The position numbers and the translations under genes were made by a program. Below the pieces are notes generated by a model. That model was not told the DNA's origin. It did no database searches and saw only the letters and a program-made list of their open reading frames with translations. Positions 1 through 48,265 of a stretch of DNA of 48,265 nt are shown piece after piece. The first letter of the stretch is position 1. Every line of letters starts with the position of its first letter. The DNA comes from Chthoniobacterales bacterium (GTDB lineage: Bacteria; Verrucomicrobiota; Verrucomicrobiia; Chthoniobacterales; JACTMZ01): assembly GCA_014879535.1 (NCBI GenBank), contig JACSRX010000034.1, positions 1 through 48,265 of the forward strand, read 5' to 3'.

Positions 1-508
1 GGAGGGGGCGGGCGAGGAGGATGCCGGTGCGGTCGAGCGGGGTGCGGGCGCGGGGTCCGGAGAGCCCGCGGGAACCGCCGCCCCGTGCGAGATGGAAGAG
101 GACTGTCTCGGCGACGTCGCCGGCATGGTGTCCGAGGAAGATGGTGGTCGCACGGTGACGGCGCGCGAGCCGGGCGAGGAAGGCGCGGCGGAGGTGGCGG
201 GCGGCTTCTTCGAGGGATTGCCTGTTCTTGGCGGCGGCGGCGCGGGTGTTTCCGCGGGCGGTGGCGAAGGGGAGCCCAAAACTCGCGGCGAGGTCGCGCA
301 CGAACCGGGCGTCCGCATCGGCGGGGGCGCCGCGGAGGCCGTGGTGGAGGTGGGCGACGACGAGGCGGCGGAAGCCGACGCGGTGCAGGAGGTGGAGGAG
401 GACGACGGAGTCGATGCCGCCGGAGACGGCGACGATGGCGGGGGCGGCGGGATCAAGGTCCGCGACGGCGGGAAGGAATCGCGGCAGCAGGTCGCCGTCC
501 TTTTTCAT
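1..508 (-). CDS. tilS: tRNA(Ile)-lysidine synthase, N-terminal part (cut by window edge)
   Basis: Predicted to attach lysidine to C34 of the AUA-reading tRNA-Ile, using ATP. The 169 visible residues hold the N-terminal PP-loop ATPase: the SGGIDS loop at residues 29-34, a HLHHGLRG segment at 53-60 and the third family motif at 126-135. In that motif the usual H-x-x-D-D-Q-x-E-T reads HHAGDVAET, so the first Asp is Gly130 and the Gln is Val132. The ATG at 508-506 lies 5 bp after the serS stop, so the two genes probably form one leftward transcript. The C-terminal tRNA-binding part is outside the window. The family call is firm; whether the altered motif affects activity is unknown. Confidence 0.85.
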   Translation of the reverse strand, partial: MKKDGDLLPRFLPAVADLDPAAPAIVAVSGGIDSVVLLHLLHRVGFRRLVVAHLHHGLRGAPADADARFVRDLAASFGLPFATARGNTRAAAAKNRQSLEEAARHLRRAFLARLARRHRATTIFLGHHAGDVAETVLFHLARGGGSRGLSGPRARTPLDRTGILLARPL

Positions 509-513
509 CGGCG

Positions 514-1788
514 TCAGGCCGGACCGAGCCGCGCCGCCCCGAAGTAGGGGTGCAGGATTTCCGGCAGATGCACGGAGCCGTCGGGTTGCTGTCCGTTTTC
601 CAGCAGCGCGACGTAGAGGCGCGCCAAGGCGGTGCCCGATCCGTTGAGCGTGTGGCAGAGGTGGTTTTTTCCGTCAGTGCCCTTGTAACGCAGGGCCATG
701 CGCCGGGCTTGGAAGTCGCCGAAATTCGAGCAGCTTGAGACTTCGAGCCATCCATTCTGGCCCGGGGCCCAGACCTCGATGTCGTAGGTGCGGCACGCCC
801 CGAAGCCGAGGTCGCCTGCGCACAGTTCGATCACGCGGTAGGGAAGGCCGAGGAGCTGGAGCACGCGTTCGGCGTCGGCGGTGAGGGACTCAAGCTCGGC
901 GGCGGAGTTCCCGGGCGCGGTGATTTTGACCAATTCGACCTTGTCGAACTGGTGCATGCGGATGAGCCCCTTGGTCTCGCGTCCGGTCGAGCCGGCCTCC
1001 CGGCGGAAGCACGGGGTGTAGGCGGCGTAGCGCAGCGGGAGCGAAGCCTCCGGGAGAATCTCGTCGCGGTGGAAATTGGTGACCGGAACCTCGGCCGTGG
1101 GGATGAGGAACAGGTCGCTGTGGCTGATGCCGAAAAGGTCCTCCTCGAACTTGGGGAGCTGGCCGGTGCCGGTCATGGTCGCGCGGTTGACGAGGAACGG
1201 CGGGCTCATCTCGGTGTAACCGTGGTCGCGGGTGTGGAGGTCGAGCAGGAACTGGATGAGCACGCGTTCGAGCCGCGCGCCGGAGCCGGTGTAGCACATG
1301 AAGCCGCTGCCGCTGATCTTGGCGGCGCGCTCGGGATCGAACAGTCCGAGCCGCGCGCCGATGGTCATGTGGTCCTGCGGGTCCTTGATTTCCGGCGGTG
1401 TGCCCCAGGTGCGCAGCACGGGGTTGGCCGACGCGTCGGCCCCGGGGGGGATTTCCTCGTGGGGGAGGTTGGGAAGCGAAAGAAGCAGGTCGCGCTGGCG
1501 CGTTTCCGCGACGACGGAGGCCTGTTGGAGGGATTCCATCTCGGCGCCGATTTTTTTCGATTCCTCCTCGAGCGCGGAGCTGTCCTGCTTCTGTGCGCGG
1601 AGGGCGCCGATTTCCTTGCTCAGGCGCTTGCGTTCGGCCTGGAGGTGCTGCCAACGGGTCTCGTTGGCACGGCGTTCGGTGTCCGCGGCCAGAACGTCGT
1701 CCACCACGGAGGCCAGACCGTCCCCGCGCAGGGCGAGGCGGGACTTCACGGTGTCCGGGGTGTCGCGGATGTGTCGGATGTCGAGCAT
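514..1788 (-). CDS. serS: Serine--tRNA ligase
   Basis: Cytoplasmic class II aminoacyl-tRNA synthetase charging tRNA-Ser (and tRNA-Sec if present). The 424 residues match the normal family length. The N-terminal coiled-coil tRNA arm covers about residues 30-100 and is rich in charged heptads. Class II motif 1 lies near 190-200, motif 2 (FRREAG...GLIRMHQF) at 261-281, and motif 3 ([17 protein letters not shown]) at 382-398. The TAEVP serine-binding segment is at 231-235. The ATG start gives the canonical MLDIRHIR beginning. It sits upstream of tilS on the same strand with a 5-bp gap. Both genes act on tRNA function, which supports co-transcription. No anomaly seen. Confidence 0.97.
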
Positions 1789-1839
1789 GTGCCGGGGAGC
1801 GTAGCGTGGGGGCGCCCCAGCGCCAAGCGGCGGAATCTG

Positions 1840-1867
1840 TTGTGCCGGTCGGGGGCGAACTTATAAT
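1840..1867 (+). promoter_or_regulatory. Candidate sigma-70 promoter of cbpA
   Basis: A perfect TATAAT at 1862-1867 is preceded by TTGTGC at 1840-1845 with a 16-bp spacer, in otherwise very GC-rich DNA. A GGAAAA stretch at 1871-1876 lies about 8 nt before the GTG start of cbpA and can serve as ribosome binding site, giving a very short leader. Seen directly; use as a promoter is inferred. Confidence 0.5.
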
Positions 1868-1884
1868 GGCGGAAAATCTGCACG

Positions 1885-2829
1885 GTGGAATTTCGCGACT
1901 ATTACAAGACCCTCGGTGTGGCCAAGACGGCCACGGCTGACGAGATCAAGAAGGCCTTCCGCAAGCTGGCCCGGCAGCATCACCCCGATCTGGCGCAGGA
2001 CAAGAAGACGGCGGAGGAAAAATTCAAGGAGATCAACGAGGCTTACGAGGTCTTGAGCGATGCGGAGAAGCGCAAGAAATACGACGAGCTTGGGCCGAAC
2101 TGGCAGCAGGCCGGCGCGGGCGGCGGGTTCCGTCCGCCCCCGGGCTGGCAGGGAGGCCAGGGCGGCTTCGGCGGTGGCGGCGGCTTCGACGAGGAGTTCC
2201 AATTCGGCGGCACGGGATTCAGCGACTTTTTCGAGGCGTTTTTCGGCCGCGCGGCGCGCGGGGGACGGCGCGGGAGCGCCTTCTACGGCGAGGACATGCC
2301 GTTGCGCGGTCAGGATGCGGAGGCGGACATCATGGTGACGCTGGAGGAGGCCTTGCATGGGTCCACGCGCCAGATTTCCTTCACCCGCGGGCGGTCCGGC
2401 AAGGTCGAGACTTACACGGTGAAGATCCCGAAAGGCGTGCGCGAAGGCCAGCGCATCCGTCTTGCGGGGATCGGCGGCGAGGGGCGCGGAGGGGGGGACG
2501 CGGGCGATCTTTACCTGCGGGTGAGGTTCGAGCGGCATCCGGAGTTCACCGTCGAGGGCGCGGACGTGATCCATGAGGTCGAGCTGCCTGCGACGCAGGC
2601 GGTGCTGGGCGGGGACGTGACGATTCCGACCCTTGACGGGCGCGCGAAGCTGAAGATCCCCCAAGGCACGCAGAACGGCCGCAAGTTCCGCCTGCCCGGC
2701 AAAGGCATGCCGCAACGCGGGGGAAGCCGAGGGGATTTCTACGCGGTGATCGATGTCCAGTTGCCGACTTCGCTGACCCCGGCGCAGCGTGAGGCATGGG
2801 AAGCGGTCGCGCGGGTCGGCGCGGGGTGA
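1885..2829 (+). CDS. cbpA: DnaJ-family co-chaperone, CbpA type
   Basis: Type B Hsp40 co-chaperone predicted to deliver clients to DnaK and stimulate its ATPase. The 314 residues begin with a J domain (about 5-70) carrying HPD at 33-35. A Gly/Phe-rich linker (about 75-110) and two beta-sandwich client-binding domains (about 140-305) follow. The zinc-finger domain of true DnaJ is missing, which makes this CbpA-like. Start is GTG at 1885, giving MEFRDYYKTLGV, the usual family N-terminus; the ATG at 1866 is out of frame. A GGAAAA ribosome binding site and a TATAAT box lie just upstream. The next gene begins 7 bp after its stop, so they may be co-transcribed. Confidence 0.93.
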   Translation: MEFRDYYKTLGVAKTATADEIKKAFRKLARQHHPDLAQDKKTAEEKFKEINEAYEVLSDAEKRKKYDELGPNWQQAGAGGGFRPPPGWQGGQGGFGGGGGFDEEFQFGGTGFSDFFEAFFGRAARGGRRGSAFYGEDMPLRGQDAEADIMVTLEEALHGSTRQISFTRGRSGKVETYTVKIPKGVREGQRIRLAGIGGEGRGGGDAGDLYLRVRFERHPEFTVEGADVIHEVELPATQAVLGGDVTIPTLDGRAKLKIPQGTQNGRKFRLPGKGMPQRGGSRGDFYAVIDVQLPTSLTPAQREAWEAVARVGAG

Positions 2830-2835
2830 CACATC

Positions 2836-3855
2836 ATGGCTGAAACGACGGACATTGCAGGATTGCGTGCGGCCGGTCGCGACGGATGGGTGAAGGCGGC
2901 GGTTCCGGTGCTGGTGGACGCGGTTCTTGAAAAAAGCTCGCGGGACGGCAGGAGCTATCTCGAGGTGCAGCTTTGCGACGCGCGCGACCGGCTTGTCCTG
3001 AGGGTGTGGCCCGATGCGGCACTGTTCGATGCGGCGGCCTCGCTGGCTTCGGGGGCCTGCCTGCAATTGGAGGGGGAGTTCCACGTCCACCCGACCTTCG
3101 GGCTCGAGGCACGGGGGTGGAAATTCCGGGCGCTGGAAGGCGGGGAGAAAGAGGAGTTTTTGGCGGGTCCCGCCGACCTTCGGGCGCGGCAGCAGGAGGA
3201 TTATGCCCTCATTGAGGCGGCGGTGGCCGGGCTGAAGGATCCGCGCCTGCAGGCCTTGGGTGCCGCCTTTCTCGAAAAATGGGGGACGCGTTTCCGCCGG
3301 ACGGCGGCGGCGAGGTTTTTCCACCATGCCCGGCGCGGCGGGTTGGTCGAACACGTGGCACAAATGATGCGGTATGCCGGGGCCGTGTGCAGTGCGAATC
3401 CGAAGCTCAACCGCGACCTGCTCGTGTCGGGTGTGCTTTTCCACGATTGCGGAAAGCTCTGGGAAAATTCGGTGGAGGAGGGCGGTTTCAACATGCCCTT
3501 TGACGAGCGGGGCGAGCTGCTCGGCCACATCAACATCGGCATCGAACTGGTCAACTCGCTGTGGAAGACGCTGCCGCTCGAGGGCTGGGAGGATTTGACC
3601 CCGAAAAGCGAGGACGTGCGGCTGCATTTGCTGCACCTTGTGGCATCGCACCACGGCGAACTGCAGTTCGGATCGCCGATCCCGCCGAAAACTCCCGAGG
3701 CGATCGCTTTGCACTACATCGACAATCTCGACGCCAAGCTCGAGATGCTTGCGCGCGGATACGAGGGCGGGGCGTCCGTGGGGGAACGGATCTACGACAA
3801 GGTCAAGCCGCTCAATGTGCGGCCGGTCGAGCCGCTCCCCGCGCACGAGGCATGA
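2836..3855 (+). CDS. YhaM-type 3'-5' exoribonuclease / HD-domain protein with OB fold
   Basis: Resembles the YhaM family: an N-terminal OB-fold nucleic-acid-binding domain (about residues 15-105) followed by an HD metal-dependent phosphohydrolase domain (about 150-310). Visible metal ligands are H173 in GLVEHV, H203-D204 in LFHDCGK, H231 in GHINIG, the pair H272-H273 in ASHHGEL, and D296/D299 in YIDNLDAK. The 339-residue length fits YhaM-like enzymes, which trim RNA or single-stranded DNA from the 3' end. It overlaps the next gene by 4 bp (ATGA), showing translational coupling with a secreted protein of unrelated type. The exact substrate cannot be told from sequence. Confidence 0.82.
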   Translation: MAETTDIAGLRAAGRDGWVKAAVPVLVDAVLEKSSRDGRSYLEVQLCDARDRLVLRVWPDAALFDAAASLASGACLQLEGEFHVHPTFGLEARGWKFRALEGGEKEEFLAGPADLRARQQEDYALIEAAVAGLKDPRLQALGAAFLEKWGTRFRRTAAARFFHHARRGGLVEHVAQMMRYAGAVCSANPKLNRDLLVSGVLFHDCGKLWENSVEEGGFNMPFDERGELLGHINIGIELVNSLWKTLPLEGWEDLTPKSEDVRLHLLHLVASHHGELQFGSPIPPKTPEAIALHYIDNLDAKLEMLARGYEGGASVGERIYDKVKPLNVRPVEPLPAHEA

Positions 3856-5123
3856 AGATTCCGGCAGTTCTGATGTTTGTGCTGACCGGAGTCTGGTCCG
3901 CTGCGGCATCAACGCCGGAGCCGGCCGCGACACCGGAGCAAATCAACGGACTCGCCGGAGTGCCGCTTTTTTCCGGGGAGCACATGATCTGGGAGGAGGA
4001 CGCCGATGCCGTGGCCAAGCGCCTGAGGCTTCCGCGGGAATCGCTCACGACCAACGATGCCAGTTACCGGATTTATCCTCCGGAGGATGCAACAATCTTC
4101 GGACGCCGCGCCTATTCCGTGGCGATGAGCGCGCGGGGTGGCAAACCGACGGCCTTGAGTGTCATTTTCGCCAACAAAGGCGATTCGGTGGGGCAATTCG
4201 CTCCGTCCGCCCCGGGAAGGCTGCCGCCGCGGGTTCCTTCTTCCGTGCTGCGCGATTACAGGAAGGCGATCAGCGAGGATGAAAAGGCCATCACGGAGGC
4301 CCTGACTTCCCTCATCGGCGCACCCCGTGCCCAGAAGCTCAGCCAGGGTTCCAAGCTGCAGGAGAAGGCCTTGCGCTGGGATTGGAACGGTCATGCCATC
4401 CTTCTGGTGTCCGTGCGCGACGAGTATGCCGCGGTGCGCATCGTCCCGACCACCGAACTCGATGCGCCCGAGGGCGTGGAGCGAATCAAGGATCGTGATC
4501 TGAAGGGGCAGTTGGCGGAGCGCGTCGAGAGGCGTCCCAACGGGGATGTGATTCTGCGTGACCTTCCGATGGTGGACCAAGGACCCAAGGGATTCAGCGT
4601 GCCGGCGACGATGGAGAGGATGCTCCGCTACCTCGGAATCCCGGCAGACATGTATATGCTCGCAATGGCTGCCAACACGCAACCGGGGGGAGGCACCACG
4701 ATCCGCGATGTCTTGTGGGCGGTGTCCGATCCCGTCCGCAGGGCCGGACGCAAGGTTGTCCCGGAGACCGGACGGCCGGACATCAATCGCGTGGCGAAAT
4801 GGATCGAGTCCGGCTTGCCGATCCTCTGGGCCATCGCGACATCCGATGCGGTGGACAGCCGCATCAATGAGCACGCTGCAGCACGCACGAAGGTTGCGGA
4901 TTGGGAGGAGTGGTCGGCATCGCTGAAGCCAGCCCGGCAGAATGCGCGCAAGCTCGCGAGGGCGGGGGATCAGGGGCACGTCTGCCTGATCATCGGGTTC
5001 AACCGGGAGACGGGCGAGCTGGCTTTGTCCGACTCGTGGGGCCCCGGCTCGGCCGAGCGCTGGATCACCATCGAGGAGGCGGCCGCCATTTCGCAGGGAG
5101 CGATGGCCGTGGTGTCATGGTGA
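3852..5123 (+). CDS. Secreted C39-like peptidase-fold protein with Cys-to-Ser site
   Basis: A 423-residue exported protein. Residues 1-20 form a signal peptide ending near SAAAS. The C-terminal part (about 238-423) has the papain-like C39_2 layout: LPMVDQGPKGF, then the position normally held by the catalytic Cys, then VPATMERMLRYLGI; a His in GDQGHV (H376); and Asp394 in LSDSWG. The catalytic Cys position is Ser249 (codon AGC). The rest of the triad is kept, so it may be an inactive peptidase fold or use serine. Residues 20-235 match nothing I recognise. It overlaps the yhaM-like gene by 4 bp and the DUF362 gene by 7 bp, so the four genes appear to be one translationally coupled operon. Substrate unknown. 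Confidence 0.7.
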   Translation: MKIPAVLMFVLTGVWSAAASTPEPAATPEQINGLAGVPLFSGEHMIWEEDADAVAKRLRLPRESLTTNDASYRIYPPEDATIFGRRAYSVAMSARGGKPTALSVIFANKGDSVGQFAPSAPGRLPPRVPSSVLRDYRKAISEDEKAITEALTSLIGAPRAQKLSQGSKLQEKALRWDWNGHAILLVSVRDEYAAVRIVPTTELDAPEGVERIKDRDLKGQLAERVERRPNGDVILRDLPMVDQGPKGFSVPATMERMLRYLGIPADMYMLAMAANTQPGGGTTIRDVLWAVSDPVRRAGRKVVPETGRPDINRVAKWIESGLPILWAIATSDAVDSRINEHAAARTKVADWEEWSASLKPARQNARKLARAGDQGHVCLIIGFNRETGELALSDSWGPGSAERWITIEEAAAISQGAMAVVSW

Positions 5124-6229
5124 AGTCCTGTCTCTGTGGGTTGGCTGTGATTCTGGCGGCTGTGTCGCCGTTGGCTGCACAGGATGCGGAGCCTGCTCCG
5201 GCTGAAACTCCCGTGATTTCACCTCCCCTGATGCCACTTTCACAGCCTGCGGTCGAACCCCAATCGCGCGTCTTCTTCGCGCTCAACCCCGCTGTCGTCC
5301 AGAGCCACGGTGTCCGGTCCGCCATGGTGAAGCGGATGGTGGACTCGCTTGTCATGGCGGTGTCCGGACAGAGGGAAGTTGCCTCTGCATGGAAGACTTT
5401 TGTGCGTCCGCAGGATCGCGTCGGGATCAAGGTCTCGACGTCGGGTGCACCGGTTTCCAGCACCCACGCGGCGGTGGTGGAGGCCGTCGCGGATGGTCTT
5501 GTTGCGGCCGGGGTGGCACCCGGGCGCATCGTGATCTGGGACCGGCTCGAACGTGATGTCCGTTTGGCCGGCTACGAGGATTTGGCACGGCGATTCCGTG
5601 TCGTTTCCACCGAGAAAGCCGGCGGCTACTCGGAAAAGGATGTCGCGACGGCGGCGGTGATGGGAAAGCTGATCGCGGGCGACCGCAGTTTCGACCCGAA
5701 ACCCGGGGAGCAGATGAGCAGCAAGAGCCATCTTTCGGCCGTTCTGGTCAACGACGTGGACAAGGTCGTCCATGTGCCGTCATTGACGGACAGCGTTTTC
5801 TCCGGACTGCATGGCGCGCTGGCGGGGATGGTGATCGATAATTTGGACAACTGGAGGCGGTTGGCCCGTCCGCCGCACTTCGGGGATCCGTTTCTTCCGG
5901 AACTGTATTCCGATCCGCGGATCGGCGGAAAAGTCGTGCTGACGATCCTCGATGCCCTGCGTCCGCAATATGCCGGGGGTCCGTTTCCCGGCGCCCAATA
6001 TCAGGTGAACTACGGGGCGATCTTCGCCTCGCGAGACCCCGTGGCGCTGGATGCCACCGCGCTGCGGCTTCTCGACGATTTTCGCAAGGAGGCGCGCATG
6101 CCGCTCATGGCCGGCCGTGTCGGATGGCCGGAGTCGGCCGAGGTCCTCGGGCTCGGGTTCGCCTCGGAGAAGCACATCGAGCTTTTGCGCACCGGCCTCG
6201 AGAGCGAGGTGCGATTGAACGAGCCATGA
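5117..6229 (+). CDS. Secreted DUF362-domain protein
   Basis: Encodes 370 residues with a signal peptide (MVKSCLCGLAVILAAVSPLAAQ) and a proline-rich stretch before a DUF362-like domain. Typical features are VGIKVSTSG, the STHAAVVEAVADGLVAAGV helix, IVIWDR, a KVVHVPSLTDS segment, and FASRDPVALDATALRLLDD near the end. DUF362 proteins often come with iron-sulfur motifs; no CxxCxxC cluster motif is present here. The function of the family is not established. The start ATG at 5117 overlaps the stop of the C39-like gene, and its own stop overlaps the start of the squalene-synthase-like gene. The coupling suggests a shared process, perhaps at the cell envelope. Confidence 0.72.
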   Translation: MVKSCLCGLAVILAAVSPLAAQDAEPAPAETPVISPPLMPLSQPAVEPQSRVFFALNPAVVQSHGVRSAMVKRMVDSLVMAVSGQREVASAWKTFVRPQDRVGIKVSTSGAPVSSTHAAVVEAVADGLVAAGVAPGRIVIWDRLERDVRLAGYEDLARRFRVVSTEKAGGYSEKDVATAAVMGKLIAGDRSFDPKPGEQMSSKSHLSAVLVNDVDKVVHVPSLTDSVFSGLHGALAGMVIDNLDNWRRLARPPHFGDPFLPELYSDPRIGGKVVLTILDALRPQYAGGPFPGAQYQVNYGAIFASRDPVALDATALRLLDDFRKEARMPLMAGRVGWPESAEVLGLGFASEKHIELLRTGLESEVRLNEP

Positions 6230-7128
6230 CCGAAAACGAATTGCTGCGGTGTGTCTCGCGGTCGTTTTACCTGACCATCCGGCTGCTCCCGGGGGGCATG
6301 CGGGATGATGTGTCCCTGGCCTATCTGCTGGCGCGCGCCGCCGACACGGTGGCCGATTCCCCTGGGGGCGAACCGCAGAAGTGTCTTGGGGTGCTGAAGG
6401 CGGCCCGCGCCTCGCTCGGCCGTCCGGAGATCGCGGGCTATCGCGCGCAGGAATGGGCGGAACTCCAAAGGGATCGTGCCGACCGCGGATTGCTGGAAGC
6501 ATGGCCGGATCTCTGGCGCCGGATGGCAGCGCGCACCGGGCAGGACCCGGACCGCCTGCAGGTCGTGCTGGGGCACATTCTTGACGGGCAAATTTTCGAT
6601 CTGGAAAGGTTCGACGGGGACAGGCCGCCGCTCACGTCGGACGAACTTGAACGCTATATTTACCTCGTCGCCGGCAGCGTGGGGGAGTTTTGGACGGATC
6701 TCGGGTTTGCGCGCTTGGGGAACTTTTCCCCGGAGGCCCCGGAGACCATGCGTTCCATGGGGAGGCACTACGGGCAGGGCCTGCAACTCGTGAATATCCT
6801 GCGCGATCGCCGGATGGATGCCGCCATGGGACGCGTCTATGTCGATGCCGCCGATGTCGCGCATTGGAGCGGGCGTGCCCGGGCATGTTTGGAGGAGGGG
6901 GCGCGCTATTGCTCCGCCCTGGCCTCCGGGCGCGTGCGCTATGCGTGCCTGTTGCCCGCATTGCTCGGTTGGCGCACGCTGGCGTTGGTGGAGTCGCATC
7001 CTGCGGAGCTTCTCGCGCCGGCCAAGGTGCCGCGGGTCGAGGTGCGCCGTTGGATGTGGCGTGCGCTCGCTGCCTGGTGGTCGCCGGGAGCTGTCGCGCG
7101 GCTGGCCCGTGAGGCGTCGGGATTGTGA
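6226..7128 (+). CDS. Squalene/phytoene synthase family protein
   Basis: Predicted all-alpha trans-isoprenyl diphosphate synthase of the head-to-head condensing type (squalene, phytoene, or HpnC/HpnD-like). The 300 residues contain the first Asp-rich motif DTVAD at 40-44, the YIYLVAGSVGEFW segment at 145-156, and the second motif NILRDRRMD at 190-198. GRVYVD follows at 202-207. Both metal-binding motifs keep their Asp pairs, so it is probably active; the product cannot be read from sequence. No other hopanoid or carotenoid gene lies beside it in this window. Start ATG overlaps the DUF362 stop by 4 bp. Its stop codon lies within the Pho-box-like repeat that precedes pstS. Confidence 0.85.
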   Translation: MTENELLRCVSRSFYLTIRLLPGGMRDDVSLAYLLARAADTVADSPGGEPQKCLGVLKAARASLGRPEIAGYRAQEWAELQRDRADRGLLEAWPDLWRRMAARTGQDPDRLQVVLGHILDGQIFDLERFDGDRPPLTSDELERYIYLVAGSVGEFWTDLGFARLGNFSPEAPETMRSMGRHYGQGLQLVNILRDRRMDAAMGRVYVDAADVAHWSGRARACLEEGARYCSALASGRVRYACLLPALLGWRTLALVESHPAELLAPAKVPRVEVRRWMWRALAAWWSPGAVARLAREASGL

Positions 7129-7140
7129 CGAACTTGTGAC
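7123..7140 (+). promoter_or_regulatory. Pho-box-like direct repeat upstream of pstS
   Basis: Two exact copies of TTGTGAC begin at 7123 and 7134, an 11-bp period, which is the repeat spacing of PhoB/PhoP binding sites. They lie 68 bp before the pstS start and overlap the stop codon of the preceding gene. Repeat and spacing are seen directly; regulation by a PhoB-type regulator is inferred from the downstream pst operon. Confidence 0.5.
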
Positions 7141-7207
7141 ATGACAGGGGGGCGGTCTGGCTTTTCCTGCGGAGGTGCCGCGGTCACACTTCAGGGGCGT
7201 TGCAACC

Positions 7208-8212
7208 ATGAAATCCATTCCTTTCCTCCAAGCAGCGGGTGCCTTCCTGCTGACCGTGGTATCCGCGAATGCCCAGCAACTGGCCGGGGCGGGCGCGACC
7301 TTTCCCGCACCGATCTACCAGCGGTGGGGTGCCGATTACAACGCGAAGGTCCCCGGCGTGCGCGTGAATTACCAGTCGGTGGGCAGCGGGGCCGGGGTGA
7401 AGAACTTCACGCAGGGCGTGGTGGATTTCGGCGCGAGCGACGCCGCCATGACCGATGCCGAGATCGCACGCGTGCCGCGCGGGGTCGTGATGATTCCCGC
7501 CACGGCCGGCAGCGTGGTGGTGGCCTACAATCTGCCCGGCGTGGACGGCCTCAAGCTGTCGCGTGCCGCGCTGACGGGGATTTTTCTCGGCAAGATCACC
7601 AAGTGGAACGATCCGATCATTGCGGAGGCGAATCCCGGGGTGACGCTGCCCCCGACAGCGATCAACGTGGCTTACCGCTCGGATGGCAGCGGCACGACGT
7701 TCGTTTTCACCCAGCACCTTGCGGCGGTGAGCCCGGAGTTCGATGAGCAGGTGGGCGTGGACAAGGCGGCGGTTTTTCCGGTGGGTGTCGGAGGCAAGGG
7801 GAACGAAGGCGTGACGGCATTGATCAAGCAGGCGCCAGGAACGATCGGCTACATCGAAGCCGGATACGCGGAGGCCAACGGTCTCTCCAGGGCGGCGCTG
7901 GAAAACAAATCGGGGAAGTTCATCGCCCCGACCACGGAGAGCGGTGCGGCGGCGCTGGCTTCGGTCGAGCTGCCCGGGAATCTGCGCGTGTGGCCGGTCG
8001 ATCCCGAGGCTCCGGACGCGTATCCGATCACCACGTTCACATGGTTGCTGCTCTACAAGAAGTATGACGATCCGGCCAAGGGAGAGGCCTTGAAAGAGTT
8101 TGTTCGATACGGCCTCGCCGAGGGACAATCCGTGGCCGCGCCACTCGGGTATATTCCGTTGCCGGCCGAAGTGGCGGCCCGTGCGAGAGCCGCGCTCGAC
8201 ACCATCGAGTAG
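7208..8212 (+). CDS. pstS: Phosphate ABC transporter, periplasmic phosphate-binding protein
   Basis: Periplasmic receptor that hands inorganic phosphate to the PstCA permease. I chose ATG 7208, giving 334 residues with a clear signal peptide (MKSIPFLQAAGAFLLTVVSANA, cut before QQ). An in-frame upstream start would add 11 hydrophilic residues ahead of it. Family signatures are GAGATFPAPIYQRW at the mature N-terminus, NYQSVGSGAG, FGASDAAMTD, ITKWND, AYRSDGSGTTFVF and the YPITTFTWLL strand. First gene of pstSCAB, spaced 16 bp from pstC. Expression is probably phosphate-regulated, given the 11-bp direct repeat upstream. Confidence 0.96.
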   Translation: MKSIPFLQAAGAFLLTVVSANAQQLAGAGATFPAPIYQRWGADYNAKVPGVRVNYQSVGSGAGVKNFTQGVVDFGASDAAMTDAEIARVPRGVVMIPATAGSVVVAYNLPGVDGLKLSRAALTGIFLGKITKWNDPIIAEANPGVTLPPTAINVAYRSDGSGTTFVFTQHLAAVSPEFDEQVGVDKAAVFPVGVGGKGNEGVTALIKQAPGTIGYIEAGYAEANGLSRAALENKSGKFIAPTTESGAAALASVELPGNLRVWPVDPEAPDAYPITTFTWLLLYKKYDDPAKGEALKEFVRYGLAEGQSVAAPLGYIPLPAEVAARARAALDTIE

Positions 8213-8228
8213 AATCGTTTCTCCGCCC

Positions 8229-9164
8229 ATGTCCGCGCCGTCCGTCCTCCGGTCCGCCGCCCGCTTGGATTGTTTCCAGGTTCTGTGTGCCGCGGCATGC
8301 GTCTTGGTCGTCGGGGTCCTGGCGCTGATCTTCTGGGAAATCCTGCACGGTGCATGGCCTGCGATGAAGAAACTCGGGACGGGGTTCCTCACGGGGACCG
8401 ACTGGGTGCCCCACCGCGGGCGCTTCGGCGTGCTTCCTTTCATCATCGGAACAATCGCCACTTCGTTGATCGCCCTTCTGCTGGCCTTTCCGCCCGGGTT
8501 GGCGATCGCGATTTTTCTGAGCGAGGATTTCCTGCCGCGTCCGGTGCGGCAACTGGTGCGCTTTGTCGTGGAACTGCTCGCCGCCATCCCCAGCGTGGTT
8601 TACGGCCTGTGGGGCATTTTTGTCGTCGTGCCGATGGTGCAGACCGCAGGCACATGGGCTTCGGAGCGCTTCGGTGAGGTTCCGCTTTTTGCAGGCCCGG
8701 CCTACGGCAATTCGCTGATTGCCGCCGGCTTGGTGCTGGCCCTGATGATTCTGCCGACGATCACCGCGATTGCGCGATCCTCGCTGGTCGCCGTGCCGCA
8801 TGCGTTGCGCGAGGGTGCCTATGCGCTGGGGGCCACGCGCTGGGAGGCGATCTTCGGGGTGATTTTGCCCGCGGCCGCGCCCGGGGTGGTGGCGGCGACC
8901 ATCCTCGCCCTCGGGCGGGCGATGGGGGAAACGATGGCGGTCGCCATGCTCATCGGCAACAGCTCGCGCCTGTCCTGGTCGCTGTTTGCGCCCTCCGGAA
9001 CCTTGGCGAGCCTGCTGGCCAATCAATTCGGCGAGGCGGAGGGTCTGCAGATCAGCGCGCTGCTCTACGCGTCGCTCGTGCTCATCGCCTTCACGCTCGC
9101 GGTCAATGCCGCCGGGGAGCTGGTGCTCCGTTACACGGAAAGGAGGACGGCGGGTCTCCGCTGA
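8229..9164 (+). CDS. pstC: Phosphate ABC transporter permease PstC
   Basis: Inner-membrane permease subunit of the high-affinity phosphate importer. ATG 8229 gives 311 residues with about six membrane segments: one near 15-40, and five in the binding-protein-dependent transport domain (about 75-305). The N-terminal segment through the [20 protein letters not shown] periplasmic stretch is typical of PstC. The EAA loop appears as [26 protein letters not shown]. It follows pstS by 16 bp and precedes pstA by 5 bp. An in-frame ATG upstream at 8100 falls inside pstS and would add a hydrophilic extension, so it was rejected. Confidence 0.95.
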
Positions 9165-9169
9165 GTGCC

Positions 9170-10063
9170 ATGGACAATCCGGTCACGCACGCCGCGGATT
9201 TCTTCGGGGACAACTCGCCGGACGCGACGAAGGCGATCAGCCGCTCGTTGGGGAACCGCCTGCTCACCGGTCTTTGCATCGGCCTGTCGTTTCTCGCCAT
9301 GGTGCCGCTGGTTTCCATCCTCTGCCTCGTGGTGAAGAACGGGCTGCCGCTGCTGGATTGGTCGGTTTTCACCGAGCTGCCCCCTGCGGCGGGGATGACC
9401 GGCGGAGGATTCGGCAATGCGGCAGTCGGCACGCTGACGATGGTCGGTCTCGGCCTCGCCTTGGCGGCGCCACCCGCCGTGCTTGCCGCCATCTACATCT
9501 GCGAATACGACCCGCGGGGACGCCTGGCCGGGACGGTCCGGTTCGTGGCCAAGCTGCTCACGGGCATCCCGTCGATCATCTGCGGAGTTTTTGCATTTGC
9601 CGCGGTTGTCGTGGTGACCGGAAAGTTCTCGGCTGTTGCGGGCGGTGTGGCGCTGGCGGTGCTGATGCTTCCGACGATTTTGCTCACGGCCGAGCAGGCG
9701 CTGCTCGGGGTGCAGAACACCTACCGCGAGGCGTCCTACGGATTGGGGGCGACGCGGTTCCAGACCGTTTTCCGCGTGGTGCTGCCGGGTGCGCTGCCGG
9801 CCATCATGACCGGCGTGATGCTGGCGGTGGCGCGTGCCGCCGGCGAGACCGCCCCGCTGGTATTCACGGCGCTCTTCAGCCAGTTCTGGGCATCGTCGCT
9901 CATGGAGCCGACGGCTTCCCTTTCCGTGCTGATCTACAATTTCTCGACGATGCCCTTCGAGCATCAGGTCAAAATGGCCTGGACCGCCTCGCTGGTGCTG
10001 GTGCTTCTTGTCACGCTGACGAATGTCACCGCCCAGCTCGTTTTCAGCAGGAGAAGCCCATGA
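9170..10063 (+). CDS. pstA: Phosphate ABC transporter permease PstA
   Basis: Second permease subunit, pairing with PstC in the membrane. 297 residues, with a first membrane segment near 35-60 and the transport domain about 85-290. The EAA loop reads [26 protein letters not shown], and [18 protein letters not shown] follows, as in PstA. The last four bases overlap the pstB start (ATGA), coupling permease and ATPase synthesis. Length and layout are normal. Confidence 0.95.
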
Positions 10064-10869
10064 CCACAGACGCCGCACCCACGGAAGCCGTCACCGCGCC
10101 GCCTGCGCCGGGGGCCCCGGACATCATCCGCGTGCGCGACTTCAATTTTTTCTACGGCGCGAACCAAGTGCTGAAAGGCATCAATCTCGACATCCCGGAG
10201 AAGAGGGTCACGGGCTTCATCGGACCGTCCGGTTGCGGGAAGTCCACCCTGCTGCGGAGTTTCAACCGCATGAACGACCTCATCGACGGTGCGCGCCACA
10301 CCGGCGACATCCGGCTGGCGGGGCGGAGCATATACTCCGCGGATCTCGAGGTGATCGCCCTGCGGAGGCTGGTCGGGATGGTTTTCCAGAAATCGAACCC
10401 CTTCGCCAAGACGATATACGAGAATGTCGTTTACGGGCTGAGGATCGCCGGGGTCCGCGACCGGGACACGCTCGACGAAGCCGTCGAGCGGAGCCTGCGC
10501 GGCGCCGCCCTGTGGAACGAGGTGAAGGATCGCCTGAACGACAGCGCGCTCGGGCTGTCAGGCGGACAGATGCAGCGCCTCTGCATTGCCAGGGCGATCG
10601 CCAACCGCCCGAAGATCCTGCTGATGGACGAGCCTTGTTCGGCGCTCGATCCCATCGCCACGATGCGCATCGAGGAGCTTATCGGCGAGTTGAAGTCGGA
10701 ATACACCATCGTCCTTGTCACGCACAACATGCAGCAGGCGACGCGCTGTTCCGATTTCACGGCGTTCTTCTACCTCGGGGACTTGGTGGAGTTCGGAAAA
10801 ACCAATGTCTTGTTCACGAATCCCACGGAGAAGCGCACCGAGGATTACATCACCGGCCGATTCGGTTGA
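10060..10869 (+). CDS. pstB: Phosphate ABC transporter ATP-binding protein
   Basis: Cytoplasmic ATPase that drives phosphate import. 269 residues: a Pro/Ala-rich N-terminal extension (1-22), Walker [10 protein letters not shown] near 60-68, Q-loop [17 protein letters not shown], signature [16 protein letters not shown], Walker [14 protein letters not shown], and the His switch LVTHNM. The SGGQMQR and NPF features are typical of PstB. The gene begins inside the end of pstA and ends 13 bp before the convergent ychF. The usual phoU partner does not follow, so negative control of the Pho system must come from elsewhere on the genome or differ here. Confidence 0.96.
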
Positions 10870-10882
10870 TCCGGCGGGGGGG

Positions 10883-11983
10883 TCAGACGTTGAAGCGGAA
10901 TTCGATCACGTCACCGTCCTGCACGGTGTAGTCCTTGCCCTCGATGCGGAGTTTGCCCGCTTCGCGGGCCTTGGCTTCCGAACCGAGGGTGATGAGGTCG
11001 CCGAAGGCGATCGTCTGTGCCGCGATGAATCCGCGCTCGAAATCACTGTGGATCACGCCCGCAGCGGCCGGAGCCTTGTCACCGGCGTGGATCGTCCATG
11101 CCCGCGTCTCCTTGGGACCGGTGGTGAGGTAGGTGCGCAGGCCGAGCAGGTGATAAACCGCGCGGATGAGCAGGCTCACGCCGCTGTCCTCGACGCCGAG
11201 ACCGGTGAGGAATTCTCTGGCCTCGTCCGGAGGCAGCTCGGAGAGTTCGCTTTCGATCTGTGCGCTGATCACGACGGCTTCGCTGCCCATGTGGGTCGCG
11301 GCGTATTCCTTCACCGCCTTGATGTGGGCGTTGTCCGCGGCGGCGAGATCGTTCTCACCGACGTTGCAGGCGAAGATCACGGGCTTGCTCGTCAGCAGGA
11401 AAAACTCCCTGAGCAGCTTCTTTTCGTCATCGGCCAGCTCCGCCGTGAGCGCCGGTTTGCCCGCATCGAGGTGGGGGAGGATCTTTTCCGCCAGCGCCAG
11501 CTCGGCCTTGGCGGCCTTGTCGCCGGAGCGTGCGCCTTTCTGCAGCCGCTCGGCGCGCTTTTTCACCGCGGCGAGGTCGGCGAGGATCAGCTCCGTCGTG
11601 ATCACCTCGATGTCGCGCACGGGATCGACGGAACCGGAGACGTGGTGGATGTCGTCGCTCTCGAAGCACCGCACCACCTGCACGATGGCGTCCACCTCGC
11701 GGATGTGGCTGAGGAACTGGTTGCCGAGGCCCTCGCCTTCGCTCGCACCCGCCACGAGCCCCGCGATGTCCACGAACTCGATGGCGGTGGGAATGATCTT
11801 TTCGGACCCGCTCAGTGCGGCGAGTTTCTCCAGCCGCTCGTCGGGGACGTTCACGATGCCGACATTCGGCTCGATCGTGCAGAAGGGGAAGTTGGCCGCC
11901 TGCGCCTTGCGGGTGCGGGTGACGGCGTTGAAGAGGGTGGACTTGCCGACATTGGGCAACCCGACGATTCCGGCCTTGAGCAT
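10883..11983 (-). CDS. ychF: Redox-regulated ATPase / Obg-like GTPase YchF
   Basis: Universally conserved P-loop protein of the Obg family that prefers ATP and binds ribosomes. 366 residues, normal length. G1 is GLPNVGKST at 8-16, switch region CTIEPNVG, G3 DIAGLV with the following GASEGEGLGNQFL, and the non-canonical G4 segment FACNVGENDL. A helical arm near 125-200 and the C-terminal TGS domain (ending DYTVQDGDVIEFRFNV) complete it. Convergent with pstB and divergent from the Nif3-like gene, with 74 bp between the two start codons. Confidence 0.97.
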   Translation of the reverse strand: MLKAGIVGLPNVGKSTLFNAVTRTRKAQAANFPFCTIEPNVGIVNVPDERLEKLAALSGSEKIIPTAIEFVDIAGLVAGASEGEGLGNQFLSHIREVDAIVQVVRCFESDDIHHVSGSVDPVRDIEVITTELILADLAAVKKRAERLQKGARSGDKAAKAELALAEKILPHLDAGKPALTAELADDEKKLLREFFLLTSKPVIFACNVGENDLAAADNAHIKAVKEYAATHMGSEAVVISAQIESELSELPPDEAREFLTGLGVEDSGVSLLIRAVYHLLGLRTYLTTGPKETRAWTIHAGDKAPAAAGVIHSDFERGFIAAQTIAFGDLITLGSEAKAREAGKLRIEGKDYTVQDGDVIEFRFNV

Positions 11984-12057
11984 AGGCGCGGGAAATTAGC
12001 CCCGCGGAGGGTTCATGAAAAACTTTCTTTTCCGGCGGCGGACGGAACAATGTCCGC

Positions 12058-12801
12058 GTGGTCTCCCTCTCCAAGGTCATCGGCTATATGGATCGCCTGC
12101 TCAAACTGGACGAGATCGAGGATTTTCCGGGCGCGCACAACGGGCTTCAGGTGGAGAATGGCGGCCGGGTGACGCGCGTGCTGGCGGCGGTGGACTCCGG
12201 ACTACCGACCCTGCATAAGGCGGCGGTCCAAGGGAAAGGATCGCTGCTTGTGGTCCACCACGGGCTTTTCTGGTCGGGAGTTCAGCCGGTCACGGGAATC
12301 TGGCGCGAGAAACTCGAAATCCTGCGCGCGGCCGACATGGCGCTCTATTCGGCACACCTGCCTCTCGATGCGCACGGCGTGCTTGGCAACAATGTGCTGC
12401 TGGCGAAGGCGGTCGGTTTGCGTGCGTTGAAGCCATTCCTCGGGTTCGGGCGCTGCGGGATGTTTGCCGGTTCACGAGAAGCGCTGGTCCGCGCCGTGGT
12501 CCGGGCCACAGGGCGTCCGCCGCTGGTTTGCGCGGCCGGACCGGCAAAATCCCGCCGCATCGGCGTCGTCACCGGCTCGGGCGGTGACATGGTGGACAAG
12601 GCGGCTGCCGCGGGCGTGGACACCTTCATCACCGGGGAGGGACCGCAGTGGAGCTGGGTTCGCGCCGAGGAACTCGGCATCAATGTGATCTATGCTGGTC
12701 ACTATGCGACCGAGACCTTCGGGGTGAAGGCGCTGGCGGCGCATTTGGCGGCGAAGTTCAGGCTTCCGTGGAAGTTCGTGGACCATCCTGTGCCGTTGTG
12801 A
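12058..12801 (+). CDS. Nif3-like dinuclear metal-centre protein
   Basis: Member of the NIF3/YbgI family, toroidal hexamers with a two-metal site; the biochemical role is uncertain. 247 residues from GTG 12058 (an ATG 8 bp upstream is out of frame). Visible features are the HHGLFW metal motif (about residues 63-68), SAHLPLDAHGVLGNN, and the C-terminal GHYATETFGVKALAAHL with its metal-binding His and Glu. The normal His of the GEGPH segment is Gln here (GEGPQWSW). It overlaps the following glycosylase gene by 4 bp (GTGA), so the two are translationally coupled. Confidence 0.88.
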   Translation: MVSLSKVIGYMDRLLKLDEIEDFPGAHNGLQVENGGRVTRVLAAVDSGLPTLHKAAVQGKGSLLVVHHGLFWSGVQPVTGIWREKLEILRAADMALYSAHLPLDAHGVLGNNVLLAKAVGLRALKPFLGFGRCGMFAGSREALVRAVVRATGRPPLVCAAGPAKSRRIGVVTGSGGDMVDKAAAAGVDTFITGEGPQWSWVRAEELGINVIYAGHYATETFGVKALAAHLAAKFRLPWKFVDHPVPL

Positions 12802-13409
12802 TCCCGCGGGAATTTTTCACGCAACCGCCGGTCGAATGTGCGCGGGCCTTGGTCGGTTGCGAACTCGTGTGGGGGCGTTGCAGCGGGCTGGTGGTCGAAT
12901 GCGAGGCCTATGCGGAGCATGGCGACCCGGCCTGCCACACGTTTTCACGTCCGTCGGCACGAGAGTTCGTCGCCCGTCACCGCGCAGGAGCGGCGTATGT
13001 GTATTTCAACTACGGGATGCATTGGATGCTCAACGTGCTGGTGAAGGGCGATGCGAATGGATTCGTGCTGCTCCGCGCGATCGAGCCGCGGCGCGGGTTG
13101 GCGGCGATGATGAAACGCCGTGGGGGGAGGAGCGGACGGGAGTTGACGGGAGGTCCGGGGCGCTTGGCCGCGGCGCTCGGGGTGACGGGACGCGACCACG
13201 GGAGGGATTTCTGCGTTTCCCCGGGGCGCTGCTTTCTCGCGGGTGACCGCGTGGAAGTGGTGGCTGATGCGCGCATCGGGATTTCCCGAGCCAAGGAACT
13301 GCCGTGGCGTTTTTCCATGGCGGACAGCCCGTTTGTCAGTGTGCCATGGCTTGGAAAAAGAAAACCAAGCCGCGGCTATCAACCGCGGCTTGGTCAAAAA
13401 AGGGAATAA
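12798..13409 (+). CDS. mpg: DNA-3-methyladenine glycosylase (AAG/MPG family)
   Basis: Base-excision-repair enzyme predicted to remove alkylated purines. 203 residues from GTG 12798, which overlaps the Nif3-like stop. The N-terminus IPREFFTQPPVECARALVG and the core VVECEAYAEHGDPACHTF carry the family's catalytic Glu; YVYFNYGMHWMLNVL is the DNA-intercalating strand region; LTGGPGRLAAALGV and a closing ELPWRF...SPFVS follow. The last 16 residues (from GKRKPSRGY) are encoded by DNA that also forms the terminator of the convergent lipoprotein gene, so the tail is probably dictated by that hairpin rather than conserved. Confidence 0.93.
   Translation: MIPREFFTQPPVECARALVGCELVWGRCSGLVVECEAYAEHGDPACHTFSRPSAREFVARHRAGAAYVYFNYGMHWMLNVLVKGDANGFVLLRAIEPRRGLAAMMKRRGGRSGRELTGGPGRLAAALGVTGRDHGRDFCVSPGRCFLAGDRVEVVADARIGISRAKELPWRFSMADSPFVSVPWLGKRKPSRGYQPRLGQKRE
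13354..13394 (-). terminator. Intrinsic terminator of the small lipoprotein gene, inside the mpg 3' end
   Basis: A perfect 12-bp stem (ACCAAGCCGCGG at 13364-13375 pairing with 13383-13394) encloses a 7-nt loop. Read on the minus strand it is followed by TTTTCTTTTT, a good U-tract; on the plus strand it is followed by CAAAAAAG and is not a terminator. It lies 40 bp after the stop of the minus-strand lipoprotein gene and within the mpg coding sequence. Confidence 0.85.
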
Positions 13410-13433
13410 TTCCCCCCTCTAAGAGTCGTCAGA

Positions 13434-13547
13434 TTACTTGCTGTAGCTGACGGGAGCCGGAGCCGGCTTCGGTTTGCTGGCGCAAGCGCCGAGGCTGAGC
13501 GAGGCCGCCGCAACGGCGACGATAGCGATCACTTTAACGATGGTCAT
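13434..13547 (-). CDS. Small lipoprotein, 37 residues
   Basis: A very short gene supported by structure: ATG at 13547, a GGGTGA ribosome-binding sequence just upstream, a hydrophobic segment (VKVIAIVAVAAASLSLG), a lipobox LGAC at about residues 19-22, and a short Lys/Pro/Ala tail ending VSYSK. A perfect intrinsic terminator follows 40 bp downstream. The mature peptide would be only about 16 residues after lipidation at Cys22, like entericidin-class or other tiny outer-membrane lipoproteins, but I recognise no specific family. Function unknown. Confidence 0.75.
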   Translation of the reverse strand: MTIVKVIAIVAVAAASLSLGACASKPKPAPAPVSYSK

Positions 13548-13632
13548 TCTGGAGTCACCCCCTTCTATGCAATATGCAACTCATACTGTGGCTGCCGCGG
13601 CGGCTCCGGACAACGAAAATCTGCCCGAATCG

Positions 13633-14127
13633 TCAAAGGGGAGGCAAAATGCTGACCGGAGTTCCGGGGGAGACCATGTCGTGGAGTGTGATGATGTCGG
13701 AGTTGCGCAGCCGCACGCACCCGTGGCTGGCTGGGGAACCAATCAGGTCCTCCTGGTTGGTTCCGTGAATGTAAACATACCGTGCCATGGTGTTGCTGTT
13801 CTGAGGATCAAGGCCGTCCAAGGTCAAAATCCGGCTCAACACGAGATCCTCGCTGCCTCCCGGGGAGGTGATTTCCCCGGTGTTCTGCCGGGAACGGAAA
13901 ACGGTCCAAGCCGGGGCTCCGTGGCCGATCTTGTCCCGGATGACGAAACGTCCCGTTGGCGTGTGGTAGCTGCCCTCCTCGAAGCCCAGACCGAAGCGGG
14001 AGGTGGACACCGGGAATTCGGCGGCCACGGTGGCGCCGTCCATGACGCGCAGCATCTGTGCCGCCACGTCCACAACGAGTTCGCGGCGTCCGGGTGCCTC
14101 CCTGTGCGTGACATTCTTGATGGCCAT
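13633..14127 (-). CDS. L,D-transpeptidase (YkuD domain)
   Basis: Predicted peptidoglycan cross-linking or lipoprotein-attaching L,D-transpeptidase. From ATG 14127 the protein has 164 residues, nearly all a YkuD domain. The substrate strand is at YVYIHGTNQEDLIG and the catalytic motif is SHGCVRLRNSDI (His and Cys present). The PTGRFVI segment in the middle is also typical. No signal peptide is seen with this start, odd for a periplasmic enzyme. A longer in-frame start up to 14589 adds no hydrophobic leader and would run through asd. Export may depend on a missed signal, or the protein may be cytoplasmic. The start is 24 bp from the divergent asd start. Confidence 0.85.
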   Translation of the reverse strand: MAIKNVTHREAPGRRELVVDVAAQMLRVMDGATVAAEFPVSTSRFGLGFEEGSYHTPTGRFVIRDKIGHGAPAWTVFRSRQNTGEITSPGGSEDLVLSRILTLDGLDPQNSNTMARYVYIHGTNQEDLIGSPASHGCVRLRNSDIITLHDMVSPGTPVSILPPL

Positions 14128-14151
14128 GGATTCCCTGGGTGCTAATATCCA

Positions 14152-15168
14152 ATGTTCCCGATGGGTAGGAGTTACCATGTGGCCATTGCGGGTGCAACCG
14201 GCGCGGTTGGCATCGAGATGCTGCGTGTGCTGGAAAGGCGGGATTTTCCCGTCGGGCGCCTCACGTTGCTGGCCTCGGCGCGGTCCGCAGGCATGACGCT
14301 TGATTTCCGCGGCGAGCCCGTCGGGGTGGCGGAATTGACGCCCGATTCCTTCGCCGGGGTGGATTTTGCACTGTTCAGCGCGGGCGGTTCGATTTCCAAG
14401 GAATTCGCCCCCGCGGCGGTGCGGGCCGGCGCGGTGGTGATCGACAATTCCTCCGCGTTCCGGATGGATCCGGATGTGCCTCTGGTGGTTCCCGAGATCA
14501 ACCCGGAGGCCGCCTCGTCCCACCGCGGCATCATTGCCAACCCGAACTGCACGACGGCGATCACGCTGATGGGGCTGTGGCCCCTGCACCGGGCGTTCGG
14601 TGTGCGGCGTCTCTGGGCTTCAAGTTACCAGGCGGTGTCCGGTTCCGGTGCCAAGGCGATTGCCGAGCTGCGCGCGCAGGTCGAGGCTTTGGCGCGCGGC
14701 GAGGAGCCGCCGAAGGCCGTGTATCCCTGGCAGATCGCCTTCAACGTGATCCCGCAGGTCGATGCGTTCCTCGATTCCGGTTACACCAAGGAGGAGATGA
14801 AGATGGAAAACGAAGGCCGCAAGATCATGGGACTGCCGGGCTTCCGCGCCTCGGTCACCTGCGTGCGCGTGCCGGTCTATCGTGCGCACAGCGTGGCGGT
14901 GAGCGCCGAGTTCGAGAGGCCGGTGTCGGTGATGGAAGCCCGCGCCGCGCTGGAGAGCGCCCCAGGGCTGCGGCTCGTCGATGAACCTTCGCGCCACGGA
15001 TATCCCGTGCCGCTCCATGTGGCAGGTCAGGATGATTGCGAGATCGGGCGCATCCGGTTCGACTGCGCGATGGAGAACGGCCTGTCGTTCTGGATCTGCG
15101 GCGACCAACTGCTCAAAGGCGCCGCCCTCAACGCGGTGCAGATCGCGGAGTTGCTCGCGGTGGATTGA
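14152..15168 (+). CDS. asd: Aspartate-semialdehyde dehydrogenase
   Basis: NADPH-dependent reduction of aspartyl phosphate to aspartate semialdehyde, feeding lysine/diaminopimelate, methionine and threonine synthesis. 338 residues, normal length. The Rossmann motif is GATGAVG (14-20), the catalytic Cys lies in IANPNCTT (about residue 130), SSYQAVSGSG follows, and the catalytic His lies in VYRAHSVAV. Two ATGs are possible, 14152 and 14161; both keep the MGRSYHVAIAG beginning. The divergent L,D-transpeptidase starts only 24 bp away, so at least one promoter must lie inside the neighbouring gene. The pairing is sensible: diaminopimelate is the residue cross-linked by L,D-transpeptidases. Confidence 0.96.
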   Translation: MFPMGRSYHVAIAGATGAVGIEMLRVLERRDFPVGRLTLLASARSAGMTLDFRGEPVGVAELTPDSFAGVDFALFSAGGSISKEFAPAAVRAGAVVIDNSSAFRMDPDVPLVVPEINPEAASSHRGIIANPNCTTAITLMGLWPLHRAFGVRRLWASSYQAVSGSGAKAIAELRAQVEALARGEEPPKAVYPWQIAFNVIPQVDAFLDSGYTKEEMKMENEGRKIMGLPGFRASVTCVRVPVYRAHSVAVSAEFERPVSVMEARAALESAPGLRLVDEPSRHGYPVPLHVAGQDDCEIGRIRFDCAMENGLSFWICGDQLLKGAALNAVQIAELLAVD

Positions 15169-15214
15169 GCAGCCGCATCCTCCGGCGCCGGGAGATTTTC
15201 CGCTGCCTGAGGGT

Positions 15215-15967
15215 TTACGGCCGGCTCTTTTCCATGGCGGCGAGGAGGGTGTCGAAGGTGGTGGACGGGATCTGCAGGAGGCCGGAGAAGGGTTTGTCCA
15301 ACTCGAGGATGAGGAAGATCGCCCCGGTCACGCTGAGGGCGCAGGCCGCGAGGACGAGATTGGTGGAGAGGTTACCCGGGGCGAGGACGCTGAAGGTGAG
15401 GAGCATGACGGACAGCCAGAACACGACGACGCTCAGCAGGGGCCAGGAGATGGCGGAGGCCGATTGGGCGTGGAGCGTGGCGATTTGCTGACCCATCTGC
15501 GCCGCCTCGGACAGCGCGCGGGCCTTGAGATCCTCCTGCACGGGTGTCCGGGGGGCGAGGTGATGGATTGCCAGATAGAGTCCGTTGCTGCGGTAGGATC
15601 CGTAGGTGGAGGAAGGCTTGGGCGACCAGAGGCGTTGCTTGAGCAGTTGCACCTGGGTGAGCAACTCGGCGCGCGCCTCGTCGGCATCGGGTCCGTAGGC
15701 TTCGAGCACGCGGTCGAGGAATTCGATCTGGGAGGTGAGTTGGACAACCTCCCCCCGCTCCGCGTCGAAGGACCCCTTGGTCGAACTGAGGAGCAAACCC
15801 AGCACGAGGGCACTCATGGTCGCAACGAGACCGATGGCCATCTTGATGGCGTCGCGGCTTTCCGCGGTGACGTGGTGGTCGGGAAGCTTCGTGCGCAGGA
15901 GTCGTCCGACGAAGACTGAGGCAAGCAGGATGGCCAGGACGATGAGCGAGGCGAGTTCGAGGTTCAT
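15215..15967 (-). CDS. Membrane protein of the DUF4239 (bestrophin-like) type
   Basis: Encodes 250 residues with two N-terminal membrane segments (about 5-22 and 43-62, the second IGLVATMSALVLGLLLSSTKGSF), a long soluble helical region (70-180), and two further membrane segments (about 182-205 and 210-230). This 2+2 pattern with the ALVLGLLLSSTK signature is that of DUF4239 proteins, distantly related to bestrophin channels; no function is proven. The start overlaps the stop of rsmI by 3 bp, so it is translated with rsmI as the last gene of a four-gene leftward run. Confidence 0.75.
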   Translation of the reverse strand: MNLELASLIVLAILLASVFVGRLLRTKLPDHHVTAESRDAIKMAIGLVATMSALVLGLLLSSTKGSFDAERGEVVQLTSQIEFLDRVLEAYGPDADEARAELLTQVQLLKQRLWSPKPSSTYGSYRSNGLYLAIHHLAPRTPVQEDLKARALSEAAQMGQQIATLHAQSASAISWPLLSVVVFWLSVMLLTFSVLAPGNLSTNLVLAACALSVTGAIFLILELDKPFSGLLQIPSTTFDTLLAAMEKSRP

Positions 15968-16689
15968 GGGGTTGGCATGTTCGCTGAAGACGCGTCCGCC
16001 CCGCCGACAAGGAGGCAGATTTCGCCACGTGGCGGTGATTTGGCGGCGGCGGCGGCAAGATCGGCGGCGGAGCCACGTCGGTATTCCTCGAATTTCTTGC
16101 TGATCTCACGGGCCACGCAGACGGGGCGTGTGGGGGCGAGTTCGGCGAGGACTTCGAGGGAGCGGAGAATGCGGTGGGGGGATTCGAAGAAGATACTGGT
16201 TTCGCGGCGCTCGATGGCGGCGGCGAGGGTGCTGCGACGGCGGCCGGATTTGACCGGAAGGAAACCGCCGAAGTAGAATTCGTGGAGCGGCAGGCCCGAA
16301 CCGACGAGGGATGGCAGGATGGAGGAAGGTCCGGGCAGAACGGTGAACTCGATTCCACGCTCGATGCATGTGCGGACGATGCGGAACCCCGGGTCGGAGA
16401 TGCCGGGGGTGCCCGCATCGGTGAGCATGGCGATCTGTTCCCCGGCACCCGCACGTGCGGCCAGCTCTGCGGAGCGTGCGGCTTCATTGTGCTCGTGCAG
16501 GCTGACGAGCGGACGGTGGATGCCGTGGTGGTGGAGCAGGATGCCTGCGTGGCGGGTATCCTCGGCGGCAATCACGTCCGCCTCGCGCAACACGCGCAGG
16601 GCCCGCAGGGTGATGTCCTCGAGGTTCCCGACGGGCGTGGGGACGAGGGTGAGCAAGCGGTTAGAATCCTTCGCTGAGGCGGCTGGCAA
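15964..16689 (-). CDS. rsmI: 16S rRNA (cytidine-1402-2'-O)-methyltransferase
   Basis: SAM-dependent enzyme that 2'-O-methylates C1402 in the ribosomal decoding centre. Up to 241 residues. Family features are LVPTPVGNLEDITLRAL near the N-terminus, IAAEDTRHAG, SLHEHNE, LTDAGTPGISDPG, and the LPGPSSILPSLVGSGLP segment, as in tetrapyrrole-methylase-fold enzymes. The long start (ATG 16689) overlaps lptE by 29 bp. A TTG at 16656-16654 right after the lptE stop would give MLTLVPTPVGN, which fits the usual RsmI N-terminus better. Family assignment is firm; the start is not. Confidence 0.93.
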   Translation of the reverse strand: MPAASAKDSNRLLTLVPTPVGNLEDITLRALRVLREADVIAAEDTRHAGILLHHHGIHRPLVSLHEHNEAARSAELAARAGAGEQIAMLTDAGTPGISDPGFRIVRTCIERGIEFTVLPGPSSILPSLVGSGLPLHEFYFGGFLPVKSGRRRSTLAAAIERRETSIFFESPHRILRSLEVLAELAPTRPVCVAREISKKFEEYRRGSAADLAAAAAKSPPRGEICLLVGGADASSANMPTP

Positions 16690-17167
16690 GCTTGACGGCC
16701 GCGTCGGAGAAGGCGAGTGGAAGCGCCTGGATTTCGGCTGTCTGGAGGTCGGCTGCGACGAAGAAGCTGGTGCGTCCGATGACCTGTCCGGACATCAGTT
16801 CGCGTCCACCCGCCTGTTCCACCACAATGTAGTAGATGGTGGTGTTGAGTTCGTATTCGCTGGTGGCGAGGACGTTGCCGCGCACGGAACGGGCGGGGCG
16901 CCGCTTGATGCTGTGGAGCGTGGTGTAAACGATGGCGTCCGCACGGTTGGAGTAGTTGATCGAGTAGGTGCCGTCGGTCTGGATCGCCTTGACGATGGTG
17001 TCGGCCAGCATTCCCTCGACGTTCGGTTCGAGGGTTTCGTTCTTCGAGACGGGAACCGAGAGGGTGGTGATGCCGCGCATCATGCTGGGGCGGGCGTCGC
17101 CGAGGGTGTAGCACCCCGAGAGCGCGGTGGTGACGGCACAGGCAACAAGAAGACGGATGGCGATCAT
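16661..17167 (-). CDS. lptE: LptE-family LPS-assembly lipoprotein
   Basis: 168-residue lipoprotein: signal peptide and lipobox LSGC (Cys19), then YTLGDARPSMMRGITTLSVPVSKNET, a typical LptE beginning, and a beta-rich body with VEGMLADTIVKAIQTDGTY. LptE plugs and helps fold the outer-membrane translocon LptD, which inserts lipopolysaccharide. Its presence argues for a Gram-negative envelope. The start overlaps the stop of the tetratricopeptide protein by 4 bp, and its stop lies within the 5' end of rsmI. LptD is not in this window. Confidence 0.8.
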   Translation of the reverse strand: MIAIRLLVACAVTTALSGCYTLGDARPSMMRGITTLSVPVSKNETLEPNVEGMLADTIVKAIQTDGTYSINYSNRADAIVYTTLHSIKRRPARSVRGNVLATSEYELNTTIYYIVVEQAGGRELMSGQVIGRTSFFVAADLQTAEIQALPLAFSDAAVKLASRLSEGF

Positions 17168-18312
17168 TCGGTGGGGAGTTCGGGCTCGATCGGCGGCAGG
17201 TCGGCGGCGTCGGGTCCGACGGGCTGGATGTCGCGGACCGACGTGCGAAGCTGCGGGCTGGGAGGGGGAAGTTCCTCGACCGGCTCGACCTTGGAGACCG
17301 GCGGTCCGGCGTAGTTGCTGAGGGCCGAGGTTTCGACCTGGTTCTGGAGGCGGCGGCGCATGGCGGCGCGCTCTCCGGTCTCGGGACGCTCTGGGCCGGA
17401 GCGCAGTTCCTCATCGCCGACGGTGGCGCGGATTTCCTCGATGCGGTCGGTGGCGATCTTGGCATCCTCCGAGCCGGTCTGGCGACGGACGAGCTCGGCA
17501 TAGTAAATGACGGCGGCGCGGTAGTTGGTGTTGCGGTCGTAGAACCTTGCGATGGACATGAGGTCGGTCGCCTCGCGCCCGCCCATGCGGGCGAGGTTTT
17601 CCCGGGCTTGTGCGGCCTTTTCGCTGTTTGGATACTCCATGAGGAATTCCTCGAAAGTGTTCTTCGCGTCGATCGCGGCGGAAAGGTCCTGCGAGCGCGA
17701 CTGGGCCTCGCTCAGTTGGACGAAGCCGATCTGGTAGAGGGCGTCGTCGGCGTAGTCGCTCGAAGGATAGCGGTCGAGGATGGCTTGATAGGCGGCGATG
17801 GCCTGCGTGTATTCCCGGCGGCTCTCATAGGATTGTCCGAGCTTGAACTGGGCGGCCGGTGCAAACTTGGCGAAGGGGGCGGCTGCAAGGATGGCGGCAT
17901 ACATCTCCCCCGCCCGCTCGTAGCGGCGGCGCTGCATGAAGTCATCGGCGATGGCGAGCTGGGCAGCCACGGCCCGGTCGAACTCGCGCGACTGCGGGTA
18001 GTTCTCGACCAGTGTCTGGTAGGCGTCGAAGGCGCGGTTCGGGTTGCCCGCCTGGTCGATCAGCTCCGCCAGGCGGAACTGGGCGGTGGGGGCGGTGGTG
18101 GAAACCGAATAGCGCTTGACGATGTCGCGATAGATTGTTGCGGCCCGGTTGTAGTTCCCCGCCTCCTCGAAGTCGCGCGCCTGTTGCATGAGCGAGGACG
18201 CGGCAGGATCATCCGTCCCCGGGGTGGCCGGCGCTTGGGCGAAAACGGCGGCGGAAGACAGCAGGATGCAGGCGGAAGCGAGGATTCCGCAGATGACACG
18301 GGCTTGGGACAT
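17164..18312 (-). CDS. Secreted tetratricopeptide-repeat protein (BamD/YbgF-like)
   Basis: From ATG 18312 the protein has 382 residues with a signal peptide (MSQARVICGILASACILLSSAAVFAQ). Residues of about 45-290 form TPR-type helical repeats with the sequence style of BamD, YbgF/CpoB and outer-membrane assembly scaffolds: FEEAGNYNRAATIYRDIVKRY, AAYQAILDRYPSSDYADDALYQIG, and EFLMEYPNSEKAAQARENL. The C-terminal 80 residues are Pro/Glu-rich and probably disordered. There is no lipobox Cys, unlike true BamD. First of four coupled genes with lptE, rsmI and the DUF4239 protein; an envelope-assembly role is an inference. Confidence 0.78.
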   Translation of the reverse strand: MSQARVICGILASACILLSSAAVFAQAPATPGTDDPAASSLMQQARDFEEAGNYNRAATIYRDIVKRYSVSTTAPTAQFRLAELIDQAGNPNRAFDAYQTLVENYPQSREFDRAVAAQLAIADDFMQRRRYERAGEMYAAILAAAPFAKFAPAAQFKLGQSYESRREYTQAIAAYQAILDRYPSSDYADDALYQIGFVQLSEAQSRSQDLSAAIDAKNTFEEFLMEYPNSEKAAQARENLARMGGREATDLMSIARFYDRNTNYRAAVIYYAELVRRQTGSEDAKIATDRIEEIRATVGDEELRSGPERPETGERAAMRRRLQNQVETSALSNYAGPPVSKVEPVEELPPPSPQLRTSVRDIQPVGPDAADLPPIEPELPTE

Positions 18313-18388
18313 CAATCGGCCGAAAGTAGGAAGCGGGCTGCGGCCCGTCAAGCCGTGAAGCGGGGCTGCAGAGTCCGGGGGAGGGGGC

Positions 18389-19855
18389 TCAATACCGGCG
18401 CCAGAGGGACGGCATGAAGAGGGCCAGCACCGCGAGGATCTCCAGGCGCCCCATGATCATGAGCAGGGATAGCAGGATGTGCGTGGCCGGGTTGAGGGCG
18501 CCGTAATGGCACATGGGACCGACGGCACCCAGCCCGGGACCGACATTGAAGAGGGTGGCCACCACGGCGCTGAAACTGCTCACGAGGTCGAAGCCGGGCT
18601 CCAGCACGGACATGGCGAGCGAGCCGAGGGCGACGATGAACCCGACCAAAGCGAGGAAGAAGGACACCTCGGTGAGGTAGCTGTCCGAGAGCGGCACGCC
18701 GTTGATGCGCACCGGGATGATCTGGTTCGGACGGAAGGTGTGGGTCATCTGCCGTGCGAAGTTCTTGAAGAAGACCAGCACGCGTCCGACCTTGACGCCG
18801 CCGGCCGTGGACCCCGCGCAGCCGCCGATGAACATCAATCCGATCAGCAGGATTTTCGGAAAGTTGGCCCAGAGGTCGTAATCGGTGGTGACAAAGCCTG
18901 TCGTCGTGCTGATCGATACGACCTGGAAGGCGGCCGTGCGGAAGGTTTCGGCGGTTCCGCCGATCTGCCGGTGGTAGAGCAGGCTGGCAGTGACCAGCAG
19001 TGTGACCAGGCCAAGCATCCACAGGTAGAAGCGGGCCTCCTCGTCCTGGTGCCAGCGGCTCCAGCGCCGTGCCAGCAGCCATGCATACAGCATGAAGCTG
19101 ATGGCACCGAGGAGCATGAAAAGGATGATCCACCACTCGATGGCCGGACTGCGGTAATAGGCGATGCTTGCGTTGTGGACGCTGAATCCGCCGGTGGAGA
19201 TGGTGGCGAAAGTGTGGCACACCGCCTCGAACACCGGCATCCCGAGAACCGCCAGTCCAAGGGCGCAGATGGCGCTCAGCCCGAGGTAAATCTGCCACAA
19301 CCTTATGGCGGTGTCGCGCACACGGCTGGCGAAGCCCTCGCTGAACTGCGCGCTCGACTCCCGGCGGAACAGGGATTTCGATCCGACACCGAGCATCGAC
19401 AGCACGGCCACGAAGAGCACGAGGATCCCCATGCCCCCGAGCCACTGCGTGGTGGCGCGCCAAAGCAGGATGCCACGAGGGAATGCCTCGACATCGCTCA
19501 TGACGCTCGCCCCCGTCGTGGTGAAACCGGAGGCGGACTCGAAAATTGCCGCCGCCGGCGGCAGCGACGGCGTGGAGAACACGTAGGGAAGAGCTCCGAA
19601 GATCGTGCTCAGCGTCCAGCCCAGCCCCACGATGGCGATGGCTTCCTTGCGGAGGATGTCGCGTCCGGCGCCCCGCCCGAGGAGGACCAGCAACCCTCCG
19701 GCCCCGGCGGTGACGACGGAGGAGATGCCCAAGGCGCGGTCCGCGGCGTAACCCGGCTCGTTGTCGTAAACGGCATAGGCAAGGCAGCCGATCATCGAGG
19801 CGGCCATGAGCAGGAGCAGCAGGCCGAGGATGCGGCAGAGCAGGCGGTAATTCAT
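18389..19855 (-). CDS. trkH: Trk potassium uptake system, membrane subunit
   Basis: Potassium-translocating subunit of the Trk system. 488 residues with about ten or more membrane segments. The four K+-channel-like P-loops are visible through segments such as FESASGFTTTGASVMSD, HTFATISTGGFSVHNASI, SISTTTGFVTTDYD, and the late NVGPGLGAVGP. The IGGCAGSTAGGVKVGRV loop is the typical TrkH segment between membrane helices. Overlaps the trkA stop by 4 bp, so both Trk subunits are made together. Confidence 0.95.
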   Translation of the reverse strand: MNYRLLCRILGLLLLLMAASMIGCLAYAVYDNEPGYAADRALGISSVVTAGAGGLLVLLGRGAGRDILRKEAIAIVGLGWTLSTIFGALPYVFSTPSLPPAAAIFESASGFTTTGASVMSDVEAFPRGILLWRATTQWLGGMGILVLFVAVLSMLGVGSKSLFRRESSAQFSEGFASRVRDTAIRLWQIYLGLSAICALGLAVLGMPVFEAVCHTFATISTGGFSVHNASIAYYRSPAIEWWIILFMLLGAISFMLYAWLLARRWSRWHQDEEARFYLWMLGLVTLLVTASLLYHRQIGGTAETFRTAAFQVVSISTTTGFVTTDYDLWANFPKILLIGLMFIGGCAGSTAGGVKVGRVLVFFKNFARQMTHTFRPNQIIPVRINGVPLSDSYLTEVSFFLALVGFIVALGSLAMSVLEPGFDLVSSFSAVVATLFNVGPGLGAVGPMCHYGALNPATHILLSLLMIMGRLEILAVLALFMPSLWRRY

Positions 19856-21213
19856 GAGCCGGCGCAGCCGAGGAGTTTGAGCAGCTCCTGCTTCGCAGGG
19901 GGGGAGACGATGGCCACGACGGTGTCGCCGATCTCCACCCGGTCTTCGGCGGCCGGCACCGCAGCCTGGTTGCCGTGTTGGAGCGCGATGATGCCGCTGG
20001 CCGGCGGCCAGTTCGTTTCCGCGATGCTGCGGCCGGCCGCGGCGCTGCCTTCCCCCACGGGGACTGACAATATCTCGACGCCGCCTGGCAGGGAGCGGAG
20101 GACGGTGGCCTCGTCGGCGGTGACGAATCGGGCGAGTTCGCGGCTCACGGCCACCCGCGGGCTCACGGCGTCGAGGATGCCGAGTTGCGAGCCCGAGCGA
20201 CGGATGGCGCTGGCGTAGTCGGACCGATGGATCAGGGTGAGGCAGGCCTTCGCCCCGATGTCGCGCGCCTGCAGGCAGGCCATGACGTTGTCCTCATCGT
20301 CATGGGTGGCGGCCACGAAGAAGTCGGCGTCACCGACTCGCTCCTCCTTCAACTCGCGCAGCGAGGTGGCGTCGGCGTTGATGACCGTGCATTTCTGCAG
20401 CTGCTGTCCTAGCTGTTCGCAGAGGCGGCGGTCCTTTTCCATGATGCGCGTGCGGAAGTTTCCGCCCTCGAGGGCCTGCGCAAGGGCGAAGCCGTAATCC
20501 CCGCCGCCGAAGATGACGACGTTGAGTTGCCCGTCGTCCCCGTTGGAAAGGTTCAGCTTGCGGACACCCTCCGCGAGGCGGCGCGGATGGCCGAAGATGG
20601 TCACAAGGTCGCCGGCTTCAAGGGCGTCGCCGGCCTGGGGGATGATCAGCTTGCCGCGGCGCAGGACGGCCCCGATCCGCACGCGGGGCGGCAGTCCGAG
20701 GTCGCGCAGGGGAATGGCGAGGGCCGGGCTTCCCGGCTCGAGGCGGATCTGCTGCAGTTCGATGCGTCCGCGGGCGAGTTCCTCCACGGCGAGGCAGTCG
20801 GGGTTGCGGATGGATTTGGCCAACTCGACGGCGGCCAGCCTCGCCGGGCTGAAAAGGTAGTCCACCCGGAACTGCCCGGCGTAGTCGTAGAGCCACTGTT
20901 CGCGCTGCATGGCGAGGCTGGTGCGGGCGATGCTGCGGCGCGCGCCCAGGGATTTGCCGATCGAGGTGCAGACGAGATTGGTGTGGTCGTGGCTGGTCAG
21001 GGCGAAAAGCACGTCGCACTTGGCCACGCCCGCCTCTTCGAGGATTTCCACGCTGGCGCCGCTGCCGTGGATGACCCGGCTGTCGAGTTGCTCGTTGAGT
21101 TCGGCGGCGAGCTTTTCATCGTTCTCCACGAGGCAGATCGAATGCTCCTGTTCCGAGAGTGTGCGTGCCATGTGCAGGCCGATCGAGCCCGCCCCCACGA
21201 TGATGATATTCAT
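19852..21213 (-). CDS. trkA: Trk potassium uptake system, NAD-binding regulatory subunit
   Basis: Cytoplasmic regulator that binds NAD(H)/ATP and gates TrkH. 453 residues in the classic TrkA duplication: RCK-N domain 1 with GAGSIG at 6-11, a TrkA-C domain (GSPALAIPLRDLGLPPRVRIGAVLR), RCK-N domain 2 with IFGGGDYGFALAQAL near 240, and a second TrkA-C domain (about 370-450). I chose ATG 21213 because it gives MNIIIVGAGSIG; the frame stays open upstream but has no family sequence there. A 16-bp perfect palindrome lies about 80 bp upstream. Confidence 0.95.
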   Translation of the reverse strand: MNIIIVGAGSIGLHMARTLSEQEHSICLVENDEKLAAELNEQLDSRVIHGSGASVEILEEAGVAKCDVLFALTSHDHTNLVCTSIGKSLGARRSIARTSLAMQREQWLYDYAGQFRVDYLFSPARLAAVELAKSIRNPDCLAVEELARGRIELQQIRLEPGSPALAIPLRDLGLPPRVRIGAVLRRGKLIIPQAGDALEAGDLVTIFGHPRRLAEGVRKLNLSNGDDGQLNVVIFGGGDYGFALAQALEGGNFRTRIMEKDRRLCEQLGQQLQKCTVINADATSLRELKEERVGDADFFVAATHDDEDNVMACLQARDIGAKACLTLIHRSDYASAIRRSGSQLGILDAVSPRVAVSRELARFVTADEATVLRSLPGGVEILSVPVGEGSAAAGRSIAETNWPPASGIIALQHGNQAAVPAAEDRVEIGDTVVAIVSPPAKQELLKLLGCAGS

Positions 21214-21289
21214 GCTGGTGCGGCATGGTGCGAGGGGGATGGAGGGGCGGAGCAAGCAAAAACTCGGCACCGACTCTGTTGCGTGGTTT

Positions 21290-21305
21290 GCAAGCGGCCG
21301 CTTGC
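21290..21305. repeat. 16-bp perfect palindrome between trkA and the glycosyltransferase gene
   Basis: GCAAGCGGCCGCTTGC reads the same on both strands. It sits in the 108-bp divergent gap, 16 bp before the GTG of the glycosyltransferase gene and 76 bp upstream of trkA. It could be a regulator site or an RNA hairpin in the leader; there is no U-tract, so it is not a terminator. Confidence 0.45.
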
Positions 21306-21321
21306 GTGGCAGGTTGGCCTC

Positions 21322-22056
21322 GTGCCGGAGCCCGTGCAGGTCAGCTTTCTTGTTCCCGCCTTCAACGAGGAAATCCTCGTCGGCCGCGCGGTCCGTTCGA
21401 TCCGGCAAGCCGCGGCGGAATGCGGTCTGGAGGTCTTCGAAATCCTCGTCTGCGACAATGCCTCGACCGATGCCACGGCGGATGTGGCCCGTGCGGCCGG
21501 GGCCCGGGTGGTCCTTGAGCCGCACCGGCAGATCGCACGGGCGCGCAATGCGGCCGCCGCCTCCTCGTCCGGCGCGTGGCTGGTCTGGCTCGATGCCGAT
21601 GCGATCCTCACCGGGGATGTCCTGGAGGGCACGCTGGAGGCGCTGGCATCCGGCGTTGTGTGCGGCGGCGGGGCGCGCGTGGAATTGGAGGGGGAGGAAC
21701 TGACGCTGCCGGCGCGGTGCGTGGTGCGGATGTGGAACGGAATCTCGCGCACGTTCCGGCTGGCGGCGGGGTCGTATTTTTTCGCCCTGCGCGAAGGGTG
21801 GGAGGCGACCGGCGGTTTCAACGAGGAGGTTTATGCCGGCGAGGAGCTGGGATTCAGCACGGCTCTCAGACGGTGGGGGCGCGCCCGCGGTTTGGCATTC
21901 CGTGTGCTCGACCGGATCGTTCCCTCCTCGGCGCGGAAGGTTCATTCGTTCACGGCATGGCAGGTCGTCCGGCAACTGGCGGTCTGCGCATGGCCGGGCA
22001 ACCGCGCCCGGCGCGACCGCTGCGGATTCTGGTATGAGCGGCATTCCGCGTCATGA
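21322..22056 (+). CDS. Family 2 glycosyltransferase
   Basis: GT-A-fold glycosyltransferase of 244 residues from GTG 21322. The beginning VQVSFLVPAFNEEILVGRAVRSI is the GT2 nucleotide-binding strand and helix; ILVCDNASTDATADVARAAG follows, then RARNAAAASSSGAWLVWLDADAI with the metal-binding DAD motif. A later GGFNEEVYAGEELGFSTALRRWG segment holds the acidic acceptor-site residues. No membrane segment is present. The sugar and acceptor cannot be told. The frame stays open upstream across trkA, so the start is a choice based on the family N-terminus. Its stop overlaps the cysteine desulfurase start (ATGA). Confidence 0.85.
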   Translation: MPEPVQVSFLVPAFNEEILVGRAVRSIRQAAAECGLEVFEILVCDNASTDATADVARAAGARVVLEPHRQIARARNAAAASSSGAWLVWLDADAILTGDVLEGTLEALASGVVCGGGARVELEGEELTLPARCVVRMWNGISRTFRLAAGSYFFALREGWEATGGFNEEVYAGEELGFSTALRRWGRARGLAFRVLDRIVPSSARKVHSFTAWQVVRQLAVCAWPGNRARRDRCGFWYERHSAS

Positions 22057-23198
22057 TCTACCTCGACAACAATGCCACGACCCCGCCGGACCCGCTCGTG
22101 CGCGAGGCCATGCTGCCCTATCTCGGGGAGAAATTCGGCAATCCGTCCAGCCCCCATGCGTTCGGACGAGCCGCCAAGGCGGCAGTGGAGCGGGCGCGCG
22201 GGCAGGTGGGTTTCCTGCTCGGGGCACCGCCGGATGCGGTCGTGTTCACCGGGGGGGGCACCGAGTCGATCAACACGGCGGTGCGCGGGGCGCTCGCCGC
22301 GCAGCCCGGCAAGCGCCACATCGTGACGACCGCCATCGAGCACAGCGCGACCAAGGTCCTTTGCGAGCAGCTTGCCCGCGAGGGATGTGAGGTCACATGG
22401 CTGGCGGTTGATCAGGCCGGGCAGCCCGACCAGACAGACTACCTGAAATCCCTGCGCCCGGACACGGCGATCGTCACGGTGGTCTGGGCCAACAATGAAA
22501 CGGGGGTTCTTCTGCCCATCGAGGCCATGGCCCGTGCGGCGGACGAGCGCCGCGTGGTGTTCCATGCGGATGCGGTCCAAGCCGTCGGAAAAATCCCGGT
22601 CGATCTCCGCAAGGTGCCGGTCCATTTGCTTTCCGCCGCCGCGCACAAATTCCACGGACCGAAGGGAACGGGCGTGTTGTTTGTGCGTCCGGGGCTCGGA
22701 TTGCCCCCCTTGATCCTTGGCGGTGATCAGGAGCGGGGGCGTCGCTCGGGGACGGAGAATGTGGCGGGGATCGTCGGCATGGGCGCGGCTGCCGAACTCG
22801 CCGGGGCGGCCCTTGAAACCGGAATGCCCCGCGTGGCGGCCATGCGGGATGCGTTCGAGGCCGGAGTGCGGGAGCGTTTCGCCGGAGTCCGTTTCCACGG
22901 GGACCAAGGTCCGAGGCTGCCCAACACCTCCAACTTCGCCCTCCCCGGCCTGCCGTCCCGGGATCTGCTGGCCGTGCTCGACCATCTGGGGGTAGCCTGC
23001 TCGATCGGGTCCGCCTGCAGCAGCGGGGCGCCGGATGCCTCGCATGTGCTCCGGGCCATGGGTGTGCTGGAGGAGGAGGCAAAATCGAGTCTGCGCTTCT
23101 CCTTCAGCCGCATGAACACCCCCGCCGATGCCGGGGGAGCCCTCTCGGCGCTCTCTGAAGCGATCCGGCGGATGGCTTCCGGTGCGCCCGGCGATTGA
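22053..23198 (+). CDS. Cysteine desulfurase (NifS/IscS type)
   Basis: PLP enzyme that takes sulfur from cysteine for iron-sulfur clusters and thio-modified tRNA. 381 residues. The beginning MIYLDNNATTPPDP is characteristic, followed by GNPSSPHAFGR, HIVTTAIEHSATKV, VVWANNETGVLLPI and HADAVQAVGK. The PLP-binding Lys lies in AAHKFHGPKGTGVLFV, and the persulfide Cys in IGSACSSGAPDASHVL, in the loop typical of group I enzymes. Start overlaps the glycosyltransferase stop by 4 bp. No iscU or iscR lies next to it, so it may serve tRNA thiolation or a general role. Confidence 0.94.
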   Translation: MIYLDNNATTPPDPLVREAMLPYLGEKFGNPSSPHAFGRAAKAAVERARGQVGFLLGAPPDAVVFTGGGTESINTAVRGALAAQPGKRHIVTTAIEHSATKVLCEQLAREGCEVTWLAVDQAGQPDQTDYLKSLRPDTAIVTVVWANNETGVLLPIEAMARAADERRVVFHADAVQAVGKIPVDLRKVPVHLLSAAAHKFHGPKGTGVLFVRPGLGLPPLILGGDQERGRRSGTENVAGIVGMGAAAELAGAALETGMPRVAAMRDAFEAGVRERFAGVRFHGDQGPRLPNTSNFALPGLPSRDLLAVLDHLGVACSIGSACSSGAPDASHVLRAMGVLEEEAKSSLRFSFSRMNTPADAGGALSALSEAIRRMASGAPGD

Positions 23199-23236
23199 CG
23201 CAGGGGGCGAATTCTGGAAACCTCAGCGTCCCTTTT

Positions 23237-23722
23237 ATGCGCCACACCCTGTCCGTCCTTGTTGAGAACCGCTTCGGCGTGCTTACCCGCGTGGCCGGGA
23301 TGTTCAGCGGCCGGGGTTTCAACATCGACACGCTGAACGTCGCCCCCACGCTCGATCCCTCCATGTCCCGCATGACCATCGTCGTGCGCGGTGACGACAA
23401 GGTGCTCGAGCAGGTGACCAAGCAGACCGAGAAGCTGGTCGATGTGATCAAGGTGGACGATTTCCGCGACGATGAGTTCGTGGACCGCGAGCTGGTGCTC
23501 ATGCGGGTCAATGTGACCCCGCAAACCCGTTCCGAAGTCCTGCAGATCTGCGATGTCTTCCGCGCGAAGATCATCGACGTGCGGCTCGACAAGCTCGTCA
23601 TCGAGATCACCGGCAACGAGGGCAAGGTGACCAAGTTCATCTCCCTCATGCAGCACTTCGGCATCGCCGAGATCACACGCACCGGCAAGGTCGCCCTCTC
23701 CCGGACGGCCGACGCCGAATAA
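23237..23722 (+). CDS. ilvN: Acetolactate synthase small (regulatory) subunit
   Basis: Regulatory subunit giving valine feedback control to acetolactate synthase, the first step shared by valine and isoleucine synthesis. From ATG 23237 the protein has 161 residues: an ACT domain (MRHTLSVLVENRFGVLTRVAGMFSGRGFNIDTLNV, 1-75) and a C-terminal ALS-SS domain with RELVLMRVNV and the closing MQHFGIAEITRTGKVALSR. A start 42 bp upstream would add 14 residues of non-family sequence. The large subunit is not in this window, which is less usual. ilvC begins 6 bp downstream. Confidence 0.94.
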   Translation: MRHTLSVLVENRFGVLTRVAGMFSGRGFNIDTLNVAPTLDPSMSRMTIVVRGDDKVLEQVTKQTEKLVDVIKVDDFRDDEFVDRELVLMRVNVTPQTRSEVLQICDVFRAKIIDVRLDKLVIEITGNEGKVTKFISLMQHFGIAEITRTGKVALSRTADAE

Positions 23723-23728
23723 TTTCCC

Positions 23729-24757
23729 ATGGCAGCAAAAATCCACACAGACAAGGACGCCGACCTCAAGCAGTTGAAGGGCAAGACGGTCGCCGTCATC
23801 GGTTTCGGTTCCCAGGGGCACGCCCATGCCCTCAACCTCAAGGACAGCGGCGTCAAGGTTGTCATCGGCCTCTACCGCGGCAGCAAGAGCCGCGATGTGG
23901 CCAAGAAGAAGGGCTTCAAGGTCGTTGACACCGCCGAGGCGGTGAAACTCGCCGACGTCATTTTCGTCGCGGTGCCCGACACGAAGATCGCCGCGGTTTA
24001 CAGGAAGGACATCCTTCCGAACCTCAAGAAGGGCAAGACCCTCCTCTTCAGCCACGGCTTCGCCATCCACTTCAAGACCGTGAAACCGCCGAAGGACATC
24101 GACGTCATCATGGTTGCGCCCAAGGGGCCCGGTCACATCGTCCGCCGCCAGTTCACCGAGGGCAAGGGTGTGCCGACCCTCATCGCCGTCTATCAGAACC
24201 CGAGCAAGCTGGCCAAAAAGACCGCGCTCGCATGGGCCAAGGGAATCGGGGGAACACGGGCCGGCGTCATCGAGACCACCTTCAAGGAAGAGACCGAGAC
24301 CGATCTCTTCGGCGAGCAGACCGTCCTCTGCGGCGGGGCCTCCGCCCTCGTCCAGGCCGGCTACGAGACGCTCGTCGAGGCCGGTTACCAGCCCGAGATG
24401 GCGTATTTCGAGTGTCTGCACGAACTCAAGCTCATCGTGGACCTGATGAACGAAGCCGGCATCGCCGGGATGCGCTTCAGCATCTCCGACACCGCCAAGT
24501 GGGGCGACGTTGCTGTCGGTCCGAAGATCATCGACGCCAGCGTGAAGAAACGGATGAAAGCCGCCCTCAAGGACATCCAGACCGGCAAGTTCGCCCGCCA
24601 GTGGATCTCCGAGGACAAAAACGGCCGCAAAAAATACAACGCCCTGCTCAAGAAGGGCGAGAAGCACGGCATCGAGAAGACCGGCGCCCGCCTGCGCGGA
24701 TTGATGCCGTGGATCGGCAAGCGCAACCTCAAGGGTGCGCAGGCATCCTACGCCTGA
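23729..24757 (+). CDS. ilvC: Ketol-acid reductoisomerase, class I
   Basis: Isomerises and reduces acetolactate or acetohydroxybutyrate with NADPH and Mg2+. 342 residues, the short class I form. Rossmann motif [18 protein letters not shown] at 24-41; [10 protein letters not shown] and [15 protein letters not shown]; the metal ligands in [22 protein letters not shown] and in the C-terminal [18 protein letters not shown]. Lys/Arg-rich loops around [15 protein letters not shown] suggest NADPH preference. Follows ilvN by 6 bp and is closed by a strong intrinsic terminator. Local base use favours C-ending codons even more than neighbouring genes, consistent with high expression. Confidence 0.97.
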
Positions 24758-24772
24758 TCCTGCCTCCGGATT

Positions 24773-24820
24773 CAAAGCAAACCCCGCGGTCGCCATGCGC
24801 GCCGCGGGGTTTTTGCTTTG
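24773..24820 (+). terminator. Intrinsic terminator after ilvC
   Basis: A long inverted repeat starts 16 bp after the ilvC stop: CAAAGCAAACCCCGCGG at 24773-24789 faces CCGCGGGGTTTTTGCTTTG at 24802-24820, with a 12-nt loop. The GC-rich core followed by TTTTTGCTTT is a clear Rho-independent signal on the plus strand. The A-rich flank makes it potentially bidirectional. Confidence 0.9.
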
Positions 24821-24958
24821 GGAGGAATGATCCGGCAGGGGTGGTGGCGGAGTTTTAGCGCGGTCTTTTGCCGAGCCGGCAAAATTCTGGCTACATAACG
24901 AAAGTTGACGCCCATATCGCGGTATGCGACATGACGCATGCGATACGTTTGCGAAATA

Positions 24959-25228
24959 ATGAAACCCAAAGACATATTCAGTTTGGCCGTCCGGCTTCTC
25001 GGATTGTTCTTTCTCTATCTCGCCGTGCGTGCGGTGGCGGTGATTTTATCAGGACCGCCAAGCCAGATTGCGACGGGCGGCATATTGGGCGTGGCACTGT
25101 TTGTCGCGGTTGGATGGTGGATGCTCGGCGGCGCATCGCTCTTGATGGACCGAGCCTATCCGAGCGAGAGCGGCCAGCAGCGCAACCCCGAGGCGAGCGG
25201 AGGATTGAGTGCCAATGTTGATAACTAA
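24959..25228 (+). CDS. Small two-helix membrane protein, unknown
   Basis: An 89-residue ORF from ATG 24959 (an in-frame ATG at 24938 adds 7 residues). Two hydrophobic helices are evident: about residues 9-31 (SLAVRLLGLFFLYLAVRAVAVIL) and 41-61 (GGILGVALFVAVGWWMLGGASLL), followed by a polar tail. No family recognised and no Shine-Dalgarno sequence seen. A quasi-palindrome (ATGCGACATGACGCAT at 24924-24939) lies just upstream. Coding is plausible from the clean membrane pattern, but not certain. Confidence 0.5.
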   Translation: MKPKDIFSLAVRLLGLFFLYLAVRAVAVILSGPPSQIATGGILGVALFVAVGWWMLGGASLLMDRAYPSESGQQRNPEASGGLSANVDN

Positions 25229-25294
25229 CCGGAGCGGTGCAGCCAACAGGGTGTTTCCGGCGGCGATCACTTAGCTTGATCGTTCCCACCAACT

Positions 25295-25657
25295 ATGCGT
25301 TCTCTCTTCTTGATCGTCGCCGGATTCATTTTGGCCATGATTGCCGGTGTCGGCTTTTCAATTTACCAGAAAGTGGCGTCTCCACTCGGAGCCATAACCA
25401 ATTTGGATTTTCCGCTGGTTCAAGTATCCCGATACACGCCTGAAGGCGCACCATTGTTCGAGTTGCGTAAGGGGGAATCGAAATTGTTGGAATACGGGGA
25501 ATATGCAATCGCCATACCAGACATCAAAGCATCGTTTGTTCTCTTCAAGAACAATCGCGGCACATGCGATCTTCATTCTGCCGATGGGGTGTTGCTTGTT
25601 GAGGTGAACGAGAATGCAACCTTGCTGAATGTTTCGAAGCCATACAACAAACACTAG
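25295..25657 (+). CDS. Small anchored or secreted protein, unknown
   Basis: A 120-residue ORF with an N-terminal hydrophobic segment (MRSLFLIVAGFILAMIAGVGFSIY) that can act as signal peptide or anchor, followed by a polar, probably beta-rich extracytoplasmic domain (about 35-115) with a single Cys. I recognise no family. It lies in a stretch of visibly lower GC than the flanking core genes and has no clear ribosome binding site, so recent acquisition is possible. Confidence 0.5.
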   Translation: MRSLFLIVAGFILAMIAGVGFSIYQKVASPLGAITNLDFPLVQVSRYTPEGAPLFELRKGESKLLEYGEYAIAIPDIKASFVLFKNNRGTCDLHSADGVLLVEVNENATLLNVSKPYNKH

Positions 25658-25717
25658 ATGTGAACAGATTCGCCCAGCAATCCACTACCCGCCTTCGGCG
25701 CTTCTGACCAGTCACCC

Positions 25718-25945
25718 ATGCGAGCTGCATTGATCACAGTTTTGATTGCCGGTGTTCCGATGGCTGCATGGGCGCTGCTGAGTTTGCTTGTAAGCGTCTG
25801 GGGCATTCTGGTTCGTCCCACCGAGATTATCGCTCGGCTCTGGGGATTCGAGGTGGCGACTTTCCCGTTCCCGGTGGCGATGATCATGCTTTGCGCGTTC
25901 AGTCTTGTGGTCATGCTCACCATGAAATTTGTCCGGTCGGTTTGA
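25718..25945 (+). CDS. Small two-helix membrane protein, unknown
   Basis: A 75-residue ORF with two membrane segments: about residues 4-31 (ALITVLIAGVPMAAWALLSLLVSVW) and 48-68 (FPFPVAMIMLCAFSLVVMLTMKF), ending in a short basic tail. No known family and no clear Shine-Dalgarno sequence. With the two preceding ORFs it forms a small cluster of membrane-associated proteins of unknown role. Confidence 0.45.
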   Translation: MRAALITVLIAGVPMAAWALLSLLVSVWGILVRPTEIIARLWGFEVATFPFPVAMIMLCAFSLVVMLTMKFVRSV

Positions 25946-26106
25946 CTGGGCCCAAAGCCGAGCCAGACGCCCGCATCTGTCACACCTCCTGCTGATGCAC
26001 GAGGCGTGCGGGCCTCCTGATCCCAAACAAGCCCCGAGGTCCTCATCATGAGATGCGGTGTTGCGGCCCGGGGCGTGGGTGGTAGGTTTTTCCATCCCTT
26101 GATGGC

Positions 26107-26685
26107 ATGAAAGACGCGATTTTCCGGGCAGCAATTTTGTCGGTTCTGTGCGTGGCCGGATGTTGTCCGGACGACGCCGCGGAGAAGTCGCCGGGTTCCG
26201 AGTCAGCCGTCCCGGAAATCCCGTTGGTGGCGGATGCCGCGCCGGTGCCCGTCGACGCGAAGCCGCCCATCCTTGTGGATGCGCCGGAGGGGTGGAAGGT
26301 CGATTACAGGGGGAAGCAGGGCATTCCGCTGTATGTCCTGTCCTCGAAGGGAGGGGGCATGCGATTCCTCGTATTTTCCCGCTGGCCCGCCACGGACAGC
26401 CCCGGGGAAATCCCAAGATTGATGAAGGTCTTGGCCGATGGGTTCGTGGCCCAGTCGGTGGACCGGGAAGACCTGCGCCTCGAGAGCCGCGATTACAAGG
26501 TGGAGACCCTCGATGGGGAGGAGTTCAAGGGACAATATGTGGCCTTCAAGGTGCCCGCGGAGACCCAGGTGCTTTTTGTCATCAGCGATGGCGACGGAAT
26601 CTGGAATGGCCAGTTCGCAGGGGCGGCGGAAGCGTGGCCGGTGGCCTTGGATGTTCTCAAGAAACTGAAGCGGAACAACGATTGA
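26107..26685 (+). CDS. Putative lipoprotein, unknown
   Basis: 192 residues with a lipoprotein signal peptide: MKDAIFRAAILSVLCVAGC, with VAGC as lipobox and Cys19 as the lipidation site, followed by a second Cys. A Pro/Ala-rich linker runs to about residue 50; the rest is a compact domain opening with APEGWKVDYRGKQGIPLYVLSS, whose style resembles small secreted domains that assess surface or protein stability, but no named family is recognised. It stands alone, 80 bp before the polyphosphate kinase gene. Confidence 0.65.
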   Translation: MKDAIFRAAILSVLCVAGCCPDDAAEKSPGSESAVPEIPLVADAAPVPVDAKPPILVDAPEGWKVDYRGKQGIPLYVLSSKGGGMRFLVFSRWPATDSPGEIPRLMKVLADGFVAQSVDREDLRLESRDYKVETLDGEEFKGQYVAFKVPAETQVLFVISDGDGIWNGQFAGAAEAWPVALDVLKKLKRNND

Positions 26686-26765
26686 GTCCGTGCAGGGTGT
26701 GGCCGCGCCACCTTTGGCGTGATCCATCCTTTCCCATGGATTGCCGCCTGCACTAAGGTGCGCGC

Positions 26766-27503
26766 ATGCCCGTCGCCTCCGCCGAGAAACCGATCCGTCT
26801 CGCCGATCTTGATCAGACGAAAAGCCAGACTCCGGAACGTTACCGGGACAAGATGCGCGAGGGACACCTGCGACTCCTTCAGCTGCAGCATGCACTCAAA
26901 GATGCCAAACGCAGCGTCGTCGTCGTCGTCGAGGGTCCAGATGCCGCCGGCAAGGGCGGCGCGATCAAGCGTCTGGTCGAGCGGCTCGATCCGCGCCATC
27001 TGCGCGTCTATTCCACGATCAAACCGACGGCCGAACAATACGCCCGGCATTACCTCTGGCGATTTTGGACCAAGCTGCCGCCCCGCTCGGAGATCGCGAT
27101 TTTCGACCGGTCATGGTATGGGCGCGTCCTGGTCGAGCGCATCGAGGGGTTCGCCACCGAGGACGAATGGAAGCGTGGCTACCGGGAGATCAACGAGTTC
27201 GAGCGCACCCTCCACGAGGATGGCATGATCATCATCAAGTTCTGGCTCCACATCACCAAGCAGGAGCAGATGAAGCGCTTCAAGAAGCGGCAGGAAGACC
27301 CGATGAAGCGGTGGAAAATGAACGACGAGGACTGGCGCAACCGGCGCAAATGGAATTCCTACATCCAGGCGGCCGAGGACATGTTCGACAAGACATCGCC
27401 CAAGTTCGCCCCATGGCACGTCATTCCCGCCAATTTCAAATGGTATACGCGGGTCAAGGTGCTCCAGACCGTCTGTGACCGGTTGTCGGCCGAGCTGGAA
27501 TGA
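26766..27503 (+). CDS. ppk2: Polyphosphate kinase 2 family protein
   Basis: Predicted to transfer phosphate between polyphosphate and nucleotides (PPK2 usually favours NDP or NMP phosphorylation from polyP). 245 residues, the single-domain length. Walker A is GPDAAGKGG at 57-65, the Walker B region IFDRSWYGRVLVER near 112-125 with the catalytic Asp114, and a basic lid KRFKKRQEDPMKRWKM near 175-195. The class (I, II or III) cannot be fixed by eye. Together with pstSCAB elsewhere in the window it suggests storage and reuse of imported phosphate. Confidence 0.9.
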   Translation: MPVASAEKPIRLADLDQTKSQTPERYRDKMREGHLRLLQLQHALKDAKRSVVVVVEGPDAAGKGGAIKRLVERLDPRHLRVYSTIKPTAEQYARHYLWRFWTKLPPRSEIAIFDRSWYGRVLVERIEGFATEDEWKRGYREINEFERTLHEDGMIIIKFWLHITKQEQMKRFKKRQEDPMKRWKMNDEDWRNRRKWNSYIQAAEDMFDKTSPKFAPWHVIPANFKWYTRVKVLQTVCDRLSAELE

Positions 27504-27558
27504 GGTGCGTCCGGGCTTTCTCATTGCCACCTGCAGAGGCTTGGGTTTGTCTTCCATC

Positions 27559-28848
27559 ATGAGGCGTGCAGCCGCCATTCTCGCGATGCTGGTGGCTGTC
27601 GTCCCCGTCTCGCGCGGCGAGGAAGGAATGGTCTGGGAACCGGCGCGGATTCTCACGGCGGAGGAGGTGGCGGCCTCGGGCGCGTTCGTGCCTCTCCCGG
27701 TGCCGACGACTTTCGACAATTTCCGATATCCTTTCATCCAACCGGACCGGTCGGTCATTTTCATCGCCAACGACCATCTTGCGCCGCCGGACCACCGGGG
27801 ACGTGCGGGCATCTATCACATCGCGCTGGACGGGAAGGTGTCGGCTTTGGTCTCGGCCGGGGACCCGGTCTCCAACGCCCCGGGGAGCCTTGTTGGCTTG
27901 GACGGCCTCAAGATGGACGGTGAGAGGATGGTCTTCCGCGCAAATTTCGGCGGCGCCGCGTGGGGCATCGCGCTTTGGGAGAAGGGGAAGGTTTCGCTGC
28001 TTGCCCCGGTCGCGGGTCCCGGAGCTCTGACGGGAGTGGGTTACCCGGACATCTCGGGTGATCTGGTGGTCTTTGTGGCCAAGGACGTCAGCGGGGAACA
28101 GAAGCTCTACGGTGTGGATCTGTCCTCCCGCGATCGCCAACCGCATGTGCTCGTGGCCACCGGGGAACCGATCCCCGGCATGGAGGATCTGGTTTTCCGC
28201 GAGTTCGCCTACCAACAGATGGCGGATGGCGGCAGCGCCGTCTTCCGCGGTTTTGCAGGCGTGCGTTCCCGTGTTCGCGGAATTCCGTTTGGCGGGGTCT
28301 ACCGCAAGGATGCCACCTCAGACACAAAGGCCGTCCGGATCCTCGACACGACAACACCCATCCCCGGAGGTCGGCCGGGCGAGACCTTTTCCGAGCTGCA
28401 GAACGCGCTGCCTTGCAACGGCACCGTCGTCGTGCCCAACCACGGTCCGCAGCGCAGCGGGATCTATTACGCGGGGGCGGGCGGCGCCGTGTCCGTGGTC
28501 GCCGACACCGCCACGCAGATTCCGGATCTGTTCGAGGGCTCCTTCACCCACTTCAACAAATGGGTGGGCAATTGCGCGCCGTGGATTCTTTTCCGCGGAT
28601 ATGCCCGGAACTACGCCGGTGTCTTCGCCCTGAATGTGGATACGAAGGCGCTCCACCTCCTCATCGACAGCAGGCTCGAACTCGACGGCAAAGAGATCCG
28701 CGATTTTGAGATTGCGGTGACCCCCAAGGTGGATGACCAAGTCGTTGTCATGGTTGAGTTCGTGGACAACTCCTCGGCGGTTTACGTCCTGCACTTCGGC
28801 GATGGGCGCGGACAGGGCATTTTCCGCCCGGCGGGTGACGCACGCTGA
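27559..28848 (+). CDS. Secreted beta-propeller-like protein, unknown
   Basis: 429 residues from ATG 27559, with a signal peptide (MRRAAAILAMLVAVVPVSRG). The body repeats short beta-strand units of the form IYHIALDGKVSALVSAGDPV...G.LVGLDGLKMDGERMVFRANFGG, SGDLVVFVAKDVSGEQKLYGVDL and GSAVFRGFAG, each pairing a displayed value with a 'safe' amplitude such as GEPIPGM or TPIPGG. This pattern is common in secreted propeller-type proteins of Planctomycetota and Verrucomicrobiota with no known function. No catalytic motif is recognised. Confidence 0.65.
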   Translation: MRRAAAILAMLVAVVPVSRGEEGMVWEPARILTAEEVAASGAFVPLPVPTTFDNFRYPFIQPDRSVIFIANDHLAPPDHRGRAGIYHIALDGKVSALVSAGDPVSNAPGSLVGLDGLKMDGERMVFRANFGGAAWGIALWEKGKVSLLAPVAGPGALTGVGYPDISGDLVVFVAKDVSGEQKLYGVDLSSRDRQPHVLVATGEPIPGMEDLVFREFAYQQMADGGSAVFRGFAGVRSRVRGIPFGGVYRKDATSDTKAVRILDTTTPIPGGRPGETFSELQNALPCNGTVVVPNHGPQRSGIYYAGAGGAVSVVADTATQIPDLFEGSFTHFNKWVGNCAPWILFRGYARNYAGVFALNVDTKALHLLIDSRLELDGKEIRDFEIAVTPKVDDQVVVMVEFVDNSSAVYVLHFGDGRGQGIFRPAGDAR

Positions 28849-28901
28849 CACCGCACAGTGCCGCTGCGGGTTCATTTGCCCCCAGAGTGCGGATCGGTTT
28901 C

Positions 28902-29258
28902 TTAGCGGTCGTCCTGCCCGAGGTGCAGGCGGTGCATCACGCGGTGGACCACAGGCGCGGTCATCAGGGCCACAATGGTCACCACGACGAGGGTGCCGAA
29001 CAGTGCGTAGAGGGAGGCGAAGATCTTGAGCGCATTTGCGGAATCTCGTTCGGTGTAAAGGGGGCCGGCTCCGCTCAGCAGCATGGATGCCTCAAGGAAC
29101 GAGTCGATGAAGCCGAGCTGTCCGATGGTCATGTAGCCCGCAACCCCGACGGCCAGGGTGACGACGACCACACCCCCCGACCATGCCAGCTGCCGCCCCA
29201 TGCGGAGGGCGAAAGTGCGCCGGGTGGCCAAAGGCTGGGATTTGCATTCCCAAGGCAT
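28902..29258 (-). CDS. Small channel-like membrane protein
   Basis: From ATG 29258 (MPWECKSQPLATRR), 118 residues. A first membrane helix covers about 30-52, a semi-hydrophobic re-entrant-like segment FIDSFLEASMLLSGAGPLY lies at about 56-75, and a second helix (FASLYALFGTLVVVTIVALMTAPVVH) at about 83-108, then a basic His-rich tail. The helix, pore-loop, helix order resembles two-membrane-segment K+ channels, but no TVGYG filter is present. A family of similar small proteins exists in related bacteria as far as I recall; function unknown. The frame stays open upstream without a leader, so the start is a choice. Confidence 0.6.
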   Translation of the reverse strand: MPWECKSQPLATRRTFALRMGRQLAWSGGVVVVTLAVGVAGYMTIGQLGFIDSFLEASMLLSGAGPLYTERDSANALKIFASLYALFGTLVVVTIVALMTAPVVHRVMHRLHLGQDDR

Positions 29259-29314
29259 CGACCCTCTTGATAGCCGGCGCCGGCCAAAATGCCAGTGGCG
29301 ATCGCGGGCTGCCC

Positions 29315-32300
29315 TCAGCGGACGATCACCTGGTAAAAGCGGGTCGCCGTGGTGAGGGGGGCTGTTTGCGAACCGTCGTCGGTCCACTGGAGCATTCCGC
29401 CCGTGCCATGGAAGGTCGGCAGGAGACTCTGCCAGGAGGGCGTGCTGAGTTGCGGTTTCCACTGGATGCCGTAGGCGATGCCGGGCTGGCTCGGCCAGCT
29501 GACGACGAAGGCCGGTTGACCGCCGACGGTCTTGCGGGAGGCCTCGCTGACGCGGAAGCGGCTGCCGGGATCGACGGGGTTCGTTCCGGCGAGGTATTCC
29601 TGCAGGTTGTCCGCGCCATCACCGTCATCGTCGGCATTCGCATCGGTGACGCCCCAAGTTTGTTTCCATGAGTCGGTGATGCCGTCGCCCGCGCTGCTGC
29701 CGCCGAGGCTGACTGTGGACACGCCGCCGCCATGGGAGATTTTCACATGGGTGAAGCTGCTGGCGGCGTCATGGAACCATCCGGTTTCCGCCGCATCGAG
29801 GGCGGCCTTGTCCGCGACCTGCGGGAGGCGGATGCCATCGCGCTCGGCCCCGGCGGGGGAAGTGCCGAAGAACTTGAAGACAAATGTCCGCGCCGTCGAG
29901 TTGAACACGATTTTTGCAGTGCCGGCGCCCTTTTCCGCTTCGAATGTCGTGCCGTCATACATGGTGAAGCCCGAAGTGCCCGCGGGATAAACGCGAACTT
30001 CGAGATTTTCATCGGGGGTCGAAACCGCGGGGTTGTTGACGTATTCGGCGCGGCAGAGTGTCTGCGGGACGTTGAGGAGCATGGGAATGATGGCGCCCTC
30101 GCGGACGAAGACGGGGAACTTCGACGGGTCGGAGTTGGTCCAAGTCACGTTCTGGCCCCCGTTGTGAAGGGCGCCCGTCCAGAAATCACGCCACGATCCG
30201 CCGGGGAGATAGACGTTGCGTGATGTGGTGTTGAGGGCGACGACCGGAGCGACCACGAATTCGTCGCCGAAATAATAGGTGTGCTTCACGCCGAAGGTGT
30301 TCGTGTCGGTCTGGTTCATCAGCACGAGCGGACGCATGATGGGGACGCCGGTGTCGGTGGATTTCTTGGCGTAGGAGTAGATGTAAGGGAAGAGCTGGTG
30401 GTGCAGCCCGGCATAGGTGCGGTAATTGTTCAGCGCAGCGGCCGTGTAGCCCCAGGGGTATTGGCGGAGGTCGTTGGCGCTGATCTGCCGGTGGAGCTGC
30501 ATCAGCGGGGAAAAGGCCCCGAACTGGGTCCACCGGATGAAAAGGTCGGCCGGATTCGACTCGTAGACGTTGCTGCCGCTGAGGTAACCGCCGATGTCGT
30601 GACCCCAGATGGAGTAACCGCTCATCGCGGCGGAGAGGCCGGAGACGATCACGCTCTGCATGCCGTTGTCGGCGCCGAAGTTGGGAAGGTTGTCTCCGCC
30701 CCAACCTGCCGGAAAGGCCTGGGTGCCGGTGAAGCCGCCGCGCGCGAAGAGGATTCCGTCATCGCCGAGCACGTTCCAGACCGTGCGGTGGTATTCGACG
30801 CAGTAGCCGTTGCGCATCTCGACGCCTGTGCGGCCGTCGGAATACGAGGCCGTGAGCGGGATATACATGTTGCTGCCGTTGGAGGTCTCGCCGTCGTCGG
30901 TCTTGAATCCGCCGATGACCGGCTCGGTGCCCCCCGCGACGGATTCGTCGATGAGCCGTTGCAATTGCGCGGTGAACCATGCGCGCGCGTCGGCGCTGGT
31001 GAAGTCCACGGGGCTTCCGTTGCCTTTCCACCACGGCACGACGAGGGGTGCGCCGCCCGGGGACTGGCGGACGAAATGGCCGTTGGCGGCACCCTCGGCG
31101 TAGTTTTGAGCCTGACCGGTGTTCTGGCCGGGCACGTTCTGTCCGCCGACGCTGTCGGTGACGGAATTGATGTTCACGAACGGCGTCATCCAGCAGATGA
31201 CCTTGAAGCCGCGTTCGCGCAGGAAGGCCATCATGTCGCCGATGCTGGCGAAACCGGGGTAATTCACGCCCTCGTAGGTTCCGGACGCGGCCCACTGCGA
31301 GGTGTTCCAAAAGAAATCATTGTAGCCGATCTCCCAAGGGGAATCGAAGACGACAACCGAGGCGGGGATGCCTTCCTGAAGATAGCGGTTCACGAAGTAA
31401 CGCACCTCGCCGCCGGTGCGCCAGATGTCGGAGGAAATCCATGTGCCGAAGGCCCATTGGGGAGGGAGCGGCGGACGCCCGACATACCCGGTGAAGCGGG
31501 ACAGGGCATCCGTGAGTTTCGGCCCCCAGACGATGTTGAAGGCGAGCGTGCGGTAAAGGTTCTGGATGAAATAGCGGTCGGACGCGGTCTTGCGCATGTC
31601 GAACCAGCTCTCGGCGGAGGAATCGAGATGGAATCCGTAGCCGCGGGTGCTCAGGAACCACGGCACGACCTTGTAGGAACGGTCGCCCTTCGTGCCGGGT
31701 TCGTCCCAAGTGAGCATGTTGACGCGGTTGCCTGCCTGGTCGATGGAGTTGAACTTTTCGCCGAATCCATAGAAATGCTCGGACGCATCCGACGGTGAGC
31801 TGATGATCGTCTGGGTGGGCACGATGCCGTTCCAGTCCGCGACCTCGAAGCGCGCGATGCCGTCGCCGGTGAAAGTGAGGCGCGACGTGATGTTGGTCCC
31901 GTTGAGCGACTGGACCCATTCGAGCCCGCCAGGGATTTCGGTCGAGGAAAGCACCGGGCCCGGGATGTGCCCCCGGTCGTTGATCTTGATGGTGGGCGGA
32001 GGGAACACGACCTCGGTGGCCATGGGCGTGCCCGCGAGATCGGGGCCGGCAACGGTGAAGTGTCCGCTGTTTTCATAAACACGGAGCCGATGCGCCCCCG
32101 ATTCGTGGGAGACGGAATTGCCTGCAGGCGCAAGGGGCCACTGGACGACGAAGGCATGGGGCGACGCCTGCGCCACGGATTCAATCTCCGAGGCCGAACT
32201 CGCCGAGTCGCTGCCGTGGAGGAACGTGGGGATGTGGTCGGTGTAGGGGATGCGGAGGTAGTATTCGATGCGATCCCCGGGTTGGAGTCCCGAAGTCGGA

Positions 32301-33136
32301 ATCGGAGCGCTGTAGTATTTGTTGTTGGCTGCCTCGCTGTGGAAGGTCATGGCTGCGGAGGACCAACCCGGGGTGCCGGCCTTGCGGTAATAGACCGTGC
32401 TGCCGGTCTGCGTCTGGTTGCCGGGGTTGCCTCCTGCTCCCTGGAACTGGTTGCCGCTGTAGACCGTGACCGAGGTGGGAGACTGGACGATGACCGGTGT
32501 GCGCATGGCGGTGACGCCGGCGGGTTCCGCATTGTTGGGAATGTGCCACGCATTGCCGGTGGTGGCGGCGAATCCCGCGTTGCGCGTGAGCAGGATGCGG
32601 TCGAGTTTCAGGCCGTCCTCGCGCATCCAAACGCGCAGGGTGCGTGTCCCGGGAGTGACGGCGATCGTGGCGGATGTGCCGGTCGTGTGATTGCGATTGC
32701 TCCACTGCCAGGTGTTTGTGGTGGTGAGCGTCACCGGAACCGCAGTGCCATTGTCGATGGCGACCCACACGGAGTCGTCGGCGTCGCTGGGGGCCTGTCC
32801 GCGGATCCAGATCTGGAAGGTTCCGCTGTTTGTGAATGTGACGGGGTATTGAAGCTCGGGGCTGTCGGAACCTGCGGCGAGGTTTGCACCGTTGTTCGGT
32901 TCGGCTTCCATGTAACCGGCTCCGCTGAACCCCGGCGTGGCGGTCATGACGGTCCAGGAATGGTCCGACCTCGGGGAGTTGTTGGTCGTGAAACCCTCCG
33001 ACTCCACGACGATGGTGCCGTTGACCTCCGAGGACTGCTGGGCGTGCAACGCATGGATCGGCCACAGCAGCCCGGATGCCGCCGCGAGAAACGACGGAGC
33101 GAAGTGGCGACGGAATGGGAGGGGAGAACGGACCAT
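29315..33136 (-). CDS. Secreted GH31 alpha-glucosidase/alpha-xylosidase-type enzyme
   Basis: 1273-residue exported glycoside hydrolase of family 31, likely acting on alpha-linked gluco-oligosaccharides. Signal peptide 1-33 (ending ALHAQ), a beta-sandwich carbohydrate-binding-like domain (about 38-190), an E-set-like region (215-335), then the GH31 N-terminal beta domain and TIM barrel (about 340-1010). The nucleophile Asp747 lies in GGFKTDDGE, the acid/base Asp815 in GWGGDN, and the sugar-binding WGHDIGGY at 844-851. A TSP3-type Ca2+ motif DADDDGDGADNLQEYLAG (about 1165-1185) precedes a C-terminal module ending RFYQVIVR. It is transcribed away from the LacI-type gene, 62 bp apart, which probably controls it. 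Confidence 0.92.
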   Translation of the reverse strand: MVRSPLPFRRHFAPSFLAAASGLLWPIHALHAQQSSEVNGTIVVESEGFTTNNSPRSDHSWTVMTATPGFSGAGYMEAEPNNGANLAAGSDSPELQYPVTFTNSGTFQIWIRGQAPSDADDSVWVAIDNGTAVPVTLTTTNTWQWSNRNHTTGTSATIAVTPGTRTLRVWMREDGLKLDRILLTRNAGFAATTGNAWHIPNNAEPAGVTAMRTPVIVQSPTSVTVYSGNQFQGAGGNPGNQTQTGSTVYYRKAGTPGWSSAAMTFHSEAANNKYYSAPIPTSGLQPGDRIEYYLRIPYTDHIPTFLHGSDSASSASEIESVAQASPHAFVVQWPLAPAGNSVSHESGAHRLRVYENSGHFTVAGPDLAGTPMATEVVFPPPTIKINDRGHIPGPVLSSTEIPGGLEWVQSLNGTNITSRLTFTGDGIARFEVADWNGIVPTQTIISSPSDASEHFYGFGEKFNSIDQAGNRVNMLTWDEPGTKGDRSYKVVPWFLSTRGYGFHLDSSAESWFDMRKTASDRYFIQNLYRTLAFNIVWGPKLTDALSRFTGYVGRPPLPPQWAFGTWISSDIWRTGGEVRYFVNRYLQEGIPASVVVFDSPWEIGYNDFFWNTSQWAASGTYEGVNYPGFASIGDMMAFLRERGFKVICWMTPFVNINSVTDSVGGQNVPGQNTGQAQNYAEGAANGHFVRQSPGGAPLVVPWWKGNGSPVDFTSADARAWFTAQLQRLIDESVAGGTEPVIGGFKTDDGETSNGSNMYIPLTASYSDGRTGVEMRNGYCVEYHRTVWNVLGDDGILFARGGFTGTQAFPAGWGGDNLPNFGADNGMQSVIVSGLSAAMSGYSIWGHDIGGYLSGSNVYESNPADLFIRWTQFGAFSPLMQLHRQISANDLRQYPWGYTAAALNNYRTYAGLHHQLFPYIYSYAKKSTDTGVPIMRPLVLMNQTDTNTFGVKHTYYFGDEFVVAPVVALNTTSRNVYLPGGSWRDFWTGALHNGGQNVTWTNSDPSKFPVFVREGAIIPMLLNVPQTLCRAEYVNNPAVSTPDENLEVRVYPAGTSGFTMYDGTTFEAEKGAGTAKIVFNSTARTFVFKFFGTSPAGAERDGIRLPQVADKAALDAAETGWFHDAASSFTHVKISHGGGVSTVSLGGSSAGDGITDSWKQTWGVTDANADDDGDGADNLQEYLAGTNPVDPGSRFRVSEASRKTVGGQPAFVVSWPSQPGIAYGIQWKPQLSTPSWQSLLPTFHGTGGMLQWTDDGSQTAPLTTATRFYQVIVR

Positions 33137-33157
33137 GCAATTTTTTGCCCCAATGTG

Positions 33158-33195
33158 TTGACAATATCCACCCGCGCATGGTTTTACAGTTAAAC
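33158..33195 (+). promoter_or_regulatory. Promoter and operator-like palindrome of the LacI-type gene
   Basis: TTGACA at 33158-33163 is a perfect -35 box. Downstream, GTTTTACAGTTAAAC (33181-33195) is a near-palindrome: the arms match in six of seven positions around a single central base. It overlaps the expected -10 region and ends 4 bp before the start codon. Such a site fits autorepression by the LacI-type product and would also sit in the GH31 promoter region. The sequence is seen; its use is inferred. Confidence 0.4.
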
Positions 33196-33198
33196 TTT

Positions 33199-34314
33199 AT
33201 GGGGCAACCACGCGTCACCATGCAGGATATCGCCCGGGCTGCGGGGGTTTCCAAGGCGACGGTGTCGTTTGCCCTGCGGAATGATGCGCGGTTGCGTCCG
33301 GAGACCTGCCGGCGCATCCGGGAACTTGCCGAGAAGATGGGTTATCGTCCGGATCCTGTCGTCTCGCAGCTTCTGGCGCATTTGCGGGCCGCCCGCGTGC
33401 CGAAATTCCAGTCCACGCTGGCGCTCTTGAATTGCTCTCCGTTTGCGGATGTGTTCGACATGGTCCGCACCTATGGCGAATGGCGGGAGGGGGCCCGGGC
33501 ACAGGCCTCGGAGCTCGGCTACGGGGTCGATGAGTTCTGGATCGGGGAGGAGAACCTGTCACCCGGAAAGCTGGAGCGCATTCTTCACGCCCGCGGGATA
33601 CGAGGGGTGTTGGTGGCACCCCTGTTCAACGAGGGAATCCTGCCTTCGGCTTATGCGTCGATCTGGAACAGCTTCGCCTGTGTGGTTCTCGGCAAGCCCG
33701 CGGTGAATCCGCCCATGCACAGCGCCTGCAACGACCAGTTCTCCACGGCGTTCCAAGCTGTCCTGCAGGCTGCCCGCTTGGGCTGCCGTCGCCCGGCCCT
33801 TGTTCTGGCGCCGGGAGTGGACCGGAATGTCGGGTTCCGGTTTTCCGGGGGGTATCGTGCGGCCCTTGAGCTCTGCCCCGACATGGACGATGCCGGGGTT
33901 TTCCCGTTCGATTGGAACGAGCGGAGCCGGTTTGTGAGATGGTTCAAGCGCGGGACACCGGATGTCCTCATCGGGGCGCATGCCGAGGTGCTGGATTGGA
34001 TGCAGGGCATGGGACTCCGCGTGCCGGAGGATGCGGGCCTGATCAATCTCGACAAAAATTCCGGGATGTCGGGGTGGGCGGGCATCAACCAGCACCAACC
34101 CTTCGTGGGAGCCGCCGGGGTGAATCTTCTTGTCGGGCGACTGCACCGCAATGAAACGGGCATTCCGGAGGCACCCTATTGTGCGGTCATTCCCGGGACC
34201 TGGGAGGATGGGGACACCATGCGCTGTCTGCCGCCGCCTCTCATCCGGGGCGGGCGCCGTCGTCCAAGACAAAAGGCGGCAGCCTATTCCGGCCAGACGG
34301 TGTTGACGCGGTAG
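33199..34314 (+). CDS. LacI-family transcriptional regulator
   Basis: 371 residues from ATG 33199 (MGQPRVTMQDIARAAGVSK). The N-terminal helix-turn-helix VTMQDIARAAGVSKATVSFALRN is canonical LacI. The hinge region reads GYRPDPVVSQLLAHLRA rather than the usual YxPN..ARsL, a variant frequent in this bacterial group. Residues 65-345 form the periplasmic-binding-protein-like sensor domain. Placed between a GH31 gene and two other secreted hydrolase genes, it probably senses an alpha-glucan oligosaccharide. The 3' end overlaps the convergent phosphatase-like gene by 31 bp, and the basic C-terminal tail (GGRRRPRQK...) is probably not part of the fold. Confidence 0.93.
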   Translation: MGQPRVTMQDIARAAGVSKATVSFALRNDARLRPETCRRIRELAEKMGYRPDPVVSQLLAHLRAARVPKFQSTLALLNCSPFADVFDMVRTYGEWREGARAQASELGYGVDEFWIGEENLSPGKLERILHARGIRGVLVAPLFNEGILPSAYASIWNSFACVVLGKPAVNPPMHSACNDQFSTAFQAVLQAARLGCRRPALVLAPGVDRNVGFRFSGGYRAALELCPDMDDAGVFPFDWNERSRFVRWFKRGTPDVLIGAHAEVLDWMQGMGLRVPEDAGLINLDKNSGMSGWAGINQHQPFVGAAGVNLLVGRLHRNETGIPEAPYCAVIPGTWEDGDTMRCLPPPLIRGGRRRPRQKAAAYSGQTVLTR

Positions 34315-37300
34315 AAGGCGTCCGGGAGCGCGGGGGAGTTGGTATCCTTGAAGAAAAGTTCTCCGGAACCCGATGGCGCGACGATGGGCTCCGCGGTGAT
34401 GCGTTGCCAGTCAATGCTGGTGAGGCTGGGAGTGCGCCAGAGGTGGTAGCTGTGGCCGGGGATGGCAGGCCAGCGCAGGGTGAAAGCGCCCTCGTCGAGG
34501 GGATCGTGGACACCCTTGGCACGGAACAGACGGTTGGGATCGAGGCGGTCGAAGGTGCCGGTTCCCAGCGAGTCTCGCAGTGCAGCCACGGGGATGGCCA
34601 GAAATTCCCCCGGCTCGATGTTGCCATTGCCATTGCCTTCCGGGGACTGGGAAGCCAGGGATCCCCCGTCGGTGGTGAGGAAGGCGGCTGATGCGATGTA
34701 GATCGTCGAGGGCACATCACCGAAGGCTTCCACGAGATCGATGACCCCTTCGATCTTGTTGCCGCCGTCCGGTGCGCGAAAGGCAAGTGCAGAAGCCGGC
34801 GCGTTGAACCATGAGATGTAGGGCGACGAGCTTTCGGCCGCCAAGTAGGGTGCCGAGGAGGGCGCGGCTGTCAGTCCCGCCTTGGTCCACGGGGCTGGCG
34901 TCGTGGCGGATGGCAGAAGTTGGTCGGTGACGAAGATCATGTGGTCGCTGCCTCCGCCGGCAGGGGTCCATGTGGCGAGGTAGAGACTCGTGCCCCGCAG
35001 CGCGGCGTGGAAGGTCATGCCCGGGAGCGAAACCAGGTAACCGGCGCTGTCCGGAAGACCGTCGAGTTCATAGGGGACCGTGGGCTGCGTGGTCCCGCCC
35101 ATGACCAGAGCGGAGGCCGCGGACGTTGCCGTGATGTTCCTGGCCGCAACCGTGTAGGAATACGTCGAGGAAGGGTCGAGGCCCGAGTCGGCAAAGGAAT
35201 TCGTGGTGACGGTGCCCACCAAGTCGCCATTGCGATAGACAAGGTATTCCGAGGCATGGTCCACGGGGTCCCACGTGATGCGGATGCTGTTGGGGCCGAG
35301 ACCCTCCGTCGACACCTGTTGGGGAACCTCCGGTGCAGGCGGGGGGACCGGAGTGACGGCGTCGATGGTGTTTGAAGCCCCGGAGGTTCCGGAGCGGTTG
35401 CGGGCAAAAACCTGATAGGAAACCTCGGTTTCGGGCTCCAAGCCCGTGTCGGCATAGACGGTCGATGTGGTGACCGCGATCTGGGAGCCATTGCGAAACA
35501 CGAGATACTCGTGCGCGTTCGCAACAGGCTGCCACGAGAAGGTGGCGAACGTGGTGGCAAGCGTCTCGAGATTGAGGTTGGCCGGCGGGGCGGGCACGCC
35601 GTCGATGGTCTGGGAGAATTCGTCGAAGATGATGCCGTTGCTGTCGATGGCCCGGACGGTGCGGCCGTCCGGACGGATCGTGATGGCGAAAATGTGGCGC
35701 CGGCTTTCGGCCTTTTCCAGATACCATGTGGATGCGGGGTCCTTCGGGACGCGCAACTCGACACCCCATGTCCCGTCGCCGATGTAGGTGATGCCCTTCG
35801 GGTCGATCCCGCTGCCCAGAATCGGCGGTGTCCTCTTGAACGTGTGGTCGTGGTGATCCAACACAAGCTGGACACCCGCCTGCTCATAGAGGGGGGACCA
35901 GTTCTGCCGGATGAAAGCGTGGCGCGAGTCGTTGATGTCGCGGTTGGAGGGGTAGGCGGCCAAGTGACCGGCGGGGATCAGGTGGGGAACGTGCCGGCGC
36001 TCATTCAGCGCCTGCTGAAGCCATGTCGTCTGGGCACCGGCCATGGGGGAGAGATGGTCCGTATCGGTCAGGATGAAGGACAGGTAGTTTCCGATGTCCA
36101 AGGCTCGGTAGCTCTCCTGCCCGGGTATGCCGAAGATGGGCATGTATTGCGCCGCGACGCGGTTCTTCCATGCTTCCCCGGGCTCGTAAGACGGGTTGCT
36201 GGAAGAGTTGTGGTAGCCGCCCTTCATCTCGTGGTTGCCCAAGGTGAGAATGATGGGCACCAGTCGTCCGTTCGGACCGACGACCTTCGCGGCGGCATCG
36301 AGGAAGCGATACCATTTCCAGAAATTGGGTTGGTAGTCGTCGTTGTAGGCCAGATCCCCGCCGAGGATGACGAAGGCCGGGTCGAGTGCGCCGACAAGGG
36401 ATGCCATCTGCACGGCGCTGCTGCTTACGTCGCAGTCGCCGGAATCGATGAAGGTGAGCGGTTGATCGAGTGTCGCAGGCAGCGTCTTGAAGCGGTTGGT
36501 CCTGCCCTCGTAGGCGTCCCCGTCGAGTTGGAATTCATACTCGGTGTTCGGTGTCAACCCGGTGATCTCGGCCTTGTGGATCAGCCGCTCTGTGGTCGGG
36601 AAGAGATCGGTCACCTGCGCCGTGAACTCCTGCCATGTCTCGCCGCCGACCGGACGGTAACGCAGCTTGTTGTGGGCGGGGTTGTAGTTGTGCCATTGCA
36701 CGGCCATGGTCGTGGTGGGGTCGTGATACCATGTGAGGAAGATCGCGGGGGGTTTGCAGATTTTCCCGTCCTCGCGGATGTAGAGCCAGCGGTTGTCGCC
36801 GCTCTCATAGTTGCTGTTCGGGCGGAATTTGAAGGCATGCCAGCCCGGGGTCAGGTTGGCATCGCGGATGTCCATCTGCCAGACGCCGCCGACCTTTGTG
36901 AGAGGATAGCTGGTGACCCATCCGTCGTTGTCCGAGCGGAAGGTGACCGACGTGGCCGAGGCATGGTAGAAGCGCAGGGTGTGGGAAGGCTCGAGGCCCG
37001 GCATGCGGCGCTCGCTGAGGGTCAGCGGGGCATTGCCGGGGGCCGCGCTGTAGGTGAAATCATTGAAATAGAGGTTGTTCACCGGGTCGGTGGAGTCCGT
37101 GTTGGTGATGTAAAAGCGCACGTCGGCCATCGTGCCGGACGGGATGTTCGCCGTGCCGCTGACCGTTGCGGTGATGCCCCCGCTGCGCTGGATGGTCCAG
37201 TCGAGCGTGTTCTCGCGCTGGGTGAAGGTGAAGGTGAAGACGGTGTTGGTATCGTAACCGCCGAACTGTTGACCGTTGTCCATCACGCTGTTGTTCTGAA

Positions 37301-37838
37301 CGTAGTAACCGCTGGTGCTGTTTTCCTGACCGACCTTGAAGAGCCAGATATTGCTGCCGCTGGCATTGCGCAGGTTGAACCCCTTGTTGCCGTTGCGGAA
37401 ATTGACCGCGACCTTGAAAGTGATGGTGTCTCCGACGGTCAGGGTCGGCTTGTAGAAGCGCTTGACCGCTCCGGCATAGGCATTGGAGCCCGGAGGCCAT
37501 GCAAAAAGTGCGAAGCATTTGCCGTCGGTGTTGATGTCGGCGCCACCGAGTGCAGAGTTGCCGATGTAGCGGCCAGCGAGTCCCCCGTTGCCCGAGGAAC
37601 TCTCGAGTGTCCAGTTGGCAGCTGTCGCGGTCCCCCGATGGCTGCTGCTGACCCACTGGGCGGTGTTGGCGTAGTTCGCTGCGACATCGTTCGCGACGAC
37701 CTGCCCGACGGAGGCGGCACAGAGGGCAACGATTGCATAGAGAGCATTGCAACGCGGAGCGCTGCGGAAGGGGGGGCGCATGAGCGGGACCGTAACATAA
37801 ATTCTACGGGACGCAAACGGGGAGAAGCGGATTCTCAT
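34284..37838 (-). CDS. Secreted purple-acid-phosphatase-like protein with CBM-like and Fn3 domains
   Basis: 1184 residues from ATG 37838; a later ATG at 37781 (residue 20, MRPPFRSAPRC) gives a cleaner signal peptide, cut near VVAND. Domains: a beta-sandwich region (50-265), a small starch-binding-like or E-set domain (285-360), a PAP-type N-terminal domain (363-452), a metallophosphatase domain (460-735), two Fn3 domains (about 750-830 and 838-915), an unassigned region (920-1115) and a C-terminal module ending FYRVNTVWPE. Metal ligands visible: D465-G-D468, D495/Y498 in GGDLAYND, N535-H536 in GNHE, H625, and HHDHTFKR at 662-669. Substrate unknown: it may remove phosphate from phosphorylated glucans or other esters. 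Convergent with the LacI gene, overlapping 31 bp. Confidence 0.85.
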   Translation of the reverse strand: MRIRFSPFASRRIYVTVPLMRPPFRSAPRCNALYAIVALCAASVGQVVANDVAANYANTAQWVSSSHRGTATAANWTLESSSGNGGLAGRYIGNSALGGADINTDGKCFALFAWPPGSNAYAGAVKRFYKPTLTVGDTITFKVAVNFRNGNKGFNLRNASGSNIWLFKVGQENSTSGYYVQNNSVMDNGQQFGGYDTNTVFTFTFTQRENTLDWTIQRSGGITATVSGTANIPSGTMADVRFYITNTDSTDPVNNLYFNDFTYSAAPGNAPLTLSERRMPGLEPSHTLRFYHASATSVTFRSDNDGWVTSYPLTKVGGVWQMDIRDANLTPGWHAFKFRPNSNYESGDNRWLYIREDGKICKPPAIFLTWYHDPTTTMAVQWHNYNPAHNKLRYRPVGGETWQEFTAQVTDLFPTTERLIHKAEITGLTPNTEYEFQLDGDAYEGRTNRFKTLPATLDQPLTFIDSGDCDVSSSAVQMASLVGALDPAFVILGGDLAYNDDYQPNFWKWYRFLDAAAKVVGPNGRLVPIILTLGNHEMKGGYHNSSSNPSYEPGEAWKNRVAAQYMPIFGIPGQESYRALDIGNYLSFILTDTDHLSPMAGAQTTWLQQALNERRHVPHLIPAGHLAAYPSNRDINDSRHAFIRQNWSPLYEQAGVQLVLDHHDHTFKRTPPILGSGIDPKGITYIGDGTWGVELRVPKDPASTWYLEKAESRRHIFAITIRPDGRTVRAIDSNGIIFDEFSQTIDGVPAPPANLNLETLATTFATFSWQPVANAHEYLVFRNGSQIAVTTSTVYADTGLEPETEVSYQVFARNRSGTSGASNTIDAVTPVPPPAPEVPQQVSTEGLGPNSIRITWDPVDHASEYLVYRNGDLVGTVTTNSFADSGLDPSSTYSYTVAARNITATSAASALVMGGTTQPTVPYELDGLPDSAGYLVSLPGMTFHAALRGTSLYLATWTPAGGGSDHMIFVTDQLLPSATTPAPWTKAGLTAAPSSAPYLAAESSSPYISWFNAPASALAFRAPDGGNKIEGVIDLVEAFGDVPSTIYIASAAFLTTDGGSLASQSPEGNGNGNIEPGEFLAIPVAALRDSLGTGTFDRLDPNRLFRAKGVHDPLDEGAFTLRWPAIPGHSYHLWRTPSLTSIDWQRITAEPIVAPSGSGELFFKDTNSPALPDAFYRVNTVWPE
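37792..37807 (-). promoter_or_regulatory. Promoter/operator-like motif at the phosphatase-like gene
   Basis: On the minus strand, TAGAAT (plus 37801-37806) can serve as a -10 box and runs directly into TTATGTTAC. The segment GTAGAATTTATGTTAC agrees in 11 of 15 positions with the sequence at the start of the giant amylase gene (TAACATAAATGTTAC). It lies between the two possible starts of the gene, which favours the shorter form with the start at 37781. Role inferred. Confidence 0.35.
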
Positions 37839-37958
37839 ATTTGCGCCGTCCTGCCGCGCCGGCCCTGATAACCGGGGCCGCGGTTCGCTCCCGCCGGCAG
37901 ATCATCGGGTGGGACGCAATGTCCCGGGCCTCTGTGTTTCGCAGGATCGAAGTCGCTG

Positions 37959-40900
37959 CTATGGTTGAGGCAGCCGGACCTCGACGCGGTAGAAGCGCTG
38001 GTCGGCGGCGTTGGGATGGCCGCCTGTGGTCTCGCCGGTGTCGGTCCATGTCATGGAGTTGCCCGTGCCGATCATGTAGGACGAGGCAGGCTGCCAAGAT
38101 CCGGTCGGATTCGAGGTGTAAACCACGCGGTATTCCCGGTCTTTGATCGTCGGGAAGGTGACTTGGACACCTCCACCGCCTGCCGCGACATTCATGAAGG
38201 GACGATGGCTCGCCTTGTCGGGATCGAGACCGAGGATGAATTTCTCGATGTTGCTGATGCCATCATTGGAGGGTTCGCCCCCGGCACCCTGGGTTCCATT
38301 GGCGTTGTTCGGATCGAGGCCATTCTCCTCCTCCCACCAGTCGGGGAGTCCGTCCTCGTCGGAATCGACCGTGAGGGTCGGGCCGGTTTCGAGGCCGAGG
38401 CCGATGGTGAGTCCGTTGCCGCCGAAGACCTCCATCTGCTGGGTGTGCGCCTGGTTGCGCATGTTGATCGTGTCGAAGTTCACGGTCGGGGCGGCGTCGT
38501 CAATGGCGTTGGCCTGGAGGCTGCCGCTGTAACCGGGGCCGTTGTAGCGCACATAGGCGCGGACGGTGTCCGGCTCCGCCGTGTTGAGGACATGGGCGAG
38601 GGAGCCGTTGGCCGAAATGCCGCCGAGGTGCATCTGGCCGTTCAGGAACAAGTCGTAGAGGTTCGGAGTCAGGCCGAAGCGCACATAGAGCGTCTCGATG
38701 CTTGCAAGATCGTAGTGGGCCTTGAGCTGCGAACTGAGGGCGTCGAGTGTGACCGTCTTGGCCACCTTGCCGTCGGCGCTCGTGAACTTCCATCCGGTGA
38801 GGCCGCCGCCCGCCGAGGTGACGGCGTAGAGGTTGTTGACGTAGTTTGTGCCGGTCGAGCCGCTCTGGGCATACCAGTCCTTGAAGGCCGAGGTGCGGTG
38901 CGCGTCGGGCGACGTGCCGCTGACATTGCCCGCGCCCTCCTGCTCGGTGTCGCTGCTGGCAAAACTCAGGAAGTTGCCGACGGCCTGGTAGATCTCGCCG
39001 GTTCCGAGGTGGCGCACCCAAGCCCCGACCAGGCGGCCGCCGAGGGACTCGAAGGCGGCGAAGACGCGGTCGTTGTAGAGCAGGTATTCGTCCTCGCCGT
39101 CGAGGTCGATGTCCTTGGACACGGCCTGCGGTGCGGTGTAGTAGGCACCTCCTTGGGCGGCGATGCCCCAAGTTTCGACCTCCTTGTAAACCGCGGCGAA
39201 GCGCGCCTGCGACTGGCTGATCCGGGAGAAGTCGGTGAGCGTGTTGGTGCTCGTGTCGGGGTTGAGGTAGGCCCCGGTGCTGAATTTCCGGAGATCCGAA
39301 TTCGACTGGTTGTGGAAGGCGGTGATGAACGTCGCGGAATGCAGCACGGACCGGGCGAGTTTGCCGTGCGTCGAGTTCGTGCTGATCATGGATGTCAGGG
39401 TGTCCCAGCTGTCCTTGACGATGCCCGAGGTCGTCTGCTGGCCGAAGGCCTTCGGCAGCGGGACATTCGGGCGGACGCTGAAGACCTTGTTGAGGAGCCC
39501 TTCCTCGCGGTTCGCCTGGCCATTATACCAGTTGTTGTAATTCTCCTGTGAGGCCCAGTCGATGTAGTCGTGGGCGACGCGGGCGAGTGTGGGATTGCCG
39601 CGGTTGATCGAGCCCCAGGCGTCGCCTGTTCCGTTGGGGGGCACCGACAGGTCGATTTCGTTGTTGGCGATCTGGTCGGGCGTGACGACCTCGATCCACG
39701 GCCTGTTGGCGATCCAGCGGACGTTGCGGTCGTAGGCCGTGGCCTGCGGGGCGGAGGTGAAGTCGCTCCAGTCGTGGTAGAGCACGACAACCTGATCCTG
39801 CTGCCATGAGCGTGAGCGCTGGTTGAGGAGCTGGCGGAGCTGAACGCTCAGGCCGTTGTCCGTGTTCTGGTAACGATAGGTGTTGAGCTGGTCGTTGATG
39901 ACGAAGCATTTCACACCGTTGATCTGGTTGAGTCGGTAGCCCTCGTCGCTGAGGGCGGTGTCCCGGCCGAACCACTTCCAGAGGTGGCGGGATTGGTCGA
40001 TGAAGGTGAAGCCGTAGCCGAGGCTTCCGACCTGCCCGAGGATGGTGTTGTCGGAGACGCGCTCCGGCGTCCAGAACACCGTCGTTGAGGGTTGTGCGTA
40101 AACCGAGGAAAGCACCTCGTTGGCCAGGCTCACGTTGTTCGCGTTATACTGGCCCGAGAAGTAAGGGAGGATGTGGTCGGAGAAAGTCCCCGCCAGCAGG
40201 TCGATCTTGCCCTGCTCCATGCGGTCCTTGAGGCGCGCATTGAGCGCGGGCCCATCCTTGAGCGGTTTGTTGGCGGCAGGATCGGCCTTCGCCCATTGGA
40301 TGGCGCTCGCGATGGTCGGCGTGAGGTGCATCGTGAGGCGGGTGTCGAACGCCTCATGGGCATCGACAGGGCGGTAATAGCCCGCGCCATTGCCGGCGTC
40401 GAGGTAGCTCTGGATGAAGCTTCCGGGACGGATGGCCTGGTTGCCATGGATGAGCATGACCAGCTTGGCGCGGCGCCCGCGATCGTTGTCAGCCTGCATG
40501 CCGACCCAGGAATTGAGCCTGCTGGCCACGGGATCGTTGATCAATTCCTGCCGCTTGCCGCCGGCATTGTCGCTGCCCCGGAAGTCGTTGGCGATGCCGT
40601 TGTCGCGCAGGGAATCGGTGATGTCGGGGCCGGGCAGATCTCCGACGCCGACGGGGGAGTTTCCGGTGCCGTCCTTCGTGGTGAAGACCTGATATTTGAG
40701 CGTGGCGGGATCGCCCGCCCAGCCCGCATCGAGGAGTGCTTGGCGGCTGATGCTGAACTCCACGGCGTCGAGCTCGTGGTTGTAATAGACCGCCCCGAAG
40801 CCGTTCGGGACGACATTGCGGGTTTCAACACCGTATTGCGGATCTGAGAGGCTCTGGAACCCGGTCGTGTTCACTGCCGGGTTGGTGTCCACGTAGACGC

Positions 40901-43900
40901 GGCCGGCAAGGTTGGCATTGCCGTAGGCCGCCACGATCAGGTTCCACTTCATCGTGGTGAGGCAGTCCACCTGGTCGGGGAGCAGCATTTCGCCGACGCC
41001 CGACGGCCCCGCGTTGCCCACGTTGACGGCGACGTAGATGTCGAGGTTGCCCTGTTCGGCATTGGCCACCAGATTGTGGAGGTCCACGCGGAAGTAGAAC
41101 TTGTCATCCCCGTCGTTGGCTGCGGCCCCGCCGTCGCGTGCGTAGAAGGCGACAATGTCGCGGGATGTGTCGAAGCCGTCCCAGAGTTGGTAAACGTCCC
41201 CGCTCTGGTAGTTGCCGCCGTTGCCGTCGCAGGCATCGAGGGCGATCACATCGTCGATGGTCCAGTCGGTGAATTCCCCGGCGTTGGTGACGGAGCCGAC
41301 GGTGATCTGCTGGTTGACCGGTTTCGGACCGATGGTGATTCCGCCCACGGGCGTCCCGGATCCGGTGTTGGAAACCGACGGGTCGGTGGCGTTGAGGTAT
41401 TCCTGCAGGTTGGTCACCCCGTCATTGTCCGGATCGCCGTTGGCGCCGTTCTTCGGATCGCCTGCGCCTCCGGTGCGGAAGCTGTAGGTGCCGTTGTCGA
41501 GCGGATCGAGTCCGTAGCGCGTCTCCCATCCGTCGGGAAGCCCGTCGCCGTCGGTGTCGGCCTTGAGCGGGTCGGTCTCGAGGAGGATGAGCTTCGGCCA
41601 GCCGCCGGTCTGCTGGGATCCGCCGCCGCTTGCCGAGGGGGCGTAGGCCGCGAAGAGGGCCGTGTAGTTGACGGCGCGCGATGTCGGCCCGCCATGGCGG
41701 AATTCGGGATGCTCACTCAACAGGAGCGGCGTCCGAGAGTTGTTCTCGTGGAGCAGTTCCATGTCGGTGAGGCCGTTGAAATTGACGTCCTCCCCATAAC
41801 CATCGAGGAGTCCGTCGCCATCGCTGTCGCCTGCGGTCGGGGAGGATTCGTTCCATGTCTCGCCCGGATCAATCTTGTTGTTCGGCCAGTTGCGGGTGAG
41901 TGCAGGTTGTGCGGCAGGCGCGATCGAGTCGCCGTCGCCGTCCGCCCAGCCGTTGCGGTTGGCGTCTTCAAGGCCGTCGAGGAGTCCGTCGCCATCCGTA
42001 TCGGGGTTGTTGGGATCGGTCGTGCTGCCGCCGCGGAGTTCGGCGCGGCGCCAGCTTGTGCCGGCGGGATCGACATTGGGCACCTTGTTGTAGTTGTCGA
42101 GGGTGTTGTAGAACGGCGGGTCGAGGTCGCCGATGAAGTTGGGATAGCCGTCACCATCGGTGTCGGTGGCGGTGAGGGTATCCGTGCCGGGGGTGCGCCA
42201 GCCGAGTTCGAGGCCGTCCGGGAGGCCGTCGCCGTCGGTGTCGGGGCTGAGCGGGAGCGTCTTGCCGCTGGCTTGGACGATGTGCACATCGCCGTTGTTC
42301 CAACTGTCGCTGCCGGACGTCGGATACGAGGCGGCGGTGGCCTCGGTGGCATCCGTCAGTCCGTCGTCATCATCATCCGCATCGCTTCCGTTCTCCGCAA
42401 CGAGCTGGCGGAAGATCACGACGGTGTCTCGGAGCGCCGAGGCCTCGGTGGTGGCCGTGTTGCCGTCGGTATCGGCATTGGCCCGGATCTGGTAGGTGCC
42501 TTCGGCGATGTCCGACCACAGGAAGCTCCACAGCTTGGAGTCGCCGTCGACAATCGGGGCTCCCTGCGGGGTGATGGTGCCCGACCCCTGCGTGAAGACG
42601 AGGTTGAGATTCTGGACCGACGTGCCGGTTTCGATCTGGATGGTGTATTCGCGTTCGGAGGGAAGCGGGCTCACCTTCTGCGGGAGGATGATGGGATTCA
42701 CATTTCCCGCGCCTTGGTAGGGTGGTGGTGTGATGAAGTCCACGCGGGCGGCGAGGGCACCCGGGTTGGCCTTGACGAGCCGTTGGGCGGTGAGGGTCGA
42801 GAAGGGGGCTGGCCGGGTGTGGACGACGTTGATCTGGTGCAGGAAATTGGGGTCGCCGTTGTAGAGGTTCGGCAGTTCGAAGGCCAACTCGTGGTAGTCG
42901 TTGGTGGCGTTCCAGATGATCCAGTAGGCCGAGGACGATTGAACGATGCCGTCCAAGCTGATCGAAAAGCGGTTGATCAGGTCCTGCTCATTGAGGCCGC
43001 TCGCGAGGCCCTTGCTGAATTGGACCTTGATGACATAGCCCGCACCGACGACATCGCCGTCGGCTTGGGGCCAGCGCACGAACAGGCGCGCGGCATCGCC
43101 CTGGGTGTTGACGGTGCGTGTGAGCGTGCGGAAATGTCCTGCAGAGTCCCCGAGGTTGTTGTCCGCCGATGAACTCAGTTCCTTGAGGCGCACGTCGATG
43201 GTGGCGCTTCCGGTGGCGGGGATGTTGATGTAGTTGAAACGCCATTCCTTGGGATAGTTGCTGGAGACGCCGATGGTCGGGGTGACATCCGATGCCTTGA
43301 CCCATGCGCCGTTGCCGTTGTTCGAACCGGTGGCGGTGTCGTCATTGTTGGCATCGCTGTCGGTGATGCGATACCAGACCTCGGAGGTGGTGTGGTCCGT
43401 GCGCACGACCACGCCGTAGGAATTTCCGCCGAGCGTGGCGCCGTTGCCCGAGGGGAACTTGATTTCGCCCTCGGGGGCTTTGGTGTCGTAGTAGAAAGTC
43501 TGGACGAACGTGTTGTAGATCGCCGAGCGATTGTCGCGCTTGAGGAAGGGTCGCGTGGTGAGGACGTGGAACCCCTCGTCAAGGCCGGTGAATTCCGGGC
43601 CGTAGTCATTGTGGCGGCGCACTTTGGCCGCGGTGGCGTCGAAATTGGCGATGTCGAAAATCGTCTCCATCTTGCGCTTGACCGAGATGTCCGTGCCGTT
43701 GTTGGGGAAGACGCTCGGGGCGTTCTGCGTGTAAACGCCGATCTTGTAGCGAAGCACGGTGCCGGCTGCGGAAGGCGGCAGCGTCGCTTTCCACCAGACG
43801 GGCGTGCCGGTGCCGTCCGCGGCGCCATTGTGGTCGAAGGTCATCTCGGCGACCTGCGTGGTTCCCTTGCCGACACCCGCGACGCCTTCGGGCCATGTGG

Positions 43901-46502
43901 CGCCGTCGGTCGTGTAGTAGAGGAACGCTTTGTAAGGCTGCCCTTGGTATCCTATCTTCACATAGACATTGACAGCCTGACCCGCGGCGGATTGCGGGGC
44001 CGGGTTGAATTGCAGCGTCGGGGAGCCAAGCTGATTGTTGGCCACGGGATCGTGGTAGGCCCAGGTGACCGTGCCCGTGCCGGTGTTGGCGCCGGCGCCG
44101 TTGTTCACGGTGAAGCCGGCGGTGCCGATGGTGGCCGCGTAGGTTTCGCAACCGGGGGAACCGATGACGTTGCGGGCGACATTCCGGGCGGCGAATTTCT
44201 CGGCGGCACGCTGCACGTAACGCATCTGCTCGAATCCTTCGTAGATTTCACGGGCGACGCCGGGTTTGTTGTCGCGTTTGTCCGTCCCGGTGGCACCGAG
44301 GGTCATGTGGGAATTGAGGTCCACGCCGCCGTCCAGCTTGATCATGATGTTCTCGGCGGAACCGTCGGCACGGGCGATGAAACTGAGGTTGGTGCCGTTG
44401 GTGATGCGGGGAACCGTCATCGGATACGCGTAGGAGCCGGCCACCGCGCCGCTGGCCCCGAGAGGATTGAAGTTCGGGTCGCCGTCTTTGCCATCCTTGC
44501 GAAGGTAGGTCATCGTGCCGGCGGGTTGGCCGTTCTGGAGGATGGTGACGGGCTTGACTTCGGCGTTGATGCCGCCGCCCCACACATCCGGCATGCCGGG
44601 GTTGTCCCACGAGAAGGCGAAATACTTGCCGCCATCGACGAAGATCTGGTTGCCCCCGTCATCGCGCAATTTGCCCTGGGCATTGACGTTCACATAGAAG
44701 GCGCCCCCATGGTAGGAGTAGTTCTTGAGGCGTGCGCCCACGGGGAATCCCGTGGTGAAGTCCCGGGTCTGGCCGCCGGATCCGTAGCGGGCCATCATGA
44801 AGACCATGACGGTGCCGTCCGCATCGCTCATGCCCCAGTTGTCGCTTTTGTCGCGCCGTTCGATGGCCATGTAGTTCTGGTCGCTCCATTTCGGCACTTG
44901 GTCGCCGCGGGCGAAATTCCGGCGGATGGAGAGGATGTTGAAGGCGTATTGCTTCCCGTTCTGGTTGAGGAACGGCATGTAGGCGTGGCGCGGGAAATAA
45001 TCGGGGCCACCGGAGAGGTTGTAGCCGTCGGTGTAGATGATTCCAGGACCCGCCGTGAGGTAGGTCAGGGCCATGGCCAACTCCTTGTGCCCGTCCCAGA
45101 TGAAGGCCTTGTCGTGACTGTGGGGATACTTCATTCCAGTGCTGGTTCCACCATACATTCCCCAGCCAGGCTGATCCAAACCCGCCAAGCTCCACGGAAG
45201 CTTGTCGTTGGCAATGCCGTTCATGAACCCGTCGTTGGCAATGCGCATGCCGGCGCTGAGGTAACCCCCCTCTGCAGGCGGGGCGCTGATATGTTCCCCG
45301 TAAAACAAGAGGTCGTTGCGTGGGCTGTCACTGAAACTGGTGTCGCGGTGGTTCTCCCAATCTGTGAAGCCGCGGGTGATGTTATACTGCATGCTGGCCG
45401 CACCGCAGTAGCCGGCATTGCTGTAGTCCTTGTTGGCGCCCGACTGCTGGCCGAAGAAATAGTCGGGCACATGTTTGACCGCGTCGAGACGGTAGCCGTC
45501 CGGGCGGTATTTGTCTGTGAACCAGCGGAGGGCGCGGATGAGCAGGGCATTCACGTCCTCGGGAATGGGGTTTCCCATGTTGTATCTACCGTCAGCGTGC
45601 CCCCACTGGGTCGTTTGGCGTCCCGGTGTCAACGGGTCCACACCGGTGTCGGTGAAGGGTTCGCCCGGTTCCCCGGCATCGTGCTGCCCGTTGCTGTTCA
45701 GGTCATCCCAGTCGAAGCGACCGTTCCCGGCGCCGGTATTGTTCGCGCCATAGCCGGTGTCCTCGAAGGGTTCCTTGTTGGCAAAAGGATAGACCGTGAC
45801 ATTGCCGCCGGGTGTCGTGACGACTATAGGAAGATCTGTGTCGGGATAATACTCCGGATTGTTCGGCTGGCGGACGCCGACGTATTTCGGGAATTGGTCG
45901 CCGACATTGGGGCCGAAACTTGTGTTGGGGTTTTCGTGCGCGATATCCACGCCGAAAGGGTTGTAGTTCAGCACCTGCCACTCATCCGTCCAACTCGGCC
46001 AGTTGCCGTTCTTGCGGTAGGTTCCGTCAGGGAGAACGATCAGGTGGAAGTCCTCGGGCACGAACCCCGGCTGGGCGTAGATGGACGTGTATTGGTCGTA
46101 GCCCGGGATGGGCCCGCCATTGTGGGCCATGACGTTGTCGAAATAGACGCGGATGCCGAAACGGTGGGCCACATCCATCATGTTGGCCAATTCGGCCGCC
46201 GTGCCGTATTTCGTCTTGATGGTGCCCATCTGGTTCTTTTCGCCGAGGTCGAAGCGGTCGAAGGTGCCAAAACCCACATCCAGAGCCCCGGTTCCCTTGA
46301 ACGGAGGAGGCAGCCACAGCGCCGTGTAGCCCGCCTCGGCCAGTTCCGGCATCTTCAAGGCGATGTCATTCCACGACGTCTGGAAATACTGCAAAATGGC
46401 ATCCGAATGGGAGGCGCGCGCCCCGGGGGAGGTCCATGCAATTAAGGCTACCAAGACACTCAGGAATAGGCGGCGCGATGGGGATAGGGGGGAGGGTAAC
46501 AT
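37959..46502 (-). CDS. Giant secreted GH13-GH57 bifunctional amylase/amylopullulanase-like protein
   Basis: 2847 residues, exported (signal peptide 1-30, ending ARA). Residues 31-620 are a GH13 alpha-amylase domain with all four motifs: FDNVMAHN (121-128), GYRLDAVKH with nucleophile D340, YGEHIS with E403, and SHD (462-464). Residues 700-1360 hold beta-sandwich modules of CBM/Fn3 type. TSP3 calcium repeats fill 1374-1705. A DOMON-like region spans about 1735-1970. Residues 2011-2400 look like a GH57 domain: HLTPT (2059-2063), SDHILPYF (2108-2115), VFWTPERVSD with nucleophile E2147, and YHDWSDF with candidate acid/base D2244; the HQP motif is altered to HGNQ. A GH57-type beta domain (2460-2660), a second TSP3 repeat and an FYRV C-terminal module follow. 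Start is fixed by an in-frame TAA just before the ATG. Confidence 0.88.
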   Translation of the reverse strand: MLPSPLSPSRRLFLSVLVALIAWTSPGARASHSDAILQYFQTSWNDIALKMPELAEAGYTALWLPPPFKGTGALDVGFGTFDRFDLGEKNQMGTIKTKYGTAAELANMMDVAHRFGIRVYFDNVMAHNGGPIPGYDQYTSIYAQPGFVPEDFHLIVLPDGTYRKNGNWPSWTDEWQVLNYNPFGVDIAHENPNTSFGPNVGDQFPKYVGVRQPNNPEYYPDTDLPIVVTTPGGNVTVYPFANKEPFEDTGYGANNTGAGNGRFDWDDLNSNGQHDAGEPGEPFTDTGVDPLTPGRQTTQWGHADGRYNMGNPIPEDVNALLIRALRWFTDKYRPDGYRLDAVKHVPDYFFGQQSGANKDYSNAGYCGAASMQYNITRGFTDWENHRDTSFSDSPRNDLLFYGEHISAPPAEGGYLSAGMRIANDGFMNGIANDKLPWSLAGLDQPGWGMYGGTSTGMKYPHSHDKAFIWDGHKELAMALTYLTAGPGIIYTDGYNLSGGPDYFPRHAYMPFLNQNGKQYAFNILSIRRNFARGDQVPKWSDQNYMAIERRDKSDNWGMSDADGTVMVFMMARYGSGGQTRDFTTGFPVGARLKNYSYHGGAFYVNVNAQGKLRDDGGNQIFVDGGKYFAFSWDNPGMPDVWGGGINAEVKPVTILQNGQPAGTMTYLRKDGKDGDPNFNPLGASGAVAGSYAYPMTVPRITNGTNLSFIARADGSAENIMIKLDGGVDLNSHMTLGATGTDKRDNKPGVAREIYEGFEQMRYVQRAAEKFAARNVARNVIGSPGCETYAATIGTAGFTVNNGAGANTGTGTVTWAYHDPVANNQLGSPTLQFNPAPQSAAGQAVNVYVKIGYQGQPYKAFLYYTTDGATWPEGVAGVGKGTTQVAEMTFDHNGAADGTGTPVWWKATLPPSAAGTVLRYKIGVYTQNAPSVFPNNGTDISVKRKMETIFDIANFDATAAKVRRHNDYGPEFTGLDEGFHVLTTRPFLKRDNRSAIYNTFVQTFYYDTKAPEGEIKFPSGNGATLGGNSYGVVVRTDHTTSEVWYRITDSDANNDDTATGSNNGNGAWVKASDVTPTIGVSSNYPKEWRFNYINIPATGSATIDVRLKELSSSADNNLGDSAGHFRTLTRTVNTQGDAARLFVRWPQADGDVVGAGYVIKVQFSKGLASGLNEQDLINRFSISLDGIVQSSSAYWIIWNATNDYHELAFELPNLYNGDPNFLHQINVVHTRPAPFSTLTAQRLVKANPGALAARVDFITPPPYQGAGNVNPIILPQKVSPLPSEREYTIQIETGTSVQNLNLVFTQGSGTITPQGAPIVDGDSKLWSFLWSDIAEGTYQIRANADTDGNTATTEASALRDTVVIFRQLVAENGSDADDDDDGLTDATEATAASYPTSGSDSWNNGDVHIVQASGKTLPLSPDTDGDGLPDGLELGWRTPGTDTLTATDTDGDGYPNFIGDLDPPFYNTLDNYNKVPNVDPAGTSWRRAELRGGSTTDPNNPDTDGDGLLDGLEDANRNGWADGDGDSIAPAAQPALTRNWPNNKIDPGETWNESSPTAGDSDGDGLLDGYGEDVNFNGLTDMELLHENNSRTPLLLSEHPEFRHGGPTSRAVNYTALFAAYAPSASGGGSQQTGGWPKLILLETDPLKADTDGDGLPDGWETRYGLDPLDNGTYSFRTGGAGDPKNGANGDPDNDGVTNLQEYLNATDPSVSNTGSGTPVGGITIGPKPVNQQITVGSVTNAGEFTDWTIDDVIALDACDGNGGNYQSGDVYQLWDGFDTSRDIVAFYARDGGAAANDGDDKFYFRVDLHNLVANAEQGNLDIYVAVNVGNAGPSGVGEMLLPDQVDCLTTMKWNLIVAAYGNANLAGRVYVDTNPAVNTTGFQSLSDPQYGVETRNVVPNGFGAVYYNHELDAVEFSISRQALLDAGWAGDPATLKYQVFTTKDGTGNSPVGVGDLPGPDITDSLRDNGIANDFRGSDNAGGKRQELINDPVASRLNSWVGMQADNDRGRRAKLVMLIHGNQAIRPGSFIQSYLDAGNGAGYYRPVDAHEAFDTRLTMHLTPTIASAIQWAKADPAANKPLKDGPALNARLKDRMEQGKIDLLAGTFSDHILPYFSGQYNANNVSLANEVLSSVYAQPSTTVFWTPERVSDNTILGQVGSLGYGFTFIDQSRHLWKWFGRDTALSDEGYRLNQINGVKCFVINDQLNTYRYQNTDNGLSVQLRQLLNQRSRSWQQDQVVVLYHDWSDFTSAPQATAYDRNVRWIANRPWIEVVTPDQIANNEIDLSVPPNGTGDAWGSINRGNPTLARVAHDYIDWASQENYNNWYNGQANREEGLLNKVFSVRPNVPLPKAFGQQTTSGIVKDSWDTLTSMISTNSTHGKLARSVLHSATFITAFHNQSNSDLRKFSTGAYLNPDTSTNTLTDFSRISQSQARFAAVYKEVETWGIAAQGGAYYTAPQAVSKDIDLDGEDEYLLYNDRVFAAFESLGGRLVGAWVRHLGTGEIYQAVGNFLSFASSDTEQEGAGNVSGTSPDAHRTSAFKDWYAQSGSTGTNYVNNLYAVTSAGGGLTGWKFTSADGKVAKTVTLDALSSQLKAHYDLASIETLYVRFGLTPNLYDLFLNGQMHLGGISANGSLAHVLNTAEPDTVRAYVRYNGPGYSGSLQANAIDDAAPTVNFDTINMRNQAHTQQMEVFGGNGLTIGLGLETGPTLTVDSDEDGLPDWWEEENGLDPNNANGTQGAGGEPSNDGISNIEKFILGLDPDKASHRPFMNVAAGGGGVQVTFPTIKDREYRVVYTSNPTGSWQPASSYMIGTGNSMTWTDTGETTGGHPNAADQRFYRVEVRLPQP
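41379..42383 (-). repeat. TSP3 calcium-binding repeat array inside the giant amylase
   Basis: Codes for residues 1374-1708, containing repeated Asp-rich units: DADDDDDGLTD, DTDGDGLPDGLE, DTDGDGYPN, DTDGDGLLDGLEDANRNG, DSDGDGLLDGYGEDVNFNG, DTDGDGLPDGWE and DPDNDGVTNLQEYL. These are thrombospondin type-3-like Ca2+ loops, here probably a rigid spacer between the two catalytic halves. A single further copy lies near residue 2712 and one in the GH31 protein. Confidence 0.85.
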
Positions 46503-46539
46503 TTATGTTAAGATAAAGGTGACCTTCGCCGATTGTCAA
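46497..46539 (-). promoter_or_regulatory. Promoter and palindromic operator overlapping the amylase start codon
   Basis: On the minus strand TTGACA (plus 46534-46539), a 17-bp spacer and TTATCT (plus 46511-46516) form a good sigma-70 promoter. Directly after it TAACATAAATGTTA (46497-46510) is a palindrome with 6-bp arms and a 2-bp centre that contains the ATG start codon. The -10 box ends only 8 nt before the ATG, so the transcript would be leaderless or nearly so. Confidence 0.55.
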
Positions 46540-46868
46540 GATGGGCGACCTGCCGCGACGAGCGCCAGCGGATCAAAAGCCGCGATGGGCTGCGTTGGCG
46601 CAAGGATTTAACTGTTTACCAAATTGGCGTCGCGCGTGGCTTGTAACCGGGCGGGTTTTTGCAAAATCTGTCCATGGCAAAAAAATGAAGGGCACCACGA
46701 CACTACTTGGAGCGCGGCCGATGGCGGCAAGAAGGCAGATTTTTGCTGCACTCGGGAAAAATGTATCGTTTTCCATAATTTTTGTTGATCAGCATTGTGC
46801 GGCTCCGGTAGATTCTCAGCTCCTCAAAATTCTTCTACAACCCTAACCCCACCCCAATCCCCTTCACC
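46503..46868. other. Divergent intergenic region, amylase / surface protein
   Basis: About 366 bp without a convincing gene. Its left end holds the amylase promoter and operator. The middle is AT-richer, with several A/T runs and a weak hairpin GGAAAA...TTTTCC near 46759-46778. The right end is a pyrimidine- and CA-rich leader (CCCTAACCCCACCCC) that lacks any Shine-Dalgarno-like purine run before the ATG at 46869. A possible TTGATC-18-TAGATT promoter near 46788-46817 is weak. No RNA gene recognised. Confidence 0.5.
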
Positions 46869-48265
46869 ATGCACACCCTCTGCAATGTTACTCGGCGCAC
46901 CGTCTGGGTTGCGGCCCTATTGTTGATGTTCATCGCGGCCTCCGCGCATGCGCAAACGCAGCGCACTTGGAGCAGCGGCGCAACATCCGGTTCTTGGGCG
47001 ACGTCCGGCAACTGGAGCGGCGGCACGGCCCCGTCCAGCGGCAACAGCATCAACTTCACCAACAATGCGCAGACCACGATGACCAATGACCTGAACGCGA
47101 CCAACCGCTACAACGGGCTCTACATGCGGAGCAACGCGACGTCGGACAGGACGCTGGTGGGCAACTTCAACATGTTCGGGGAGTTCAGCGGCTCCGCCTC
47201 GAAGATCGAAATCAGCTCGGGGACCCAGCGCACCCTGACGATCAGCGGCAATGTGAGCGTCGGTGGCAACACCAACTTGGCCTATGAAATCAACCCCGTC
47301 GGCGGAAGCATCGTCATCGGCGGATCGATCACCGACTTCGGCAGCGGCCGCGTCTTGAACATTTGGGGCAACAACACCGAGAACGATCTGGTGCGCTCGG
47401 TGACGGTGTCGAATGGTGTCACCGGGGGCAACGGTCTGCTGCGTGTGCGCCAATACGCGAACCTGATTTTGATGGGGACGAGCACCTACACGAACAACAC
47501 GGAAATCGACACCGGCACGCTCATGCTGGGGCAGGGGGGGAATGACGGGGCGTTGAGCACCAACACGGCGATTTACGTGGGCAACGGAGCCGTCAACGGC
47601 AACGCCACGCTGCGATTCGGCAAGACCAACGGCGGCCAGACGCTCGCCGCGGGGGCCATATTGCAGATCAATGCCAACGGTTCTGGAGGCATCCGCACGA
47701 TCCGGAGCGACAACACCTCGGGGACCAACACGATCGAGCGGACGATCAACAACAACGCGCAGTTGTTCATCACCAACGCCGCGGGCGGCACGCTGAAATT
47801 CACCGGCGCGTTCACCAACACCGCCAACAGTCTCGTGATCCAAGGCGGCGTGACCAATGCCGTGGTGGCGTTCGCCGCGTCCAACAGCTTCAGCAACGTG
47901 TTTCTCGACCACGGGCACGCGCGGTTTGAGACGGCCGATTCGTGGGGGCTGGGGCGTCTGGCCTTGGGCCAGAACGCCGCCGCGACGAATGCGGCGGCAG
48001 TCTCCTTCACCACCAACCTCACGGTGGGGGCAGCTTTTGAGGCCCGCACCAACGCCGGTCGCAAGATCATCCAATATTCGGGCGGCGCCGGCACACTGAC
48101 GCTGAGCGGGCCGATCACCAACAATGCCTCGGGCACCTCGAGCGGGCTGGAACTGGACGTCGCCGCCGGCGGCACGATGCATGCCAGCGGGGCTCTCACC
48201 GGAGACGGCACGCCCGTCTTCACCAAGACCGGCAGCGGAGTGTTCATCGCTTCCGGCGCGGCGGG
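46869..48265 (+). CDS. PATR-type surface protein (autotransporter-associated beta-strand repeats), cut by window edge
   Basis: At least 465 residues; the stop lies beyond the window. A signal peptide (MHTLCNVTRRTVWVAALLLMFIAASAHA) is cut before QTQRTW. SGATSGSWATSGNWSGGTAP is a typical beginning of these proteins. The body is Asn/Thr/Gly-rich beta-helix sequence, with a clear autotransporter-associated beta-strand repeat (PATR) near LMGTSTYTNNTEIDTGTLMLGQ and repeated TNNAS/TLTLSG units. Such proteins are exported, often via a C-terminal beta barrel or PEP-CTERM anchor, but the C-terminus is not visible here. The leader lacks a Shine-Dalgarno sequence. Confidence 0.85.
   Translation, partial: MHTLCNVTRRTVWVAALLLMFIAASAHAQTQRTWSSGATSGSWATSGNWSGGTAPSSGNSINFTNNAQTTMTNDLNATNRYNGLYMRSNATSDRTLVGNFNMFGEFSGSASKIEISSGTQRTLTISGNVSVGGNTNLAYEINPVGGSIVIGGSITDFGSGRVLNIWGNNTENDLVRSVTVSNGVTGGNGLLRVRQYANLILMGTSTYTNNTEIDTGTLMLGQGGNDGALSTNTAIYVGNGAVNGNATLRFGKTNGGQTLAAGAILQINANGSGGIRTIRSDNTSGTNTIERTINNNAQLFITNAAGGTLKFTGAFTNTANSLVIQGGVTNAVVAFAASNSFSNVFLDHGHARFETADSWGLGRLALGQNAAATNAAAVSFTTNLTVGAAFEARTNAGRKIIQYSGGAGTLTLSGPITNNASGTSSGLELDVAAGGTMHASGALTGDGTPVFTKTGSGVFIASGAA

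Follow-up and report, generated by a model that had tools for sequence, protein, structure and literature searches.

A lone cysteine-to-serine change at the nucleophile position of a C39-like peptidase homolog in a Chthoniobacterales genome

The window, the whole 48,265-nucleotide stretch of Chthoniobacterales DNA that was analysed, encodes a C39-like protein having serine at residue 249, where its relatives have the catalytic cysteine. The reading favored here, to which an even chance is given, is an ordinary exported C39-like peptidase that in one genome has recently lost its nucleophile, and with it catalysis, by a single-base substitution (C249S). This would correspond to a T-to-A change, from TGC to AGC, in the line of descent of the window genome. 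By analogy with known systems, the Ser249 protein should still fold and bind a peptide substrate in the groove beside Gln243, His376 and Asp394, with cleavage that would be very slow at most. If the serine is real and fixed, the protein offers, together with its close cysteine-bearing relatives, a clean one-residue natural test of the passage from a papain-type enzyme to a pseudo-enzyme, and also of whether serine can serve at all in a papain-type site. For the present, the case consists of a single unconfirmed base in a draft genome, and its main value is as a caution against deducing a lineage of serine proteases from one sequence.

Family and fold of the C39-like protein

The protein aligns over its full length, including the N-terminal region, with an orthologous family of Verrucomicrobiota, having 35-61% identity over nearly the full length to most of the 42 orthologs. 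The named relatives come from Verrucomicrobiota, Kiritimatiellales or Pontiella genomes, and one contig is titled Paceibacterota. The family, which is found in Verrucomicrobiota and allied bacteria, probably comprises exported peptidases of the C39-like type (clan CA, papain fold), with peptides as the presumed substrate; in the window protein, a hydrophobic N-terminus suggests export. The positions of the gene, its active-site codons and the neighboring genes are given in Table 1. A literature search on C39-like proteins of Verrucomicrobiota returned no papers.

Table 1. Coordinates of the C39-like gene, its features and its neighbors in the window
Feature	Position	Strand	Basis	Remarks
YhaM-like OB + HD 3'-5' exoribonuclease	2836..3855	+	domain matches	upstream neighbor
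C39-like (papain-fold) secreted peptidase homolog	3852..5123	+	ORF	423 aa
Predicted N-terminal signal peptide of the C39-like protein	aa 1-20	+	inferred from sequence	
N-terminal alpha/beta region	3909..4484	+	alignment + model	approximately aa 20-211; conserved in the family; without a Pfam name
Gln243	4578..4580	+	alignment	oxyanion-hole residue, invariant in the family
Ser249	4596..4598	+	alignment, motif survey	codon AGC at the nucleophile position; TGC/TGT in relatives
His376	4977..4979	+	alignment + model	triad base, on strand 374-384
Asp394	5031..5033	+	alignment + model	third triad residue, directly after strand 389-393
DUF362 protein	5117..6229	+	domain match	downstream neighbor; start overlaps the C39-like stop
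Squalene/phytoene synthase family protein (SQS)	6217..7128	+	domain match	

The domain PF13529 (Peptidase_C39_2) matches 43 of the 47 aligned family members (best E-value 8.3e-14), and the window protein resembles it in the catalytic domain, in the His-Asp region and in the glutamine ahead of the nucleophile. It differs from PF13529 in the serine at the nucleophile position, in an extra conserved N-terminal region and in a match of 18.4 bits, under the curated cut-off of 24, which begins just past Ser249. Among three genus relatives, the orthologs of G010 (29.8) and G004 (28.6) each score above the cut-off in one stretch, and the third scores 21.5 in one stretch, reaching 25 only with its neighbors in frame.

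The AlphaFold2 model, built on the 47-sequence alignment, has a mean pLDDT of 90.4 and a pTM of 0.88. In the model, Ser249 is the first residue of the helix 249-260, opening the central helix as the nucleophile of clan CA does, and the triad histidine and aspartate lie on and just past the following strands (Table 1), which is the papain topology; the cysteine nucleophile of the clan is the element missing from the window protein. The best structural matches to the modeled catalytic domain in a Foldseek comparison with the PDB were the pseudomurein endoisopeptidase PeiR, prostaphopain B (staphopain), the phytochelatin synthase Alr0975 and xylellain, all of them cysteine enzymes of the clan CA type. 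Identity to these is only 10-15%, and as they have no counterpart of the N-terminal region of the window protein, the query-normalised TM-scores reach just 0.25-0.30. A sequence search of the PDB gave marginal matches only, among them xylellain 3ois (E-value 0.83), whose GH...NSWG region falls opposite His376. The ortholog L022 has asparagine instead of the triad Asp394 and retains the cysteine, as in papain.

The nucleophile segment reads KGFSVPAT (aa 246-253), where the alignment gives KG(Y/F)CxPAT as the family consensus, in agreement with the KGYC-x-PAT of the original prediction, within the motif QGxKG(Y/F)C that the window protein breaks at its last position. The original prediction had described this segment from the DNA alone, together with the retention of His376 and Asp394, and both are confirmed, with Gln243 also present; likewise, its proposal of a C39-like fold with the nucleophile cysteine replaced by serine is supported. 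The sole cysteine of the window protein is C378, in an H-x-C arrangement two residues past the catalytic histidine. A nucleophile moved to C378 was considered and rejected, since the 36 of 47 relatives having C378 all also keep C249; this coexistence also disposes of the possibility, raised at the outset, that the true cysteine lies elsewhere in the alignment.

Distribution of serine at position 249

Column 249 is cysteine in all 42 orthologs as well as in the five more distant homologs, against which the serine of the window protein is no chance signal. A survey for the motif Q-G-x-K-G-(Y/F)-any-x-P-A, through searches at the phylum, order and class level covering up to ~786 distinct genomes, gave 185 distinct sites, including 179 with cysteine, one with serine (the window protein) and five others. 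These sites are motif matches, with family membership assigned by the motif, which is specific, nearly all having KG(Y/F)C. The five other non-cysteine sites were rejected as family members, being chance matches: three contain stop codons, the one in G171 lies opposite a TPR-like ORF, and the one in G587 is in a 14-codon frame. Within the genus, the gene is present in nine of the ten other genomes, with cysteine in every one of the nine; six of these relatives, 57-61% identical and having the same gene order, use a TGY codon.

A serine specific to the lineage is therefore rejected at the genus, order, class and phylum level, as Ser249 is found in one genome only, and with one serine against 179 cysteines there is no sharing of serine among related species of the kind that would mark an established serine-type or pseudo-peptidase subfamily. 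The original prediction had proposed an alignment with relatives as the check on whether the serine is lineage-specific, and neither a serine-using variant nor an established peptide-binding pseudo-enzyme, which its two readings imply, is supported by the outcome. It had also named cysteine in close relatives combined with a sequencing error as what would overturn it; close relatives do keep the cysteine, and the error is weighed below.

State of the gene and explanations of the serine

In a leave-one-out test with 40 orthologs, C249S is the only departure of the window protein at 37 columns that are invariant in the other orthologs. The NG86 dN/dS of the window gene is 0.17-0.26 against its six closest relatives, with 0.18 and 0.23 for two pairs that do not include the window genome, all these values being rough because of high dS. 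In the tree of the C39-like gene of seven genomes, the branch of the window genome is 0.45 and that of G003 is 0.44. A pseudogene is rejected by the intact frame, the kept invariant columns and the dN/dS; the last two, together with the model, also argue against a gene long dead. If constraint had been lifted over much of the branch, more invariant positions would be expected to have changed, so C249S would be recent, or did not relax constraint, or is not real; its probable recency is read from how well the remainder of the gene is conserved, as opposed to any dating of the event. No second copy of the family was found in the source genome, so that a harmless loss would have no obvious backup to explain it; the only other PF13529 protein there is small and different and keeps its cysteine. 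Another point against a recent loss of catalysis is the full retention of Gln243, His376, Asp394 and the surrounding motif, which would also fit a working serine enzyme.

After recent catalytic loss, as the most likely, the explanations rank as an error in the consensus, then a fixed pseudo-enzyme and then a serine enzyme. An error of consensus, assembly or strain mixture, under which position 4596 would really be T and the gene would encode a normal cysteine peptidase, is considered unlikely. One base separates AGC from the TGC of the nearest relatives, only one genome shows serine, the rest of the C39-like gene looks functional, and the source assembly is a draft of 97 contigs; however, of 869 rpoB columns that do not vary among eight relatives, the window genome differs at just 4, each time conservatively, leaving the assembly without signs of being rich in errors, and the operon genes are open. 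Typical consensus error rates are ~1e-5 to 1e-4 per base, and given such rates an error falling on the Ser249 codon is improbable a priori. Placed behind it, and also doubtful, is a pseudo-peptidase comparable to SERA5 or the C39-like domain of HlyB, its serine form having become fixed in the species and retained for some non-catalytic task such as the binding or sequestration of a peptide; the continuing purifying selection over the whole C39-like protein speaks for it. SERA5 of Plasmodium, the most thoroughly studied such case and an essential papain-like protein with a non-enzymatic role, likewise has a natural serine at the position of the catalytic cysteine of a papain fold, and its activity was not detected until the serine was changed to cysteine (PMC4671257). 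However, it belongs to a eukaryotic C1-type family with no sequence kinship to the window protein beyond the fold, and its serine form is that of a whole subfamily across Plasmodium species (PMC3058004), compared with one genome here. The C39-like domains of HlyB and other RTX exporters have the C39 fold, have lost the nucleophile, are non-catalytic, as the window protein probably is, and bind cargo; they differ in having tyrosine, leucine or asparagine for the cysteine, in their fusion to an ABC transporter and, in HlyB, in a flipped histidine (PMC8277102). Furthermore, pseudo-enzymes often drift at further catalytic positions, whereas the rest of the active site is unchanged here, the serine is common to no related species examined, and the Ser249 protein has no known binding partner or dedicated neighbor.

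The same intact active site bears on the last explanation, in which Ser249, His376 and Asp394 form a working serine triad in a C39-like fold, as a peptidase or hydrolase, a Cys-His-Asp triad having been converted by one base change. The other triad and oxyanion residues are all kept, and an aspartate as the third residue suits a serine triad. In C1-family proteins, serine-for-cysteine switches are reported to have limited effect on activity in congopain and EnCL and to have brought a new activity to silicateins; on the other hand, in papain-type triads it is mostly the N-delta of the histidine that faces the nucleophile, an arrangement in which serine nucleophiles hardly ever occur (PMC9825947). 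No companion change is seen in the window protein at invariant columns near the active site, the motif survey found no other species with the serine, and a working serine triad is considered very improbable.

Neighborhood and other genes in the window

The C39-like gene lies in the order dnaJ, yhaM-like, C39-like, DUF362 and SQS, all in one direction, the last four having overlapping ends (the ATG of the C39-like ORF overlaps the stop codon of the upstream gene), and serS adjoins in the opposite orientation. Seven genomes of the genus have this order, and none of the more distant loci does; among the seven, one contig ends before serS, and in another dnaJ and yhaM are further apart. The tight coupling with exonuclease, DUF362 and isoprenoid synthase genes that had been noticed originally is real; however, it is confined to this seven-genome clade and is no guide to function. 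A functional coupling to YhaM, DUF362 and SQS was rejected, as the neighborhood occurs in seven genomes only, with other contexts elsewhere, and an order conserved only in this clade says little about function. Outside the genus clade, seven loci (L031, L032, L035 and L087-L090) have another common neighborhood of the C39-like gene, with ORFs resembling a LarC-type protein and an arginine decarboxylase.

The yhaM-like gene has a branch of 0.36 in the window genome, compared with at most 0.09 in the other genus members, and this copy is ~75% identical to all genus copies, which are themselves 88-90% identical to that of G004; the gene may be evolving faster here, or a foreign copy may have taken its place. 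Elsewhere in the window, an ORF of 2847 aa (37959-46502, minus strand) matches alpha-amylase close to the N-terminus and GH57 at aa 2091-2280, and also contains a TSP3 repeat; it is unusual for a single, very long protein to combine two types of glycoside hydrolase. Additionally, a GH31 glycosidase whose N-terminal domain is of the GH115_C type is encoded at 29315-33136 (minus strand), adjoining a purple-acid-phosphatase/fn3 protein at 34284-37838.
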